Shown here in pieces: positions 1-64,000 of a stretch of 64,000 nt of DNA. Source of the DNA: Hyphomicrobium sp. CS1GBMeth3 (lineage in GTDB: Bacteria; Pseudomonadota; Alphaproteobacteria; Rhizobiales; Hyphomicrobiaceae); the NCBI RefSeq assembly GCF_900117455.1, contig NZ_FPHO01000003.1:62001-126000 (forward strand), in the 5' to 3' direction. Position numbers and translations under genes: made by a program. The first letter of the stretch is position 1, and every line of letters starts with the position of its first letter. A model generated the notes under the pieces. The model was not told the DNA's origin. It made no database searches and saw nothing but the letters and a program-made list of their open reading frames with translations.

Positions 1-2
1 GG

Positions 3-398
3 AGCCTGGCACGGCGCGTCCCGGCGGCTGCACTCCTGCCCGCGGCGATGCTGAGCCTCGCCACCCCGACCGCCCTTGCCGCCCCGCTCGATCCGGAAGC
101 CTGCACCGCGCTCAAGACGGAGCATACGAGCCTCGTCGCCGCCGGCGCCAAATCCGACATGAGCCGCGGCCCCGAGTGGGCCAAGACCAACCTGGCGCCC
201 GACCGCCTGGACAAGATCAAGCGGCTGATCGCGGTCGAGGAGCAGCTGAGCTTCCGCTGCGGCGAGCAGCTTACCGCGCGCCCGCAGATCAAAGAGCTGC
301 CGAAGCCCGCCGGCGTCGCGAGCTCGATCCCGCCGCCGATCCGCAAGGACGTGAAGGCTGCCCTCGCCGCCAAAAACCGGCAGGCCGGGCAGCGCTAG
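3..398 (+). CDS. Small exported protein, 5' end outside window
   Basis: The reading frame is open from the window edge. The first in-frame ATG (position 48) lies inside what looks like a signal peptide: basic residues (ARR), an Ala/Leu-rich hydrophobic stretch, and a likely signal peptidase site at ALAA before PLDPEAC. The true start is therefore probably upstream of the window. The mature part is about 100 residues, has two cysteines (EAC and FRC) and a proline/lysine-rich tail. I recognise no domain. It is co-directional with secG, 143 bp downstream. A periplasmic location is inferred from the leader; the function is unknown. Confidence 0.6.
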   Translation, partial: SLARRVPAAALLPAAMLSLATPTALAAPLDPEACTALKTEHTSLVAAGAKSDMSRGPEWAKTNLAPDRLDKIKRLIAVEEQLSFRCGEQLTARPQIKELPKPAGVASSIPPPIRKDVKAALAAKNRQAGQR

Positions 399-541
399 CC
401 GCTCTTGGCAACAAAAGCGTCAGGAATTCAAAGATACCCCGGAGCCCCTAGCCCTCGCGCCGCGGCTGGTGTAGAAGCCCCGGTAATCCCCTTAACACGC
501 TCCCGGCACCGGCTTCCGGAGAGCATGGAGTTTTCGCTTCT

Positions 542-910
542 ATGACGACGGTTCTTCTCGTCCTTCACATCATGGTTGCGGCCGCACTGGTGGCGGTCGT
601 GCTCTGGCAGCGCTCCGAAGGCGGCGCGCTCGGCATCGGCGGCGGCGGCGGTGCCGGCGGCTTCCTGACCGGCCGCGGCACGGCGAACCTCTTGACCCGC
701 ACCACGGCGATTCTGGCCGCCTGCTTCTTCCTGACCAGCATCGCGCTGACGCTGGTGTCGAAGCGCACCTCGCCCGTCGGCTCGCACTTCGACGCGCCGG
801 CCTCGTCGACTACGGCCCCCGCAGCACCCGCGCAGGAAGGCCAGCCCGCGGCCCCGGCCGCACCGAGTGACGGCGCACCCCGCGGCGGCATCCTCGACAA
901 GCTCCGATAA
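542..910 (+). CDS. secG: Preprotein translocase subunit SecG
   Basis: This is the small membrane subunit of the SecYEG channel, which assists SecA-driven protein export. Two hydrophobic segments are visible (about residues 3-23 and 52-72), separated by the glycine-rich loop typical of SecG. The sequence WQRSEGGALGIGGGGG is a family hallmark. The protein is 122 aa; alphaproteobacterial SecG often carries this kind of Ala/Pro-rich C-terminal tail (from about residue 84). It lies upstream of pyrG, as is common in alphaproteobacteria, but the expected tpiA is not seen immediately upstream. The ATG at 542 follows a weak purine-rich stretch. Confidence 0.93.
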   Translation: MTTVLLVLHIMVAAALVAVVLWQRSEGGALGIGGGGGAGGFLTGRGTANLLTRTTAILAACFFLTSIALTLVSKRTSPVGSHFDAPASSTTAPAAPAQEGQPAAPAAPSDGAPRGGILDKLR

Positions 911-1012
911 CGGGACACTCGGCCTCTCACCTGAGGATGTGGCGCGCGCGCAACTGTCCGCAGGCTCACGCTTTGCTATCGTGGCCGCGTCCAGGAGCGG
1001 AGAAGCGCGCCC

Positions 1013-1597
1013 ATGCATTTCCGAAACATGCCTCACAGAAACGGCCCTTGCCGAGACATGCCTCGCCTTAGCGTGCGCCCATTCGGCCCCGCCGCCATGA
1101 CAGCGGCCGTGCTTCTTCTGGCCGGCTGCTCGGCAGGCGGAGGCATCGGAGCCTTGTCGTCCGGCCCGCTGCCCTATCAGCGCGGCAACGCCATCGCCCC
1201 CTCCGGCTACACCGAAAGCCAGATCGGCCCCGACCGCTACCGCATCGAGGTCAAGGGCCCGCCGAACACGCCGCACGAGCGCATGGAGAAGATCGCCGCC
1301 ACCCGCGCCGCCGAGATCGGCAAGGAAAACCACCTCGGCTATTTCAAGATCGACAGCGTCAACCACGCGACCCACTGCGAGGATTTCAAGCCCGGCCCGA
1401 GAACGCCGGGTGGCGCCTCCGGCTCCAAGACGCTGGCCTACGCGGTGATGACCGCCGACGTCTCCTATACCAAGAGCCCGCCCGACCCGAGCTATCAGAA
1501 CGCCCGCCAGAGCTTCGATCAGCTGCGTGCCGAACTCGACCAGGACCAGTCCGCGCCCCCGCCGTCCGACCCCGCCGCACCGCCCCAGTGCAGCTGA
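1013..1597 (+). CDS. Putative outer-membrane lipoprotein
   Basis: The N-terminus is a lipoprotein leader: positively charged residues, a hydrophobic run and the lipobox LLAGC, so the mature protein should start at the lipidated Cys. The ATG at 1058 (MPRLSVRPFG) gives a more normal leader length than the longest start at 1013, so the start is uncertain. The mature part contains YTESQIGPDRYRIEVKGPP followed by a segment rich in ERMEKIAATRAAEIG. This resembles the CC0125/CC1285-type alphaproteobacterial lipoproteins with their YSE-(8-10)-V-F/G and RAAELT motifs. The Pro-rich tail is probably disordered. No enzymatic residues are recognisable. Confidence 0.75.
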   Translation: MHFRNMPHRNGPCRDMPRLSVRPFGPAAMTAAVLLLAGCSAGGGIGALSSGPLPYQRGNAIAPSGYTESQIGPDRYRIEVKGPPNTPHERMEKIAATRAAEIGKENHLGYFKIDSVNHATHCEDFKPGPRTPGGASGSKTLAYAVMTADVSYTKSPPDPSYQNARQSFDQLRAELDQDQSAPPPSDPAAPPQCS

Positions 1598-1665
1598 GGC
1601 TTTGCAGTTAACGGACCGTCACGTCACGCATCCAATCCGGCCCACTTCAAGGCCGCCGTGGATGA

Positions 1666-3345
<1,680 letters not shown>

Positions 3346-3729
3346 TTATCACGCTCGCCGAGAGTCAGCTTTTGACCCAAGACGGGCATGCGCGGCGCGG
3401 TCAAAAAATGGGCCCCCGACCTACAGCGTTAAGCCCGCCGCCAAGGCGGGCTCGGATGACACTGGTTCGTCCGCGTCAATAATGACGACGGCGGCAGGGG
3501 CCGCCGGCACGTCCACCTAGTCCGCGGCGACCGGAGCTTTGGCGTCGAGCGGAAGGAAGGTTGTTGCGCTCAGCTGCTCCCAGTTGCGGAGTGTCTGAGC
3601 GCCGATGGCGCAAAAAACGCGTCCGTCACGATAGAAGACGGCACAGTTTCGATCTCGGGAGGAACCCTGCTCGCGCCGCGACGAAGTATCGTCCGAGGCA
3701 GCCGATGGGAGGAAACTGGGGGCATGCGG
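3346..3729. other. Gene-free stretch downstream of pyrG
   Basis: This 384 bp stretch lies between pyrG and a convergent small membrane-protein gene. Open frames in it are antisense or low-quality. I see no convincing protein, RNA gene or strong hairpin with a T-tract. Confidence 0.4.
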
Positions 3730-4005
3730 TCAGGGTCGGCTTGGCGCATCAGGGCGCGTCTCCGACTGTTGATTTGCTGCAAGTGCACAATCTGGGTCCT
3801 TCTCGAACCCAAAACGCGAAAGGAACTTGTGCCAGTAAAGCTTACCCGCCAGCAAAAGTCCGGCAATTCCACCCAACAGCACCTGCAGGATCATGCTTCC
3901 GGTGCCCGGATCGAGGTAGGCATACGCAGAACCCGCAAAAATGCCAAGGAAGACTACGGCCATGGCCGTCCGAAACACCTGCACACCCATAATCAATATC
4001 CTCAT
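3730..4005 (-). CDS. Small membrane protein of the YLDPGTGS type
   Basis: A 91-residue protein with an N-terminal hydrophobic leader or first membrane segment (about 8-28, ending SAYA), then YLDPGTGSMILQVLLGG and a second hydrophobic segment (about 38-55). The YLDPGTGS motif followed by one transmembrane helix is recurrent in small bacterial membrane proteins of unknown function that I associate with neighbouring sulfatase-like or surface-polysaccharide genes. The adjacent divergent gene is exactly such a membrane hydrolase. The leader ending SAYA could also be a cleaved signal peptide. The function is not known. Confidence 0.75.
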   Translation of the reverse strand: MRILIMGVQVFRTAMAVVFLGIFAGSAYAYLDPGTGSMILQVLLGGIAGLLLAGKLYWHKFLSRFGFEKDPDCALAANQQSETRPDAPSRP

Positions 4006-4175
4006 GCACCAACACGGTCGGGCATCCCTCTCGAGCCGAGAATGGAACGTCTGGGAGACAAACGTCTGAGAGACACGAAGGGTTCATATAACCGTCACAA
4101 ATGGTTTAATTTTGTCCTGCGCGTATCCTGGACGAACACCGCTGCGACGCAGCGATTGCGGCTGCGAGGACGAGT

Positions 4176-5846
4176 ATGAGACAAGAGCATGAGGACACCG
4201 GCACGGCCGGGTCCGGTAAGGTCAAGTCCGAAGCCGCAACACCGACGACCTCACATTGGGGCCCAGCGGTGTGGCCGCTCCATCCATTTCTCTTCTCCGC
4301 CGCCTCGGTTCTCGCCCTCTACACGTCGAACCTGAGGGAAACATCATTCCGCGACGTTGCACCGACGCTGATCACCGTCGTCGGTTCGGCGGCATTACTT
4401 TTCGTGACGATCGGGCTTTTGCTGCGCGACTTCGGGCAGCGTGCTGCCGTTCTCGCCAGCATTGTCCTTGTCGGTGTGCTCTATCATACCGACCTGTTCG
4501 CTCGCTTAAACGCGCTGCTCGGCGGTATCGTACCAACGACGGCAGCGGTGCCTCTGATGCTGATCGTGGTCGGCCTGCTCGCCATCCTGGTCATGCGCGT
4601 CCGCTTCGACTTGACCCTGCCGAACGCGCTTCTCAACGGGATTGCTCTCGTTCTCCTCATGACGCCCGCGTGGAGTGCCGCGTCCTACACCCTCGCGACA
4701 ATGGGGCTGCAAAGATCCACGGTTGCCGCAGCGTCGACGCCGGCCTCGTCGATCTCCGTGCCTCAAGGAGCCGTTGCCGCACCGGCGTCCGCCTCGACGC
4801 CCGACATCTACTATTTCATCTTCGATCGGTATGGCTCGCAACAGACGCTGGCGCGGGTCTATGACGTCGACAACCGTCCCTTCCTGGAGTCATTGCGTGC
4901 AAAGGGCTTCTACGTCGCGTTGGGGAGCCACGCGAACTACCCGAAAACCGCCCCCTCCCTCGCCTCCACCTTTCATATGGACTATGTGGATTTCCTCGCC
5001 GCGGATCCACTCGCCCAACGGAACGAATGGCATCCCATATACGACATGCTGAAAAACCACCGCGTCGGGAACTTCCTCAAATCAAGAGGCTATCGCTTCG
5101 TCCAGATCGGGAGCTGGTGGGCGCCGACACAGCACAACACTGCTGCCGATGAGAGCTACAGCTTCGGCTTCAGCGAGTTTGCCTGGCTCTACCTACGGCG
5201 GACGATCGTGCCGAAAATGCTCGACGCCGTCGCACCCGGTATCGGTATCGCTGGTATGACAGACTGGGACAACGGCCAATGCCGGCGCGTACCGTTGCAG
5301 TTCGCGGAGGTGAAAGCCATCAGCGAGCGCCCCGAGCCAACCTTCACCTTCGTGCATGTCCTCCTTCCGCACGAACCCTATGTCTTCGCCGCCGACGGCC
5401 GCTGCATGCCTCCCGAGGAGGTGCGGTCGCGCGGCAAGATAGGGGGTTACGTCGGGCAGTTGCTCTACGCCAACAGCTTGATTGGCGACATCGTCGACCA
5501 CCTGTTGGCGCTGCCGATAAAGCCCATCATCATTCTGCAAGCGGATGAAGGCCCCTACCCCGAGGCATACCGAACAGGCAACCGGTCGTGGAGGAAGGCC
5601 ACGCCCGAACAACTCGCCGTTAAAACGGGCATCCTCAATGCCTATTATTTTCCCGACGGCGACTACTCGACGCTCTATCAGGATATAACGCCGGTGAACA
5701 CGTTCCGGCTCCTGTTCGACAAGTATTTCGGCACGGGCTATGGCCGCCTGCCAGACCGGACATTCGCCTTTCCTGACTATTCCAGTATCTACGATTTCTT
5801 CGATGTCACCGAACCCACGCGGCTCGGCGACGGCCCGGCAAACTGA
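4176..5846 (+). CDS. Membrane-anchored sulfatase-like hydrolase/transferase
   Basis: A 556 aa protein with about five N-terminal transmembrane segments (roughly residues 28-47, 60-80, 88-106, 115-138, 150-168). These are followed by a large extracytoplasmic domain of the alkaline phosphatase/sulfatase superfamily. That domain starts near residue 208 with PDIYYFIFDRYG, then NYPKTAPSLAST (likely region of the catalytic Thr/Ser), HVLLPHEPYVF and IILQADEGPYP (likely metal ligands). The architecture is like lipoteichoic acid synthase and phosphoglycerol or phosphoethanolamine transferases. A role in modifying envelope glycans or lipids is inferred. A good ribosome site (GAGGACGAGT) precedes the ATG. 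It is divergent from the YLDPGTGS protein. Confidence 0.85.
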   Translation: MRQEHEDTGTAGSGKVKSEAATPTTSHWGPAVWPLHPFLFSAASVLALYTSNLRETSFRDVAPTLITVVGSAALLFVTIGLLLRDFGQRAAVLASIVLVGVLYHTDLFARLNALLGGIVPTTAAVPLMLIVVGLLAILVMRVRFDLTLPNALLNGIALVLLMTPAWSAASYTLATMGLQRSTVAAASTPASSISVPQGAVAAPASASTPDIYYFIFDRYGSQQTLARVYDVDNRPFLESLRAKGFYVALGSHANYPKTAPSLASTFHMDYVDFLAADPLAQRNEWHPIYDMLKNHRVGNFLKSRGYRFVQIGSWWAPTQHNTAADESYSFGFSEFAWLYLRRTIVPKMLDAVAPGIGIAGMTDWDNGQCRRVPLQFAEVKAISERPEPTFTFVHVLLPHEPYVFAADGRCMPPEEVRSRGKIGGYVGQLLYANSLIGDIVDHLLALPIKPIIILQADEGPYPEAYRTGNRSWRKATPEQLAVKTGILNAYYFPDGDYSTLYQDITPVNTFRLLFDKYFGTGYGRLPDRTFAFPDYSSIYDFFDVTEPTRLGDGPAN

Positions 5847-5959
5847 CGCCGATGCTGCAATGTCCGGCCGAGGAATGCAGGTGATCAATTGGCGCCGGCC
5901 TGCATCGAGTGCATCACCTAGTCAATCCAGAAGCTGCCGGGCTTCTGACGCGGCGGGAA

Positions 5960-6142
5960 TCATTGCGAAGAGGTGCTCACCCCGCCAGCGCTCACGCCAC
6001 TCGCCGAGCCGGATGGCAACTCGGTCGGACGGCGCAGCAGGACGCGCACCCGGAAGCCCTGTTTCGGCAATTCCTCCAGGAGGCGCCGGCCGGTAAAGCC
6101 GGTCGCACCGGTCAGCGCGATCAGGGGCCGTTTTTCGCTCAA
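5960..6142 (-). pseudogene. Truncated NAD(P)-binding epimerase/SDR-like gene
   Basis: The frame starts with TTG overlapping the nagA stop (TTGA) and encodes MSEKRPLIALTGATGFTGRR, a Rossmann-fold start. TGATGFTGRRLL is the NAD(P)-binding loop of extended short-chain dehydrogenases (NDUFA9-like epimerases). Similarity is lost after about residue 45 and the frame stops at 60 residues, where an intact family member would run to about 300. The natural reading is that it was once the last cistron of the nag operon, translationally coupled to nagA, and lost its 3' part by deletion. A functional short protein is unlikely. Confidence 0.6.
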
Positions 6143-7302
6143 CGCAGAATCCCGGCGTGGGCGTCACTTCGCATGCCCGCGACCCAGGTTTCAAGCACCT
6201 GCACCTTGCGAGGCTCCAGCGCCACAAGATCGGCGCGGCGGCCGGGCGTGATATGGCCAAGGTCCGAACGCCCGAGAAAGGCGGCGGGATTCGCGGATGC
6301 CAGCGAGAGCGCCCGTTCCAGCGGGATTTGCAGGAGATCGACACAATTGCGGATCGCAGTCGCCATGTCGATGGCCGAGCCGGCAAGCGCCCCGTCCTTG
6401 CGCGTGCAGCGGCCGTTCACCACTTCGATGGTCTCGCCGTAAAGCTCAAAGCTCGACCGCGTCCCGCCGACCGACGCCATGGCGTCGGTCACCAGCATCG
6501 GATGCGCGCGCCCGGACAAAGCGATGCGCAGCATGGCCGGGTCGACATGCAGGCCGTCCACGATGACGCCGAAAAACACGTCGGGACTTTCCAGTGCGGC
6601 ACCCACCGGTCCCGGCGCGCGGGCGGACAAGGGCGGCATGGCGTTGAACAGATGCGTGAAGCCGGTCAGCCCTTGCGCGATCGCGTCTTTCGTCTGTTCA
6701 TAGGTCGCGGCCGAATGACCGAGCGAGACCCGGATGCCGGATCTGGCGAGTTGCGCGATAAAGCCCTTGGGCTGCACCTCCGGCGCAAGCGTCACCAGCA
6801 TGACGCCGCGGCCCAGCGACGTCAGCAGCTTGAAGTCTTCGGCGTCGGGCTGGCGGATAAAATCGCGCCGATGCACGCCCGGCTTCTCCGGCGACAGGAA
6901 CGGCCCTTCCAGATGGATGCCAAGCACGCCCGGGTGATCGGAGGCCTTGCGCACGGCGTCGATGGCGGTCTTCATCTTGTCGCGCGTATCGGTGATGAAA
7001 GTCGGCAGCAGCGAGGTCGTGCCGGATTTACGATGCGCGGCAACGATGGTGGCAATCGCGGCGGCGTCGGGCTGGTTGTTGAACAGCACATCGCCGCCGC
7101 CATTGACCTGCACGTCGATGAAGCCGGGCGCGAGCCAGGCGCCGCCGGGAAGCGTATGCACGTCCGTGCCGGCGGGCACGCGGTCGCGCGGCACGATCCC
7201 GGAAACGCGCGCGCCGCCCACCAGCACCGCTTGGTCGCGATGCAGATTTGCGCCGTCGAACACAAAGTCGGCGGCGATGGCGTGCCGTTTCGATGATGTC
7301 AT
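6139..7302 (-). CDS. nagA: N-acetylglucosamine-6-phosphate deacetylase
   Basis: This enzyme removes acetate from GlcNAc-6-phosphate to give glucosamine-6-phosphate in cytoplasmic amino-sugar catabolism and cell-wall recycling. It is an amidohydrolase-superfamily protein of 387 aa. Visible family landmarks are APGFIDVQVNGGGDVLFN, the HLEGPF block with the catalytic-site Glu, SLGHSAATYEQ, GFTHLFNAMPPL with metal-binding His, and LVTDAMASVG with the catalytic Asp. The start overlaps the stop of the upstream SIS-domain deaminase gene (ATGA type), indicating translational coupling. Together with the kinase and deaminase upstream it makes a complete GlcNAc-to-fructose-6-phosphate route. Confidence 0.95.
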   Translation of the reverse strand: MTSSKRHAIAADFVFDGANLHRDQAVLVGGARVSGIVPRDRVPAGTDVHTLPGGAWLAPGFIDVQVNGGGDVLFNNQPDAAAIATIVAAHRKSGTTSLLPTFITDTRDKMKTAIDAVRKASDHPGVLGIHLEGPFLSPEKPGVHRRDFIRQPDAEDFKLLTSLGRGVMLVTLAPEVQPKGFIAQLARSGIRVSLGHSAATYEQTKDAIAQGLTGFTHLFNAMPPLSARAPGPVGAALESPDVFFGVIVDGLHVDPAMLRIALSGRAHPMLVTDAMASVGGTRSSFELYGETIEVVNGRCTRKDGALAGSAIDMATAIRNCVDLLQIPLERALSLASANPAAFLGRSDLGHITPGRRADLVALEPRKVQVLETWVAGMRSDAHAGILR

Positions 7303-8333
7303 TGCGTGCGCGTCACTTTCCGCAGATGCCGCGGCCGGTCGGCATCGGTGCCGAGCCGGTCGGCCAAGCGCACGACCATCGCATAAAAACTCTGGATCAG
7401 GCAGATCGCGTCGGTCGCCGGATGATCCGGGCTCAACGCCGCGAGTTTTCCCGGAGCCGGATCTCCCGGCCCGGCCACCAGCACACGCGCGCCCTTGCCG
7501 CGCAGGTCGGAGACCAGCCCCGCCATGCCGGCGGCGGCTTCATCGGCCGGCAAGAAGACAAGGATCGGATAACGCTCCGACACGAGCGCGACCGGCCCAT
7601 GCAGGAATTCCGCGCCGCTGAACGGCTCGGCATGCAGATTGCCGATCTCCTTCAGCTTGAGCGCAGCCTCGCGCGCGATCGCAAGCGTCGGCCCGCGGCC
7701 GATGGTGACAAGGCTGCGCGCGCCGGCCAAAGCCTCGACCGCCTCGGCCCAGTCGAGCGCCGTGGCTTTTGCCAACCGTTCGGGCAATCGGTTCACCGCG
7801 CTTGCGAGCGCCCTATCGTCCGACCACACCCCGACCAGCCGCGACAGCGCCGCAAGCGTTGCGACAAAACTCTTGGTGGCCGCGACGCTTTCTTCCAGGC
7901 CGGCACCCATGGGCAAAACGAACTCGCATTGCGTGGCGAGCGGTGAATCCGGCGCGTTCACGATGCATGCCGTGATCGCGCCTGCGCCGCGTGCGCTTTT
8001 GGCCTGCGCGATCAGATCGTCGCTGCGGCCCGATTGCGAGATGGCCAGAAAGAATTGCCCGTCAAGCCCGAGCGCACGCCCATAGACGCTCGCGATATTC
8101 GGGGCCGCGGCCGCCACTGGTATCCCGAGCGCAAGTTCGATCAGGTGCTTGCCGAAGGTCGCGGCATGTGCCGACGAGCCGCGGGCACAGGTGACCACCA
8201 CGCGCGGCGGCCGCGCTTTCAGCCGCGCCACAAGCTCCGCCACCGGCTGCGCCAGTACGCGCTCCTGGCCCGCGACCGCCTGCGGCGCTTCGCGCAGCTC
8301 ATTCGCCATTCCGCTTTCGCGTCTGCCCATCAA
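7299..8333 (-). CDS. SIS-domain glucosamine-6-phosphate deaminase, NagB-II type
   Basis: A 344 aa protein with two tandem sugar-isomerase (SIS) domains and no glutaminase domain. Motifs include VVVTCARGSSAHAATFGKHL, ISQSGRSDDLI in the first domain, and EAALKLKEIGNLHAEPFSGAEFLHGP, which is GlmS-like, in the second. This architecture and its place beside nagA fit the alternative glucosamine-6-phosphate deaminase (NagB-II), which converts GlcN6P to fructose-6-phosphate plus ammonia. AgaS-like isomerase or deaminase specificity cannot be excluded from sequence alone. It overlaps nagA by 4 bp and lies 22 bp after the kinase gene. Confidence 0.9.
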   Translation of the reverse strand: MMGRRESGMANELREAPQAVAGQERVLAQPVAELVARLKARPPRVVVTCARGSSAHAATFGKHLIELALGIPVAAAAPNIASVYGRALGLDGQFFLAISQSGRSDDLIAQAKSARGAGAITACIVNAPDSPLATQCEFVLPMGAGLEESVAATKSFVATLAALSRLVGVWSDDRALASAVNRLPERLAKATALDWAEAVEALAGARSLVTIGRGPTLAIAREAALKLKEIGNLHAEPFSGAEFLHGPVALVSERYPILVFLPADEAAAGMAGLVSDLRGKGARVLVAGPGDPAPGKLAALSPDHPATDAICLIQSFYAMVVRLADRLGTDADRPRHLRKVTRTQ

Positions 8334-8355
8334 TCAACCCAATAAACAATGCACG

Positions 8356-9264
8356 TCAGGTAATCGGCGCCGGTGAATGCGCCTCGGCGCGCGCCAGCAG
8401 CAAAGCCCCGCTCAGGGCGTCACCCGCCGCCGGCACAAGGCGGTCGCGGGTCGCGGGCGCGAGCCAGCCTTCCATGCTGGCGGCAAGCCCGCCCGACAAC
8501 GCAATGGGCGTGACGCCCAATTCTTCCAGCCGCGCCGCCATGACATCGATATGGCCGGCGGCAAGCTGCATCAATTCGACCGCTATAGCATCGTCCTCTG
8601 ACGCAAATTCGACCACGAACGGCGCGAAACGCCCAAAATCGCGCGGTCGCGCATGACCCATAAAACGCACGATCGCGTGCGGATTGCCGTTGAACTCGTG
8701 CATCACCCGGACCAGCAGGCCTCTCATGTCGATGCGCCCGTCATACGCCCATAATGTGCGGCGCAGAATCTCACAGCCGAGCCACGCGCCGCTGCCTTCG
8801 TCGGAGACCGGAAAGCCCCAGCCGCCGACACGGACCTGCCGTTCGCCCATCACGCCCCAGCCGACGCTGCCGGTACCGACAATGATCACGCCGCCGTCAC
8901 CGCCCTGATGCGCTCCGACGCAAGCCGCATGCGCGTCGGTGGTCAGCACCGCTCGGTGGAAGGGGTGCCGGTATTGGCGGGCGGCGGCGAGATCGACCGG
9001 CTCGCTTGCGCCCGCAACGGCAAGACAAGCCGTAGTGCGCTTGAGCGCGTCGGGCGAAAGGCCCGCACCGGCAAAGCATTGCTGGGTGGCATCAAGCACA
9101 GCGGCAAAGCTTTCCTCAAGGCCAAATCGGATATTTGCAGGGCCCGCGATCCCCTCGCCCAGCACACGGCCAGGAAGGTCGCACAGCCTTGCACGGCAGC
9201 GGGTACCGCCACCATCTACCCCCAGAAGCAATGCATTTTCCGACAATCGAGCCTCCGGTCGCAC
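8356..9264 (-). CDS. N-acetylglucosamine kinase-like ATPase (BadF/BadG family)
   Basis: This is a 302 aa ASKHA-fold sugar kinase. GVDGGGTRCRARL near the N-terminus is the phosphate-1 motif, VIIVGTGSVGWG is the phosphate-2 region, and ALSGGLA near the C-terminus is the adenosine motif. GWGFPVSDEGSGAWLG is characteristic of the bacterial and eukaryotic GlcNAc kinase family. The likely reaction is GlcNAc plus ATP to GlcNAc-6-phosphate, the substrate of the downstream nagA product. The first start is GTG at 9264, only about 15 codons before the core. It is the first gene of the leftward operon and is divergent from murQ, sharing a 77 bp control region. Confidence 0.85.
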   Translation of the reverse strand: MRPEARLSENALLLGVDGGGTRCRARLCDLPGRVLGEGIAGPANIRFGLEESFAAVLDATQQCFAGAGLSPDALKRTTACLAVAGASEPVDLAAARQYRHPFHRAVLTTDAHAACVGAHQGGDGGVIIVGTGSVGWGVMGERQVRVGGWGFPVSDEGSGAWLGCEILRRTLWAYDGRIDMRGLLVRVMHEFNGNPHAIVRFMGHARPRDFGRFAPFVVEFASEDDAIAVELMQLAAGHIDVMAARLEELGVTPIALSGGLAASMEGWLAPATRDRLVPAAGDALSGALLLARAEAHSPAPIT

Positions 9265-9297
9265 AACAGGATTAACGCGGCAACAGGATTAACGCGG
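9264..9297. repeat. 17-bp tandem direct repeat (two copies)
   Basis: CAACAGGATTAACGCGG occurs twice in perfect tandem (9264-9280 and 9281-9297), directly upstream of the murQ palindromic operator and at the start of the divergent kinase gene. It could be a second regulator site or a simple duplication. Confidence 0.75.
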
Positions 9298-9303
9298 CAA
9301 GGC

Positions 9304-9339
9304 GTTTGCTCTATATAGTTTGCTCTATATAGAGCAAAC
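9304..9339. promoter_or_regulatory. Palindromic operator between nag genes and murQ
   Basis: The half-site GTTTGCTCTATATAG occurs at 9304-9318 and again at 9318-9332. The second copy is the left arm of a perfect 22-bp palindrome (9318-9339) centred on TATA. The palindrome ends 2 bp before the murQ ATG, leaving no room for a normal Shine-Dalgarno sequence. TATATAG could also serve as a -10 element. This looks like the binding site of a dimeric repressor; GntR (NagQ-like) or LacI (NagR-like) regulators control amino-sugar genes in other Proteobacteria. No regulator gene is in the neighbourhood. Confidence 0.7.
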
Positions 9340-9341
9340 GC

Positions 9342-10253
9342 ATGGATACTGAACGTCCCAGCCCCCGCTACGCCGGCATCGACCTCTGGGAGCCGGCCGA
9401 CGTGCTCGACGCCATGATCGAGGGGCAGTTCGCAGCCGTCGCCGCCGTGCGCGCCGCGCGCCCGCAACTTGGGAAAGCCGCGCTCGCCATGGAAGGCCGG
9501 CTGCACGAACGCGGCCGGCTGATCTATGCCGGCGCCGGCACGTCGGGGCGTCTTGCCGTGCAGGACGGCGCCGAACTGATGCCGACCTTTTCCTGGCCGC
9601 GCGAACGCCTGTTGCTGCTGATCGCGGGCGGCCATGAAGCCATGATGCAGGCGGTGGAAGGCGCCGAGGACGAAATCGAACACGCGCGCGAGCTTGCCAC
9701 GCGCCACAATATCGGGCCCGACGACGTGCTGATCGCGGTAGCGGCCAGCGGCACCACCCCGTTCACGCTCGCCTGCCTGCGTGAGGCGAAACGCGCGGGC
9801 GCGCTCACCATCGGAATCGCCAACAATCGCGGGACGCCGATCCTCGAAGACAGCGACGCGCCGGTTTTGCTCGACACCGGACCTGAGCCGATCGCCGGCT
9901 CGACCCGGATGAATGCCGGCACCGCGCAGCGCATCGCGCTCAATCTGCTGTCCTCGTTGGTGATGATCCGGCTCGGCCACGTCTATCAGGGCCTGATGGT
10001 GGACGTGCAGGCGACCAACGCCAAGCTTGTGCAGCGCGCGGAAGAGATGTTGCTGCGTCTCACGAGCCGCAGCCGCGACGAGGTGCGCAACGCGCTCATC
10101 CGCGCGCAGGGCAGCGTGAAGCTCGCCGTGCTGCTGCTGGAAGGCTGCGAGTTGCAGGACGCGCGCAATTTCCTCGATCGCTGCGGCGGCAAGCTGCGCG
10201 AGGCGCTCGCGCTTTACCGCGATCAGCCCAAGCGGCCGGGCCGCGCCGCCTAG
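9342..10253 (+). CDS. murQ: N-acetylmuramic acid 6-phosphate etherase
   Basis: MurQ cleaves the D-lactyl ether of MurNAc-6-phosphate, giving GlcNAc-6-phosphate and lactate, and so feeds the NagA reaction encoded divergently. The 303 aa protein has a SIS fold with the family signatures LIYAGAGTSGRLAVQDGAEL, IAGGHEAMMQAVEGAED (catalytic Glu region), AVAASGTTPFT and AGSTRMNAGTAQRIALNLLS. Length is normal. The start ATG directly follows the palindromic operator, so the transcript may have a very short or no leader. AnmK or a MurNAc kinase is not in the window, so the source of MurNAc-6P is unknown here. Confidence 0.95.
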   Translation: MDTERPSPRYAGIDLWEPADVLDAMIEGQFAAVAAVRAARPQLGKAALAMEGRLHERGRLIYAGAGTSGRLAVQDGAELMPTFSWPRERLLLLIAGGHEAMMQAVEGAEDEIEHARELATRHNIGPDDVLIAVAASGTTPFTLACLREAKRAGALTIGIANNRGTPILEDSDAPVLLDTGPEPIAGSTRMNAGTAQRIALNLLSSLVMIRLGHVYQGLMVDVQATNAKLVQRAEEMLLRLTSRSRDEVRNALIRAQGSVKLAVLLLEGCELQDARNFLDRCGGKLREALALYRDQPKRPGRAA

Positions 10254-10277
10254 GCGCCGACGCCCGATCAGGCAATT

Positions 10278-10440
10278 TCAATCGCAACCTTCGAACGCGC
10301 TGTGCACCGCGAGCTTTTCGGTGTCCGTCAATTGCAGCAACGGCCGCCGCACCGGACCGCCAGCCTAGCCGAGCAGATCCTGCTAGTATTTCGCATGCGC
10401 ATGCGGCTTCTCGGCCGGACGCGTGCGGCGGAATGCCTAG
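10278..10440 (-). pseudogene. Remnant of a dihydrodipicolinate-synthase-family gene (C-terminus)
   Basis: Reading the minus strand down to the TGA at 10280-10278 gives about 50 codons. They look like the C-terminal end of a DapA-family aldolase: AEKPHAHAKY, stop, QDLLG, stop, AGGPVRRPLLQLTDTEK, LAVHSAF. Two in-frame TAG codons interrupt it and no upstream part is recognisable. GGPVRPPLLPLT-type ends are usual for this family. It is a decayed fragment, perhaps of an amino-sugar or sugar-acid aldolase once linked to the nag/mur genes. The rest of 10254-10693 holds nothing I can support. Confidence 0.5.
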
Positions 10441-10693
10441 CGCGCCGGATTGAGGCCACCACGTCATCGCCGATGTCCGCAAGTGAAACGATGCGCCTTT
10501 TTGCGGCGCACTAGCCTCTAAAGCCATCTCGGCAGCTGCTGGCCCGAAGCCACGATAGCCGAATGCCGGCTTTCAGCCCAGAGCGGTAGGAAAGCGTAGC
10601 TGAGCGTGATCCGGTGAGTGGTACGCTAGTAGAGTACGCGAACCTGGCGACCGACATGATAGATATACCACCCACCCCAAGCCGGAGGTGGGA

Positions 10694-11815
10694 TCAGATC
10701 GGATAGCGCAGCGTTGCGGCCAGCGCCGCGTTGTCGGGAATGTCCGCCCGGCGGACTCCCAAAAAGCGCGCGCCTGCCAGAATGGCTCTCCCGGCGATCT
10801 CGTCGACGACATCGTAGGTGCTGGCGTCCGCATCGGCCGCGAAGGTTACGGCACCGTTGGTGTCGCCTACCGTTCCGGGTGTGATCTGATCGATGTCGAC
10901 CATCAAGAGCTCGATCGCCCCGTTCGTGGCCGCCCGTGCGGCCTCGCCAATATCGGTCGTCGCGCGGCGGTCGCCCGAACGGGCTCCATACAGCGCCTTG
11001 GCGCCATCGATCTGCGCTTTGTAGTGGGCATCAAGGATCGGGCGCGCCGCGCTCGCAAGTTCCGCATCGGTGAGGCGGTCGGGGCTGTCTGAGATGGCCT
11101 CACGCAAAATCCCAGGATAGCTGTTCAGGTTGCGGAAGATCGGTCCCAGGGGTTCTGTCGCAGCAAGTATCAGCGGTGTATCGCGGCCTGACAGGACGCC
11201 GCGTAGGGCCGCGTCCACCTTACGGGCATACTGGCGGAGAAGGACCGTTTGCCCTTCGGCGTTGGCTATTCGCGTGTTCTGCGTAAGGTTGTTTACCGAC
11301 GCGCGGCGCACGGCATCGGAAGCACTTTTGGGCAGGTCCTGCACACGCACATTCGATGGCGGAAAATCCGGAAAGATCTCAATCAGGCGCACCGCGTTTT
11401 CAGATAACGCAAGGACAAAGGCCGTTTGTGGGAACGCGATGGCCCGCAGCAGTGGCTTCAAATGGAAGCGGTCGGATACCTGGACCGTGTCCGTCATCGC
11501 GGTCGCCAGCCTGAATGTACGCACGCTATCCGGGGTCGCAAGAACGGCCAGGCTGTGGGCCTGTAGCCTCCAGAAATCTTCATCTTCGGCCAAAGCGGTG
11601 AGCTCCGCTTCAAGCAGAGCGCGGCGACGCTTGTCGAACCCGGCCGTCACAAGCTGCTCTGAAGCCGACTTGACCATGTTGCCGAACGCAATGCGGCTGG
11701 CGGAGACGTGCTGGGTCTGGGGCGTCGTAGATACGTAGATCGACACGCAGGCATCTGCGCGCGTTGAAATCAGCGCCTTGAGTTCCGGAAGTGTCGGGAT
11801 ATCTACGTACAGCAT
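10694..11815 (-). CDS. Bacterial archaeo-eukaryotic release-factor-like protein (baeRF family 11)
   Basis: A 373 aa cytoplasmic protein starting MLYVDIPTLPELKALI (ATG at 11815; a TTG codon precedes it). N-terminal SIYVSTTPQTQ, a middle region with ALSENAVRLIEI, and a C-terminal AATEPLGPIFRNL then ELLMVDIDQITPG match the layout of bacterial eRF1/Dom34/pelota-like proteins, most like baeRF family 11. Archaeal and eukaryotic relatives act at the ribosomal A site in release or rescue; the bacterial families are thought to act in ribosome hibernation or stress, but this one is not characterised. A decayed universal-stress-protein fragment lies just upstream, which fits a stress gene neighbourhood. 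Confidence 0.75.
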   Translation of the reverse strand: MLYVDIPTLPELKALISTRADACVSIYVSTTPQTQHVSASRIAFGNMVKSASEQLVTAGFDKRRRALLEAELTALAEDEDFWRLQAHSLAVLATPDSVRTFRLATAMTDTVQVSDRFHLKPLLRAIAFPQTAFVLALSENAVRLIEIFPDFPPSNVRVQDLPKSASDAVRRASVNNLTQNTRIANAEGQTVLLRQYARKVDAALRGVLSGRDTPLILAATEPLGPIFRNLNSYPGILREAISDSPDRLTDAELASAARPILDAHYKAQIDGAKALYGARSGDRRATTDIGEAARAATNGAIELLMVDIDQITPGTVGDTNGAVTFAADADASTYDVVDEIAGRAILAGARFLGVRRADIPDNAALAATLRYPI

Positions 11816-11906
11816 CAATACATTGCTCCTGCTGTCTGATGTAAGGCGATGGTGATCAATTGGGACGTAAACCTTCTCGGCGTCAAGCGCTGTTCAGGAG
11901 CGCTTT

Positions 11907-12045
11907 TCATGTCGGCGACGGGGGTACGACCACGACCAGGAGATCGCAAGGTGGCATTGAAAGCAGCCCACGCGATACGCTGCCGAGCACGGCCTGAACC
12001 CGCGAGCGGGAGCTGCGCCTCCCCTCAAGACTGGTACCCAACAAG
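11907..12045 (-). pseudogene. Universal stress protein (UspA) C-terminal remnant
   Basis: The minus-strand frame ending at 11907 reads LLGTSLEGRR, then VQAVLGSVSRGLLSM, then PPCDLLVVVVP. This matches the end of UspA domains, where a GSVS/GSVA-type ATP-binding segment is followed by a final PC-DLLVV beta strand. Only about 45 residues are recognisable. Upstream the frame runs into a repeat-like sequence and similarity ends, so the gene is truncated. The rest of 11819-12565 contains low-quality frames only. Confidence 0.45.
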
Positions 12046-12085
12046 CCGGAGCATTTTCCGGACGAAGTGGAAACCGGTTCGTCCC
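12045..12085. repeat. Extragenic repeat-like element
   Basis: The segment around GGACGAAGTGGAAACCGG, flanked by GGAGCATTTTCC and TTCGTCC, resembles an intergenic repeat type that I recall from many Hyphomicrobiales genomes (GGAAAAGTGGAAACCGG type). It interrupts the UspA remnant. Only one copy is seen in this window, so the assignment rests on recollection of that family. Confidence 0.35.
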
Positions 12086-12565
12086 CCAAAAATGCGACAT
12101 CAACAAAGACTGGAAGCGCGCGGGATGGACAGAGGTCGTGATGGGCCTCGGCGTCCAACGTGAGCGGGCTGGGATGGTCGGCCATTTGCCCAGGCATGCT
12201 TTCAGCATGACGTTCCGCACCGATGGAGGGCGTCACCGCGGGCTGAGGTCACGCCGGAGGCGTGCCCATAACAATCCAAGGCGTTCGCGCCGAAGCCAAG
12301 CCGGCATCACTTTGCCGTGGCGCATAGCAGTGGTGGAGCGGTCATGCCGAAGGCGTGCACAAAGACCAGCCGCATCCCTCAAAATATACGGCTTCGCCGC
12401 TCCGCTCCCCGGAGTCCTGCCGAAGGCGGGCAAACAAAGGGCCCACATCACGGCACGCTCTTTGAAGCAAACGATCGCTAATCGCGAGACGTCCGCGTCT
12501 GCGCGGCTCTCGGTGCATGCGCCCTCCTTGCGCACCACCCACGGCGCACCCAACGCGAGGCACCC

Positions 12566-12946
12566 TTAAGTCCGCGTCGCGCTCCAGGTGCCGGAGCACA
12601 ACCCCGACGGCCCGCGGCCGTGCCACGTTCCGCTCGCGGCGAAATGCCGGAACCGTCCTGTCCCACTGGCCGTGCGCGGGCCAGCCACGGCCTTGAGGTT
12701 CACGCGCCCGGAAGGCGAAACGCGGCCACCCAGCCGGATCGCATAGAAGGCAAAGGAACCCCCGGTCGAATAGATGCGGCCGCCCTTCACGCCCATGCCG
12801 ATGTCGATCACGCCGCAATGCCCGCGGGTTGTCCGGGCGACCATGCTCCACTGCCCGTCGTACTTGGCCGCAAGCGCCGGCGACGCGGCGCACATGAGCG
12901 CCCCCGCAGTCGCCAGAGCGAAAGCGCACACACGATTTCCGGTCAT
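12566..12946 (-). CDS. Small secreted protein, unknown function
   Basis: About 126 residues starting at the ATG at 12946 (MTGNRVCAFALATAGALM), which has a ribosome site (GAGGTG) six to seven bases upstream. A signal peptide ends at PALAA. The mature part begins KYDGQWSMVARTTRGHCG and has a repetitive beta-rich pattern (GRIYSTGG, GRVSPSGRVN, GTGRFRHFAASGTW) ending in GLCSGTWSATR. This G-x-W/G-x-V pattern with two conserved cysteines is seen in small periplasmic proteins of Hyphomicrobiales without known function. Longer upstream starts lack a ribosome site. No operon partner is evident. Confidence 0.7.
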   Translation of the reverse strand: MTGNRVCAFALATAGALMCAASPALAAKYDGQWSMVARTTRGHCGVIDIGMGVKGGRIYSTGGSFAFYAIRLGGRVSPSGRVNLKAVAGPRTASGTGRFRHFAASGTWHGRGPSGLCSGTWSATRT

Positions 12947-13216
12947 GACACACCTCACAACGACGACCAGCCTCATCCAGCGATGCGGCACGAAGCAAGG
13001 CGCGCGCACCCAACGCCGCTCCCTAAAATGCCTATCCCCGCTCCGCGTTCCTCCGTTTACGGTGTTCGCAGCCCGCTCAGTCGCGAGCGGACATGAGCTG
13101 GTCGTGCCGGAAGCAGGCCTCCGGCATCACCCCGAGCCGGGACGCGGTCTTGGAAGCAATCAGCTTTTTATCCGCAAGACGTCCCGCGGCCGACAACCCA
13201 CTTCGGGCTCCCGCTT

Positions 13217-13555
13217 CTATTTGGTCTCGCCCCGATGGAGACCCGAGATGCGGAGAGTGATTTCGTGCTGCACCGCGTCCGGCTGCTCCGACACGGCACG
13301 CGTCAGAGCCTTGAGATAGTTGCGGGCGTCGTGCAGTTGATCGATCAGCGACAGGATGACCGGCAGGCTCGCGTGCTCGAGGCCCATGCGATAATGCAGG
13401 TCGCACGCCAGCGCCACACGCGCCTGATCGATGCGATCGAACAGATATCCGCTCTCGTCGCGGTGCGGCGCGATTACGCCCTCGTCGATCCACGCCAGCA
13501 GCACATGCTGCTCGAGGCATGTGAACTGCGCGATGAGCTCGCCTTCCCGGATCAT
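13217..13555 (-). CDS. cbpM: CbpM-type chaperone modulator
   Basis: A 112 aa protein starting MIREGELIAQFTCLEQHVL. It resembles the MerR-type helix-turn-helix modulators CbpM/HscB-associated, which bind the J-domain of CbpA and inhibit its co-chaperone and DNA-binding activities. YLFDRIDQARVALACDLHYRMG is the typical conserved segment; the C-terminal half is helical. The ATG lies one base after the cbpA stop, so the two are translationally coupled, as in other Proteobacteria. Longer upstream starts would overlap cbpA and are not supported. Confidence 0.85.
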   Translation of the reverse strand: MIREGELIAQFTCLEQHVLLAWIDEGVIAPHRDESGYLFDRIDQARVALACDLHYRMGLEHASLPVILSLIDQLHDARNYLKALTRAVSEQPDAVQHEITLRISGLHRGETK

Positions 13556-13556
13556 G

Positions 13557-14477
13557 TCACGCTGCCTCCCTTCCACGCGGGTTTTGCGGGTGCGCCTTTT
13601 CCCACTCGGCCATGAACTGGGCGAGCGCGTCGTCGGCTCCCTCGGGCGGCACGATGTGGATCTTGACCAGCTGGTCGCCGCGGCCGTCGTCCTTGCCGCG
13701 CGAAACACCTTTGCTGCGCAGCCTCAGGTGCGCGCCGTCCTTGACGCCCTTCGGCACCGTCAGATCGACCGGCCCGTCCACAGTCTCGACGCGCACGCGC
13801 GCTCCGTTCAGCGCCTCGCCGAGCGAGACCGGCAGCATGGTCAGGATGTCGTGGCCGTCCCGTGTGAAAGTCGGATGCGGCCTGACCGAGATCTCGACGT
13901 ATGCGTCCCCGGTTTTGCCCTCGGAGCCCGGCAAGCCCTGCCCCTTGAGACGCAGCACCTGGCCGTCGCTGATCCCCGCCGGGATCGCGATGTCGAGCGT
14001 TTTGCCGTCGGGCATCGACACCGTTTTGCGCGCACCGTTGACCGCGTCGAGAAAGTCGACCTCCAGCGCGTAACGCACGTCGTGAGGCGGCATGCGAAAC
14101 CCGCCGCGTTCGCCGCGCCCTCGAAAGAGATCGGCGAAGATATCGTAGTCGAAGTCTGCCTGGCCATCGCCGCGGCCCGGGCCACGCTGGCTATAGCGTA
14201 TGTTCGGGTCTGCTTCGGCGTACTCGCGGTAGAAGTGCCGCTCCGGCTGGCGCTCGGCCCCCGTCTCGTCGATCTCGCCGGCATCGTAGCGCTTGCGCTT
14301 GTCGGCGTCGCCGATGATGTCGTAGGCGGCGTTGATTGCTTTGAAGCGCTCTTCGGCCTCGGGCTTGCCGGGATTGAGATCGGGATGCGTCTCCTTCGCG
14401 GCCATGCGATACGCCTTGCGTATGTCGTCCTGGCTGGCGTCGCGTGCCACGCCCAATACCTTGTAGGGATCGGCCAT
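13557..14477 (-). CDS. cbpA: DnaJ-class co-chaperone CbpA
   Basis: This is a cytoplasmic Hsp40 of about 306 aa. The J-domain (residues 1-65, MADPYKVLGVARDASQDDIR) has the HPD motif that stimulates DnaK ATPase. A Gly/Phe/Arg-rich linker with DIFADLFRGRG follows, then two beta-barrel substrate-binding domains (for example LKGQGLPG) and LRLRSKGVSRGKDDGRGDQLV near the C-terminus. There is no zinc finger, as expected for CbpA rather than DnaJ. The start at 14477 is preferred over one three codons upstream. It forms a two-gene operon with cbpM. Confidence 0.92.
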   Translation of the reverse strand: MADPYKVLGVARDASQDDIRKAYRMAAKETHPDLNPGKPEAEERFKAINAAYDIIGDADKRKRYDAGEIDETGAERQPERHFYREYAEADPNIRYSQRGPGRGDGQADFDYDIFADLFRGRGERGGFRMPPHDVRYALEVDFLDAVNGARKTVSMPDGKTLDIAIPAGISDGQVLRLKGQGLPGSEGKTGDAYVEISVRPHPTFTRDGHDILTMLPVSLGEALNGARVRVETVDGPVDLTVPKGVKDGAHLRLRSKGVSRGKDDGRGDQLVKIHIVPPEGADDALAQFMAEWEKAHPQNPRGREAA

Positions 14478-14685
14478 GCGTCTCACGTCTGTTCGGGCGC
14501 GCGGCGGGATCGCGGCACGTTGAGACGTCAGACTAAGCCAGCGCCCACTTTTCGATCAACGCTTACATGCGGTGGCCGCCTTGGACAGGCCGGGCTTATG
14601 ATGTGCTGAAGATCAGCCGCGCTCTCCTGAAGCGCACGCCGTGAGCCAAATCCAAACAGGAGACAGGCCTTCGAAAACCATAGCG

Positions 14686-15918
14686 CTACTCTGCCGCCAG
14701 CTTGACGTAGGCGCCATTCGGGACCGGGCAGGCCGCCCAAAGCTCGCCGAGCGCATCGATCAGGGTCGCCATCTGCTCGTCCGAATGCACCGGAGATGGC
14801 GTCAGGCGCATGCGCTCGGTTCCCTTCGGCACGGTCGGATAATTGATGGGCTGCACATAGATCCCGTATCGGCTGAGCAGCGTGTCCGTCACCGCCTTGC
14901 AGTGAATGGGACAACCGACCATCACGGGAACGATATGGCTTTGGTTATCCATAATGGGCAAACGCCTCTCCTTGAGGGACTTCTTGAGTGCGCGAGCCCG
15001 CTCCTGATGGCGGGCGCGCTCGAGCGAGCTGACTTTGAGATGTCGGATGCTCGCAAGCGCACCTGCCGCAATCGCAGGCGCAAGGGACGTGGTGAAGATG
15101 AAGCCCGACGCGTAGGAGCGGATCGCGTCGCAAAGGTCGCGCGTGCCGGCGATGTAGCCGCCCATGACGCCGAAGCCCTTCGCCAGCGTGCCGTTGATGA
15201 TGTCGACGCGACCCATGACACCGTCGCGCTCGGCGATGCCGCCCCCGCGCGGGCCGTACATGCCGACCGCATGCACCTCATCGAGATAGGTCAGCGCCCC
15301 GTACTTCTCGGCAAGATCGCAGATCGCCGAGATGGGCGCGATGTGCCCGTCCATCGAGTACACGCTCTCGAACGCGATGATCTTCGGCGCGTCGCGCGGC
15401 ACCTGCTTCAGCTTCGCTTCGAGGTCGGCAACATCGTTGTGGCGGAAGATGCGCTTCTCGGAGCCGCCGTGACGGATGCCCTGGATCATCGAAGCGTGAT
15501 TCTTCTCGTCGGAGAAGATCACGCAGCCGGGCAGCAGCTTCGCAAGCGTAGAGAGCGTCGCATCGTTGGCGACGTAGGCCGAGGTGAAGAGCAGCGCCTG
15601 CTCCTTGCCGTGCAGATCCGCGAGCTCATGCTCGAGCTCCACGTGATGATGCGTCGTGCCGGAAATATTGCGCGTGCCACCCGAGCCCGCACCCACCAAG
15701 TCGATGGCCTCGTGCATGGCGGCGATAACCTTGGGATGCTGTCCCATGCCGAGGTAGTCGTTGGAGCACCACACGGTGACTTCGCGCGAACCCATGGCGG
15801 TGAAATGATCCGCCACCGGAAAAAACCCGCGGCGGCGTTTGAGATCCGCAAAAGTGCGGTATCGACCTTCGCGACGAAGAGCCTCGAGCCGCTGCTGAAG
15901 CAAGCGCTCAAAATTCAT
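14686..15918 (-). CDS. hemA: 5-aminolevulinate synthase
   Basis: This PLP enzyme condenses glycine and succinyl-CoA to 5-aminolevulinate, the first step of haem synthesis by the C4 (Shemin) pathway used by alphaproteobacteria. Landmarks are [20 protein letters not shown] at the start, [40 protein letters not shown] (cofactor-binding Asp/His) and [11 protein letters not shown] (PLP lysine). Length is 410 aa, normal. The start at 15918 has GGAGG upstream. It is the last gene of a leftward set comprising the pentaheme cytochrome, a porin-like protein, a small exported protein and a CcmI-like protein, with gaps of at most about 60 bp. Haem-precursor supply is therefore probably co-transcribed with a haem-rich system. 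Confidence 0.95.
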
Positions 15919-15958
15919 GCCGGCCTCCTGCACATCATTCCAATACAAATGCGAACAA

Positions 15959-16846
15959 TCATTCGGCCTTCAGACCTAGCTCAAGAGCCGCAGCCATGAT
16001 CCGGCCAGATGAGGCGGAATCGTCCTTGAAGACTTCAAGCGCCTTGCGTAAGGCGGTCGCCGCGACGTCCATCTCGCCGAGCACGACACGGGATCGCATA
16101 AGGCGAGTCCACCCCGCCACGTCTCGCGGAGAGCTCTCGAGGCGATACGCCAGGCCATCGACCATCGACCGGATTGCGGCGTCACGCTCGTGCGCAGGTC
16201 CCTCCTCGGAGCTGATGGCTTTCTTCGCAACCGCACCGGTCTGCAAAGGCGCGGCTATTCCCGATCTGGCGGCTTCGGAGACCCTCGCCTTCGCTTCCTC
16301 GTATGCGAGCTTGAGCTCGGCGGAACTCGGATCAAGCTCCACTGCCCTCGCGTAGGCAACGGCTGCCTCTTGATAGCGCTCCATATTGAAATAGGACCAG
16401 CCGAGCATGCGCCAGCCCTGGACGTCCTGCGGCGCGTCTTCAAGACGCGCTGCCAGCCGCCCGATCATCGTATTCACATCCGGCAGCAGGTTCTCGTCCG
16501 CCGCAGCCACAACGGCTGGTTTCTCTGTCTCGATGGAACGCGCGTAGTTTTCGAGGTTTGCCAGCAACGCGCTGTCGGTATCCTCCATGTCTGTCGTCTG
16601 CTGAGCATTACGCAGATAGGACATGGCCGCGCCAACGCCTGCAAAGAGAAGAAAGAGAGCGGCGGCAGCGATCATCAATCCCGCACTGCCTCGAAGATCC
16701 CGGCCGCCCCCCGAACGCTGTGACCGCAGCCGAGAGAAAATAAGGTGAGAGCCGACAGGGCTCCTTGAGAGCACCTGAAAACTGTGCATCGCGGCTATGA
16801 CGATTGACGCGGCAATGAGAAGCAAGCCAAGAAGCGTCAGCGACAT
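15959..16846 (-). CDS. CcmI/CycH-like TPR membrane protein
   Basis: A protein of about 295 aa starting [16 protein letters not shown]. It has two transmembrane segments (about residues 2-22 and 58-80) followed by a periplasmic region with two TPR-type blocks: [29 protein letters not shown] and, further on, [24 protein letters not shown]. Both blocks are the style of CcmI/CycH, which presents apocytochrome c to the haem ligation machinery. It sits in the multiheme cytochrome operon between the small exported protein and hemA. It overlaps the gene upstream by a few bases. A dedicated maturation factor for the multiheme proteins is the likely role; the rest of the ccm genes are not in this window. 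Confidence 0.75.
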
Positions 16847-17232
16847 CTGCAAGCTCCCTTCTGACGGCGGGATGCTACAGGGCTATTGCCAGATTTGACG
16901 ACGCATCTCCGGTTGCTACCTGAGCATCGGTTGCGGGATTTCGGATAGTAATAGACGTAGCCGCCTATATGCGTGGGGTAGTGGCCGCGGCTGTAGTAAT
17001 AGGGATAGTCGTAGTAGATGTAGCTCGGACCTACGGGAAGGTAGATCCGTGTTTTTCGAGCGCGCCGTTGAACGCGGCGTTTGCTTTCCAGCACGTAGGT
17101 TCTGGCGCTTTCGCGCGACTTCTGCGCAGCCTGCTTGGACGACTTGGCCTCGGCCACCGGCGCAACGCAAAAAATGCCGAACACCAGCAAGCCTCTCATC
17201 AGGCTAGAAGCGAACCAATTCCGACTACTCAT
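16837..17232 (-). CDS. Small Tyr-rich exported protein in the cytochrome operon
   Basis: About 131 aa. The start at 17232 (MSSRNWFASSLMRG) has GAGG six bases upstream; another start at 17256 overlaps the stop of the porin-like gene (TGATG). A signal peptide ends near PVAEA. The mature part has a strongly basic helix-like segment (KSSKQAAQKSRESARTYVLE, then KRRVQRRARK), then a Tyr-rich stretch, PSYIYYDYPYYYSRGHY. Four cysteines lie near the C-terminus (RNRCSGSNRRCVV and GACRCR). I do not recognise the family. Aromatic and basic content suggests a surface- or protein-binding accessory, which is inference. Confidence 0.65.
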   Translation of the reverse strand: MSSRNWFASSLMRGLLVFGIFCVAPVAEAKSSKQAAQKSRESARTYVLESKRRVQRRARKTRIYLPVGPSYIYYDYPYYYSRGHYPTHIGGYVYYYPKSRNRCSGSNRRCVVKSGNSPVASRRQKGACRCR

Positions 17233-17255
17233 GAGAGACCTCACATAGCCGATCA

Positions 17256-18893
17256 TCAGAATTTCCTGCGGAGCTCGGTGCGAATGCCGAAGTTGTCTTC
17301 GTCACCATCCTCGAGGATCTGGTAGGTGGCATCGGCGCGGAACAGCCAGGCCCGATCGATCGGGACCTGATAGCGAATACCGAAGGCATACTGCGCCTCC
17401 TGCGCACCTATGCCGTCCTTCTCGAAGGGCTGCACGGTGGCAACCTCGAAGACGAGTTGCTGATCGAGATCGAAGAGATACTGCAAGCCGATCGCGCCGC
17501 CGAAGGCGTCGGAGCCGGTGTCGTCGAGCTTCGGGTAGCCGGTCAGGGCATCTGTCTCGAAGTTGATGCCGACGTTCTTCAGAATGCCCGCGCCGTTGCC
17601 ATCCACCAGGGGCTGAGGGTTACCGGCGCCGATAAAAAAGTTGGCGTAGGGGAGCAGCGTGCTCGGTAGGCCCGTGATCAGGCTATTCTCCGAAATGACG
17701 GCAACGCCATCGCTCTCACCGTTGGGAGCTTCTCCAAAGTTCGCGAACACGCGGGTAGAGTTCGACACGGTGTTGTAATAGCGGCGCGTGTAAGCGCCGG
17801 TCAGGAAGTGCGTGAGAAGGCCATCCTGCTCGTCGCGCCCCTCAATCATGCCGTAGCCTGCTTCGATATAGCCGTCGAAGGCGTCGACGAAGGCAGTGAC
17901 ACCATAGAGGTTGGCATTGTCATCCTGGCCCGCCCCGATGAGGCCCGCATTGTCGACATCGTCGAACGCGGCGAAGAAGGTGATGTCGAAGTTGGCCAGG
18001 CCAAGCGCCGCAGAGTTCTTCGCCGGCAGGCTCACCGCGCCACCCAGGATCGCATCGTTCGCCCAGATGCCGTTCTGCAGAAACAGGGGGAAGAGACCGA
18101 CGGTAAAGGGCAGATCAAAACTGGCTTCCTGACCGGAGAAACCCGAATAGATGGAGCCGAAATCGCCCTCGAAGAACAGCGTTTGCGGGTCAAGATCGAA
18201 CTCGCCGTTGAACTTGTCGTTGGCACCGCCGCCACCAAACTCGTAGCGCGTGAATTTTACGGCGCCGTCCTGAAGCGGCGTGAAGAAGGCGTGAAGCCGT
18301 TCGGTTCCCGTGATCTTGAAATCGACATCGAGATTCAACCGGGTCGCGATCTGGGCAATGTCCTTGCCGTTGTTATTGTTGTAGGCGACCGCCGTCCGCC
18401 AATCGCCGTAGATGGAGAGGCCCGGAAGCAGTGGGTTCTTTTCACCCAGGAAGGTGCTGCTCTCGTCGTATATGCCCGAGGTGTATTGCTGGCGGCCGAT
18501 CTCCAACAGCGGGCGCGGCGGCTCGACCGCGGCCTTCGAGCCGTAGATATCGACCTGCTCCTGCGCATCGTAATCTTTTTCGTACTGTGGATCCGGCAGG
18601 AAAAGGTCGTCCTTGGCGGTACTGCGCTTGTCTGCCTTGGCGTCCGCAGCATCGTTTTTGGAGGGCGCACCCACATACTGTGGAACGGCGTACCGAGGAC
18701 CGGTATTGGGCGCGCCAGGATCGGGCGGAGACGCTTCGCGCGACACTTCCGTCACCCAGCTTCCCGCATAGGTCTCTTCGCTATTTTCGCCTGCAGCTGG
18801 CCCTGCAGTCACTCCGGACATCACGAGGCCACCGCCGGAAAACAGCGCGAGAATAGCGGTCGTTGTTTTGGCACGGTACGCATTACAAACCAT
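17256..18893 (-). CDS. Outer-membrane beta-barrel (porin-like) protein of the cytochrome locus
   Basis: 545 aa with a signal peptide (about residues 1-36) and an acidic, probably disordered N-terminal region to about residue 120. A long stretch of alternating hydrophobic/polar segments typical of beta strands and tight turns follows (for example GDWRTAVAYNNNNGKD, LVFEVATVQPF). It ends with a terminal Phe (RTELRRKF), the usual outer-membrane insertion signal. There are no CXXCH motifs. It is not clearly a member of the classical alphaproteobacterial porin family, and its size allows roughly 16-22 strands. It follows the pentaheme cytochrome gene by 57 bp. A barrel housing or contacting a cytochrome is inferred from context. 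Confidence 0.75.
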   Translation of the reverse strand: MVCNAYRAKTTTAILALFSGGGLVMSGVTAGPAAGENSEETYAGSWVTEVSREASPPDPGAPNTGPRYAVPQYVGAPSKNDAADAKADKRSTAKDDLFLPDPQYEKDYDAQEQVDIYGSKAAVEPPRPLLEIGRQQYTSGIYDESSTFLGEKNPLLPGLSIYGDWRTAVAYNNNNGKDIAQIATRLNLDVDFKITGTERLHAFFTPLQDGAVKFTRYEFGGGGANDKFNGEFDLDPQTLFFEGDFGSIYSGFSGQEASFDLPFTVGLFPLFLQNGIWANDAILGGAVSLPAKNSAALGLANFDITFFAAFDDVDNAGLIGAGQDDNANLYGVTAFVDAFDGYIEAGYGMIEGRDEQDGLLTHFLTGAYTRRYYNTVSNSTRVFANFGEAPNGESDGVAVISENSLITGLPSTLLPYANFFIGAGNPQPLVDGNGAGILKNVGINFETDALTGYPKLDDTGSDAFGGAIGLQYLFDLDQQLVFEVATVQPFEKDGIGAQEAQYAFGIRYQVPIDRAWLFRADATYQILEDGDEDNFGIRTELRRKF

Positions 18894-18950
18894 AGGGACT
18901 CCACGTCGTGGCTCTGACCGGAAACGGAAAGGGTTGGTCAGATTTCCGTG

Positions 18951-20846
18951 CTAGCCCTTCACGTCGACATCCACCGCGAAGGAGTGGAAGTTCACGATCC
19001 GCTCGTTCATGCTCTGCTCCATTGCCTTGGTGGAACCGACAAAGCGCATGAAGTAGATGGGCTCGGCTCGGCTCCGCATACGGAACGCTAGGCGGTATTT
19101 CCCTGACTTCGTGATCAGGTTGCCCGGCACCTTGTATTCAGCTTGCTTCTTGCCGAGCGGCGCCAACGACCGGTTCTCCATCCGCACAAGCGGTGGGTGG
19201 TTGAGAACAGTCGTCGGAACGCCCGGCGGACGCAGATGCGGCAGCGGATCGACGTCGAAGTTCACCGGCAGGTACATCTCGCGCTCGGTTCCCTTGACGT
19301 TGGTCGTCAGGAACTTGGTCTGGAAGTGCACCAACTGCTGGTCTGTCTTGATGCGCCCGGCAGCGACGTCCAGGCTGTGCAGATCGGCGATGTCGCCGTT
19401 GCTGTCGACGTAACCCGACTCCCAGACATTCTTGCCATCCGGATCGACCAGGGCGACGTTCACCCAGAGCTGAGGCTGCGCTCCGAGCGATCCAGACGGA
19501 AGGTTGTGTCCCGTGTTGGCGTTCTTGATCGTGTAGGAGAATGCCAGATCCGCGCCGACCTTCGGCGTGCCCACGATGTGGGGACCGTCGATGTGGCTGC
19601 TGTTCTCCATGACCTGCTTTCGCAACTCGTCCCGCTCGTCGAGCTTCTTGATATTCTCGTCTATGATCTGCCTAGCCTCTTCACGGTCGAGCGCGTCGGC
19701 CCAACGCTTGGGAAAGGCGACCTTGACCTTGCCGTCTGCGACCTTGTCCTCGAACTTGGTCGTGCCCCAGCCCGCGCGCCAATCGAACTCCAGCCAATCC
19801 TTGACGCTAAAGGCCTGCGCCTTCGTGTTGTGCGGGAATACGCCTGGGTGAGCGATCGAGTAGCCCGGGCCGACGAAACGGTGATTGGCGTGCTTGCGCC
19901 CCGGGTTGACCTCCTTACCGCCGACAATGGCGGAGGGCGCCGTCGCATAGCCGGATGGCTTCCCGGGGACCTTGCCCATATGGCAATCCTGGCACGAGAC
20001 GCCAGCCTTGCGCGCCGGACTGTCGCGATACTGATCCCAGACGATCTCGAGCTTGATACCAAGATTGACCGCTACCTGATGGCAGCTGACGCAGAACTCC
20101 GACTTGGTGATCTGGTCGTTGGTGACCATACCCTCGTGGATGTCGTTGCCGCGCCCATCGGTACTGGTTTTGACGGAGTAGGTCTCTTTGTTGGCGAGAA
20201 CGTCTTTGATGACGCTCTTTTCGCCGCTGCCGTAGACCGGCTCGTGGATCTTCCCCGGCTCGACCCTGCGTTCACCATTGACCTTGCCATACTGCTCTTT
20301 GACACGATGGCAGGTGATGCAGCTCACGCCCTCGCGTGAGATCTGACTGCGCGCCCAGAGTGGAGTTTCGCGCGACTCGCCGAGTTGCGTCCCGACCTGC
20401 TGATGGCATCGCACACAGAAAGTGCCGACTGTGCCTTGCGTCAGCTCCTGAAACTTCTGCTCGAACTTGTGGAACATCGGCGAGATCGACGCATAGGCAT
20501 GCTGCGACGACGACCACTCCTCGTAGATCTGCTTATGGCACTCACCGCATTGCGCAGCAGTGGGATAGAGGGAGAGCGTCTCATCGTCGACCGCGTGAAC
20601 CGGCGCATTGCTGCTGTTTGCGCCCTCGCCGCCTTGAACGTTCGGCTTGGCGTCCACGCCGTCGGCTTTATCGCCCGCTCGCTTATCCTTTTGATCATAC
20701 ACTCCTACTTTTGAGGGTTGCACCGTCGTGCTCCAGGCACCTCCGCTGGAGCCTGAGATCGCATTCTGACTGAGGAAGGCTGCGTTGATCAGAATCGAAC
20801 TCACGAAAACACACGAACGCAACAAAATACCGGACAATGGTTTCAT
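18951..20846 (-). CDS. Pentaheme c-type cytochrome, c554/HAO-like, with C-terminal beta domain
   Basis: 631 aa with a hydrophobic export signal (about residues 8-30) and five CXXCH haem sites with Cys at about residues 100 (CGECH), 144 (CVRCH), 176 (CITCH), 252 (CVSCH) and 285 (CQDCH). AAQCGECHKQIYEEW and the spacing resemble cytochrome c554/hydroxylamine-oxidoreductase-like multiheme proteins. The region after about residue 440 (NTGHNLPSGSLGAQPQLWV) is a haem-free beta-rich domain seen in related multiheme cytochromes. It is not NrfA: no CXXCK site is present. It heads the leftward operon with the barrel protein, CcmI-like protein and hemA. Periplasmic or outer-membrane-associated electron transfer is likely; the substrate is unknown. 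Confidence 0.88.
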   Translation of the reverse strand: MKPLSGILLRSCVFVSSILINAAFLSQNAISGSSGGAWSTTVQPSKVGVYDQKDKRAGDKADGVDAKPNVQGGEGANSSNAPVHAVDDETLSLYPTAAQCGECHKQIYEEWSSSQHAYASISPMFHKFEQKFQELTQGTVGTFCVRCHQQVGTQLGESRETPLWARSQISREGVSCITCHRVKEQYGKVNGERRVEPGKIHEPVYGSGEKSVIKDVLANKETYSVKTSTDGRGNDIHEGMVTNDQITKSEFCVSCHQVAVNLGIKLEIVWDQYRDSPARKAGVSCQDCHMGKVPGKPSGYATAPSAIVGGKEVNPGRKHANHRFVGPGYSIAHPGVFPHNTKAQAFSVKDWLEFDWRAGWGTTKFEDKVADGKVKVAFPKRWADALDREEARQIIDENIKKLDERDELRKQVMENSSHIDGPHIVGTPKVGADLAFSYTIKNANTGHNLPSGSLGAQPQLWVNVALVDPDGKNVWESGYVDSNGDIADLHSLDVAAGRIKTDQQLVHFQTKFLTTNVKGTEREMYLPVNFDVDPLPHLRPPGVPTTVLNHPPLVRMENRSLAPLGKKQAEYKVPGNLITKSGKYRLAFRMRSRAEPIYFMRFVGSTKAMEQSMNERIVNFHSFAVDVDVKG

Positions 20847-21493
20847 CGCCCCACGCTCACACGAAATTTAAAGATGACGTCCCGATTCACTTCGCTAACG
20901 CGAGAACGGCGCCCGACCGCCGCTCGGGAATTCTGATGGGATAATTAATTAACAAAAAATTGGCCGCGATAAGGCGGAAACACGAAAAAGAGGAATGAGA
21001 TGTTTTTTCAGCTCCAGGTGACAAATTTTAGAGAGCTCGCCATTGCCAACTCCCCGTGAGCCCCGGGCGGAAATTTTGAAAATGAGGATATTCTACCTAC
21101 ACGCTGAAAAATATAAGCTATCTATCTTCCGATCCGCCCTTCACCTGGGGATCAAAACGGCTCGTTACACCGCGCCATCGGGGGAGCATCAGCACACGTT
21201 TCGATCCCGCATACCTGCCCTCCGCAGACTGAGCGGAATAATTCGCAGGCTCGTTCCGTTGTCATAGGTTTTGACCGAGGGCGCACGCTAGGTTGAGCCC
21301 GCATTTCCCTCCCGAATTTTTCGCCTCGCATTTCTTGAAAAGTCGCACCGGATAACGCACTTAGCGACACTCGCGGTTTACGGCCATCAAACGGCCATTG
21401 TCAGAGCACGATAGTGAGTTAAATCGTTTTTGGATAATTCAGGCGTGTATTGAAATCCGTGGATAGGCATTTGTAGTCCACTGCGACAGGTCA
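20847..21493. promoter_or_regulatory. 647-bp divergent control region of the multiheme locus
   Basis: This region separates the two divergent cytochrome operons and is clearly more AT-rich than its surroundings, for example ATAATTAATTAACAAAAAAT near 20941. It has a direct repeat ACGGCCAT (near 21379 and 21390). An imperfect dyad lies near 21234-21247. Both operon promoters should lie here. I could not fix -35/-10 elements or match a known regulator site. A 74-codon frame inside it has no support as a gene. Confidence 0.5.
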
Positions 21494-22576
21494 ATGGCGA
21501 AACGTCACCGAATAACATTCAATGGCCAAGTCTTCCTGGCACGGCGCGGCGAGTTGCTTCTGGACGCCGCTCTGAACAACGGCATCGACTTCCCGCACGA
21601 TTGCCGCGCCGGGCACTGTGGCGCGTGCTGCGTGCGTTTGATATCCGGTGAAGTTCAGGGTGGTGAAGGATCCGAGCCAGGCGTCGTGCATGCGTGTCAG
21701 TGCCGGATCGTCGCAGACGCCGCGATCGAGCCGCGTCGGGCGGCGCACATTCGCTCCATTGATGGCGTCCTCGATTCATTGCGCTCGCTGTCAAACGAGG
21801 TGATGGAAGTCGGCATCAGAACGGACCGCGCCCTGCCCTACCATGCGGGGCAATATGTCCAGCTTCGCTTCAACGGCTATCCGAGCCGCCCTTTCAGCAT
21901 CACCCATCCGTTGTACGACGAGCCGAACAGAAGCTCGGTCTGGTTCCATATGCGACGCACGAAAGGCGGGCGAGTAACCTCATCGCTCGGCAAGCGGATC
22001 AGGCTGGGCCATCACGTGCAGCTGACGGGACCTTATGGCGCAGCCCACTTCCGTCCCAACGTGGACGGCCGGCTCGTTCTCGTGGCAACCAACACGGGCT
22101 TTGCGCCGATATGGTCGATAGCCGTAGCTGCGCTGCGCGAGAATCCAGACCGCAACATCATGATCATAGCCGGCGGCCGCACCCTCGAGTCGCTCTACAT
22201 GGGACCAGCTCTCGTGCGGCTCGCGAGCTTTCCCAATGTTCTCGTCGTGCCTGTCTGCAGCACACCGCAGACCAGGTTCACAGCCGTGCACCCGGGCCGG
22301 CCGACCGACTATCTGCCTCGTTTACATGAAACCGATGTGCTCTACGCCTGTGGCGCGCCGGGAATGGTCGAGTCCGTCAAATCGATCGCGGCACGCAACG
22401 GCGTAGTCTGCTACGCGGATCCATTCATTGCGACCATCAGCGACAAGGGAAAGCGAAGCGTCCTGAACCGGGCGATGCAGTGGCTCGCGCCCGATCCCCG
22501 TCGCGGGCGGCAGGAGCCGTCGTTGGAAACGCAAGGGTTGGCTGAAGCAAGGGTGAGTAACCATTCCCGTCGTTAG
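21494..22576 (+). CDS. Ferredoxin/FAD/NAD(P)H reductase (2Fe-2S plus FNR domains)
   Basis: 360 aa. The N-terminal plant-type [2Fe-2S] domain has Cys at about 37, 42 and 45 (DCRAGHCGACC) and a fourth in HACQC near residue 68. A ferredoxin-reductase domain follows: SRPFSITHP is the flavin-binding RxxS region and VATNTGFAPIWS the NAD(P)-binding glycine-type loop. Such proteins pass electrons from NAD(P)H through FAD to the iron-sulfur cluster, usually in oxygenase systems. No oxygenase is nearby; the next genes encode multiheme c and b cytochromes. No signal peptide is seen, so it is cytosolic. The stop lies one base before the next start, indicating an operon. Confidence 0.9.
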   Translation: MAKRHRITFNGQVFLARRGELLLDAALNNGIDFPHDCRAGHCGACCVRLISGEVQGGEGSEPGVVHACQCRIVADAAIEPRRAAHIRSIDGVLDSLRSLSNEVMEVGIRTDRALPYHAGQYVQLRFNGYPSRPFSITHPLYDEPNRSSVWFHMRRTKGGRVTSSLGKRIRLGHHVQLTGPYGAAHFRPNVDGRLVLVATNTGFAPIWSIAVAALRENPDRNIMIIAGGRTLESLYMGPALVRLASFPNVLVVPVCSTPQTRFTAVHPGRPTDYLPRLHETDVLYACGAPGMVESVKSIAARNGVVCYADPFIATISDKGKRSVLNRAMQWLAPDPRRGRQEPSLETQGLAEARVSNHSRR

Positions 22577-22577
22577 A

Positions 22578-23609
22578 GTGCAGCGTTCTCGGCTTATCGG
22601 GTTCGGGCGGCAGCAGTCCCTCTGCGTGTTCGGCTTGCTGCTTATCCTCGGCGGCGGCGCGGACAACGCCACCGCGTCGGATACCGCCAAGATCATGGGG
22701 CCGAATGCCTGCGCCGAATGCCACAAGCAGGAGACCGAGGCCTGGAAGAGCACCCATCATTTCAAGACGTACCGTGCGATGCCGCGCGACGCCAAAGCGA
22801 ACGAAATCGCCAAAAAGATGGGCGTGCGGCGCATCAAGTCGGAAAGTTTATGCGTGAATTGCCATTTCACGCTGCAGAACAAGAACAACAAGGAGCAGTT
22901 CGTCGCCGGCGTCTCCTGCGAATCCTGCCACGGCGCCGGACAGGATTGGATCAAGGTTCACAGCGAGTTCAGCGGCAAGACCATACTCTTCGAGACCAAG
23001 GCCGAGGCGCAGGCGCGTTGGAAGCTTGCCGACGCCAAGGGGATGATCAGGCCGCGCGCCTTCTACCAGCTGGCGAAGAACTGCTACGGCTGCCACGTCG
23101 TACCGCAAGAGGATCTCGTGAACAAAGGCGGCCATCGCGCGGGCAGCGATTTCGAGCTCGTCTCGTGGTCGCAGGGTGAGGTGCTGCATAACACTTGGCA
23201 CTCCAAGGGCAGAGCCAATGTGCCCGCCAGCGCGGCACGCAGGCGGATGCTCTATCTCGTCGGTCTGGGCGTCGACCTCGAGACCGCCATACGCGGCATC
23301 GGCCGTGCGAAGACCAGATGGCTTTATGCCTTTGAGATGGCCAAACGCGCCGACCGTGCACGCAAGCAACTTGCCGCCGTGGCGAAAGCGGCGCCGGACG
23401 TGCCGGAGATCGCAGAGATAGTCAAATACGCCCACGCGGCCGGGCTGAAGCTGAACAATGAGCGCGCGCTTACAGCCGCGGCCGACGGCATCTCCAAACA
23501 GCTCATTGCCATCACCGAGAAGTATGACGGCAGCACCTTGGCGAGGCTCGACCCGCTAATTCCGGGACCGGAAAAATACAAGGGCGTGGCGAGGAAACCG
23601 GACAACTGA
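22578..23609 (+). CDS. Tetraheme cytochrome c554-like protein
   Basis: 343 aa starting with GTG. A signal peptide covers about residues 1-34. Four CXXCH sites lie at Cys 45 (CAECH), 92 (CVNCH), 114 (CESCH) and 169 (CYGCH). PNACAECHKQETEAWKSTHH and SCESCHGAGQDWIKVH are typical of the cytochrome c554 family. The C-terminal third is haem-free and helical (many Ala/Lys). It is a periplasmic electron carrier in the operon with the FNR-like reductase (1 bp upstream) and the b-type membrane cytochrome (73 bp downstream). In nitrifiers c554 takes electrons from hydroxylamine oxidoreductase, but no such enzyme is encoded here. Confidence 0.9.
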   Translation: MQRSRLIGFGRQQSLCVFGLLLILGGGADNATASDTAKIMGPNACAECHKQETEAWKSTHHFKTYRAMPRDAKANEIAKKMGVRRIKSESLCVNCHFTLQNKNNKEQFVAGVSCESCHGAGQDWIKVHSEFSGKTILFETKAEAQARWKLADAKGMIRPRAFYQLAKNCYGCHVVPQEDLVNKGGHRAGSDFELVSWSQGEVLHNTWHSKGRANVPASAARRRMLYLVGLGVDLETAIRGIGRAKTRWLYAFEMAKRADRARKQLAAVAKAAPDVPEIAEIVKYAHAAGLKLNNERALTAAADGISKQLIAITEKYDGSTLARLDPLIPGPEKYKGVARKPDN

Positions 23610-23682
23610 GCGGGCAAGCGACGACGACAGTCTAAATCGGCTATCGGGGAAGCCATCGCGATGGGTATTTCGGGAGATTTCC

Positions 23683-24597
23683 GTGAAGTCGGTCGGGCAG
23701 CGCGCTTCGAACGGTTTGATCAGTGGACGCGATCCGTCCTCTGCAGGATATCTCATCCGCCACACGGTTCACGCCCTGTCGATCGCAATCATGTCCGGCG
23801 GTCTGTTCTGGCTCGTCTGGATCTACGGTAACGGGCTGCGCGATGCACGCTATCTCGATGGCTGGATCCTCGCGGGCGGCATGGGCTTGCAGCTCTACTT
23901 CCACATCGCCATCAAGTCAGCCAGGATGTCGCCGAAATCAGCCACGCGCTGGCGGAAAACACATATTTTTCTCGGATATGTGCTGATCGCCGCCTTCGTC
24001 TCCCATTCGGATTTCTCGCTCCCCGATACCGGCTTCGAGTGGGCGTTGTGGGCGAGCTTTGTCCTGGTGACGCTGAGCGGCATCTTCGGCGCCTATCTCT
24101 CCTGGTCGCTGAAGGCCAAGCGGCGGATCGACGAAGGCCTCAACCACGATCGCATCCCCGCCCTTCGCGCCGAGCTGGCACGGGATATCCACGCCGCAGT
24201 CGTCGAGATCGATCCAGCCGTCGATCAGATCGCTTTACCGGGACTGCCGGCGCTGCCCCATGACGCCTGGATCATGGACCTCTATATCGCTGACCTGCGC
24301 GATTATTTTCAGAGGCCCCGCAATTTCGCCGCCCATCTCATCGGATCGCAACGCCCCCTCAAGCGGCTGACAGACGAGATCGATCATCTGTCACGCTATG
24401 TCGACCAGCAGGGCCAGGAGAAGCTAATCACCATCAGGAACCTGGTGATCGAGAAAGACCGGCTCGATTTCGCGCACGTCTATCTAGGGCTCAACAAGGC
24501 CTGGCTGTTCGTGCACGTGCCTGTCACCTACGCGCTGGTCGCGATGACGGTTCTGCACGTCCTCGTCGTCTATGCCTTTTCATCGGGGGCCTGGTGA
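23683..24597 (+). CDS. Integral membrane b-type cytochrome-like protein
   Basis: 304 aa starting with GTG after GGGAG. Five hydrophobic segments appear at about 31-51, 59-78, 93-111, 123-144 and 270-298, with a long hydrophilic segment between the fourth and fifth. Histidines in or near helices (HTVHALSI, LQLYFHIAI, KTHIFLG, FVSHSDF, LFVHVPVTY, MTVLHVLVV) are placed as in di-haem cytochrome b561/ferric-reductase-like proteins. I cannot name the exact family. Its place between the c554-like gene and the decaheme gene suggests a quinone- or ferredoxin-linked step across the inner membrane. Its stop overlaps the next start. Confidence 0.75.
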   Translation: MKSVGQRASNGLISGRDPSSAGYLIRHTVHALSIAIMSGGLFWLVWIYGNGLRDARYLDGWILAGGMGLQLYFHIAIKSARMSPKSATRWRKTHIFLGYVLIAAFVSHSDFSLPDTGFEWALWASFVLVTLSGIFGAYLSWSLKAKRRIDEGLNHDRIPALRAELARDIHAAVVEIDPAVDQIALPGLPALPHDAWIMDLYIADLRDYFQRPRNFAAHLIGSQRPLKRLTDEIDHLSRYVDQQGQEKLITIRNLVIEKDRLDFAHVYLGLNKAWLFVHVPVTYALVAMTVLHVLVVYAFSSGAW

Positions 24598-26936
24598 TGA
24601 GACCGCTAGGATTACGGCGCGACCGTATCGCAGCGATGCTAGCGTTTAGCACCGTTGTCTGCCTGGGCGCGGCTTTGTTTCTCTCTAAAGGCACGGAGTT
24701 TCTGATGCCCGGGCCGCTCGCGAGCGCGCACGGAGCGATCGAGAATTGTAGTGCCTGCCACACTAAGAGCGGCAGCGGCAAATTGAGCTGGATTCACGGT
24801 CTCGCCCCCGGCGATCCGCTCGCCGACAGCAAAGCCTGTCTCACGTGCCACAAAATGCCAGACACGGCCTTTAATGCGCACGGCACGTCGGCAGCGGCTC
24901 TGACCCAGAGCACGAACCGGCTAACAAAGATTTCCCGGGAGATACCCCAGCCGCAATCGGCCCGTGCGCAGAGCGTGGCCTTTCCGACGCACGACATGGT
25001 CTCAGGCGGGCTCGCGTGTGCGACCTGCCATCAGGAGCATCAGGGCGCAAATTTCAAACTCAACGAGATCACCAACGAGCAATGCCGCTCTTGCCACGTC
25101 ATGAAGTTCGACAGCTTCGACGGCAACCACCCAAAGTTCGATAATTACCCGTTCAAGCAGCGCACGCGGATCGTCTATGACCACGCCGGTCACTTCGGCA
25201 AGCACTACCCGGAGGTGGCGAAGAAGGATCCGGCGAAGCGCATCCCAGAAACCTGCTCGACATGCCACACCAGCAGCCTCGACAAACGGATCATGGCTGT
25301 CACCTCGTTCGACAAGACGTGCGCCACCTGCCACCTCGGCCAGATCGTGGGCAAGGAGCGGGCCACCGGCCCGAAAGGAATTGCGTTCCTGTCCCTGCCC
25401 GGGCTCGACCTCGAAACGCTGAAGAAGAAGAATGCCGCGATCGGCGAATGGCCAGAGGAGTCCGAGGCCGAGCTTACGCCCTTCATGAAGGTGATGATCG
25501 GCCGCAACACTCAAGGGCGCGCTCTGATCAAGGCCGTCGACAAGCTGAACCTGCAGGATCTGGCCAAAGCAAGCGACGATCAGATCACCGCGGTGACAAA
25601 TCTAGCATGGGAGATCAAGCGGCTCTTTCATGCACTGATCTCCGGGAAAGCATCGGACGTTCTGGGCGACCTCAATATTGTCAGCGGCGCGAAGCTGAGC
25701 ACGAGCCTCGTTGCCGACCTCACGGCCAACATTCCGCGCGACGTGATCATCAGCGCGCATCAACAGTGGCTACCCAATCTCGCAAAGGAAATCACCAATG
25801 GCCCGATCACAACGGACAAGAAGCCCGTCGCCGATGAACAGGACCAAGGCGGTTCGCCCCCTGCACGCGTGGAGGCGACCGTGGCCGGACCGGACTCGGC
25901 CGAGGAGCCGCCCGATGCGGATGCGCCCGAGGAATCCCAGACGCAGGACCAGCAAGCTTCAGCGAGCGACGACGCAACAAGCGTTGTCAAACGCGATCCG
26001 CTCCCTTGCCTCGTGCACCTGTTCGGCCAGTGTCTGATGTATAAGGAAGCGGCGCAACCAGCCCCGCCCGCAGCCGCGCCGTCCGCCAGCGCGCTGCCCG
26101 AACCGATGAGAGCAGGCCTCAAGGGCACCGAGGCGCTGGAAGTGGCAGAAGCATCGTCTGAAAAGCCACCGGCCAAGGCAGGAGAACAGTCCGACGATCT
26201 GCTCTTTCCCACGCAGGAAGAGCTTCGCGCGATGAAAGATCGCAACCAGGGCGGCCCCAAAACAGCCGATCCATCTTCTGGCGCCGCCTCGACACCGGCC
26301 GACGCTCCGGCGGCGTCGAGCGCTCCAGCCGAAAAGGTTCAACCGGCGGCCGCGCCCGTGATCACTATCGGCAGCGACGTGGACCCTGAAAGCTGGGCCG
26401 AGTACGGCGGCTGGTACCGGCAAGATTATGCGATCTACTACCGTCCGACGGGACATAAGGACAAATTCATCTACAGCTGGCTCTTTCTGACTGGTCCCCA
26501 GGCACCAAAAGGCGCCACCAGTCCGGTAGCAGCGGTCTTTGACTATCTCACGAGCAAGGACGCCCAGGGCTCATGCACCAAATGCCACAGCGTTGATGAC
26601 ATCCAAGGCAAGGGCCGCGTCGTCAATTTTTCCCCGCTCTCGATCGAGAGCAAGAAAGGACGCTTCACGCGTTTCATTCATGAGCCGCATTTCGGCATCA
26701 TGGATGATCGCGGATGTCTGACCTGCCATAAGCTCGAAAAGGGCCGGCCCTATCTGAAGTGTTATGAGCAGGGCGACCCGCAGCGTTCTGCGTCGAATTT
26801 CGGCGCAGTGGGAAAGGATCTCTGCCAGACCTGCCACAGCGTCAACAAGGCGCGTCAGGACTGTCTCCTATGCCACAACTACCATGTGGACGGCGTGGTC
26901 ACGCCGATCATGAAAACGAAACTCCCAACACAATAG
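24594..26936 (+). CDS. Membrane-anchored decaheme c-type cytochrome
   Basis: 780 aa. One N-terminal hydrophobic segment (about 13-31) is an anchor or uncleaved signal. Ten CXXCH sites form two clusters: Cys 52, 82, 142, 164, 221 and 243, then 661, 708, 744 and 757. Between them lie a helical region (about 275-400) and a long Pro/Ala/Glu/Asp-rich linker (about 405-600) that is probably disordered. The C-terminal domain begins near ESWAEYGGWYRQDYAIYY. Cytochrome-c3-like spacing is visible in both clusters. It starts at GTG 24594 or ATG 24597 (TGATG overlap). The two haem modules joined by a flexible linker could bridge the periplasm; that is inference. Confidence 0.9.
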   Translation: MMRPLGLRRDRIAAMLAFSTVVCLGAALFLSKGTEFLMPGPLASAHGAIENCSACHTKSGSGKLSWIHGLAPGDPLADSKACLTCHKMPDTAFNAHGTSAAALTQSTNRLTKISREIPQPQSARAQSVAFPTHDMVSGGLACATCHQEHQGANFKLNEITNEQCRSCHVMKFDSFDGNHPKFDNYPFKQRTRIVYDHAGHFGKHYPEVAKKDPAKRIPETCSTCHTSSLDKRIMAVTSFDKTCATCHLGQIVGKERATGPKGIAFLSLPGLDLETLKKKNAAIGEWPEESEAELTPFMKVMIGRNTQGRALIKAVDKLNLQDLAKASDDQITAVTNLAWEIKRLFHALISGKASDVLGDLNIVSGAKLSTSLVADLTANIPRDVIISAHQQWLPNLAKEITNGPITTDKKPVADEQDQGGSPPARVEATVAGPDSAEEPPDADAPEESQTQDQQASASDDATSVVKRDPLPCLVHLFGQCLMYKEAAQPAPPAAAPSASALPEPMRAGLKGTEALEVAEASSEKPPAKAGEQSDDLLFPTQEELRAMKDRNQGGPKTADPSSGAASTPADAPAASSAPAEKVQPAAAPVITIGSDVDPESWAEYGGWYRQDYAIYYRPTGHKDKFIYSWLFLTGPQAPKGATSPVAAVFDYLTSKDAQGSCTKCHSVDDIQGKGRVVNFSPLSIESKKGRFTRFIHEPHFGIMDDRGCLTCHKLEKGRPYLKCYEQGDPQRSASNFGAVGKDLCQTCHSVNKARQDCLLCHNYHVDGVVTPIMKTKLPTQ

Positions 26937-27235
26937 CCTTTGATGGAAGTCGAGATCCGACGGATCATGCCTCATTCGCTTATCGCTTGGGATACGCCGT
27001 GAACACGGAGTCCTTCGCCTCGACCAGCGTATGACACGCGTGCGGCGGCGGCGCATCCGAATGGATTGAACGGCTTGCGCTGCTCGTTCCTTCATCGTCG
27101 TGCATTCCAGCCACACTCGGTAGAACGAAGCGACAAAGAAAGAATGAGCGCTTCGCGGCGCGCAGTCCTCGGTTTACGAACAAATCCGCGCATTGGCCGT
27201 CATGCGCAGCGACCTGCGCGACATTGGATTTCGAC

Positions 27236-27640
27236 ATGAGAGGCAGCAACCCGATAGTCACGGTCGCCGTGATCGCTGCGATGCAAAGCGGATGCGCGTC
27301 CACGGGTTCGCCTTTGGGAGGATCCGCCTCCGTGGCGGCCCCGCCGAACCACCGCCAGCTCATCGCGGCCAAGCTCCGGCAGTGGGAGGACGTTTCGACT
27401 ATTCACTCGGCTCGAATTACTGCGCCGCACCAGAGGTTCGTTGGGCTGCAGAACGGCGGCACGAGACCGACCGTATGCGTAGAGCTCGGGATGCCCAATC
27501 CGATCGGAGTGCTTGGTAGAACTTTTTACGTTTTCTTTTTCGATAACGGTCAGGTCGATGGAACCAAGGTGATAGGAGCATTCGCTACCTGTTTCGATCA
27601 GCCCCTGGCGAGATTCGCGGAACTCGTCCCCACAAGCTGA
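27236..27640 (+). CDS. Small putative lipoprotein
   Basis: 134 aa starting MRGSNPIVTVAVIAAMQSGC. A short hydrophobic leader ends in the lipobox-like MQSGC, so the mature protein probably begins with lipidated Cys. The mature part has WEDVSTIHSARITAPHQRFVG and LGRTFYVFFFDNGQVDGTKV, a pattern resembling small exported proteins of unknown function in Hyphomicrobiales. Two more cysteines (VCVEL and TCFDQ) could pair. It lies 300 bp downstream of the decaheme gene, which does not make it part of that operon. The function is unknown; an alternative TTG start lies four codons upstream. Confidence 0.65.
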   Translation: MRGSNPIVTVAVIAAMQSGCASTGSPLGGSASVAAPPNHRQLIAAKLRQWEDVSTIHSARITAPHQRFVGLQNGGTRPTVCVELGMPNPIGVLGRTFYVFFFDNGQVDGTKVIGAFATCFDQPLARFAELVPTS

Positions 27641-27673
27641 CCACACACCCGGGGATCCCGACGCGCTTTCCCC

Positions 27674-28258
27674 CTAATCCACCGCCGGCTCGACCTGGGT
27701 GATCGAACCGAGCACCTGCTTCAGGAGATCCGCATCGCGCACACTCGCCATCTCGCGCAGCTCGGCTCTTGAATAGCCGCCGACATCGTCCGACAGCAGC
27801 GGCGCGATCTGATCCGCGTCGAACGGGCACCTCTTGAACACGAACGGCGGCAGGTCCGGCAATCGCTCCGCGCTGTCGCCGTCGCCGAGCGTCAGCATCG
27901 CCACCCGATGGGCGCTGAGCACCGTCACCTTCGCGCGGTCCAGCTTCGCCTCCCTCACGTCCGTGACGTGATTGACGTGCGTCACACAGTTGTCGATCGC
28001 CGTTGAGGCATCGAATGTGCACGCGCCGTGCTTGTAGCGCAGAAACCGCGCCCGCTTTTGCGTATTCCAGTGACGCTTATCGAGCAGGTAACCGGAAAAT
28101 TCACCGCTCTCCGACTGGTGCAGTATGTCAAAGGCGCAGGCTGCGGAACCGAACCCCGGCCTCTCCAGGGCGTAGAACCCCGAGAAGGGATAAGGGTCGG
28201 CGGCCGCCGCATCGGCAAGCATCTGGCCGGCAACGATCAAGCAAACTCGCAGCTTCAT
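27674..28258 (-). CDS. Exported protein of unknown function
   Basis: 194 aa with a signal peptide (MKLRVCLIVAGQMLADAAAA; cleavage near AAAA-DPYPFSG). The mature sequence starts DPYPFSGFYALERPGFGSAACAFDILHQ and contains four cysteines, which fits a disulfide-bonded periplasmic protein. The C-terminal part has LLSDDVGGYSRAELREMASV and resembles no domain I know. It is convergent with the preceding lipoprotein gene, 33 bp apart. Its promoter should lie in the AT-rich stretch upstream (28259-28610). Confidence 0.65.
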   Translation of the reverse strand: MKLRVCLIVAGQMLADAAAADPYPFSGFYALERPGFGSAACAFDILHQSESGEFSGYLLDKRHWNTQKRARFLRYKHGACTFDASTAIDNCVTHVNHVTDVREAKLDRAKVTVLSAHRVAMLTLGDGDSAERLPDLPPFVFKRCPFDADQIAPLLSDDVGGYSRAELREMASVRDADLLKQVLGSITQVEPAVD

Positions 28259-28610
28259 GTCTCCCTCGGATCTCCATTAGCGCTTCGCGCGCGCTGTGAC
28301 GGGTGGGCAACGCATCGGCCGAGCCGCCCCGATGAAACAGAGTTACAGATTGCTTTCGGCGATCCAATCCTTTATAAGTTATCCAAATACTTATGTTTTT
28401 TAATTGATATCTATTTGGTACCTTCATGCGGCGACTTCTTGCGACATCCGTATTTTTATTCTTGTGGGTTTACAGCCCCAGGTCCCTCGCTGCTCATGCG
28501 CGAGAAAACCAAAAGGCCTAGCGGCCGCGCAATCCGAGCCTCACAAAAAAGACAGCCGCCAGCGCGGGGATCCACGCGGACGGCTGGATCAAACAACAGC
28601 AACGGAAACC
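28259..28610. other. AT-rich intergenic stretch
   Basis: This 352 bp stretch between two leftward genes includes a markedly AT-rich segment at about 28370-28425 (TTATAAGTTATCC, TTTTTTAATTGATATC). It probably carries the promoter of the exported-protein gene. I see no coding region or clear operator. Confidence 0.4.
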
Positions 28611-29054
28611 TCAATCGTCGATGTAGGCGACGTGTTTCCGGGAGCTGTGCGACCGCGACGGCTCCTCCTTCTTCGCCATTCGCTTCTTCGACGGCTTGCT
28701 GGCATAGCGCTGCTTCACGCTGCGCTTGCTGGCGACATGAGACTTGGCCGACGGCCTTTTGGCGTATTTCTTCCGGACGGCAGGTTTATCTGCGATCCGC
28801 GTTTTACTCTGGTACTTCTTAGCGACGGACTTCGACTTGATCATCCCGGCATCGGCGAGCGCACCGAGGCAGCGGGAGGAAAGCCGAGGACCGACGTCCC
28901 GCATGCACTTGCGCACGCCGGGCGTCCCCACCGCATGATGGCTGCAGTGGGCAAAGTAGTCGTCCTTGCAGGCGAGCTTGACCGAGAGGCTGACGGCAAG
29001 AGCGTGGCTTGTTGAGAACGCGAGCGCGACGATAGCGAGTATTGTGGCCTTCAT
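28611..29054 (-). CDS. Small exported Cys-rich-repeat protein with basic tail
   Basis: 147 aa from the ATG at 29054, which has a strong ribosome site (GGAGGA) six bases upstream. A signal peptide covers residues 1-20 (MKATILAIVALAFSTSHALA). One cysteine-rich unit follows: ACKDDYFAHCSHHAVG, then KCMRDVGPRLSSRCLGAL. Its C-x(6)-C-x(n)-C-x(10)-C spacing resembles the GLG1/Cys-rich FGFR repeats found in bacterial exported proteins. The last 75 residues are a Lys/Ser/Arg-rich low-complexity tail (KKYAKRPSAKSHVASKRSVK). The tail would bind acidic polymers such as nucleic acid or surface glycans (inference). The function is unknown. Confidence 0.7.
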   Translation of the reverse strand: MKATILAIVALAFSTSHALAVSLSVKLACKDDYFAHCSHHAVGTPGVRKCMRDVGPRLSSRCLGALADAGMIKSKSVAKKYQSKTRIADKPAVRKKYAKRPSAKSHVASKRSVKQRYASKPSKKRMAKKEEPSRSHSSRKHVAYIDD

Positions 29055-29340
29055 GGGATGTCCTCCGTAGCGCCAAAGTATTTCAACAGATTCTCGCGGC
29101 GCTGACGAAGGTTTTCGTGCACTTTCAGGGAGCTGAAAGCTTGCGTGAAACTTGCCGCGCAGCTTCTCGCCGAAGTCAAATCGGACACGATGGCGCCGCG
29201 CCAGGCGCAGCCCGACACGCGCAGTGGCCATCGCATCGATACATTTGCGAGCAAGTATAAGGGGATGAATCGCGCGGCATCGCATTGCCTGGAAGGCGGA
29301 GGGAGCAGCGCCCGGCGCGACGAATGAGGGGGGACGAAGA

Positions 29341-29973
29341 ATGGCGCAAGCACTGCAATGGATCCGTGATCACGACGACCGACTGTCCTTCGTCGTGCTC
29401 TATATTGGGGGCGCCATCGCGCTCAGCGTCTGGCTCAACCTGTTCTGGGTCATCATGCTGATGCTCGGGCACTTCGCGCTCGAGATTGCCCGCGGCTATC
29501 TGTTGGACGCCAAACGACCCCTCACCCGCGCCCTGTGGGAGGTCAAGCTCGATATCGCGCTGGTGCTGTTCGCCCTCGTCGTGGCGCTCTATTCGGAGTT
29601 GGTCCTTGGGCTGCTCGGCCTCGGACAGGCCGCGCGCGCGGGGCAGGCGGTGCGCGGCTTGCAAGCAGCAACACGCTTCGGCGTCATCGAGCGCGCCCTG
29701 CGCATCGTGGTTCTCACCGCCGACGACGCGTTGCGCCTCGTACAGGCCGCCATGAAGTTCCGCAACCGATCCGCCGAACAGGCTACCCCCACCAGCGCAC
29801 CGATCGCAGCGCCACAGGACGATACAGATGACTCGATCGGCGCGGGCGACATCGCGAGCCTCGCCTTCGGCGCCCTTTGCCTGCTCCTGATCCTGCTCGC
29901 ACCCCAGTTCACCGAGTCGACGCCCGACGACATCGCCAACCAGCTATTGCAGGAGATCAGCCCGCACCGCTGA
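29341..29973 (+). CDS. Multi-pass membrane protein, unknown function
   Basis: 210 aa, with ATG after GGGGACGAAGA. Hydrophobic segments lie at about 16-48 (VVLYIGGAIALSVWLNLFWV), 66-94 (VKLDIALVLFALVVALYSEL) and 168-186 (ASLAFGALCLLLILLAP). A soluble region between has an amphipathic helix (GQAARAGQAVRGLQAATRFG) and an acidic, Pro/Thr-rich stretch. No catalytic motif or family signature is recognisable. It is convergent with the next gene (10 bp apart), so it stands alone as a transcription unit. Confidence 0.65.
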   Translation: MAQALQWIRDHDDRLSFVVLYIGGAIALSVWLNLFWVIMLMLGHFALEIARGYLLDAKRPLTRALWEVKLDIALVLFALVVALYSELVLGLLGLGQAARAGQAVRGLQAATRFGVIERALRIVVLTADDALRLVQAAMKFRNRSAEQATPTSAPIAAPQDDTDDSIGAGDIASLAFGALCLLLILLAPQFTESTPDDIANQLLQEISPHR

Positions 29974-29983
29974 GAGCCGAAGC

Positions 29984-30400
29984 TCAAGAGCCGCCGAACA
30001 GGCGCATGAATGCCTCCACCATGGCGCGGTCATGATATTCGTCCGCGCGCACGATGCGCCCGTCGCGCAACTGCATCACCATGCGGAACCGCCCACTCAG
30101 GATCTCGCCGCTCGCATTGTGGCGGTACATGAACTCGACACGGAACCGCACAGTGTCGCCGCGGACGTTATAGTTGTAGGGGCGGAAAACGAGATACCGG
30201 AACTGTCGCCGGGCCTCGCGCAGCGCCGCTTCGACACTATCGCGCCCGACCGACTCGCCCGCGAACGGCAGCGCCTCCTGCGAGATGTAGAGCGCATAAA
30301 CGCAGTCGTCGGCGACGAAGCGCATGGCCGCGTCGACGTCGTTCTTTATCCACGCTTCGAAAAAGCGCTTTACGGTGTTCTCGGCTCCCGCGCTGTCCAT
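29984..30400 (-). CDS. NTF2-like (SnoaL-type) domain protein
   Basis: About 138 aa starting MDSAGAENTVKRFFEAWIKN. The pattern of an N-terminal helix (VKRFFEAWIKNDVDAAMRFV), a short strand, ESVGRDSVEAALREARRQF, then long beta strands (DTVRFRVEFMYRHNASGEI, GRFRMVMQLRDGRIVRADEY) is the NTF2/SnoaL-like fold. Such proteins can be small-molecule isomerases or ligand-binding domains; the active-site identity cannot be read. MWLRPEG about eight codons upstream is an alternative start. It lies downstream of the SGNH hydrolase gene on the same strand. Confidence 0.75.
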   Translation of the reverse strand: MDSAGAENTVKRFFEAWIKNDVDAAMRFVADDCVYALYISQEALPFAGESVGRDSVEAALREARRQFRYLVFRPYNYNVRGDTVRFRVEFMYRHNASGEILSGRFRMVMQLRDGRIVRADEYHDRAMVEAFMRLFGGS

Positions 30401-30523
30401 CCACCCCTCGGGACGCAGCCACATCCCAAGAACGATAGTCCGTCGACAAACTGTCGAAAAGGGTGAAGGTGCGAGGCAGCACGCCGCAGGGGAGCCAAGG
30501 GGGACTGCCCGCCCGGAGCTCAA

Positions 30524-31441
30524 TTACATGCGAACTTGGTCGTCGCCGACGACGGCTTTCACGGATTCAGGAGACGGCTTGACCGCCGCCGCAGCCGGCT
30601 TTGGGCCAACTACCGGCACCGCGGGCGCAGGTTTTCTAGCAGGCAGGCCGGCGACCGCCGCGCGGATCGACTGCGCGAGTAGTCGACCGAGGCAATCATA
30701 GGACTTGTCGTTGAGATGGAACTGATCCGGCGACAGCAGCGTCGCCGTCGTGAACTGAGCGCTCTCGATCAGATGCTTCATGATGGCGAAACGCTTGACC
30801 ACGGGCACGCTGAACTCGGCAGCCACATCGCGCATGCTGGCGACGTAGAGTGGGCCGTTCTTGAGCTTGGCAAAGCGAGGATAGAACTGGTGATCGATCA
30901 GCAGGACGTCGGCGCCGAGCTTGCGGAAGCGTTCAATTCCGGTGCGAAGCTGCTGCTTGTAGGTATCGATCGGAACGCCACGGATGGCGTCATTGACACC
31001 CGTCTGCCAGATCACGAGTTCCGGTGTGTGCGGGGCCACATCCTTGTCGATGCGAGACAGCATCTGACGTGCAAGCTGCCCGGGAACACCCGCATTGAAA
31101 ACGCGAACATCGCTATCCGGCCAAACAGCGCGTAGCTCCCGTTCGAGCCGCGCCGGATAGGTGTGCTCGCGGCTCGTCGCGCCAGTACCGGACGTGCTGG
31201 AGGAGCCGAGCGCAACGATACGGATCGGTGCCTGTGATTGAGCCGCGGCCACCAGTTTCGGGAGCGGCGCCTCGAGCTTGACGAGGTCAGACGGCGCTGT
31301 GCAGCCGTCGGCCAGGGCCGACTGGGGTTGCAATAGATTGAACAACGTTAGTGCGAGCGCGCCACCTAGGAGGCGAGCGCGGGAGTGGATCGGGCGGACC
31401 GCGATATCCCGCGGAGCTCTTTTCGACGCGACATCTGCCAT
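30524..31441 (-). CDS. SGNH/GDSL-family hydrolase, exported
   Basis: About 305 aa from the ATG at 31441 (MADVASKRAPRDIAVRPIHS). A hydrophobic leader (LLGGALALTLFNLL) ends near ALA-DGCTAP. SGNH blocks are visible: ALGSSSTSGTG (block I Ser), NAGVPGQ (Gly), WQTGVNDA (Asn) and SPDQFHLND (catalytic Asp/His). The Pro/Ala-rich C-terminus is low complexity. Esterases of this fold act on acyl or acetyl groups of glycans and lipids. The start lies inside the 3' end of opgC (75 bp overlap), so the two genes are probably coupled and the substrate may be a glucan or its substituent. Confidence 0.85.
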   Translation of the reverse strand: MADVASKRAPRDIAVRPIHSRARLLGGALALTLFNLLQPQSALADGCTAPSDLVKLEAPLPKLVAAAQSQAPIRIVALGSSSTSGTGATSREHTYPARLERELRAVWPDSDVRVFNAGVPGQLARQMLSRIDKDVAPHTPELVIWQTGVNDAIRGVPIDTYKQQLRTGIERFRKLGADVLLIDHQFYPRFAKLKNGPLYVASMRDVAAEFSVPVVKRFAIMKHLIESAQFTTATLLSPDQFHLNDKSYDCLGRLLAQSIRAAVAGLPARKPAPAVPVVGPKPAAAAVKPSPESVKAVVGDDQVRM

Positions 31442-32511
31442 GCTGTCACACTCATGATCGCGATGCCGAGAGAATTGACCGCAAACATCGCCACTTGGTT
31501 GGATCCTAGCTCGGTCAGCGCTATCCAACCTAAAAATGACAGAAGTGTGCCTAACGAAAAGATTTCAAGCGAGTGTTTGCCGCAGGTTTGCACGACCTGG
31601 GCCCAACGTTGCTTCAACCACGCTGCATTTGCGGGCACCAGCGCGGCCACCACGCAGGCCAGCGCGACAGCATGCAGCAGGCGCCATACCGAGAGATCAT
31701 GCTTGCTCATCGACTCCGCGAACTCGCGCGACAGCAGACGACCATCCGGCAGCCAGGAGTATGACACCCACGGAGCCACTGCCATGAACGCGAACAGCAA
31801 ATAAGCGCCGCCCACGGAAAGCACGAGTGCGCGCGGCGGCATCACCTCCATACGGCGCACGAGCACGGACGCCGCCGCACCTGTCGTAAAGAGGAGCTGC
31901 CAAGCGAAAGGATTGAAGAACCAACCCCCTTCGCGGTGATGAGCCGGCAGGTTAATGCTTGCAAGATTAGCGATCAGCCAGATTGCAACCGAGATCCCGA
32001 GCGCGAGCATCACGCTCTTGCGCAACAGCATCAGGACCACCGGCAGCCAGAACATCAGCACGACGTACATCGGCAGGATGTTCATCTGGTTGGGTTGGTA
32101 GAACAGCACCATCGCCGAGCCGAGCGTGCGCAACGGATCCGTGGCAAGCGCGCCGATGTCGATGTTGTGCACATAGGCCGGGTTCTGAAAAACGCGCGCG
32201 GCCCCATAAAGCAGAATGGCCGAGGCGATGAACACGATGATGTGCCAGACGTAGATCTCGCTCGCTCGACGACTGGCGCGTGCGAAGGCCCCGCTAAAAT
32301 CACCTCGTTCGGTCATCGACCAGTAGGCGAGGCCAGCGGAATAGCCCGCGAGCAACACGAACACCTCGCTCGCGTCCGCAAACCCGAAGTTATGAAGCGT
32401 CGCCTTGGCCCAGCTGTTGTCGGGAATGTGGTCCACGAAGATGAAGATGAGCGCCAAGCCGCGGAAGAAATCAATCCGCAGATCCCGCTCTTTGTGCCGG
32501 CTCGTGCTCAT
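31366..32511 (-). CDS. opgC: OpgC family acyltransferase-like membrane protein
   Basis: About 381 aa starting MSTSRHKERDLRIDFFRGLAL. RDLRIDFFRGLALIFIFVDH is the hallmark N-terminus of OpgC, the inner-membrane protein that adds succinyl groups to osmoregulated periplasmic glucans. About ten transmembrane segments are visible (for example EVFVLLAGYSAGLAYW, HIIVFIASAILLYGA, MYVVLMFWLPVVLML and CGKHSLEIFSLGTLLSFLGW). Length and topology suit the family. Longer upstream starts look unnatural. No glucan synthase is in the window. The SGNH hydrolase gene overlaps its 3' end. Confidence 0.88.
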   Translation of the reverse strand: MSTSRHKERDLRIDFFRGLALIFIFVDHIPDNSWAKATLHNFGFADASEVFVLLAGYSAGLAYWSMTERGDFSGAFARASRRASEIYVWHIIVFIASAILLYGAARVFQNPAYVHNIDIGALATDPLRTLGSAMVLFYQPNQMNILPMYVVLMFWLPVVLMLLRKSVMLALGISVAIWLIANLASINLPAHHREGGWFFNPFAWQLLFTTGAAASVLVRRMEVMPPRALVLSVGGAYLLFAFMAVAPWVSYSWLPDGRLLSREFAESMSKHDLSVWRLLHAVALACVVAALVPANAAWLKQRWAQVVQTCGKHSLEIFSLGTLLSFLGWIALTELGSNQVAMFAVNSLGIAIMSVTAWQMSRRKELRGISRSARSTPALAS

Positions 32512-32852
32512 GCGGTGCGAAGGTCCCCTGGTTAGTGCGATGCAGACACAAGATCCCCGTGACGATAAACGCAAGGACACGTCCTTGGTTTCAAATTTTA
32601 CTAAACCAAAACGGTCCAGTAGTTGTCCTTATGTGGGAAGGCTTACGCCAGGTAAGATGAACGGCAGCAGAACGGCGGGACTCGCAAACGGCTTGGCCTT
32701 GGCCCATGGCAACGTTGGAAACGGGATAGGCATTGGCCTCGCACTTGGAATTGCGATGGGGCCAAACTTGGCTAGCCCCATGGCATTCTTGAGGCCGCAG
32801 CCAAGCAAAAACGTGACGTGTCAGGCTCGCGATCAACATGCAGGCAATGTGC
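32512..32852. other. Intergenic stretch with a possible small Gly-rich ORF
   Basis: This 341 bp stretch separates opgC and the APH-like gene. A plus-strand frame from ATG 32658 reads NGLALAHGNVGNGIGIGLA and then LGIAMG, a glycine-zipper-like hydrophobic stretch. Its C-terminal half is unlike such proteins and it runs into the convergent gene at 32911. The coding status is doubtful. Confidence 0.3.
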
Positions 32853-33665
32853 TCAGCGATCAAGCTCGGCCAGAGCCAACTCGGCGACGCGAAGATCGAC
32901 CTCGGCGCTGAGCCCATCCCCGATGCACCACGCCGCAGAAAGCCCCGTATAGGCGATGATCCACTCTAGCAGACGCGCGCGCTCGAGCCGCGCGTTCTCA
33001 GCCACGATCGCGAGGCGGCTGCGAAACCGCTCCGGCAACACGGCAACGCGATGCCAAGGCTCCTCCATGTCCGGGTTGCAGAACAGGTTGGCGTAATCGA
33101 ACCCGCGATCGCCGATAAGGCGCTTAGGGTCTATCACCAGCCACCCACGCGAGCCGAAATCGAGAACATTGTCGTGGTGCACATCGCCGTGCAGAGGCCA
33201 GATCTCCCGCTGATTTGGCAACAACGTCTGCGCAATTTTTGCGCACCGCACGAGCACGCCGCCGACAGACGCCGCCATGGGCGCCAGGGCTTCAAACCAG
33301 ATATCGAGCGGCACCAGCCCCTCGGGCAACGGTTTTGCGCGCGGCGCATGAAGCTTGCCGACGACCTCGCAGATAATGCGCGTCGCCTCGTCATCTCGAC
33401 CGTTCCGCGCATAATGTGTGAGCGACCGCTCCCCCAACGCGCGCTCGAGAAGCAGCGCCGGGCCGCTCATGGCGAGCACGCGTGCAGCTCCCGAGCCGTC
33501 CCACCAATCCATCAGGAGACCGCCGTGCATTTCCTCGGGCTCGGTCGCAACCTTGAGCATGGCGGGCGCACCGCCCCGGCGCACCGGAAGCAGCCCCGCA
33601 CGCGGCGTGAAGAAGGCCACGCCATCGGGGACAAGGCCCCACAGCGTGAGGTAATCATCGAACAT
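32853..33665 (-). CDS. APH(6)-like aminoglycoside/hydroxyurea phosphotransferase
   Basis: 270 aa from the ATG at 33665 (MFDDYLTLWGLVPDG). Kinase-like motifs are WPLHGDVHHDNVLDFG (catalytic loop HGD-x4-N) and VIDPKRLIGDRGFDYANLF (the DPK/DRGFD metal-binding region), both typical of the streptomycin 6-phosphotransferase/hydroxyurea kinase family. Chromosomal members in environmental bacteria often have unknown natural substrates, so a resistance role is not assured. Longer upstream starts would run into the zinc-ribbon-like gene just upstream. Base composition matches the surroundings, with no mobile element nearby. Confidence 0.82.
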   Translation of the reverse strand: MFDDYLTLWGLVPDGVAFFTPRAGLLPVRRGGAPAMLKVATEPEEMHGGLLMDWWDGSGAARVLAMSGPALLLERALGERSLTHYARNGRDDEATRIICEVVGKLHAPRAKPLPEGLVPLDIWFEALAPMAASVGGVLVRCAKIAQTLLPNQREIWPLHGDVHHDNVLDFGSRGWLVIDPKRLIGDRGFDYANLFCNPDMEEPWHRVAVLPERFRSRLAIVAENARLERARLLEWIIAYTGLSAAWCIGDGLSAEVDLRVAELALAELDR

Positions 33666-33684
33666 CGGGATTCGCGAACTGGAT

Positions 33685-33963
33685 CTACAGCACCGGCGTC
33701 GGCTGCTGAGCCGCCAGCCACTTGGCAACGACGCCTCGGTCGTGGAACTCGATGGCTCCGCAATTCTGGCAAACGATCATGAGCACATCGAGTGTCGAGC
33801 TGGAGGAGCAATCGGCAGTGGCACCGCGCTGACAACTCAGCGTGTGGACGTCGAGATCGCATTTCGAGCGAAAGCGCCCGCAAACGGCACAGCTCGTCAG
33901 ATGTTTGCCGTACAGGAACTTGTCGACGTCAGCTTTGGTAATGGCACGGGTCTGCGTGTCGGT
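33685..33963 (-). CDS. Small Cys-rich (zinc-ribbon-like) protein
   Basis: About 92 aa starting MTDTQTRAITKADVDKFLYG. Cysteines come in pairs: TSCAVCGRF, LSCQRG, ADCSS and IVCQNCGAIEFHDRG. The CxxC...CxxCG arrangement and the CQNCGAIEFHDR segment look like a zinc ribbon. It lies 19 bp upstream of the APH-like gene on the same strand and may share its transcript. A regulatory or nucleic-acid-binding role is possible but unproven. Confidence 0.7.
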   Translation of the reverse strand, partial: TDTQTRAITKADVDKFLYGKHLTSCAVCGRFRSKCDLDVHTLSCQRGATADCSSSSTLDVLMIVCQNCGAIEFHDRGVVAKWLAAQQPTPVL

Positions 33964-34364
33964 CATCACACCCACCCTCGGATCTCGGCGTTTCCTCGAA
34001 CGTTGTTTTTTTGTTTACCTAAGAATAGTCCGTCGCCGCCCCACCGGCAAGGATCGGAACGCGGTGCAACGCAGCGCAAACAGGGGTTTCTGGGCACTAG
34101 ACCAATCGCCGAGGCTTGAACCAAACGCGGGGTTCAGAGCGGGCTAGAGGTGCATGAGCCTCGCCAGAAGCTCCTTGCTTTCGCCACAGACAACCCGCAT
34201 ATACCGCAGGCCGGTGCGCTCCGAGGTGGATCGTACCCTCACGAAGATTGAATGAGAGAGCGTGCCACCGGCCGTTTGCCCCATTCCCGATTGACTGAGA
34301 TCCTGGACGACGGCGTGCCGTCCGGGACTGGCTGAGATTTGCGCACGCGAGAAGGAATACCACT
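33964..34364. promoter_or_regulatory. cspA upstream region/leader
   Basis: This 401 bp stretch lies before cspA and is divergent from the zinc-ribbon gene. It must hold both promoters and probably a long 5' untranslated leader for cspA, as cold-shock mRNAs usually have. GAGAAGGAAT sits just upstream of the cspA ATG as ribosome site. No convincing coding frame is present and no cold-box match was established. Confidence 0.45.
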
Positions 34365-34580
34365 ATGGATCGCATCACGGGCACCGTGAAGTTCTTCAAC
34401 ACCTCTAAGGGCTTTGGCTTCATCCAGCCCGAGGACGGTTCGAAGGACGTCTTCATTCACATCTCGGCGCTTGAGCGTGCCGGCATCAGCAGCGTCTACG
34501 AGGGCGACAAGCTCTCGTTCGTCCTCGAGGACGACCGCAAGGGCCGCGGCAAGCAGGCCGGCCAGGTCCAGCTCGCGTAA
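34365..34580 (+). CDS. Cold-shock protein, CspA family
   Basis: 71 aa single cold-shock domain binding single-stranded RNA or DNA. RNP1 is KGFGFI (in NTSKGFGFIQPEDG) and RNP2 is DVFIHIS; GTVKFFN starts the first strand. Length is normal. The last residues (GRGKQAGQVQLA) close the five-strand barrel. It acts as an RNA chaperone in the cytoplasm. It is followed by a strong hairpin and so is a monocistronic unit. It lies 1 kb from a DEAD-box RNA helicase, a functional neighbour in RNA unfolding. Confidence 0.95.
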   Translation: MDRITGTVKFFNTSKGFGFIQPEDGSKDVFIHISALERAGISSVYEGDKLSFVLEDDRKGRGKQAGQVQLA

Positions 34581-34610
34581 GCGACACGCGATCAAGATCC
34601 GATTGGATCA

Positions 34611-34640
34611 GAAAGCCGCCGGTCCCTGCCGGCGGCTTTC
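34611..34640 (+). terminator. Hairpin downstream of cspA
   Basis: A perfect 12-bp stem, GAAAGCCGCCGG / CCGGCGGCTTTC, with loop TCCCTG lies 30 bp after the cspA stop. It is followed by GGCTTTCTC rather than a long T-tract. Being symmetrical, it could also stop transcription from the convergent methyltransferase gene. Confidence 0.7.
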
Positions 34641-34658
34641 GGCTTTCTCAGGAAGGGC

Positions 34659-35267
34659 TCAAGCCTCCTGGAATCGCGCCAGCCAGACTGTATGGCCGCC
34701 ACACGTCGCATCCTCGGCGACGTAGCTCAGCACCTTGAAGCCGTTCGCATCGAGCAGGGCCTCGTACACCGCCGGATCGAGGCTCGCGTGATAGAGGTCT
34801 TCGCCTCGATACGAGCCTATGGCTTCGCCAGCCGAAGGACCGCTCGTGAACATCAGTGCCGTACCGGCCTTGGCGTGCTGCCGAAAGACCGCGAACATGG
34901 CACGCTGATCGTTGGGGCTGAGGTGGAAGAAGCTATTCCAGGCAAGGATCCCGCCGAAGCGGACACCGAGATCCAGCCGCCGCATGTCCGATACGATCCA
35001 GTCATGACCTGGAAAGCGCTCGGCACAGAGCCCGATCAGGGAGGGCGCCGAATCCACGCCCGTGACCCGGTGTCCCTTGGCGATGAAATAGCGAGCAATG
35101 GGGTCGCCCGATCCGCACCCGAGGTCGAGCACCGACGCGCCAAGGCCAGCGACGCCACGGAACTGGTCCAGCCAGCTCTGCTCGAAGAGTGATCTTCCCC
35201 GGTCGGCATCGAACGCCTCGGCATGGCGTTCGTAGAGATCGATAATGGTTCTCGAAGACGGATGCAT
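34659..35267 (-). CDS. Class I SAM-dependent methyltransferase
   Basis: 202 aa from the ATG at 35267 (MHPSSRTIIDLYERHAEAFD). ASVLDLGCGSGDPIARYF is motif I binding S-adenosylmethionine, VTGVDSAPSLIGLC has the acidic residue of motif II, and FGGILAWNSFFHLSPNDQ is the motif IV region. The N-terminal YERHAEAFDADR is common in ubiE-like small-molecule methyltransferases. The substrate cannot be deduced. Upstream in-frame starts are poor. It is convergent with cspA and shares the intervening hairpin. Confidence 0.85.
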   Translation of the reverse strand: MHPSSRTIIDLYERHAEAFDADRGRSLFEQSWLDQFRGVAGLGASVLDLGCGSGDPIARYFIAKGHRVTGVDSAPSLIGLCAERFPGHDWIVSDMRRLDLGVRFGGILAWNSFFHLSPNDQRAMFAVFRQHAKAGTALMFTSGPSAGEAIGSYRGEDLYHASLDPAVYEALLDANGFKVLSYVAEDATCGGHTVWLARFQEA

Positions 35268-35565
35268 CGGAGCACTGTCGGCGAGAAACCAGCTCCGAGC
35301 CAAGGGTTGCAGAAGCCTCCGCGCGGGCCGCACGCCCTGCGACACCGTCCCGACACCGCGTCCTTGACTTCGCACCCGCAGCATGAGAGAAGCCCCACAA
35401 CGCTCGTAATCATCGGGCGTATCAGGCGCTCCAGCCGCGTGAAGGGACTTGTATCGGGTCGCATTCGACCCAGTTTCGTCCCCCTGTTGAGCGCCGCGAG
35501 ATTTCCCCCATCCGACAGCCCAGGCCACGCGGGGCGTCATAGAAGCGTAGCGTTGCCCGGCACAT
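35268..35565. other. Divergent intergenic region
   Basis: This 298 bp stretch lies between the methyltransferase and the DEAD-box helicase. Both promoters are expected here. No gene or strong motif is recognised. Confidence 0.35.
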
Positions 35566-37272
35566 ATGCGCGGGCCGCTTGCCGCTACGCGCGGCAATTT
35601 AGAGAAAGATCACCCTTTGACATCGTTTTCCGACCTTGGCCTCGCCGCGCCAATCCTGAAGGCCCTCGACGGCGAAGGCTATAAGGCCCCCACACCCATT
35701 CAGGCGAAAGCCATTCAGCCCGTCCTCGAAGGACGCGACCTGCTCGGCATCGCCCAAACCGGCACCGGCAAGACGGCAGCCTTCGCACTGCCGATCCTGC
35801 ACCGGCTGGCGGAGAACCGCCGCCCGGCCCCGCGCAAGGGCTGCCGCGCACTCGTCCTCTCGCCGACACGCGAGCTCGCGTCGCAGATCGGCGAAAGCTT
35901 CCGCGCCTACGGCCGCCATCTCGGCATCAGCGTCACCGTCATCTTTGGCGGCGTCGGCCATCGGCCGCAGATCCAGACGCTGGCACGCGGTGTCGACGTG
36001 CTGGTCGCAACCCCGGGGCGTCTGCTTGACCTCATGGATCAGCGCGCTGCCGACATCTCCGGCACCGAGATCTTCGTTCTCGACGAAGCCGACCAGATGC
36101 TCGACCTCGGCTTCGTGAAACCCATACGGCGCATCGTTTCCCAGATGTCGCATCGCCGCCAGAACCTGTTCTTCTCGGCAACCATGCCAACCGAGATCTC
36201 GGGCCTTGCGGGTGAGCTCCTGAGCAATCCCATCAAGGTGTCCGTAACGCCCGTCGCAACCACGGCTGAGCGCGTACGCCAGCGCGTGATCCATATCGAA
36301 GCCGGCAAAAAGCGCGCGCTGCTGACGGAGTTGCTCGCAGACCCCGAGATGACGCGCACGCTCGTATTCACGCGCACGAAACGTGGCGCCGATCGCGTTG
36401 CCCGCCACCTCGAGACCGGCGGCACCAAGGTTGCGGCTATTCACGGCAACAAGAGCCAGCGCCAGCGCGAAATCGCGCTCGACGATTTCAAGCACTCGCG
36501 CATCAACGTGCTTGTTGCAACCGACATTGCCGCCCGCGGCATCGACATCGATCTCGTGACGCACGTCGTGAACTACGAGCTGCCTGAGGTCCCGGAAGCC
36601 TACGTGCATCGCATCGGCCGCACGGCGCGCGCCGGCGCATCGGGCATCGCGATCTCGCTCTGCGACGCCGAGGAGCGCGACCAACTGCGCGCCATCGAGC
36701 GCCTGACGCGCCAGCAGATCCCGCACGAGGATCGCCGCAACGATCCAACGATCGTCGCCGAGCGTACGCCTCCCCACCGCGAGGACGGCCAGCGGGCAAG
36801 CGTCCCTCGCCGCGGCGGCGGGCGTGGCAGCGAGCAGAACCGTGCGCACCGCGGCGAGCCGCGCCGTAATGCACACGGCGAGCGCCATCCAGAGGGTCGG
36901 AACGGCCATGGAGAGCGCAGGCAACGCGCCGACGGCAATGGCACGGCGAATGGAAGCCACAACGGACACGGCGCACGCGACCGCCGTCCGGAGAACCGGA
37001 CCCATGCTGCGGGCAACGGCCACGAGAACCGCAACGGACACGGTGAGCGTGATCATCGCGCAGACAATCGCCACCGGGCGAACGGCAACGGTAACGGACA
37101 CAGCCCGGATCAGCCACGTCGACACGCGGAGCGCGGCGCGGATCGCAACAGCGGCGCCTCGCTGGAGGGCGTTGGCTTCCTGACCCGCCAGGGAGCCGCG
37201 CGCCGGCCGCGCGATGGTGGCGGCAATGGACGCCCGATGCGACCCGGCTTCGGCCGCCGCGACGCAGGCTGA
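35566..37272 (+). CDS. DEAD-box ATP-dependent RNA helicase with repetitive C-terminal tail
   Basis: 568 aa as drawn. A TTG at 35617 (giving MTSFSDLGL) after GAGAAAG is a credible later start. All core motifs are present: Q motif (APTPIQAKAI), motif I (AQTGTGKT), Ia (PTRELASQ), II (VLDEADQML), III (SAT), V (VATDIAARGIDI) and VI (YVHRIGRTARAG). This is the RhlE type. From about residue 400 the tail is a low-complexity Arg/Gly/Asn/His-rich region with repeated NGHGER-like units (NGHGERRQRADGNG, NGHGARDRRPEN, NGHGERDHRADN). Such tails bind RNA and can drive phase separation. Likely cytoplasmic RNA remodelling, perhaps cold-linked. Confidence 0.92.
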   Translation: MRGPLAATRGNLEKDHPLTSFSDLGLAAPILKALDGEGYKAPTPIQAKAIQPVLEGRDLLGIAQTGTGKTAAFALPILHRLAENRRPAPRKGCRALVLSPTRELASQIGESFRAYGRHLGISVTVIFGGVGHRPQIQTLARGVDVLVATPGRLLDLMDQRAADISGTEIFVLDEADQMLDLGFVKPIRRIVSQMSHRRQNLFFSATMPTEISGLAGELLSNPIKVSVTPVATTAERVRQRVIHIEAGKKRALLTELLADPEMTRTLVFTRTKRGADRVARHLETGGTKVAAIHGNKSQRQREIALDDFKHSRINVLVATDIAARGIDIDLVTHVVNYELPEVPEAYVHRIGRTARAGASGIAISLCDAEERDQLRAIERLTRQQIPHEDRRNDPTIVAERTPPHREDGQRASVPRRGGGRGSEQNRAHRGEPRRNAHGERHPEGRNGHGERRQRADGNGTANGSHNGHGARDRRPENRTHAAGNGHENRNGHGERDHRADNRHRANGNGNGHSPDQPRRHAERGADRNSGASLEGVGFLTRQGAARRPRDGGGNGRPMRPGFGRRDAG

Positions 37273-37317
37273 GTTAAAGGCGCGATCCGCGCTCGCTCGA
37301 CCATTCAATCTGAGCGC

Positions 37318-37341
37318 ACGTCGGACCCGACGGTCCGACGT
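37318..37341 (+). terminator. Hairpin between the helicase and the next small gene
   Basis: A perfect 10-bp stem, ACGTCGGACC / GGTCCGACGT, with loop CGAC lies 46 bp after the helicase stop and 30 bp before the next ATG. It is followed by pyrimidine-rich CTTCTTTC. It could terminate the helicase transcript or limit read-through. Confidence 0.55.
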
Positions 37342-37370
37342 CGCGCCGCTTCTTTCGGAAAGGACGACCG

Positions 37371-37589
37371 ATGGCACGCAAGAAACCCAACCCGAAAGCT
37401 GAGTTCGTGCTCTTCAATGTGACCTACGAAGACGGCTCTCAAACCTCCAACCGTCGCGTCCCCGGTGACATCCTGGGTGGCCTCGAAGGCGACGAGCCCG
37501 CGCGGGCTGCGATCGAAGCCCAGGACCGTGATATCGAAGAGCGCTCGGGCCGCACGCGCGGCGCGATCAAGTCGATCGCCCGCGCCTAG
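37371..37589 (+). CDS. Conserved small protein, unknown function
   Basis: 72 aa preceded by GGAAAGGACGACCG. The sequence KAEFVLFNVTYEDGSQTSNR, then a Gly-rich turn and a C-terminal charged segment (AIEAQDRDIEERSGRTRGAI), represents a short conserved protein often found in Hyphomicrobiales. It has no membrane segment or cysteine and is probably cytoplasmic. It follows the helicase after a hairpin; a regulatory link is not shown. Confidence 0.75.
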   Translation: MARKKPNPKAEFVLFNVTYEDGSQTSNRRVPGDILGGLEGDEPARAAIEAQDRDIEERSGRTRGAIKSIARA

Positions 37590-37640
37590 AACGAACGCCG
37601 CTCGGGCCTAATCGGCCCGCGCCTTCTTACGAAGGCCTCC

Positions 37641-38312
37641 TCAAGGATAGAGGCGCGCCTTCGACCACGGCAGCGAAACATCTGCGCGCCGGAACACCAC
37701 GCGGTCATGCAGGCGGAACGGCCGGTCGTGCCAAAGCTCGATCTCGAGCGGCGTGACACGAAACCCAGACCAGTGCGGCGGGCGAGGAATTTCCCCAATG
37801 CCGAACTTGGCGGTGTACTGCGCGATCTTCTTTTCGAACGCGAGCCGGCTTTCGAGCGGCCGCGATTGATCCGACGCCCAGGCGCCGATCCGCGATAGCC
37901 GCGGGCGCGTCGCGAAGTAGTGATCGGCTTCCTCGGCGCCGACGCGTGTCACCAGCCCGCGCACACGCACCTGTCGCCTCAGCGACTTCCAATGGAATAA
38001 CAGCGCGGCCTTTCCCGAAACTGCGAGCTCCTGCCCCTTGGCGCTCTCGAGGTTCGTGTAGAACACGAACCCGCGCCCCGGGTGCTGAGGACCATCGACG
38101 CCCTTGAGCAGCACCATGCGCACGTTCGGCAAGCCGTCGGGATCGACAGTGGCAACCGCCATCGCCGTCGGATCGTTGTTCTCGGTTGTCGTGGCTTCGA
38201 GAAGCCACGCCTCGAACACTGCGAACGGATCTTCCGCCTCGGCGAAGCCCTGTTCCGTATCAGTCTCTTGCTCGCTCACGCCACCCGCCTGCTGCGCCGC
38301 ATAATCCGGCAC
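37641..38312 (-). CDS. pdxH: Pyridoxamine 5'-phosphate oxidase
   Basis: This FMN enzyme oxidises pyridoxine or pyridoxamine 5'-phosphate to pyridoxal 5'-phosphate, the cofactor of HemA and other enzymes here. 223 aa starting with GTG. Family blocks are [43 protein letters not shown] (FMN-binding), [33 protein letters not shown] and [11 protein letters not shown] with the C-terminal WSKARLYP. Length is normal. It is convergent with the preceding small gene. No regulatory feature is seen. Confidence 0.95.
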
Positions 38313-38417
38313 GCCGCTTTAGCACCTTTTAACCACGACGGGCCACAATGATCCGGCAAGCCCCCCGCCGCGTCTCGGCCGGGCTGCGCGTTTGTCGTGT
38401 TTTGGAGTTGCCCGGTC

Positions 38418-38870
38418 ATGCGTCACATTTCCGGTTTGGAGACCGTCGTTCTTGCCACTGCAACCGCTGCGATGCTGGTGGCCTATGTGTTCCTGGCAGG
38501 CAATCCGGTCTTTGCCGGAGAGCGTTCGTCCGAGTCCGCGCGCTGCACCTGTCCCGACACCGAGCGACGCAAATCCACCCGTCCCAAGTTTGCCGACTTC
38601 ACGAACCCTCAGCTCGACGAAAGCGACGAGATCGCCGCCCTCGAAAGCATCCAGGTTGGGCTCACCCGCATGGACGATGGGGCTCCCTTCGTCTGGAAGC
38701 GGTCGAACGGCCGCCTGTCCGGCATCGTGCGCCCAACGAGTTCGTTCCGCAACGCCGAGGGCGCCCTCTGCCGCCACGTCGTGGTGCTCCTGACCACCGG
38801 ATACAAGACCAGAACTGCGGAGGGAGTGGCCTGCCGCACGGCTGACCGCCGTTGGGTACTCGAAGGTTGA
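38418..38870 (+). CDS. Exported surface-antigen-like protein
   Basis: About 150 aa starting MRHISGLETVVLATATAAML. A hydrophobic leader (about 9-30) ends near VFAG. The C-terminal half (FVWKRSNGRLSGIVRPTSSF, then LCRHVVVLLTTGYKTRTAEG and ACRTADRRWVLE) resembles the 17-kDa surface antigen/RT0821 domain found in alphaproteobacterial envelope proteins. It has cysteines in RCTCPD and in the conserved domain. It may be periplasmic or outer-membrane associated. The function is not established. Confidence 0.65.
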   Translation: MRHISGLETVVLATATAAMLVAYVFLAGNPVFAGERSSESARCTCPDTERRKSTRPKFADFTNPQLDESDEIAALESIQVGLTRMDDGAPFVWKRSNGRLSGIVRPTSSFRNAEGALCRHVVVLLTTGYKTRTAEGVACRTADRRWVLEG

Positions 38871-39076
38871 GCCACTGTGCCGCAACCGCGCCACACCCAA
38901 TAGTACATTGAAAAATATCGTATTTATCGCATCTTCAGGCCGCTGCGCACGCCTGCTGGGCCACACCCGCCCGGCCGCGTCAAAATCATTGCGGGATGCA
39001 GCTCAGAGGCCATCTGGACCCGCATTCCCTTTTGTGTAGGATGCGCGCAAATTTCCGCACAAGGGATAGCGAGCAC

Positions 39077-39922
39077 ATGACCGAGACGGCGTCGGGAGCA
39101 GGACAACTTGCCGGCACATTTATGGCTGGCAAGCGCGGTCTCATCATGGGGGTCGCGAACAACCGCTCCATCGCCTGGGGCATCGCCAAAGCCGTCGTGG
39201 CGCAGGGTGCCGAGGTGGCGCTGACCTACCAGGGCGACGCTCTCAAGAAGCGGGTGGAACCGCTCGCAACCGAGCTCGGCTCGAAGCTGGTGCTGCCGTG
39301 CGACGTCGCCGACGCTGCCTCGATGGACGCGCTGTTTGCGGAGCTGAGCAAGACCTGGGGGCGCCTGGACTTCCTCGTCCACGCCATCGCCTTCTCGGAC
39401 AAGAACGAGCTCGATGGCCGCTACGTCGATACCAGCGAGGCGAACTTCACCCAGACCATGCTGATCTCCTGCTTCTCGCTGACCGCGCTCGCCCAGCGCG
39501 CCGAGAAGCTGATGACCGACGGCGGCTCCATTATCACGCTGACCTACTACGGCGCCGAGAAGGTGATGCCCCATTACAATGTCATGGGCGTCGCCAAGGC
39601 CGCGCTCGAGGCCTCTGTCCGCTACCTGGCGGCCGACCTCGGCAAGAACAACATCCGCGTTAACGCCATTTCCGCCGGCCCCATCAAGACGCTTGCCGCC
39701 GCGGGCATCGCTGACTTCCGCTACATTTTACGCTGGAACGAGTATAATTCGCCGCTGCGGCGCACCGTAACCATCGAGGACGTCGGTGGAGCGGGCGTCT
39801 ACCTCCTGTCGGACCTGTCGAAAGGCGTGACGGGCGAAGTCCACCATGTCGATGCCGGCTACCACGTGCAGGGCATGAAGAACGAGGACGCCCCCGACAT
39901 CTCGGTCGTCAAGTCCGACTGA
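39077..39922 (+). CDS. fabI: Enoyl-[acyl-carrier-protein] reductase
   Basis: This enzyme performs the NAD(P)H-dependent last reduction of the fatty-acid elongation cycle. About 281 aa from the ATG at 39077. KRGLIMGVANNRSIAWGIAK is the FabI-type cofactor-binding start, HAIAFSDKNEL follows, and YYGAEKVMPHYNVMGVAKAA carries the catalytic Tyr-x6-Lys arrangement. AGPIKTLAAAGI and VTGEVHHVDAGYH are also typical. An extended start at 38996 is not needed. It is followed by a histidine phosphatase gene 46 bp away on the same strand. Confidence 0.95.
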   Translation: MTETASGAGQLAGTFMAGKRGLIMGVANNRSIAWGIAKAVVAQGAEVALTYQGDALKKRVEPLATELGSKLVLPCDVADAASMDALFAELSKTWGRLDFLVHAIAFSDKNELDGRYVDTSEANFTQTMLISCFSLTALAQRAEKLMTDGGSIITLTYYGAEKVMPHYNVMGVAKAALEASVRYLAADLGKNNIRVNAISAGPIKTLAAAGIADFRYILRWNEYNSPLRRTVTIEDVGGAGVYLLSDLSKGVTGEVHHVDAGYHVQGMKNEDAPDISVVKSD

Positions 39923-39968
39923 CCTCCGCCCCGGCGCACGTCGGGCAGCCGTCGCAACAGAATGAGCG

Positions 39969-40556
39969 ATGCCGGACCGCCCAACGATCTACTTCATCCG
40001 CCACGGCGAGACCGACTGGAACCGCGAGCTCCGCTACCAGGGCCAGCGCGATATTCCGCTGAACGACACCGGCCGCGCCCAAGCCCGCCGCAATGGCGAG
40101 ACCCTGCGCCAGTTTCTGCCCGTGATCGCCGAGACTGAGTTCATCGCGAGTCCACTCGGCCGCGCGCGCGAGACCATGGAGATCATCCGCGCCGAGCTGG
40201 GGCTGCCACCTTCGGACTATGCGATCGAGCCACGGCTCGTTGAGCTGTGTTATGGCGCCTGGGAAGGAACACTCCAGGCCGACATCAAGCGCGACACCCC
40301 GGAAGCCTTTGCGGCGCGCAGCCGCGATCCGTTCCGCTGGCGCCCGGATAAAGGCGAGAGCTACGCCGACCTCTTCGTGCGGGTGTCCGCCTGGGCTGGA
40401 ACGCGCCAGCGCGACAGCGTTATCGTCTCACACGGCGGCGTCTCGCGCTGCTTGCGCGCCTACGTGCTCGGCCTCGATCCCGCGGTGATCCCCGAGCTGG
40501 AAAGTCCCCAGGACCGCGTCCTGATCCTCGGCGACGGCGCCATGCGCTGGCTTTGA
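39969..40556 (+). CDS. Histidine phosphatase superfamily protein
   Basis: 195 aa phosphoglycerate-mutase-like enzyme. TIYFIRHGETDWN carries the catalytic RHG motif. ASPLGRARETMEII and VELCYGAWEG are the second Arg region and the conserved Glu, and VIVSHGGVSRCLRAY is the second catalytic His. Members dephosphorylate small phosphometabolites; the specific substrate cannot be assigned. It is cytoplasmic (no leader) and probably co-transcribed with fabI. A strong inverted repeat follows 20 bp downstream. Confidence 0.9.
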   Translation: MPDRPTIYFIRHGETDWNRELRYQGQRDIPLNDTGRAQARRNGETLRQFLPVIAETEFIASPLGRARETMEIIRAELGLPPSDYAIEPRLVELCYGAWEGTLQADIKRDTPEAFAARSRDPFRWRPDKGESYADLFVRVSAWAGTRQRDSVIVSHGGVSRCLRAYVLGLDPAVIPELESPQDRVLILGDGAMRWL

Positions 40557-40562
40557 GCGCGC

Positions 40563-40606
40563 CGGAAAACAAAAAGAGAGTCGGAGCAGCGGCTGCTCCG
40601 ACTCTC
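40563..40606 (-). terminator. Strong inverted repeat, likely bidirectional terminator
   Basis: GAGAGTCGGAGCAGC (40576-40590) and GCTGCTCCGACTCTC (40592-40606) are perfect 15-base arms, nearly touching. On the minus strand the stem is followed by CTTTTTGTTTTCC, a good U-tract, so it best serves the leftward SRPBCC gene. It also lies just after the histidine phosphatase gene. Confidence 0.75.
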
Positions 40607-40843
40607 CCAATGCAAACGACAAAGGTGCGAGCGTCTCGACGACGGTTGCTCAGACCGCGAGGAGATGTCCGCGAAAACAAAAAACACGGTACTTATCGAC
40701 CGTTGCGCGCCGCCTCTGGGATACTCCCGGAGACAAATCCCGACTGCCGTATGCAGCCGACTTTCGGGGACGCCCAAACGCAGGCCGATAGCCTGATTAC
40801 CTGCGTCGCCGCCGGTTGCAAAATGAATCCGACCGCCTGGGCA

Positions 40844-41329
40844 CTACTTGTACATGCCCTCGCGCAGATTGATCCCGTGCTCGAGATAGCCCTTGAGTGA
40901 GCACAGCATCTGCGTCCATCCATGGCAGTTGCCGTAGGAGGCCCGCAGCGCCTTCTGCGTCTCCCGCCAGCCCTCCTCGGCAATAGTGACCAGCGTCCGC
41001 CCGTCGTCGAGCGCGTCGAATTCCATGGTCACGATCGTGCTGTAGCCCGCGGATTGGGCTCCGGTATCGCCGTCGGACGGATCGCCCTCGTGCGCGGCCC
41101 ATGTGAGCACGATGCGCCGGTTCGGCTCGACCTCCGCGACCTCAACGGGGAACTCGCCCGCGAAGTCATGAAAACTCCACCACACCGTGGCGCCCGGCTC
41201 GAGCCGCCCCTTGGCGCCGCCCGTCGTGAAGTAGCGCGACAGCTGGGTCGGATTCACGATTGCCTCAAACACCTCCGAGACCGGCTTTGCGATGCGCCCG
41301 CTGACTTTGAACTTGAGATCCATGAGCAT
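40844..41329 (-). CDS. SRPBCC-fold (AHSA1-like) protein
   Basis: 161 aa. The ATG at 41329 and one two codons later (41323, better spaced from GGGAG) are both possible starts. The pattern VSGRIAKPVSEVFEAIVNP, then PGATVWWSFHDF, RRIVLTWAAHEG, TMEFDALDDGRTLVTIAEEGW and a long C-terminal helix (GWTQMLCSLKGYLEHGIN) is the SRPBCC ligand-binding fold of the Aha1-C-like group. It is divergent from an ArsR-type regulator, the classic pairing of this family. The ligand and role are unknown. Confidence 0.88.
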   Translation of the reverse strand: MLMDLKFKVSGRIAKPVSEVFEAIVNPTQLSRYFTTGGAKGRLEPGATVWWSFHDFAGEFPVEVAEVEPNRRIVLTWAAHEGDPSDGDTGAQSAGYSTIVTMEFDALDDGRTLVTIAEEGWRETQKALRASYGNCHGWTQMLCSLKGYLEHGINLREGMYK

Positions 41330-41353
41330 TACTCCCTTGCTGGCAACCTCATA

Positions 41354-41373
41354 ATGTTATAAAAATATAACAT
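41354..41373. promoter_or_regulatory. ArsR-type operator overlapping the regulator start
   Basis: A perfect inverted repeat, ATGTTATA-AAAA-TATAACAT, overlaps the first two bases of the arsR-like ATG at 41372. It lies in the 42 bp shared with the divergent SRPBCC gene. Position and symmetry fit autorepression by the ArsR-family protein. Confidence 0.75.
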
Positions 41374-41716
41374 GTCAACAGGCGACAAAATAGAACGGGT
41401 TTTCAAAGCCCTAGCGGCGGAGATTCGCCGCACCATGCTCGATGCCTTGAAGGATCGGCCGCAGACCACGGGAGCGTTGTGCGCGCACTTTCCAGCCCTC
41501 GACCGCTGCACGGTGATGCAGCATCTCAAGGTGCTCGAGGAGGCAGAGCTGGTCATCGTGCAGCGCAAAGGCCGAGAGCGCTGGAACCACCTCAACCCGC
41601 TGCCGATCAAGCACATCCACGACCGCTGGATCGGCCCCTATGCGGCGAACGCGGTGGCGCTGCTCGATCGATTGAAGACTGATCTCGAGGGCCCGGAACG
41701 AAGGCCTCTCCCCTGA
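41372..41716 (+). CDS. ArsR-family transcriptional regulator
   Basis: 114 aa winged-helix protein. IERVFKALAAEIRRTMLDAL begins the domain; DRCTVMQHLKVLEEAELVIV is the recognition helix region, followed by the wing (RKGRERWNHLN). There is no obvious metal-binding ELCVC motif, so it is of the metal-independent type that usually partners SRPBCC proteins. It probably represses both itself and the divergent SRPBCC gene through the palindrome over its start. Confidence 0.9.
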   Translation: MSTGDKIERVFKALAAEIRRTMLDALKDRPQTTGALCAHFPALDRCTVMQHLKVLEEAELVIVQRKGRERWNHLNPLPIKHIHDRWIGPYAANAVALLDRLKTDLEGPERRPLP

Positions 41717-41848
41717 GCAATGGCCCAAGTCCGTCCCGCCGCCCTTGCTGAGGAGCCCGGCGCCACTTAAGAGAGGCAGCACACACACACGAACGCACCG
41801 GCATGAGTTGCCGATGCCATCGGCCAGCACCTCCGAACAGCGGCGTCC

Positions 41849-42937
41849 ATGTCACACAACACCTTCGGCCACCTGTTCCGTATGACGACCTGGGGCGAGA
41901 GCCACGGGCCTGCCATCGGCTGCGTCGTCGACGGCTGCCCGCCAGGCATTCCGCTGACCGCCGAAGAGATCCAGGTGCATCTGGACCGCCGCAAGCCGGG
42001 CCAGTCGCGGTTCACGACCCAGCGCCGCGAAGCCGATGCGGTGGAGATCCTGTCAGGGGTCTTTCCCGACGCCGAAGGCCATCAGGTGACCACCGGCACG
42101 CCGATCTCGCTCCTGATCCGCAACACCGATCAGCGCAGCAAGGACTACGGCGAGATCAAGGATGCGTTCCGCCCGGGCCATGCCGACTACACCTATTGGG
42201 CCAAGTACGGCATCCGCGATTATCGCGGCGGCGGACGCTCCTCGGCGCGCGAGACGGCAATGCGCGTCGCAGCTGGCGCCATCGCGCGCAAGGTGCTGGG
42301 CTCCGGCGTCACGATCCGAGGCGCGCTGGTGCAGATCGGCGAGATCAAAATCGACCGCTCCCGCTGGGATTGGGAGACGGTCTCCTCCAACCCGTTCTTC
42401 GCACCGGATGCCGGCATCGTGCCGGAGTGGACGTCCTATCTCGACAACATCCGCAAGAGCGGCTCGTCCGTCGGCGCCATCGTCGAGGTCGTGGCCGAAG
42501 GCGTACCCCCGGGTTTCGGTGCGCCGCTCTACGCCAAGCTCGATCAGGATCTCGCCTCGGCGATGATGAGCATCAACGCCGTCAAAGGCGTCGAGATCGG
42601 CGCCGGCATGGCCGCAGCGGAGCTGACGGGTGAAGCCAACGCCGACGAGATGCGCATCGGCCCGGACGGCAAGCCGCGCTTCCTCTCGAACAACGCCGGC
42701 GGCATCCTGGGCGGCATCTCGACGGGCCAGCCGATCGTCTGCCGCTTCGCCGTGAAGCCGACCTCCTCGATCCTGACGCCGCGCCAGACCATTGACGCCG
42801 CGGGCAACGAGACGGAGATCGTGACCAAGGGCCGCCACGACCCGTGCGTCGGCATCCGCGCCGTGCCGGTGGGCGAAGCCATGATGGCGCTGGTGCTAGC
42901 TGACCACCTGCTGCGCCACCGCGCGCAACGCGGGTGA
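41849..42937 (+). CDS. aroC: Chorismate synthase
   Basis: This is the last enzyme of the shikimate pathway: 5-enolpyruvylshikimate-3-phosphate to chorismate, needing reduced FMN. 362 aa beginning [20 protein letters not shown], a family signature. [40 protein letters not shown] and the later [17 protein letters not shown] are the classic chorismate synthase patterns. Length is normal. It ends 30 bp from the convergent J-domain membrane protein gene. Confidence 0.97.
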
Positions 42938-42966
42938 TCTGCCGCGGCGGGATGGATCGGGCGACG

Positions 42967-44523
42967 CTAGCTCTTGCGTTCGCCCGCGATGATGTCCCAG
43001 GCCGCGTTGATCTGCTTGAGCCTCAGTTCGCGCATCGCCCGATCCTCGGGATCGGTCGCATGATCCGGATGCCAGCTCAGCCGCAGGCCATCGATGATCT
43101 TCTTGATCGCGGTCTCGTTCACATCCGGCGCGATGCCCATGCCGAGCACGCTGAGCGCTTCCTCGCGCGTGCGGGGCATCCCGTCTCCGAGCAGCGCCGG
43201 CGGACCGGATGACAACGTCGGCGGCGTCGCGAGGTCGCGGCCACGCGGATCGGCCACCAGCGTTAAGGCACCCTTGCTGTCGGCACTTGGCGTCGCAGCC
43301 TTGCCGAGCGTGACCGACGAAAGATCGCGCGCAAGTGCAGGCACAGGCGTCGCACGCCCGCGACGCAGGACGATCACGAGCGTCAGCAGCGTCAGCAGCG
43401 CGAGACAGCCCACCATAATGGCGGTGGCATTAATCTTGAGCGGAACACCGCCGACCACAGCGACAGGCAAAAGCGGATCGGTGTTACCGTGCTCCGCCAT
43501 CGCAACGCGGTTCGGGTCGCTCGCACCGCTACCGGCCACTTGGCTTTGCTCTGTGATCGTCGAAGGCTCGGCCTGCGTCTCTGGCCGATCGGGCAGCGCG
43601 CCGGTCTCACTCACCGGCGGCTTTTGCTGAGGCGGCGCCTCCGGCGCATTGGCACCGTTGATGATCGTCGGAATGATCGGACCACCGCTCGCTTCCGGTT
43701 TTTCGGCGGCGGCGATCTCCTTCCTCGCAGGCTCTGGCGGAGGAGGTTCCGGCGCCTTCGACGGAACGGGCTCTTTGGGCGGTGCGATGTTCGCCGGAGC
43801 GGGCGGAGCCTTCGAGCTTGGCGGCTCCTTCGGCGCAACCTTCTTCTTCACCGGCTCGGGAATCGGCTCCGCGGCTTGCGCACTGCGCGGCGCCTCTTCG
43901 ACGGGCTCGGGCTCAAAATCTCGGCGCGATGGAGCAGGCTCCGCATCCGCCATGGCGCCCGGCGGCGGTGCCCGGTCTTTGACGAAAATGCCGTCGATGC
44001 CGAGCATCGGCGCGAAGCCCGTCGGCATCGCAACCGTCACGCGCGGGGTGCGCGCCAGGCGCTCCTCGCAGAAGCGGCCGAGCCTGCCGAACTCCCAACC
44101 GTCGTAATCTCCGCGACGCGAGCACGGCGCATCCGGTGGCAAGCTCCAGCGCGCTGGCATCTCGAGTTCGAAGCGGCCACCCTGGACATAGGCACGCCCG
44201 TCACGGACGGCCGCAGCGGCAACCTCGACCCAGGGAACGCGCACGCCGCCGCAATCCATATCGAACCGATGCACTGTCCAGCGGCGGCACAGGTCCGGGT
44301 TCTCGGGCGAGCAGGCACGAAACTCGCGCTGTTCGCGTCGGCCGATTACGGGATGTCCTTGATCGTCCGAACGCATCAGCGTGGGCTGGCCACGGATCAC
44401 CTTGCAGGAATACGGCATGACGAGCAGCTCGTCGGCGCGCGCTCCGAAGGAAACGAGGAGCGCGGCCACGAGGATCGATAGAAACGAGGCTTTGCCGCAA
44501 TATTTAAACGCGAGCATAAGCAA
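42967..44523 (-). CDS. Exported/membrane protein with C-terminal J-domain
   Basis: 518 aa. An N-terminal signal peptide ends near ARA-DELLV; the periplasmic part has six or more cysteines (YSCKV, RACSP, DLCRR, MDCGG, APCSR, RFCEE). A long Pro/Ala/Glu/Lys-rich region (about 190-350) follows, then one transmembrane helix (KINATAIMVGCLALLTLLTL). A C-terminal domain has GLRLSWHPDHATDPEDRAMR and QINAAWDIIAG, matching helices II-III of a J-domain with HPD intact. That places the J-domain in the cytoplasm, where it could recruit DnaK to the membrane. The domain order is unusual; I do not know a named family. Confidence 0.75.
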   Translation of the reverse strand: MLMLAFKYCGKASFLSILVAALLVSFGARADELLVMPYSCKVIRGQPTLMRSDDQGHPVIGRREQREFRACSPENPDLCRRWTVHRFDMDCGGVRVPWVEVAAAAVRDGRAYVQGGRFELEMPARWSLPPDAPCSRRGDYDGWEFGRLGRFCEERLARTPRVTVAMPTGFAPMLGIDGIFVKDRAPPPGAMADAEPAPSRRDFEPEPVEEAPRSAQAAEPIPEPVKKKVAPKEPPSSKAPPAPANIAPPKEPVPSKAPEPPPPEPARKEIAAAEKPEASGGPIIPTIINGANAPEAPPQQKPPVSETGALPDRPETQAEPSTITEQSQVAGSGASDPNRVAMAEHGNTDPLLPVAVVGGVPLKINATAIMVGCLALLTLLTLVIVLRRGRATPVPALARDLSSVTLGKAATPSADSKGALTLVADPRGRDLATPPTLSSGPPALLGDGMPRTREEALSVLGMGIAPDVNETAIKKIIDGLRLSWHPDHATDPEDRAMRELRLKQINAAWDIIAGERKS

Positions 44524-44763
44524 ATCATCCCAAGCTGCGGAGTTGCCTCAATTACCCCCCAGACCTGGGCACATTTGCGGCATCGCCGAAAACAATATGT
44601 GACGAATCGTAACGACTTAGTGGGAAACGTCCCGAAAGTCGCAGCCCAACCCGGCGCCACAATGGGGTCAGCGGCCGGGCGCACGAACGGCAAACCGATG
44701 TCGGGAGGCCATGAGCAACGAGGAAATGCGACTTCGACCCCATGACTGTTCGAACGCTCAGCC
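44524..44763. other. Intergenic region between eutC and the J-domain gene
   Basis: This 240 bp stretch lies upstream of the leftward J-domain gene and presumably holds its promoter. I see no gene and no strong terminator for eutC. Confidence 0.35.
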
Positions 44764-45576
44764 CTAGCTGTGCTCGATCAGGAAGTTCTCAGCCGATCCC
44801 GTGACAGCGCTCGACAGCGTCTCCGCCTCGTCCTTGAGCTGCACGCCGGAATGACCGCGCCTGCGCGCTTCGTTCATGAGGTAGAGAAGCTTGTGCGCCG
44901 CGACCTCGTAGCTCATGCCCTCGCGGCGCACGTTCGAGATGCAGTTGCGTGCTTCATCGGTAAGGCCCACGCGCGGTTTCAGCGTCATATAGATGCCCAT
45001 GCTGTCCGGGGAACTGAGGCCGGGACGCTCACCGATCAGCACCACGACCATGCCCGCGCCCAAGAGCTCGCCCACCTCGTCGCCAACTGCAACGCGCGCC
45101 TCGCGCACTATGATGAGTGGCGCAACCCGCCATTTCTGCTCCACGAGCGGAGGCAGCATGACGTCGAGGAATGCCGCCGCGTTCTCCTCTATGGCGAAAG
45201 AGGAAAGCCCGTCGCCGATCACGAACACGACGTCGTATCCCTCGGCCGGCCGCTCCATGGCGATGAGCGCATCGCGCGAAGCGTCATCCAGCCGCCGCCC
45301 CTTGTCGGGGCGCTGCAAATACGTAGGTCGGTTGCCGGCCGCGCTGTGCAGAACGCGCAAGTCGTGCCCTCGCGCAACAAGCGTTCCCTCGAGCCGCGCG
45401 ACATCGAGCTCGTGATGGACGGCGTTGCGCGCCCGCGCATGGGCAAGCTGAAACTCGAGATGCGGCTTGGTGGGCAGGCTGGTGCCGGCTCGACCGAGCG
45501 CGATCCGGGCAGGCGTGTATTGGCGAAGCTTGTCCCAAGGGTTGTTTACGACGATGGGCTTGCTGTCGTCCGACAT
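44764..45576 (-). CDS. eutC: Ethanolamine ammonia-lyase small subunit
   Basis: EutC is the light subunit of the adenosylcobalamin enzyme that splits ethanolamine into acetaldehyde and ammonia. About 270 aa from the ATG at 45576 (MSDDSKPIVVNNPWDKLRQY); a GTG at 45588, one base after the eutB stop, is an alternative. TPARIALGRAGTSLPTKPHL, VIGDGLSSFAIEENA, VVLIGERPGLSSPDSMGIY and MTLKPRVGLTDEARNCISN are typical EutC segments. It is the third gene of the permease-eutB-eutC operon. Confidence 0.95.
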   Translation of the reverse strand: MSDDSKPIVVNNPWDKLRQYTPARIALGRAGTSLPTKPHLEFQLAHARARNAVHHELDVARLEGTLVARGHDLRVLHSAAGNRPTYLQRPDKGRRLDDASRDALIAMERPAEGYDVVFVIGDGLSSFAIEENAAAFLDVMLPPLVEQKWRVAPLIIVREARVAVGDEVGELLGAGMVVVLIGERPGLSSPDSMGIYMTLKPRVGLTDEARNCISNVRREGMSYEVAAHKLLYLMNEARRRGHSGVQLKDEAETLSSAVTGSAENFLIEHS

Positions 45577-45589
45577 GACGGCGATCACC

Positions 45590-46978
45590 TCAGTGCAAAT
45601 GTGACAGCGCGCGCTGGAAAGGTTTCGGCAACGTATCGGCGAGCTTCAGCGCCTCGCTCTTTTCGAAGATGCCGACATTGAGCAACCACTCCTCGAACTC
45701 GGGCGACGGCTTGAGGCCGAGCACCTTGCGTGCATAGAGCGCGTCATGGAACGAGGTTGTCTGGTAGTTCAGCATGATGTCATCCGATCCCGGAATGCCC
45801 ATGATGAACGTAATCCCCGCGACACCGAGCAGCGTAAGCAGCGTGTCCATGTCGTTCTGATCGGCTTCGGCGTGGTTGGTATAGCAGATATCGCAACCCA
45901 TCGGCACGCCGAGCAGCTTGCCGCAAAAATGATCTTCAAGCCCGGCCCGAATGATCTGCCGGCCATCATAGAGATACTCCGGCCCGATGAAGCCCACGAC
46001 CGTGTTGACCAACAGCGGCCTGAACTTCCGCGCGACGGCGTAGGCCCGCGCTTCCAGCGTCTGCTGGTCCACACCATGATGCGCGTTCGCCGACAACGCA
46101 CTCCCCTGCCCCGTCTCAAAATACATCGCGTTATTGCCCACCGTGCCGCGCCCAAGACTTTGCGCGGCGTCATAGCCTTCCTTCAGCGTAGCAAGATTGA
46201 TGCCGAAACTGCTGTTGGCGGCTTCGGTGCCTGCGATGGACTGGAACACGAGATCGAGCGGCGCGCCGCGGTTGACCGCTTCGATGCTGGTCGTCACATG
46301 CGTCAACACGCACGACTGCGTTGGAATGTTGTAGCGCTGGATGATCTCGTGCAGCATTTCAATCAGCGTCGTCACGGCGGCGATGCTGTCGGTCGCCGGG
46401 TTGATGCCGATCACCGCGTCGCCGTTGCCGTACATCAACCCGTCGACGATGCTGGCCGCGATGCCGGTCGGGTCGTCTGTCGGATGGTTGGGCTGAAGGC
46501 GCGTCGAGAGACGCCCCTTCAGCCCGATCGTGTTGCGGAATTTGGTCACAACCCGGCATTTCTGGGCGACCAAAACCAGATCTTGTACGCGGCAGATCTT
46601 CGAGACGGCCGCCACTATCTCAGGCGTGAGACCCGGCGCCAGCGCCGCCAGCGAACGCTCGGTCGCCGCATCCGACAGCAGCCAGTCGCGGAACGCGCCA
46701 ACCGTCAGATGCGAAATCGGCGCAAACGCCTTGGCATCGTGATCGTCGATGATGAGGCGCGTCACCTCATCGGTCTCGTAGGGAACGACGTGCTCGGCGA
46801 GGAACACCTTAAGTGGCACATCGGCGAGCGCCATCTGAGCCGCCGCCCGCTCCTCGTCGTCCTGCGCCGCAATTCCTGCGAGATAATCGCCAGAGCGCGC
46901 CGGAGTGGCTTTCGCCATCAGCACCTTGAGGCTCTCGAAGACGAAGCGGTGGCCGCCGACAACTTGCGTATAGCTCAT
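45590..46978 (-). CDS. eutB: Ethanolamine ammonia-lyase large subunit
   Basis: This is the catalytic TIM-barrel subunit of the B12-dependent lyase. 462 aa from the ATG at 46978 (MSYTQVVGGHRFVFESLKVL), normal length; longer starts are unsupported. Family blocks are VGNNAMYFETGQGSALSANA, GVDQQTLEARAYAVAR, GFIGPEYLYDGRQIIRAGLE and GCDICYTNHAEADQNDMD. Product ammonia may feed the glutamate dehydrogenase encoded nearby. No EutA reactivase, microcompartment shell or aldehyde dehydrogenase gene is in the window. B12 must come from elsewhere. Confidence 0.96.
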   Translation of the reverse strand: MSYTQVVGGHRFVFESLKVLMAKATPARSGDYLAGIAAQDDEERAAAQMALADVPLKVFLAEHVVPYETDEVTRLIIDDHDAKAFAPISHLTVGAFRDWLLSDAATERSLAALAPGLTPEIVAAVSKICRVQDLVLVAQKCRVVTKFRNTIGLKGRLSTRLQPNHPTDDPTGIAASIVDGLMYGNGDAVIGINPATDSIAAVTTLIEMLHEIIQRYNIPTQSCVLTHVTTSIEAVNRGAPLDLVFQSIAGTEAANSSFGINLATLKEGYDAAQSLGRGTVGNNAMYFETGQGSALSANAHHGVDQQTLEARAYAVARKFRPLLVNTVVGFIGPEYLYDGRQIIRAGLEDHFCGKLLGVPMGCDICYTNHAEADQNDMDTLLTLLGVAGITFIMGIPGSDDIMLNYQTTSFHDALYARKVLGLKPSPEFEEWLLNVGIFEKSEALKLADTLPKPFQRALSHLH

Positions 46979-47012
46979 GATGTTCACTCGCCGATGGTTG
47001 TTACTCTTGCCT

Positions 47013-48443
47013 TCAATACGGCGCCTCTTCGCCCGGTGCCGCCGCCACCAGATGGTGCCGGCTGTAGATGGCGAAATAGCCGACGAAGATCGCGTAGACG
47101 ACCGCCGCACCGATCACGACCCGCGGATCCACGAGGAAGCCCGCCACAACGGCCGCGCAGGCGAGCACGAGCGCAACCCCCGACGTGAGGATACCCCCCG
47201 GCGTCCTGTAGGGACGCGCGAGATCCGGCTCACGAATGCGCAACGCGATGTGCGACGCCATCATCATGACATAGGATATCGTAGCTCCGAATACAGCAAT
47301 GAGGATCAGCAGATCGCCCTGACCGGAAAGTGAAAGTAGGAAGCCGATGATTCCGGGCACGATCAGCGCCACGTAAGGCGTCTTACGGCTGCCGGTAAGC
47401 GACAGCGCGCGTGGCAGATAGCCGGCCCGCGACATCGAGAAGATCAGCCTCGAATACCCGTAGATGATCGAGAAGAAGCTCGCGATCAGGCCCGCGAGAC
47501 CGACGAAGTTCACGAACCGGCTGATCCACGTCGGCCCGCCGTAGACCTTCGAAGATTCGAGCGCGGCGACCAGCGGATTTCCCGAATCCTTGAGCGCGTC
47601 GGCTCCCGCCCCGCCCGGACCGAACGTCAGAATCAGCGCGCAGAAAGCCAGCAGCACGAACATGCCGCCAATCAGCCCGCGTGGCAGATCCCGCTTGGGA
47701 TCGGACGTTTCCTCGGCCGCAAGCGGCACACCCTCGATGGCGAGGAAGAACCAGATTGCATAGGGAATGGCCGCCCAGATGCCGATATACCCGAACGGCA
47801 GGAACGGACTGGCGCCGGCTGCATCCGTTGCCGGAATGTCGAACAGGTTGTTCACATCAAAATGGGGGATCATCGCTAGCACGAACACGATCAGTGCGAC
47901 GACGGCTAGCGCAGTGATGGCGAAGATGAGCCGTAACGCTTCGCCGGCGCCGTAAAGGTGTATACCGAGAAACACCGCGTAGAATCCCAGATAGACGGTC
48001 CACCCATCGATGCCGAACAGCGAGTTGCAGTAGGCTCCGATGAAGACCGCGATCGCCGCAGGCGCAATGGCATATTCCATCAGGATGGCAACACCGCAGA
48101 GAAAGCCGCCCCACGGACCGAAGGCGCGCCGCGCGAAGCCAGAGCCGCCACCGGCCGTCGGGGCGATCGTCGCCAGCTCTGCAAGCGCGAAGCACATGCA
48201 GGTGTACATGGTCGCCATGAGTAGCGAGGCGACGAACAGTCCGCCCCATCCGCCCTGAGCGAGGCCGAAGTTCCAGCCAGCGAAGTCACCTGAGATAACG
48301 TACGCCACGCCGAGGCCCACGAGCAGGAGCCAGCCCGCCGCCCCGCGCTTGAGCTGCCTGTTCTCGAAATACTCTCGTCCGACCTTTTCGTATTCGACAC
48401 CGGCATGTCCTGCTTCAACTCCGGGCTGTCCTGCGGATTCCAT
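47013..48443 (-). CDS. Ethanolamine permease (APC superfamily)
   Basis: 476 aa with about twelve transmembrane helices. LKRGAAGWLLLVGLGVAYVI, GDFAGWNFGLAQGGWGGLFV and FALAELATIAPTAGGGSGFA resemble the ethanolamine/amino-acid transporter subfamily of APC proteins (EutP/Eat type). FFLAIEGVPLAAEETSDPKR is the conserved central motif. It is the first gene of the operon with eutB (34 bp gap) and eutC, which makes ethanolamine the likely substrate. The N-terminal about 30 residues are a cytosolic tail. Confidence 0.9.
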   Translation of the reverse strand: MESAGQPGVEAGHAGVEYEKVGREYFENRQLKRGAAGWLLLVGLGVAYVISGDFAGWNFGLAQGGWGGLFVASLLMATMYTCMCFALAELATIAPTAGGGSGFARRAFGPWGGFLCGVAILMEYAIAPAAIAVFIGAYCNSLFGIDGWTVYLGFYAVFLGIHLYGAGEALRLIFAITALAVVALIVFVLAMIPHFDVNNLFDIPATDAAGASPFLPFGYIGIWAAIPYAIWFFLAIEGVPLAAEETSDPKRDLPRGLIGGMFVLLAFCALILTFGPGGAGADALKDSGNPLVAALESSKVYGGPTWISRFVNFVGLAGLIASFFSIIYGYSRLIFSMSRAGYLPRALSLTGSRKTPYVALIVPGIIGFLLSLSGQGDLLILIAVFGATISYVMMMASHIALRIREPDLARPYRTPGGILTSGVALVLACAAVVAGFLVDPRVVIGAAVVYAIFVGYFAIYSRHHLVAAAPGEEAPY

Positions 48444-48721
48444 GGCGATCCCCTTGAAATAATTGTCGTTTTATTTTTTTCTGGAGGGCAGCATCCATCG
48501 TCCGGTCCAGGCGGTTTCAAACACGCCAGCACGGAAGCAATTGGCTATTTTTCGCTGTTCGCCGGTCCCTGCCGGGCAGGAGCTACAGTTCCAGTACCTA
48601 AGAACGCTAATCCTGCGCTATTATGTCGTCTATCCAATTTCGGCACGCGCACCGGCTGTCCGACTTTAGAACAAGAAACGGAGACAGCACGGGGGATTGC
48701 GGCAGCTGAGGCGAACGTCGG
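48444..48721. promoter_or_regulatory. Divergent control region of the eut operon and AraC-type regulator
   Basis: This 278 bp stretch separates the permease start and the divergent regulator gene. It is AT-rich near 48465 (TTTTATTTTTTTCTGG) and contains a short dyad CCTGCCGGGCAGG near 48570. The binding site of the AraC-type protein is expected here but could not be fixed. Confidence 0.45.
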
Positions 48722-49732
48722 ATGGGGATGCTGACCGATCACAACGGCTTGCACGCAGGCCCGCCGTGCGGCGAGGCGAGGCCCATTTGCGCCGCCAGCA
48801 CGCACGACATCGACGAGCAGGCCGCGCTGCTGCGCGGCTGGAACCAGACGTACGATCAGATCTCGGCCGGCCCCTTCGAAGGCGCGCTGCTCGAAACGCA
48901 GCTCGCCAGCGTGCACCTCTTTCGCGAGGTCACCAGCAACGCCTTGCATCAGACCGGCGCGCTGCCCACGGGAACTATTGCCGTCGGCGTACCGCTCGCA
49001 TTGCGCGGCAACGCGACCTTCTGCGGCCGCGCCTGCAACGGCGCGCAATTGCACGTTTTCTCCGGCAACGACGCCTTCGAATTTCTCTCGCCGTGCGGCC
49101 TCGATATCGCGGGCTTCGTTCTGGCCGAGAGCGACCTGTGCTCTGCGCTGACTGCGGATGAGGTGGAAACACTCATTCCAACGCTTGCGTCCCCTCACCT
49201 CAGGGCAGCGGATCACGGCGCAGCGTTTCGCTTACGCCGCATATTTACCGACGTTTGCGAGGTCCTGATGCAATCTCCGGATGTCATGCACGATCCCGCC
49301 CGCTTTTCATCTATGTCGCGCGACGTAATCGCTGCCCTCGCGACAGCCTTGGACCATGCTCAGGATCCCGGCTCCGATGGGATGTCTCCTGCCAGACGGG
49401 CCTCCATCGTGCGCCAGGCACGCGATCTCGTAACCCAGTCCCCGGATGCCTATACGCGCGTCGAAGAATTATGTCGGACGCTCGGCGTCAGCCGTCGCGC
49501 GCTTCAATATTCGTTTCAGGAAACGCTAGGCCTCAAGCCGTCGACCTACTTGCGGGCCGTGCGCATGAACGGCGCCCGTCGCGCCATGAAGGAGGCGAGC
49601 TCGGTCGCCGAGGCGGCAACGCTGTGGGGCTTCTGGCACTTCGGCCGCTTCGCGCGGGATTACAAGGCGATGTTCGGGGAGCTGCCCTCGGAAGCATTCC
49701 GGCGCGTCCACGGCATCTCCACGGCGCAATAG
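48722..49732 (+). CDS. AraC-family regulator, EutR-like
   Basis: 336 aa. The C-terminal AraC/XylS DNA-binding domain has two helix-turn-helix units: VEELCRTLGVSRRALQYSFQ, then GLKPSTYLRAVRMNGARRAM and ATLWGFWHFGRFARDYKAMF followed by GELPSEAFRR. The N-terminal about 220 residues (AALLRGWNQTYDQISAGPFE) resemble the sensor part of EutR, the activator of ethanolamine genes. It is divergent from the permease-eutBC operon. Activation by ethanolamine plus B12 is known for enteric EutR and is only inferred here. Confidence 0.88.
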   Translation: MGMLTDHNGLHAGPPCGEARPICAASTHDIDEQAALLRGWNQTYDQISAGPFEGALLETQLASVHLFREVTSNALHQTGALPTGTIAVGVPLALRGNATFCGRACNGAQLHVFSGNDAFEFLSPCGLDIAGFVLAESDLCSALTADEVETLIPTLASPHLRAADHGAAFRLRRIFTDVCEVLMQSPDVMHDPARFSSMSRDVIAALATALDHAQDPGSDGMSPARRASIVRQARDLVTQSPDAYTRVEELCRTLGVSRRALQYSFQETLGLKPSTYLRAVRMNGARRAMKEASSVAEAATLWGFWHFGRFARDYKAMFGELPSEAFRRVHGISTAQ

Positions 49733-49879
49733 TTCGCCGAGCGTTTACCGAGACGACGGCCTAGTCCACCCGGAGAATTGCCGAGCACGAGACGCACGCG
49801 GTAGGCTCTTGCGCACCTTCCGAGCCCGGCTCACGCAACCGGGTTAGCCGACAATCATCTCCCTGCTCGAGAGCTCGCC

Positions 49880-51163
49880 ATGACCACCCTTGGGACGTCG
49901 CTTTCCTATGTCACAGGCTCGACGAGCGGGCCATGGAGCACCTATCTCTCCCAGGTCGATCGCGTCATTCCGCACCTCGGCGGTCTCGCCAGATGGGCTG
50001 ATACCCTGAAGCACCCTAAGCGAACACTGATCGTCGACATCCCGATCGAGATGGACGACGGTACGGTGAGACACTTCGAAGGCTTCCGGGTTCAGCACAA
50101 TCTCTCGCGCGGCCCCGGTAAGGGCGGCGTCCGCTACCATCCCGCCGTTTCGCTGGAGGAGGTGATGGCACTTGCCGCCTGGATGACGGTCAAGACCGCG
50201 GCGGTCAACCTGCCCTTCGGCGGCGCCAAGGGGGGCATTCGCGTCGATCCCGCAACATTGTCCCCGAACGAGCTTGAGAAGCTGACCCGGCGCTACACAA
50301 GCGAGATCGGGGTCGTCATCGGACCGCAGAACGACATCCCGGCGCCCGACGTCAATACCAACGCCCAGATCATGGCCTGGATGATGGACACGTACTCCCA
50401 GAACCTTGGCTTCACCGCCACCGGCGTCGTGACGGGAAAACCCATCCACCTCGGCGGCTCGCTCGGACGCGTCACCGCAACGGGCCGCGGCGTGTTCGTG
50501 ACCGGGCGGGAGGCGGCCGGGCGCCTCGGCCTGGATCTGGCGGGCGCGCGTGTCGCAGTGCAGGGCTTCGGCAACGTCGGCGCGACGGCGGCGGAGTTGT
50601 TTGCAAGCGTGGGGGCAAAGATCGTCGCCGTCCAGGACGAGAGAACGACGCTGTTCGACGATAACGGCATCAACGTCACGCCCGCCGGACGAGAACCTGA
50701 TCTCAAAGCGCGTCGCGTTGATCATTTGCGAGGCGAAGCGATATCGCGCGAAGCCTTCTGGGACGTCGCGTGCGACATCCTCGTGCCGGCCGCGCTCGAA
50801 GGGCAGCTCACGGCGGAGCGCGCGCGCCGGGTTACGGCGAAGCTGGTTCTCGAGGGCGCAAACGGCCCGACACTTCCCGAGGCCGATGACGTGCTTGCCG
50901 AACGCGGCATCCTGGTCGTGCCCGACGTGATCTGCAACGCCGGCGGCGTCACCGTCAGCTACTTCGAGTGGGTGCAGGATTTCTCGAGCTTCTTCTGGAC
51001 CGAGGACGAAATAAATGCCCGCCTCGACCGGATCCTCGTCGAGGCCTTGCGCAGAATATGGGACCTTGCCGAGAGCAAGCGCATTTCGCTGCGCACGGCA
51101 ACTTTCCTGCAGGCCTGCGAACGAATCCTGATGGCCCGGCAGGAGCGCGGGCTCTACCCCTGA
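49880..51163 (+). CDS. Glutamate dehydrogenase (Glu/Leu/Phe/Val dehydrogenase family)
   Basis: 427 aa, hexameric-type enzyme interconverting 2-oxoglutarate plus ammonia and glutamate. [34 protein letters not shown] (catalytic Lys region), [20 protein letters not shown] and [20 protein letters not shown] (NAD(P)-binding Rossmann motif) are present; the C-terminus [20 protein letters not shown] is typical. Coenzyme preference is probably NAD(H) but not provable. It lies between the ethanolamine and urea gene sets, both ammonia producers, which suggests ammonia assimilation or glutamate catabolism. Confidence 0.94.
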
Positions 51164-51234
51164 ACCAAAGCACCCTCGGAGCCTGCCTGCGCGAGACGCA
51201 AGCGACCGAGCCGCCCTCAGGCGAACTAGGGCGC

Positions 51235-51408
51235 CTAGTTTGCCATCTGCCGCGAGGCCTTCCAGGCGGCCAGGTCTATGACCTGTGCGCTGTGATGACT
51301 CGGAAGGGAAAGCATCAGCACCTTGCGGCGCATCCTTTCCCGATAGCTCTCCACCAGGTACCAGACAGGCGCCCCATACACGAGGAAGCCGTCGCCGTCC
51401 TTGGACAT
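51235..51408 (-). CDS. Possible small protein, unknown function
   Basis: 57 codons starting MSKDGDGFLVYGAPVWYLVE with GGAG seven bases upstream. The sequence continues SYRERMRRKVLMLSLPSHHS and ends VIDLAAWKASRQ. It has no signal peptide, cysteine or known motif. The ribosome site and amino-acid usage make it plausible but unproven. The remainder of 51164-51551 holds nothing recognisable. Confidence 0.45.
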   Translation of the reverse strand: MSKDGDGFLVYGAPVWYLVESYRERMRRKVLMLSLPSHHSAQVIDLAAWKASRQMAN

Positions 51409-51551
51409 GGCTGAACTCCGTGCAGCTTGCCCATCGATCACAACGCTTCAGGTGAGTCGCCGCAAGTGCCTTCGGGCCACAATGCGAACTGCAACCCGCC
51501 GCACCGGCCGGAGGCCTCGTCAGGCCCGCGACCGATCGCGGCGGAACAACC

Positions 51552-53717
51552 TCAGGCCTTCAGCAGCTCGGGCTTGATCGGCTGCTTGTAAAGGCGAACG
51601 CCCGTCGCGGCATAAACGGCGTTGAGCACCGCAGGCGCCAGCGCGCACGTGCCGGGCTCGCCGATGCCGCCGGGATCGGCGCTGCTCTTCACGACCTCCA
51701 CCTCGATCTTGGGAATCTCGTCGAGACGCATGACGCGATAGGTATCGAAATTCGACTGCTCGACGCGCCCGTTCTTGAGCGTGATCTCGCCCCACAGAAC
51801 GGCCGTCACCCCGAAGATGATGCCGCTTTGCATCTGCGCCACGATGATGTCCGGGTTGACCGCGATCCCCGTGTCCACGACGCACACGACGCGATCGACG
51901 TGCACCTCCCCGTCTTCGGCCACGGTCACCTCGGCCACCTGCGCGATATAGCTCGCCATCGCTTTCATGACCGATACGCCGCGCCCCTTGCGAGCCGGAA
52001 GCGGCTTATCCCAGCCCGAGATCTCTGCGGCACGCTCCAGCACATGGAGCGCGCGGGGAGATTTTCCGAGATGCGCCCGGCGGAACGCCACCGGATCCTG
52101 CTTGGCCGCCGCCGCCAGCTCGTCGACAAAGCACTCGACGACGTAGCCGTTGCGCGTCGGCCCGACGCCACGCCAGAACGCCGTCGGAATGCCTGGCGGC
52201 TCTTCCCGCACGTAGTCAACTTTGAAGTTCGGGATATCGTATTCGAGGTCGATCGCACCATCGACGATATCGAAGTCGATGCCGTCCTTGAACGCCGGCG
52301 GAGCAAACCGCGCCACGATCGACGGCCCCACGATGCGATGGTTCCAGGCGGCGATCTTGCCATTCGCGTCGAGGCCAGCGCTGATCCGGTCGTAATAATA
52401 GGGCCGGTACATGTCGTGCTGGATATCCTCCTCGCGGCTCCAGATGACCTTGACCGGATCCTTAGACTGCTTGGCGATCAAAGCCGCCTGCAGGATGAAA
52501 TCGAACTCGAGCCGCCGCCCGAACCCGCCGCCGAGCAGGTGATTGTGAATACGCACCTTCTCCGCGTCGAGACCGAGCGCCTTGGCGACAACGGTCTGCG
52601 CAATGGTGGGAATTTGCGTGCCCACCCAGATGTCGCATCCGCCGGGTGTCACATGAACGGTGCAGTTCATGGGCTCCATCGTGGCGTGCGCGAGAAACGG
52701 GTTCTCGTACGTGCTGTCGACCTTCGTTACGGCGCCACCCAGAGCGCCCACCGCATCGCCGACCGATTGCGCCACGACGCCGTCGCGCTCCGCCGCTTTG
52801 GCCAATGCGGCGACGATGTCCTCGGTCGACATCGTGGCCAGCGCGCCGTCGTCGAATTGCGGCGCAGCCGCCTCGAGGCCCATCCGCGCGGCCCAGTAGT
52901 GATCAGCGATGACCGCTACGGCATCGTCCAGCTTGGCCACCTGACGTACGCCGGGCACGGCTAGCGCCGCCGCCTCATCCACCGAGGCGAGCTTGCCGCC
53001 AAACACCGGCGAGGCCGCCACCGCAGCAACCTTCATGCCGGGGACCTTGGCGTCGATCCCGAACATCGCGGTGCCGTCGACCTTCCCGGGCGAATCCGTG
53101 CGCCGGGCAGAGGTGCCGATGACGCGGAACTTGCTCGGGTCCTTGAGCGCGACGTTGGTCGGCACAGGCAGCTTGGCCGCATCGTCGACCAGCGTCCCGT
53201 AGCCGACGCGCCGACCGCTGGCCGCGTGCACCACCTCGCCGGCTTCTGTTGTGAGCGCCTGCGCTTCGACGCCAAGCTGCGCAGCGGCAGCCGCAACCAG
53301 CATCTGCCGTGCGGCAGCCCCCGCTTCGCGCATAGGCTTGTAAAAGCCGCGCACCGCGGTCGACCCGCCGGTGATCTGCGCATTGAAGTTGCTCGGGTTG
53401 CCGTAGAGCTTGTCGCTTGCCGGCGCATGATCGACGCGGATCTGGCTCATGGCGACGTCCAGCTCTTCCGCAACCAGCATCGGCAGCGCCGTATAGGTTC
53501 CTTGCCCCATCTCGATCGACGGCGAGACGACCGTCACTACGCCGGACCTGTCGATGCGGATGAAGGCGTTGGGCGCGAAGGGGCCGGACGCGTCATCCGT
53601 GTCCGCCGCATGGCTTTCCGGCACCCAACCGATGATCAATCCGCCGCCAACGGCCGCGCTGACCTGAAGAAAGCTGCGACGCGAGAGGCTAGACACATAA
53701 TTACGAAGCGCAGTCAT
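51552..53717 (-). CDS. Molybdopterin-binding subunit of a xanthine-dehydrogenase-family oxidoreductase (IorB-like)
   Basis: 721 aa from the ATG at 53717. The N-terminus SLSRRSFLQVSAAVGGG is a twin-arginine signal (RRSFLQ), so the folded enzyme goes to the periplasm. EMGQGTYTALPMLVAEELDV, NPFLAHATMEPMNCTVHV, GGGFGRRLEFDFILQAALIA and the C-terminal GGIGEPGTCALAPAVLNAVY (active-site Glu region) match isoquinoline 1-oxidoreductase/aldehyde-oxidase beta subunits. It binds molybdopterin cytosine dinucleotide and hydroxylates aldehydes or N-heterocycles; the substrate is unknown. It is coupled to the 2Fe-2S subunit gene upstream. Confidence 0.92.
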   Translation of the reverse strand: MTALRNYVSSLSRRSFLQVSAAVGGGLIIGWVPESHAADTDDASGPFAPNAFIRIDRSGVVTVVSPSIEMGQGTYTALPMLVAEELDVAMSQIRVDHAPASDKLYGNPSNFNAQITGGSTAVRGFYKPMREAGAAARQMLVAAAAAQLGVEAQALTTEAGEVVHAASGRRVGYGTLVDDAAKLPVPTNVALKDPSKFRVIGTSARRTDSPGKVDGTAMFGIDAKVPGMKVAAVAASPVFGGKLASVDEAAALAVPGVRQVAKLDDAVAVIADHYWAARMGLEAAAPQFDDGALATMSTEDIVAALAKAAERDGVVAQSVGDAVGALGGAVTKVDSTYENPFLAHATMEPMNCTVHVTPGGCDIWVGTQIPTIAQTVVAKALGLDAEKVRIHNHLLGGGFGRRLEFDFILQAALIAKQSKDPVKVIWSREEDIQHDMYRPYYYDRISAGLDANGKIAAWNHRIVGPSIVARFAPPAFKDGIDFDIVDGAIDLEYDIPNFKVDYVREEPPGIPTAFWRGVGPTRNGYVVECFVDELAAAAKQDPVAFRRAHLGKSPRALHVLERAAEISGWDKPLPARKGRGVSVMKAMASYIAQVAEVTVAEDGEVHVDRVVCVVDTGIAVNPDIIVAQMQSGIIFGVTAVLWGEITLKNGRVEQSNFDTYRVMRLDEIPKIEVEVVKSSADPGGIGEPGTCALAPAVLNAVYAATGVRLYKQPIKPELLKA

Positions 53718-53718
53718 A

Positions 53719-54189
53719 TCACTCTCCCGAAGCGCCGACGGACTTGGCAGCGTCTTTGATGGCCTCACGAATGCGCACATAGGTGCCACACCGACAGATG
53801 TTGCCCGACATGGCTTGGTCGATATCGCTATCGCTAGGCGCCGGGTTCCCCATCAACAGCGCCGTCGCCGACATGATCTGACCCGACTGGCAATAGCCGC
53901 ACTGGGGTACGTCGAGCTTCAACCACGCCGTCTGGATCGCCTTGCCCTCGGCGCTCTTCCCCACCTGCTCGATCGTCATGACGTCCGACTCGGCGATCGC
54001 CCCGACGGGCGTCACGCACGAGCGCTGCGCATTGCCATCGACGTGCACCGTGCACGCACCGCATTGAGCGATGCCGCACCCGAATTTCGTACCGGTCATG
54101 CCGAGGAAATCGCGGAGCACCCAAAGCAAAGGCGTATCCTCCGGCGCATCCACCGAGATCTTTGCACCATTCAAGGAAAAACTAATCAT
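53719..54189 (-). CDS. 2Fe-2S subunit of the molybdenum hydroxylase (IorA-like)
   Basis: 156 aa with two [2Fe-2S] clusters. The N-terminal plant-type cluster uses [16 protein letters not shown] and the following SCVTPV; the C-terminal helical cluster uses [13 protein letters not shown] and [35 protein letters not shown] begins the domain. Electrons from the Mo site pass through these clusters to an external acceptor, often a cytochrome c. No FAD subunit or cytochrome gene accompanies it. Its stop is one base before the large-subunit start, so the two are translationally coupled. Confidence 0.94.
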
Positions 54190-54502
54190 AGCGACCCTCG
54201 ATCGGTCAGAATTTCAGAAAAAACGCGTAGATGGCATCCTATGCATGACTGCCGCACAAGGACATGAAGCGCACCTATTCAGATTGCAGACGATTTTCAA
54301 GCGGTAGCCGCCCGGCCTTTTTTACACCCGCCGCCGGATTGGAAAAAATTCGTCCGGGCTCATGGCGAATCAAGTGTTAGCTCGGTTCATCCAACCGCGT
54401 GAGGCAAGATGCCGAGACTTCTCTGACGGCTCAGTCGGTGGCGGACCGCAGTGTCAGGTCTTGCTCGGGAGCGAGGCAAGATCCGTTTCCGAAAGGGCGC
54501 TA
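54190..54502. other. Gene-free stretch upstream of iorA-like gene
   Basis: This stretch presumably contains the promoter of the leftward iorAB-like operon. It includes T-rich GCCTTTTTTACACC near 54318. I see no coding region; a short frame near 54399 has no support. Confidence 0.35.
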
Positions 54503-54545
54503 TGAAAAATGGGTCGGGCCGGGCATGAACTCACCCCGGCCTGAC
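54503..54545 (-). terminator. Rho-independent terminator of the FMN reductase gene
   Basis: Arms GTCGGGCCGGG (54513-54523) and CCCGGCCTGAC (54535-54545) pair over 11 positions with one mismatch. On the minus strand the stem is followed by CCATTTTTCATAG. It lies 32 bp downstream of the leftward FMN reductase stop. Confidence 0.7.
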
Positions 54546-54577
54546 ACTGAATTTTCACACAGGAACGGAAGCGGCCG

Positions 54578-55162
54578 TCAGGCCGTAGCCGCGCGTCCGG
54601 CCTTGAGCGTGATCGACCACCAGACGAGATCGTCGAGCATCGGCTTCGCGGCCTCGGCCAGATGCGGATAATCGGCCATCGTCCTGCCCTCACGCAGCAT
54701 GCCGATCATCTCAACCATCCCGATATGGACGGCGTGCTTCAGCGTCGCAACATGCAGCTCGGCCAGGATGTGCCGTAGGTGCTCGACTGCACGCGAGCCG
54801 CCAACACCTCCGTAGCCGACGAAGGTCGCGGGCTTCCTGTGCGTCTCTGCGTAAAGGTGATCGAGGGCGTTCTTGAGTGCGCCGGTCACGCTGTGATTGT
54901 ACTCGGCAGTCACGAAGATGTAGCCATCGAAGCTCGCGATTGTGGCTGCCCACCGCTTCGCGACGGGATTCTCCACCGGCGCGTAGACGAGCGGCAGCTT
55001 CTCCTCGAACAGAGGCAGGGGATAGTCGCGCAGGTCAACGACTTCGAATTCGGAGTCCGTTCGCTGGCGCGCGATATCGTGGATCCACTGCGTCGGCGTA
55101 TCACCAAAGCGGCCCGGCCGCGTGGTGCTCATGATGATGCCAATTCTGGGCTTGAAAGACAT
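54578..55162 (-). CDS. NADPH-dependent FMN reductase family protein
   Basis: 194 aa flavodoxin-like protein. RIGIIMSTTRPGRFGDTPTQ is the FMN phosphate-binding loop, FVTAEYNHSVTGALKNALDH is the family signature, and VGYGGVGGSRAVEHLRHILA follows. Members reduce FMN, quinones or azo/nitro compounds with NAD(P)H. It lies 83 bp downstream of an HxlR regulator on the same strand, a common arrangement for such stress- or xenobiotic-response reductases. Confidence 0.92.
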   Translation of the reverse strand: MSFKPRIGIIMSTTRPGRFGDTPTQWIHDIARQRTDSEFEVVDLRDYPLPLFEEKLPLVYAPVENPVAKRWAATIASFDGYIFVTAEYNHSVTGALKNALDHLYAETHRKPATFVGYGGVGGSRAVEHLRHILAELHVATLKHAVHIGMVEMIGMLREGRTMADYPHLAEAAKPMLDDLVWWSITLKAGRAATA

Positions 55163-55245
55163 GGATGCTCCGCTGGCTGTTTCGCTCGCGGGCAGATAGG
55201 GGGTGCTGTCTCAAGGCCGCAAGACGGCACCTTTTGCGTCCTAAC

Positions 55246-55650
55246 TTACCTTTCGATAACCATGGGCTCCGCTTCAGCCGGCATCGCGGCGTCGAAGCGC
55301 CGACGGGACTGCACAATTCCCTTTTCGTTATCGAGAACCCAGGCTGCGATCGGCTGAAGAATTTGCATAAGGGAGCGACCCCGGTCCGACAGCTCGTACT
55401 CGACGTGCGGCGGCACCGCAGGAAAGACCGTGCGGACGATGAGCCCGTCGCGCTCGAGATGGCGAAGCGTCACCGTCGGCATGCGCTGCGAGATGCCGGG
55501 CACGGCGCGGTGCAGCTCCTTGAAACGCATGCGGCTGTCGCCCAACGCCCCGAGCAGCAGCCCGGTCCACTTGTCGCCAACTCTGCCGAGGATCTCCCGA
55601 ACAGGCCCGCAGTCCCGCACCGAGTGCTCGTGCTCCATAGGTGCCTCCAT
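55246..55650 (-). CDS. HxlR-family transcriptional regulator
   Basis: 134 aa winged-helix protein; the start may be four codons later (MEHEHSVRDC). VREILGRVGDKWTGLLLGAL is the HxlR signature, FKELHRAVPGISQRMPTVTL is the recognition region, RHLERDGLIVRTVFPAVPPH the wing, and YELSDRGRSLMQILQPIAAW the dimer helix. Members respond to aldehydes, quinones or oxidants and often regulate adjacent reductases, here the FMN reductase. It is divergent from the urea operon, 588 bp away. Confidence 0.92.
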   Translation of the reverse strand: MEAPMEHEHSVRDCGPVREILGRVGDKWTGLLLGALGDSRMRFKELHRAVPGISQRMPTVTLRHLERDGLIVRTVFPAVPPHVEYELSDRGRSLMQILQPIAAWVLDNEKGIVQSRRRFDAAMPAEAEPMVIER

Positions 55651-55898
55651 CTGGCGCGTGCAATTCCCACCGCCAAACGCAGCGGCTGACCGATCGTTAA
55701 ACTGCTATAGTGCAGCTTCGTAACAGGCGGCGAAATTTCGTCCAGTGGCCCTCTGATCACACCTCGCCTTCGAGAGTGCAAACGATTGGCATGATGCGCC
55801 TTCGACAGGCACGGCCCAGCTCAACTGACATTCGCGACGCACGCCGCAGCTCACACACAAGTCACTGATTTAAAACAGCAATATATCGAGCGCCGAAA
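55651..55898. other. Upstream part of the HxlR-urea intergenic region
   Basis: This is the distal part of the 588 bp between the hxlR-like gene and urtA. Enhancer-binding sites for NtrC would be expected here to serve the downstream sigma-54 promoter, but I could not fix a convincing one. No gene is seen. Confidence 0.35.
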
Positions 55899-55914
55899 CC
55901 GGCACGCATATTGC
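55899..55914 (+). promoter_or_regulatory. Sigma-54 promoter upstream of urtA
   Basis: CCGGCACGCATATTGC contains GG (55901-55902) and GC (55913-55914) separated by exactly 10 bases, with the extended elements GGCACG-N4-TTGC. This is a near-perfect match to the sigma-54 consensus (TGGCACG-N4-TTGCA). It predicts a start near 55926 and a leader of about 310 bases to urtA. Sigma-54 with NtrC control fits nitrogen-limited expression of urea uptake. Confidence 0.75.
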
Positions 55915-56238
55915 TGCGTCATTCTGACATTTGAGGTTCCCGCGGCCCAAAACGCCTGAGAAATCCTTGTGTTGGATCGTCGCAAATCCCTACGATTACA
56001 GGCCATTTGGAAATCGTTTTCGCCGAGTTCGCCAACCGGAAAATGCAGGCGCCGTTTCGGAGCCCTGCGCGACCGGATCGGGCGCGCGCGGCTTCGGAGA
56101 GCGCATGAATAGCCGGGCCTCCATACACGCCAGTCGGCTGACTGCCCTGTGTCGCTCGGCCATGCGGCCCGGGAGCCGGCGTCCGCCCCTGCCTGCATCT
56201 GAAACTTCGAACTGTGCTCTTTCCTTGGAGGGTTGTTA

Positions 56239-57534
56239 ATGGTTCCACAGTCTGCGGCGAGATTCGCAAAGTATGCTTTGGCATCCCTGGCTTTCATGTC
56301 AGGCGCGGCAACGGCGTCGAACGCCGACGAGACGATCAAGGTCGGCGTGCTGCACTCTCTCTCGGGCACCATGGCCATCAGCGAGACGACGCTGAAAGAC
56401 GTCATGCTGATGCTCGTTGAGGAGCAGAACAAGAAGGGCGGCCTCCTGGGCAAGAAGCTCGAGGCCGTCGTTGTCGACCCGGCGTCGAATTGGCCGCTGT
56501 TTGCCGAGAAGGCGCGCGAGCTCATCGCACAGAATAAAGTGGCCGCCGTATTCGGATGCTGGACATCGGTGTCCCGCAAATCCGTGCTGCCGGTCTTCAA
56601 GGAGCTCAACTCGATCCTGTTTTATCCCGTGCAGTACGAGGGTGAGGAGAGCGAGCGCAACGTCTTCTACACCGGCGCCGCCCCGAACCAGCAGGCAATC
56701 CCGGCCGTCGACTATCTGATGAGCGAGGACGGCGGCTCCGTCAAACGCTGGGTGCTGGCCGGCACCGACTACGTCTATCCGCGCACCACCAACAAGATCC
56801 TCGAGGCCTACCTGATCGCAAAGGGCGTGGCGAAAGAGGATATCATGATCAACTACACGCCGTTCGGTCACTCCGATTGGCAGACGATCGTATCCGACAT
56901 CAAGAAGTTCGGGTCCGCCGGCAAGAAGACGGCCGTCGTCTCGACCATCAACGGCGACGCCAACGTGCCTTTCTACAAGGAGCTCGCGAACCAGGGCGTC
57001 TCTGCGACCGACATCCCCGTCGTCGCCTTCTCCGTCGGCGAGGAAGAACTCGCGGGCGTCGACACGGCGAACCTCGTCGGCCATCTCGCGGCATGGAACT
57101 ATTTCATGTCGGTCGACACGACGGAGAACAAGGAGTTCATCACCAAGTGGCAGGAGTTCACCAAGAACCCGAAGCGCGTGACCAACGATCCTATGGAAGC
57201 GCACGTCATCGGCTTCAACATGTGGGTCAAGGCTGTCGAGAAGGCCGGCACCACAGAGCCGGATAAGGTGATCGACGCGATCGTCGGCGTCGAGACACCG
57301 AACCTCACCGGCGGCACCTCGAAGATGCTCGCCAACCATCACATCACCAAGCCCGTCATGATCGGCGAGATCCGTGCCGACGGCCAGTTCGACGTCGTCT
57401 GGCAGACAGAAGGGCTCGTCCCTGGTGACGCTTGGTCGGACTTCCTCGATGGCTCGAAGGATCTCGAGTCCGACTGGGTCGAGCTGAAGTGTGGCCAATA
57501 CGACAAGTCGAAAAAAGCTTGCGTGACGCAGTAA
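56239..57534 (+). CDS. urtA: Urea ABC transporter substrate-binding protein
   Basis: This is the periplasmic urea-binding protein. 431 aa from the ATG at 56239 with GGAGGG upstream. A signal peptide ends near TASNA-DETIKVG. VGVLHSLSGTMAISETTLKD, VDPASNWPLFAEKARELIAQ, FGCWTSVSRKSVLPVFKELN and LFYPVQYEGEESERNVFYTG are characteristic of UrtA/AmiC-like receptors. It starts the urea uptake and hydrolysis operon. A strong hairpin just after its stop probably favours a higher UrtA level than the membrane components. Confidence 0.96.
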   Translation: MVPQSAARFAKYALASLAFMSGAATASNADETIKVGVLHSLSGTMAISETTLKDVMLMLVEEQNKKGGLLGKKLEAVVVDPASNWPLFAEKARELIAQNKVAAVFGCWTSVSRKSVLPVFKELNSILFYPVQYEGEESERNVFYTGAAPNQQAIPAVDYLMSEDGGSVKRWVLAGTDYVYPRTTNKILEAYLIAKGVAKEDIMINYTPFGHSDWQTIVSDIKKFGSAGKKTAVVSTINGDANVPFYKELANQGVSATDIPVVAFSVGEEELAGVDTANLVGHLAAWNYFMSVDTTENKEFITKWQEFTKNPKRVTNDPMEAHVIGFNMWVKAVEKAGTTEPDKVIDAIVGVETPNLTGGTSKMLANHHITKPVMIGEIRADGQFDVVWQTEGLVPGDAWSDFLDGSKDLESDWVELKCGQYDKSKKACVTQ

Positions 57535-57544
57535 CTGAACAACG

Positions 57545-57580
57545 CTCCGCCAGGCGCGCTGATTGGCGCGCCTGGCGGAG
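57545..57580 (+). terminator. Intercistronic hairpin between urtA and urtB
   Basis: A perfect 15-bp stem (CTCCGCCAGGCGCGC / GCGCGCCTGGCGGAG) with loop TGATTG lies 10 bp after the urtA stop and 23 bp before the urtB start. It has no T-tract, so partial attenuation or 3' end stabilisation of a urtA-only mRNA is more likely than full termination. Confidence 0.75.
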
Positions 57581-57603
57581 ATCGCCCAAAGAAGGCGGCG
57601 CGG

Positions 57604-59217
57604 ATGCGGGATCTCTGCCTTTCGCTGATTTGTCTTTGTCTCGTTTCGTCCGGACTCGCTCTACCGGCGCGTGCTCAAGCGCCCTCGCCTCTGGATGCCG
57701 CCCTGCAGCGGCTGATGGCGGATAAGTTTCCCGAGACCGAGAAGGCAATCGCCGAGATCGCGGCGTCCGGCGAGCCGATCGCCTTCAAAATCCTGGAAGC
57801 CGCATCCCAACGCCGTCTCTTTCTCAGCCCGGCCGAGCAGAAAGTCTTCTTCAAGGACGCAAAGGGCGCGAGCTTCGAGGCCGCGACCGGAACGACCGCA
57901 CCAACGCCCCCTGCCGATCTCAAGACTGTCCGGCTGAACAACAAGCTCCGCGGATTGGTTGACGCCGCGATGGGCGCCCTCTCGCTGTTATCCGACGACC
58001 CGAGAAAACGCCGCGAAGCAGCCGCCAGCGTCTTCAAAACGAGCGACATAAAGAACCTGCCGACCGTCGAAGCCGCTTTGGCGAAGGAGCAGGTTCCCGA
58101 AATCAAGGCGGCCTTGGCTGAGGCAAGAGCCGCGATCATCGTCAAATCCGCCGCCGGCCGGGCGGATGCCGAGGTCATCGATGCCATCGACGTTCTCGCG
58201 GCACGCGGCGACCAGGAGTCGCTGGCATTGATCCAATCCGTGCCGGCAACCGCATCGGAGCCGGTTCGCGCCGCCGCTGACACCGCGACCGCATCGACCA
58301 GCACGCGGCTGGCGATGTGGGGCACGGCCCAAAATCTCTGGTACGGGCTTTCCCTGGGCTCCGTGCTTCTGCTGGCCGCCATCGGCCTCGCAATCACGTT
58401 CGGCGTCATGGGCGTGATCAACATGGCGCATGGCGAGATGGTGATGATCGGCGCCTACACGACGTTCGTCGTGCAGGAGATCATCCGCTCGTCCGCACCA
58501 GGTCTGTTCGACTACTCGCTCGTCTTTGCCGTCCCGCTGGCCTTTCTTGTTGCAGGCGCCATTGGCGTCGCCATCGAGCGCGGCGTCATCCGCTTCCTTT
58601 ACGGACGTCCGCTAGACACACTGCTCGCGACCTGGGGCATCAGCCTCATTCTCCAGCAGACGGTGCGCACCATCTTCGGCCCAACCAACCGCGAGGTCGG
58701 CGCCCCGGCCTTCATGTCAGGCGCCTTCGAGATCGGCCAGCTCTCGATCACATGGAACCGCCTCTGGATCATCGTCTTCGCCGGAGTAATCTTCGTTGGC
58801 CTGCTTTTGGCACTGCGCTACACCAGCATGGGCCTGCAGATGCGGGCCGTGACGCAAAACCGGCGTATGGCAGGGTCGATGGGCATTCGAACAGGCCGCG
58901 TCGACGCACTGACCTTCGGTCTCGGCTCCGGCATCGCCGGCCTCGCCGGTGTCGCGCTGTCGCAGATCGACAACGTCTCGCCGAACCTCGGCCAGAGCTA
59001 CATCATCGATAGCTTCATCGTAGTGATCTTCGGCGGCGTTGGCAATCTATGGGGAACGCTGATCGGCGCCATGTCGCTCGGCATCGCCAACAAGTTCCTC
59101 GAGCCGTACGCCGGTGCCGTGCTCGGCAAGATCCTGCTGCTCGTCCTCATCATCCTCTTCATTCAGAAGCGGCCGCGCGGTCTCTTCGCGCTCAAGGGGA
59201 GAGCAGTCGAGCAATGA
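57604..59217 (+). CDS. urtB: Urea ABC transporter permease UrtB
   Basis: 537 aa. Like other UrtB proteins it has a signal peptide (MRDLCLSLICLCLVSSGLAL) and an Ala-rich periplasmic domain of about 200 residues. The LivH-type permease follows: WYGLSLGSVLLLAAIGLAIT, FGVMGVINMAHGEMVMIGAY and IRTGRVDALTFGLGSGIAGL, with about eight transmembrane helices. It forms the inner-membrane channel with UrtC. Its stop overlaps the urtC start (ATGA). Confidence 0.95.
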   Translation: MRDLCLSLICLCLVSSGLALPARAQAPSPLDAALQRLMADKFPETEKAIAEIAASGEPIAFKILEAASQRRLFLSPAEQKVFFKDAKGASFEAATGTTAPTPPADLKTVRLNNKLRGLVDAAMGALSLLSDDPRKRREAAASVFKTSDIKNLPTVEAALAKEQVPEIKAALAEARAAIIVKSAAGRADAEVIDAIDVLAARGDQESLALIQSVPATASEPVRAAADTATASTSTRLAMWGTAQNLWYGLSLGSVLLLAAIGLAITFGVMGVINMAHGEMVMIGAYTTFVVQEIIRSSAPGLFDYSLVFAVPLAFLVAGAIGVAIERGVIRFLYGRPLDTLLATWGISLILQQTVRTIFGPTNREVGAPAFMSGAFEIGQLSITWNRLWIIVFAGVIFVGLLLALRYTSMGLQMRAVTQNRRMAGSMGIRTGRVDALTFGLGSGIAGLAGVALSQIDNVSPNLGQSYIIDSFIVVIFGGVGNLWGTLIGAMSLGIANKFLEPYAGAVLGKILLLVLIILFIQKRPRGLFALKGRAVEQ

Positions 59218-60350
59218 TCTCCCGAGCAATATTCCAGAGCGATATCGGCGGCGTGATCTTCCTGGCTGTGCTGGCGGCCCTGGCAATCATCGTGCCCGTG
59301 CTGCATCTCGCCGTGCCACCGGACTCTCCTTTCCACGTCTCCACGTCGACCGTCGTCGTTTTCGGCAAATACCTCTGTTTCGCCCTCCTCGCCCTCTCGT
59401 TGGATCTGATCTGGGGCTATTGCGGCATCCTTTCGCTCGGTCACGGCGCCTTCTTCGCACTCGGCGGCTATGCCATGGGCATGTATCTGAAGCTGCAGAC
59501 GAGCGGTGGCGCGCCTCCGGACTTCATGGTCTTCCTGAACTGGAAGGAGCTGCCCTGGTACTGGTGGGGCTTCGAGCATTTTCCGTTCGCCCTGCTGATG
59601 GTGATGGTCGTGCCGGGCGTCCTGGCATCTATTTTCGGCTACTTCGCCTTCCGCTCCCGCGTCACGGGCGTCTACCTGTCGATCATCACCCAACTGCTGA
59701 CGTACGCGCTCTGGCTCTCGTTCTTCCGCAACGACATGGGCTTCGGCGGCAACAACGGCCTGACCGACTTCAGCACCATTGCCGGCCTCTCTGTGCAGGC
59801 GCCGGGAACACGCGCCGCGCTGTTCTCGATATCGGCCATCGCGCTGATGGTCGGCTATCTCGTCGCCAAGGCCGTCGTCGAATCCAAGCTCGGTAAGGTC
59901 CTGGTCGCCATTCGCGACGCCGAGAGCCGCACGCGCTTCATCGGCTACCGCGTCGAAGCCTATAAGACGTTCGTCTTCACGCTCGCAGCCGTGATGGCCG
60001 GCATCGCAGGAGCCCTCTACGTGCCGCAGGTCGGCATCATCAACCCCGGCGAGTTCCATCCCGCCAACTCGATCGAGATGGTGATCTGGGTCGCCGCCGG
60101 TGGACGCGGGACGCTAACCGGCGCCGCGCTCGGCGCCGTGATCATCAACTACCTGAAGACGATCTTCACCACGGGCTTCCTGGCACCCTACTGGCTGTTC
60201 ATGCTGGGCGGACTGTTCATCCTCGTCACCGTCTTCATGCCGAAAGGCATCGTCGGAACGCTGGCGTCCTTCGATTGGCGCGGGCTGCTTGGCAAGCGGA
60301 ACGCACCGGAGCCGGTGCCGTCCGATCCCAGCGCAAAGCCTGCTGAGTAG
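59214..60350 (+). CDS. urtC: Urea ABC transporter permease UrtC
   Basis: 378 aa from the ATG at 59214, overlapping the urtB stop by 4 bp. This is a LivM-type permease with about ten transmembrane segments. LCFALLALSLDLIWGYCGIL, SLGHGAFFALGGYAMGMYLK, FGGNNGLTDFSTIAGL (NNG region) and AIRDAESRTRFIGYRVEAYK (the coupling EAA-like loop) are typical. The longer upstream frame reads inside urtB and is not used. It pairs with UrtB as the heterodimeric urea channel. Confidence 0.95.
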   Translation: MISRAIFQSDIGGVIFLAVLAALAIIVPVLHLAVPPDSPFHVSTSTVVVFGKYLCFALLALSLDLIWGYCGILSLGHGAFFALGGYAMGMYLKLQTSGGAPPDFMVFLNWKELPWYWWGFEHFPFALLMVMVVPGVLASIFGYFAFRSRVTGVYLSIITQLLTYALWLSFFRNDMGFGGNNGLTDFSTIAGLSVQAPGTRAALFSISAIALMVGYLVAKAVVESKLGKVLVAIRDAESRTRFIGYRVEAYKTFVFTLAAVMAGIAGALYVPQVGIINPGEFHPANSIEMVIWVAAGGRGTLTGAALGAVIINYLKTIFTTGFLAPYWLFMLGGLFILVTVFMPKGIVGTLASFDWRGLLGKRNAPEPVPSDPSAKPAE

Positions 60351-60361
60351 AGGAGGCGACT

Positions 60362-61126
60362 GTGGAACCGGCGAGCGACGAGATCACCCAATCGCTGCTT
60401 TATCTGAGCGGCGTCAGCGTCAGCTTCGATGGCTTCCGCGCCATCAACAATCTGTCGCTCACCATCGAGCCCGGCGAGATGCGCGCCATCATCGGCCCCA
60501 ACGGCGCCGGCAAAACGACGATGATGGACATCATCACCGGCAAGACCAAGCCAAATGTCGGGGACGTCCTTTATGACAAGGGCAAAGTCGACCTCACGCA
60601 GCTCGACGAGACGGCGATCGCCAACCTCGGCATCGGACGCAAATTCCAGAAGCCGACCGTGTTCGAGCAGCACACCGTCGAGGACAATCTTCTGCTGTCG
60701 CTGAAAAGTGACCGCAGCGTCCTGCCGAATCTGTTCTGGCACACGATGCCGGAGCACCGCCGGCGCATCGACGAGATCCTGGGCATCACCAAGCTGGAGC
60801 CGCACCGCGCGCGCATTGCCGGAGCCCTCTCACACGGACAGAAGCAATGGCTCGAGATCGGCATGCTTCTCGGACAGGACCCGAAGCTCCTGCTCGTCGA
60901 CGAGCCCGTCGCCGGCATGACCGACGCCGAAACCGAACAGACGGCCGATCTGCTGCGCGACATCGCCAAGGATCATTCGGTCGTCGTGGTCGAGCACGAC
61001 ATGGACTTCGTACGCGCGCTGAATGTCAAAGTGACGGTTCTTCACGAGGGATCGGTGCTGGCCGAAGGCCCGCTCGACCAGGTCACCTCGAACGAGCGCG
61101 TCATCGAAGTCTATCTCGGGCGTTGA
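60362..61126 (+). CDS. urtD: Urea ABC transporter ATP-binding protein UrtD
   Basis: 254 aa starting with GTG after GAGGAGGCGAC. Nucleotide-binding motifs are Walker A IGPNGAGKTTMM, signature LSHGQKQWLEIGM and Walker B LLLVDEPVAGMTD, with the H-loop in VVVEHDMDFV. This is a LivG-type subunit. GRKFQKPTVFEQHTVEDNLL is typical of UrtD. It powers urea import with UrtE. Confidence 0.95.
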   Translation: MEPASDEITQSLLYLSGVSVSFDGFRAINNLSLTIEPGEMRAIIGPNGAGKTTMMDIITGKTKPNVGDVLYDKGKVDLTQLDETAIANLGIGRKFQKPTVFEQHTVEDNLLLSLKSDRSVLPNLFWHTMPEHRRRIDEILGITKLEPHRARIAGALSHGQKQWLEIGMLLGQDPKLLLVDEPVAGMTDAETEQTADLLRDIAKDHSVVVVEHDMDFVRALNVKVTVLHEGSVLAEGPLDQVTSNERVIEVYLGR

Positions 61127-61142
61127 GCGACGGAGCCGAACC

Positions 61143-61838
61143 ATGCTGAACGTCGAGGACATCGAACTCTCCTACGGAGCCGCGAAGGCGCTCCGCAAGG
61201 TCAGCCTTACCGCCAAGCCGGGCGAGGTGACGTGTGTCCTCGGACGCAACGGCGTCGGCAAGACGTCCCTCCTGCGCGCCATCGTCGGCCAGCATCCGAT
61301 CCAATCCGGCAAGATCATGTGGGAAGGACAGAACATCTCGAGCCTGCCCACCTACGAGCGCTGCCGGCGCGGCATCGCCATCGTACCGCAGGGACGCGAG
61401 ATTTTCCCGCTCCTGACCGTGCGCGAGAACCTGGAGACGGGCTTCGCCCCGCTGGCCAGCAAGGATCGCAGGATCTCGGATGAAATCTTCGAGCTGTTTC
61501 CCGTTCTGAAATCCATGCTTCACAGGCGCGGTGGCGATCTTTCCGGAGGCCAGCAGCAGCAGCTCGCCATCGGCCGCGCACTGGTGACGAGGCCGCGACT
61601 TCTCGTTCTCGACGAGCCGACCGAAGGTATCCAACCCTCGGTCATCAAAGATATTGGCCGCGCCATCGCGTATCTTCGCAACAAGGGCGAGATGGCCATC
61701 GTGCTGGTCGAGCAGTATTTCGACTTTGCCTGCGAGTTGGCCGATCGCTTTGCGGTGATGGAGCGGGGCGCGATTGTGATGTCCGGCGGCAAGGCAGAGA
61801 TCATGTCACCAGAGGTGCGCCAGCGCGTTTCGGTCTGA
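61143..61838 (+). CDS. urtE: Urea ABC transporter ATP-binding protein UrtE
   Basis: 231 aa, LivF-type ATPase. Walker A LGRNGVGKTSLL, Q-loop IVPQGREIFPLLTVRENLET, signature DLSGGQQQQLAIGRAL and Walker B LLVLDEPTEGIQPSVIKDIG are present. MLNVEDIELSYGAAKALRKV begins the domain. The ATG follows GGAGCCGAACC. The urease accessory gene ureD starts one base after its stop, linking uptake directly to hydrolysis. Confidence 0.95.
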   Translation: MLNVEDIELSYGAAKALRKVSLTAKPGEVTCVLGRNGVGKTSLLRAIVGQHPIQSGKIMWEGQNISSLPTYERCRRGIAIVPQGREIFPLLTVRENLETGFAPLASKDRRISDEIFELFPVLKSMLHRRGGDLSGGQQQQLAIGRALVTRPRLLVLDEPTEGIQPSVIKDIGRAIAYLRNKGEMAIVLVEQYFDFACELADRFAVMERGAIVMSGGKAEIMSPEVRQRVSV

Positions 61839-61839
61839 G

Positions 61840-62661
61840 ATGACGATCCCCGGACATATCCCCTCGTACGTGCGCGCCCGCAGCGAAGTTCGGGCGCACT
61901 TTGCGCGCATCGGCGCCGCAACGCGTATCGCCGATTGCTACGAGACCGGCGGCCTGCGCCTGAAGTTGCCCCAGTCGGATGGCGTCTGTGATGGTGTTCT
62001 GATCAACACGGCGGGCGGCATGACCGGCGGCGACAGCGCGCGGATCGAAGCCACAGCCGCCCCGCACACGCGCCTGAGACTGACAACCCAATCCGCCGAG
62101 AAGGTCTACCGGGCGGAAAGGGCGCCCGCCGAGGTCCAGGTCTCCCTTCGCGTCGGCGAGCGGTCCAGGCTCGCCTGGATGCCCCAGGAAACGATCCTGT
62201 TCGATGGATCGCGCCTCAGGCGCACGCTCGAGGTCGAGACGACCGAGTGCGCGAGCCTTCTCCTGTTCGAAATGACGGTCTTTGGGCGCGTAGCGCGTGC
62301 CGAGCGCATGGCAAGCGGCGCGTTTCGAGACAGATGGCGCGTGCGGCGCGCCGGCCGGCTGATCTTTGCCGACGACGTGCGCCTCGACGACGAGATCGCC
62401 TCCACATTGGACGAAGCAGCGACAGGAGCCGGCGCCCGCGCCATCGCGACGCTGTTGCTCGTTGCGCCGGATGCGGAGAAACAATTGGCCTTTGCGCGTG
62501 AGCTTTGCGCCAGAGCGCGCGCCCATTGTGGCGCCAGCGCGTGGAATGACATGCTGATCATCCGCTTCACAGCTTCGGATCCGCAACACATTCGGCTCGA
62601 CGCATCAACGCTCATACCGCGTCTGATGCGTACAAAGCTGCCGCGGGTTTGGGCGTGCTAG
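61840..62661 (+). CDS. ureD: Urease accessory protein UreD
   Basis: 273 aa. UreD (UreH) forms the scaffold with UreF and UreG for nickel delivery to urease. GGLRLKLPQSDGVCDGVLIN, TAGGMTGGDSARIEATAAPH and TTQSAEKVYRA are family-specific, as is AWMPQETILFDGSRLRRTLE. UreE, UreF and UreG are not in the window but should follow ureC. It starts one base after urtE, so the transport and urease genes form one operon. Confidence 0.95.
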   Translation: MTIPGHIPSYVRARSEVRAHFARIGAATRIADCYETGGLRLKLPQSDGVCDGVLINTAGGMTGGDSARIEATAAPHTRLRLTTQSAEKVYRAERAPAEVQVSLRVGERSRLAWMPQETILFDGSRLRRTLEVETTECASLLLFEMTVFGRVARAERMASGAFRDRWRVRRAGRLIFADDVRLDDEIASTLDEAATGAGARAIATLLLVAPDAEKQLAFARELCARARAHCGASAWNDMLIIRFTASDPQHIRLDASTLIPRLMRTKLPRVWAC

Positions 62662-62679
62662 CGAAAACGGGGAGACGCG

Positions 62680-63305
62680 ATGAATCTGACACCACGAGAG
62701 AAAGATAAGCTCCTCATCGCAATGGCGGCGGTCGTCGCACGACGCCGCCTCGAGCGCGGGGTGAAGCTCAACTATCCGGAATCGATCGCCCTGATCACGG
62801 ATGCGGTCGTTGAAGGCGCGCGCGACGGAAAAAGCGTCGCCGAGCTGATGCAGCTCGGCGCCCATGTCGTATCCGCCGACCAAGTGATGGATGGCATCGC
62901 GGAAATGATTCACGACGTGCAGGTCGAGGCGACCTTCCCGGACGGAACGAAGCTGGTCACGGTCCACGATCCGATCCGTGGCAGGAAGAAGACGCCGGGC
63001 GTCGTGCCCGGAGAGTACGTGACGGCCGACGGCGAGATCACCCTCAACGAGGGCAGCGAGCCGATCACCCTGAGTGTCGCCAACACCGGCGACCGGCCGA
63101 TCCAGGTCGGCAGCCATTACCACTTTTTCGAAACCAACCCGGCCCTTGTGTTCGATCGCGAGAAGGCCCGCGGCACGCGGCTCAACATCGCGGCCGGCAC
63201 GGCAGTCCGCTTCGAGCCGGGACAGACGCGTGAGGTTTCGCTTGTGCCGTTCGGCGGCAAGCGTGAGGTGTACGGGTTCCGCCAGGAAGTGATGGGTAAG
63301 CTCTG

Positions 63306-63306
<1 letters not shown>
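62680..63306 (+). CDS. ureAB: Fused urease gamma/beta subunit
   Basis: 208 aa. Residues 1-100 are the gamma subunit ([20 protein letters not shown], then VELMQLGA-type and [20 protein letters not shown]). Residues from about 108 are the beta subunit ([60 protein letters not shown]). The two are joined in one frame without a stop, as in Helicobacter UreA; many alphaproteobacteria have separate ureA and ureB. ATG follows GGGGAGACGCG. It overlaps ureC by one base (TGATG). Confidence 0.95.

Positions 63307-64000
<694 letters not shown>

What the first reader, a model, noticed from the sequence alone, without database searches (positions are those of the whole stretch)
14686..26936. Divergent multiheme cytochrome / outer-membrane barrel locus, possible new electron conduit
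Two divergent operons carry 19 CXXCH haem sites (5+4+10). Leftward: pentaheme cytochrome, outer-membrane barrel, small Tyr-rich exported protein, CcmI-like protein, hemA. Rightward: 2Fe-2S/FAD/NAD(P)H reductase, c554-like tetraheme, b-type membrane cytochrome, decaheme protein. In cell order this could carry electrons from NAD(P)H through the inner membrane and periplasm to the outer membrane, or the reverse. MtrABC, PioABC, MtoAB, Nrf and HAO systems have other gene sets; none pairs an oxygenase-type reductase with these cytochromes as far as I know. Seen: motifs, gene order. Inferred: a joint electron path.
Basis: partly seen in the sequence, partly recalled or inferred. Interest (0 to 1): 0.92.

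Follow-up and report, generated by a model that had tools for sequence, protein, structure and literature searches.

The report
Cytochrome-and-porin gene cluster, PCC4 type
This Hyphomicrobium locus encodes a chain of haem proteins that probably carries electrons between NAD(P)H in the cell and the outer membrane; it is real and conserved, but it matches a gene cluster already described in 2017, whose function nobody has tested as far as I could find.

The parts
14686..15948 (-). hemA, 5-aminolevulinate synthase, one of two ALAS genes of the genome; variable neighbour
   Evidence: TIGR01821 669 bits; two loci over the cut-off in the genome
15959..16852 (-). CcmI/CycH-like TPR protein with two N-terminal membrane segments; variable neighbour
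   Evidence: PF23914 67.9 bits; hydropathy; tblastn match in 28 of 40 type-I loci
16837..17256 (-). small exported Tyr-rich protein (10.8% Tyr), function unknown; few relatives
   Evidence: no Pfam/NCBIfam match; composition; 7 of 40 type-I loci
17256..18893 (-). outer-membrane beta-barrel with OprD/MOMP-like fold in the model, C-terminal Phe
18951..20846 (-). exported pentaheme cytochrome with C-terminal Ig-like domain, fold of T. tepidum pentaheme c552
21384..21414 (+). conserved element of the divergent intergenic region (consensus CCATCAAANNGNCATTGTCTGACCATNATGG), regulatory role inferred
21494..22576 (+). cytoplasmic 2Fe-2S / FAD / NAD(P)H reductase (Fer2 at the N-terminus)
   Evidence: PF00111, PF00970, PF00175; conserved Cys 37, 42, 45 and 68 or 70
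22578..23609 (+). exported tetraheme cytochrome, c554-like
   Evidence: PF13435 6.7e-18; 1bvb 8.4e-9; 4 CXXCH
23683..24597 (+). inner-membrane di-haem b cytochrome, the conserved inner-membrane protein of PCC4
   Evidence: W90-H94-H108, S132-G133-G136, W274-H278-H292 in the window sequence; conservation of the four His
24594..26936 (+). inner-membrane-anchored periplasmic decaheme cytochrome
   Evidence: 10 CXXCH; anchor residues 12-30, 11 further conserved His

Best explanation
The locus is a PCC4 Subgroup I cluster: an electron route across the whole envelope. Proposed path: NAD(P)H -> FAD -> 2Fe-2S in the cytoplasmic reductase -> two haems b of the membrane cytochrome -> inner-membrane-anchored decaheme -> soluble tetraheme -> pentaheme at the inner face of the outer membrane -> acceptor outside the cell or inside the barrel. 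I favour the outward (reductive) direction, because an NAD(P)H-type reductase is kept in both subgroups although its kind was exchanged. The second hemA and the CcmI-like gene would supply haem and help maturation. Shown: genes, motifs, synteny, co-occurrence and predicted folds. Inferred: every electron step, the docking of the pentaheme on the barrel, the direction and the acceptor.
For: Core genes kept together and co-occurring. Four-His b cytochrome. Enough conserved extra His for bis-His ligation of all haems: 11 for 10 in the decaheme, 7 for 5 in the pentaheme and 4 invariant for 4 in the tetraheme (His 61, 128, 186, 204; 11 sequences), which fits electron transfer rather than catalysis. 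Penta and barrel adjacent on one strand in 50 of 56 loci holding both. A reductase of either type in 69 of 80 loci. In L105 a 4Fe-4S protein is fused to the b cytochrome (858 aa, four cluster motifs), which puts a cytoplasmic electron entry or exit on this protein. [quoted passage not shown]
Against: I found no biochemical or genetic test of a PCC4 (searches; the listings were capped). He et al. drew the opposite direction, from an extracellular donor to the quinone pool. A barrel of this size is narrow for a five-haem protein and no extracellular cytochrome is encoded here, so how electrons pass the outer membrane is unexplained. Eleven of 80 loci show no reductase; nine are cut on one side, but L068 and L087 extend on both sides and still show none. 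In Geobacter, deleting extHIJKL alone hardly changed Fe(III) or Mn(IV) oxide reduction (95.8% and 97.9% of wild type) and lowered Fe(III) citrate reduction to 66%. The models are of middling confidence (pLDDT 72 and 69).
Confidence: 0.5

Rival explanations
1. Inward route (model of He et al. 2017): electrons from Fe(II), Mn(II) or another outside donor pass barrel, pentaheme, tetraheme and decaheme to the b cytochrome and the quinone pool; the reductase would make NAD(P)H by reverse flow (the last point is mine).
For: PCC4 was found in four marine Zetaproteobacteria iron oxidisers, in a Hyphomicrobium draft genome from a pyrite-oxidising enrichment and in four draft genomes from a drinking-water filter (PMC5566968 section 16). 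Half of a related cluster lies in MAG MnTg02 (L024/L068) of a ferromanganese crust (PMC6839870 passages).
Against: From established energetics, NAD+ reduction by Fe(II) or Mn(II) through a transmembrane b cytochrome is uphill and runs against the membrane potential; a reductase is kept in both subgroups. Many carriers belong to genera of heterotrophic methylotrophs (recalled, not tested).
Confidence: 0.28
2. No conduit: the OprD-like barrel lets a soluble substrate (for example an oxyanion such as selenite or tellurite, or a metal chelate) into the periplasm, where the NAD(P)H-driven cytochromes reduce it.
For: The barrel fold is that of substrate-specific porins. Geobacter ExtI, a porin encoded beside the pentaheme ExtKL, is implicated in selenite and tellurite reduction and appeared unimportant for Fe(III) reduction (PMC5877670, passages).
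Against: All pentaheme haems could be bis-His ligated, so no open catalytic haem is evident. The selenocysteine of MccSep, a cytochrome selenoprotein that I take for an ExtKL relative, aligns with Ser here. ExtHIJKL as the only cluster supports metal-oxide reduction. Homology of this barrel with ExtI was not tested: no Geobacter sequence was fetched.
Confidence: 0.17
3. Two unrelated operons that happen to be neighbours.
For: Subgroup II loci have other orders, and in L031 the pentaheme match lies about 5 kb beyond the decaheme gene.
Against: Presence and absence agree in all but one of 60 genomes, an 83% complete one, if weak matches are left out; divergent order in 36 of 37 type-I loci; linkage also in loci with quite different order.
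Confidence: 0.03

Closest known systems
PCC4 Subgroup I (He et al. 2017, PMC5566968)
   Same: Porin, three multiheme cytochromes with 4, 5 and 10 sites, conserved inner-membrane protein with SGXXG and two WX3HX13H, redox gene upstream of the tetraheme, its own gene orientation, no pfam13247 gene, Hyphomicrobium.
   Different: Nothing essential that I could test. He et al. drew electron flow inward to quinone and called Subgroup I exclusive to Hyphomicrobium; I also see type-I loci in records titled Rhodomicrobium (L031), Filomicrobium (L064) and Aestuariivirga (L047). hemA, CcmI-like and Tyr-rich neighbours are not mentioned in the sections I read; figures and supplements were not available.
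PCC4 Subgroup II (Zeta-, Gamma-, other Alphaproteobacteria, Planctomycetes)
   Same: Same penta, barrel, tetra, b cytochrome and decaheme.
   Different: Has a cNMP-binding/4Fe-4S (PF00027 + PF13247) protein and a reductase with Fer2 at the C-terminus (L025); its decaheme carries a Cys-rich stretch before the anchor (9-10 Cys in the 5 loci read, 0-1 in the 3 type-I loci read; longest ORFs).
Geobacter extHIJKLMNOPQS
   Same: Porin, small protein, pentaheme, 10-haem and 4-haem cytochromes, cytochrome b and an Fe-S protein in one cluster (PMC5877670 passages); pentaheme of the same fold class according to PMC11976967.
   Different: Also rhodanese and 12-haem protein, a Rieske protein instead of the reductase; ExtKL has a predicted selenocysteine. 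Homology of the other parts untested here.
Thermochromatium tepidum pentaheme c552 (5ze8)
   Same: Fold over 344 of 385 residues, five haems, Ig-like domain with an HxxPxG motif.
   Different: 16% identity; other organism; no paper on its role was found in the library.
MtrCAB / MtoAB / PioABC
   Same: General plan: porin plus periplasmic multiheme cytochrome.
   Different: Barrel of another fold and fewer strands; none of 51 barrel homologues matches the MtrB/PioB model; cytochromes far below the DmsE/MtrA cut-off.

Membership tests
PCC4 (He et al. 2017) | porin gene plus three MHCs with 4, 5 and 10 haem sites | tested here: met
PCC4 (He et al. 2017) | inner-membrane protein with SGXXG and two WX3HX13H motifs | tested here: met
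   W90/H94/H108, S132/G133/G136, W274/H278/H292; the second Trp is not conserved in all 11 sequences
PCC4 (He et al. 2017) | inner-membrane protein with five transmembrane helices | tested here: inconclusive
   a plain Kyte-Doolittle scan at 1.6 gave only about three clear segments; no topology predictor at hand
PCC4 Subgroup I | own gene orientation (divergent here), no pfam13247 Fe-S gene | tested here: met
   36 of 37 divergent and 0 of 40 with the Fe-S protein among type-I loci
PCC4 Subgroup I | redox gene upstream of the tetraheme with the domain order of Subgroup I | tested here: inconclusive
   a Fer2/FAD/NAD reductase stands there and type II has the same domains in another order, but He et al.'s Supplementary Figure 4 with the architectures was not seen
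PCC4 Subgroup I | carried by Hyphomicrobium | tested here: met
   G000 shares its genus with G005, whose contig of 643563 bases equals in length that of H. zavarzinii ATCC 27496
MtrAB/PioAB porin-cytochrome complex | DmsE/MtrA-family decaheme over the curated score | tested here: not met
   TIGR03508: penta 30.3, tetra 17.7, deca 17.7 bits against 192.2
MtrAB/PioAB porin-cytochrome complex | MtrB/PioB-family barrel | tested here: not met
   TIGR03509 is not among the families matched by the 51 barrels of A4 at E <= 1. The whole-genome search found none either, but nothing rang in its controls, so it shows nothing
ExtKL (NF040886 equivalog) | score over 250 bits | tested here: not met
   34.1 bits. 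45 of 45 members match weakly, but as many match the DmsE model, so the weak match does not discriminate
ExtKL | selenocysteine | tested here: not met
   Ser453 at the position of Sec325 of MccSep (that X is Sec is read from the U325A chain, and that MccSep is an ExtKL relative is my inference)
Pentaheme c552 fold | five-haem domain followed by Ig-like domain, colinear with 5ze8 | tested here: met
Archaeal extracellular cytochrome nanowires (AvECN) | polymerising subunits | not testable with these tools
   relation of c552/PHC to AvECN is from PMC11976967 passages; no AvECN chain among the rows shown
Cytochrome c554 of ammonia oxidisers (NF043010) | score over 400 bits | tested here: not met
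   tetraheme 50.8 bits; kinship only, 1bvb E 8.4e-9

The most novel reading that the evidence does not exclude
PCC4 and Geobacter extHIJKLMNOPQS are branches of one older class of envelope electron route, built on a c552/ExtKL-type pentaheme plus a small OprD-like porin instead of MtrAB, with interchangeable cytoplasmic entry modules (NqrF-like reductase plus a 4Fe-4S protein with cyclic-nucleotide-binding domains, or an oxygenase-type reductase). In methylotrophic Hyphomicrobium it would be an NAD(P)H-driven outward valve, possibly with the pentaheme polymerising outside the cell.
Probability: 0.2. Interest if true: 0.72.

Novelty: new member of a known kind. Interest (0 to 1): 0.45.

Why it matters
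PCC4 has stood as a putative system since 2017. Named carriers include H. zavarzinii ATCC 27496 (L027) and H. facile DSM 1565 (L059), so the idea can be tested in culture. If the NAD(P)H link holds, a direct NAD(P)H-to-outside route in methylotrophs would bear on metal cycling in soils, sediments and water filters, and the exchange of the cytoplasmic module between the subgroups would show how such routes are rewired.

Tried and rejected
PCC3 (PMC5566968), the Tenderia EET candidates (PMC5371394 passages) and Uet (PMC10734462 passages): rejected on gene content. Nrf, NapC and octaheme-type models: all scores far below cut-offs. Four b-cytochrome ORFs in the 80 named loci were long enough to look fused to the Fe-S protein; in three (L072, L091, L100) no cluster motif is in frame, only L105 is real. 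Operator patterns recalled from memory (FNR, NtrC, sigma-54, Irr, Fur, Crp, RegA, NnrR) were looked for on the given strand of 12 intergenic regions; only two loose NnrR-like hits came up, in L012 and L022. My notebook says "about 25 of 37" for the intergenic element; the count is 19 of 37 at 14 or more of 18 positions. ExtKL members were sought in 398 Pseudomonadota genomes: 0 over the curated score, 47 at E <= 1e-12, so no ExtI/ExtKL neighbourhood could be compared. Seven Pfam families matched single barrels (at most 3 of 51, best E 0.12). Eight flanking ORFs from five loci (L043, L085, L087, L096, L105) shared no Pfam family that would hint at a function. Paper searches: none, He et al. only, 20 of 43 listed, 12 of 76 listed, 8 of 31 listed. 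PMC10553843 (passages) mentions an ExtKL homologue highly expressed in sulfate reducers that live with ANME archaea; PMC13188914 (passage) lists ExtKL as a selenoprotein; PMC12307469 had none of the terms. The library holds open-licence PMC papers only; absence from it is not absence from print.
Full report
WHAT IS THERE. The pentaheme has 5, the tetraheme 4 and the decaheme 10 CXXCH sites; 300 shuffles of each protein give at most 0.013 on average and never more than 1, and no other stop-to-stop segment of the window has two or more sites. Leftward: pentaheme, barrel, small Tyr-rich exported protein, CcmI/CycH-like TPR protein, ALAS. Rightward: Fer2/FAD/NAD(P)H reductase, c554-like tetraheme, four-His membrane cytochrome, decaheme. 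The window lies in a 4.03 Mb genome of three contigs. It shares its genus with G005, whose 643563-base contig has the length of NZ_KB911258.1 of Hyphomicrobium zavarzinii ATCC 27496. The genome has two ALAS genes over the curated score, this one and C3:253577, four CcmH/CycH-TPR loci over the cut-off including this one, and cytochrome c554 domains (E <= 0.001) only in the two proteins of this locus.

CONSERVATION. Of 16 relatives' regions fetched, 11 hold pentaheme, barrel, reductase, tetraheme, b cytochrome and decaheme together; two others are contigs of about 5 kb and three are distant types. In 60 genomes (own included) the b cytochrome is found in 18, one of them a weak match with a stop inside; the pentaheme in 18, two of them weak (E about 1e-13). 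Of the 17 strong b-cytochrome genomes 16 have the strong pentaheme; the exception, G034, is 83% complete. None of the other 43 has a strong pentaheme. One complete genome of the same genus, G007, lacks both, so the locus is not universal in the genus.

A scan of named genomes gave 256 relatives of the tetraheme, of which the tool kept the best 80, so what follows is about those 80. Seventy-six have b cytochrome and decaheme. Forty carry the reductase type of the window (type I): none has the 4Fe-4S protein, and penta and reductase diverge in 36 of the 37 that show both. Twenty-nine carry a reductase with Fer2 at the C-terminus (type II), 27 of them with a cNMP-binding/4Fe-4S protein. Eleven show no reductase: nine are cut on one side of the cluster, L068 and L087 are not. 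Penta and barrel adjoin on one strand in 50 of 56 loci with both. Penta has five CXXCH in 47 of 48 complete ORFs and decaheme ten in 66 of 69. Type-I loci are mostly in records titled Hyphomicrobium, Hyphomicrobiaceae or Hyphomicrobiales/Rhizobiales, but also Rhodomicrobium (L031), Filomicrobium (L064) and Aestuariivirga (L047). In a sample of 398 Pseudomonadota the tetraheme is in 14 at E <= 1e-30.

THIS IS PCC4. He et al. 2017 (PMC5566968; I saw passages, abstract included, and read sections 16 and 17) described a putative PCC4: a porin, three periplasmic multiheme cytochromes with 4, 5 and 10 sites, a conserved inner-membrane protein with SGXXG and two WX3HX13H motifs, and other redox proteins. 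Subgroup I, in Hyphomicrobium, differs in gene directions, lacks the pfam13247 Fe-S gene that stands before the inner-membrane protein gene in Subgroup II, and has a redox gene upstream of the tetraheme made of the same domains in another order. Subgroup II is mostly marine. The window has W90/H94/H108, S132/G133/G136 and W274/H278/H292 in the membrane protein, no Fe-S gene, and a Fer2/FAD/NAD reductase in place; the type-II Fe-S protein matches PF13247 and PF00027 and the type-II reductase has FAD/NAD/Fer2. My simple hydropathy scan did not resolve five helices, and their supplementary domain figure was not available. So the finding is a further member of a described kind for which I found no experiment. 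One later mention that I saw, PMC13264449 (passages and section 18), cites PCC4 and reports ferredoxin-NADP reductase genes beside other porin-cytochrome clusters.

TOPOLOGY AND LIGANDS. The decaheme has a membrane anchor at residues 12-30 and its first haem near residue 52. In five loci with the Fe-S protein (L024, L025, L085, L096, L105) a stretch with 9-10 Cys precedes the anchor; in three type-I loci (window, L030, L059) there are 0-1 (longest ORFs taken). So between type II and type I the cNMP/4Fe-4S protein and the Cys-rich stretch are missing and the reductase is another one, while the periplasmic and outer-membrane parts stay. Which state is older was not tested. Conserved His beyond CXXCH number 11 in the decaheme and 7 in the pentaheme, and four are invariant in the tetraheme: enough for bis-His ligation throughout. 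In L105 (Oceanospirillum sediminis) the 4Fe-4S protein and b cytochrome are one ORF with four cluster motifs; three other apparent fusions are frame artefacts. He et al. note that the two are annotated as one gene in O. beijerinckii, but could be two.

MECHANISM. I propose NAD(P)H -> FAD -> 2Fe-2S -> haems b -> decaheme -> tetraheme -> pentaheme/barrel -> acceptor. The reductase has no signal peptide that I can see; the others are exported or membrane-bound. He et al. proposed flow inward to quinone. Two points favour outward flow: both subgroups keep an NAD(P)H-type reductase although its kind differs, and (from established energetics, not a call) electrons leaving NAD(P)H through a transmembrane b cytochrome fall in energy and follow the membrane potential, as in NADPH oxidases and ferric reductases, whereas inward flow to NAD+ must be driven. 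Neither point settles it. The barrel's OprD-like fold also allows that it admits a soluble substrate rather than holding a cytochrome.

REGULATION. The 647-base region between the operons holds CCATCAAACGGCCATTGTCAGAGCACGATAG (21384-21414). Its consensus, taken from 11 sequences, scores 14 or more of 18 in 19 of 37 loci, window included; 50 mononucleotide shuffles per locus never passed 13, except 15 in L056. The core was derived from some of these sequences and they are related, so this overstates significance; 18 of 37 loci do not show it at that level. It is locus-specific: in the own genome a looser pattern hits once, here; in 40 genomes a stricter one (one mismatch allowed) gives four hits, three at this locus, none for the reversed control, and none in the own genome. 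The binding protein is unknown.

VERDICT. Observation confirmed, joint path plausible, novelty claim not supported: PCC4 Subgroup I. What is added is the fold assignment of pentaheme and barrel, the differing cytoplasmic modules, the second ALAS, the wider range of type I, the intergenic element and two culturable strains for tests.

Noticed in passing
window 21384-21414: Conserved, locus-specific dyad-like element between the divergent operons; possible operator or promoter of a dedicated regulator.
   Followed up: partly
L025 6062-7855 and L024 8535-10841 (minus): Subgroup II protein joining cyclic-nucleotide-binding domains with 4Fe-4S clusters (Pfam run on the L025 protein): an electron carrier that might be gated by a second messenger.
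   Followed up: partly
L105 11003-13579: Fusion of the 4Fe-4S protein with the b cytochrome in Oceanospirillum sediminis.
   Followed up: yes
G007: A complete genome of the same genus lacks both halves of the locus, so it could serve as a natural negative control.
   Followed up: no
L024 / L068: Right half of a Subgroup II-like cluster in MAG MnTg02 from a ferromanganese crust, without a reductase in the fetched stretch; a pentaheme match of the same genome lies on another contig (G036:C251).
   Followed up: partly
L111: A second copy (one mismatch) of the intergenic element in G006, outside this locus (G006:C161:14415); its neighbours were not looked at.
   Followed up: no
window 10697-11818 (minus): Protein of the bacterial archaeo-eukaryotic release factor group (baeRF families 11 and 8).
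   Followed up: no
window 7299-10253: SIS-domain, BadF/BadG-type kinase and GKRP-like SIS genes, perhaps an amino-sugar salvage set (for the last two).
   Followed up: no
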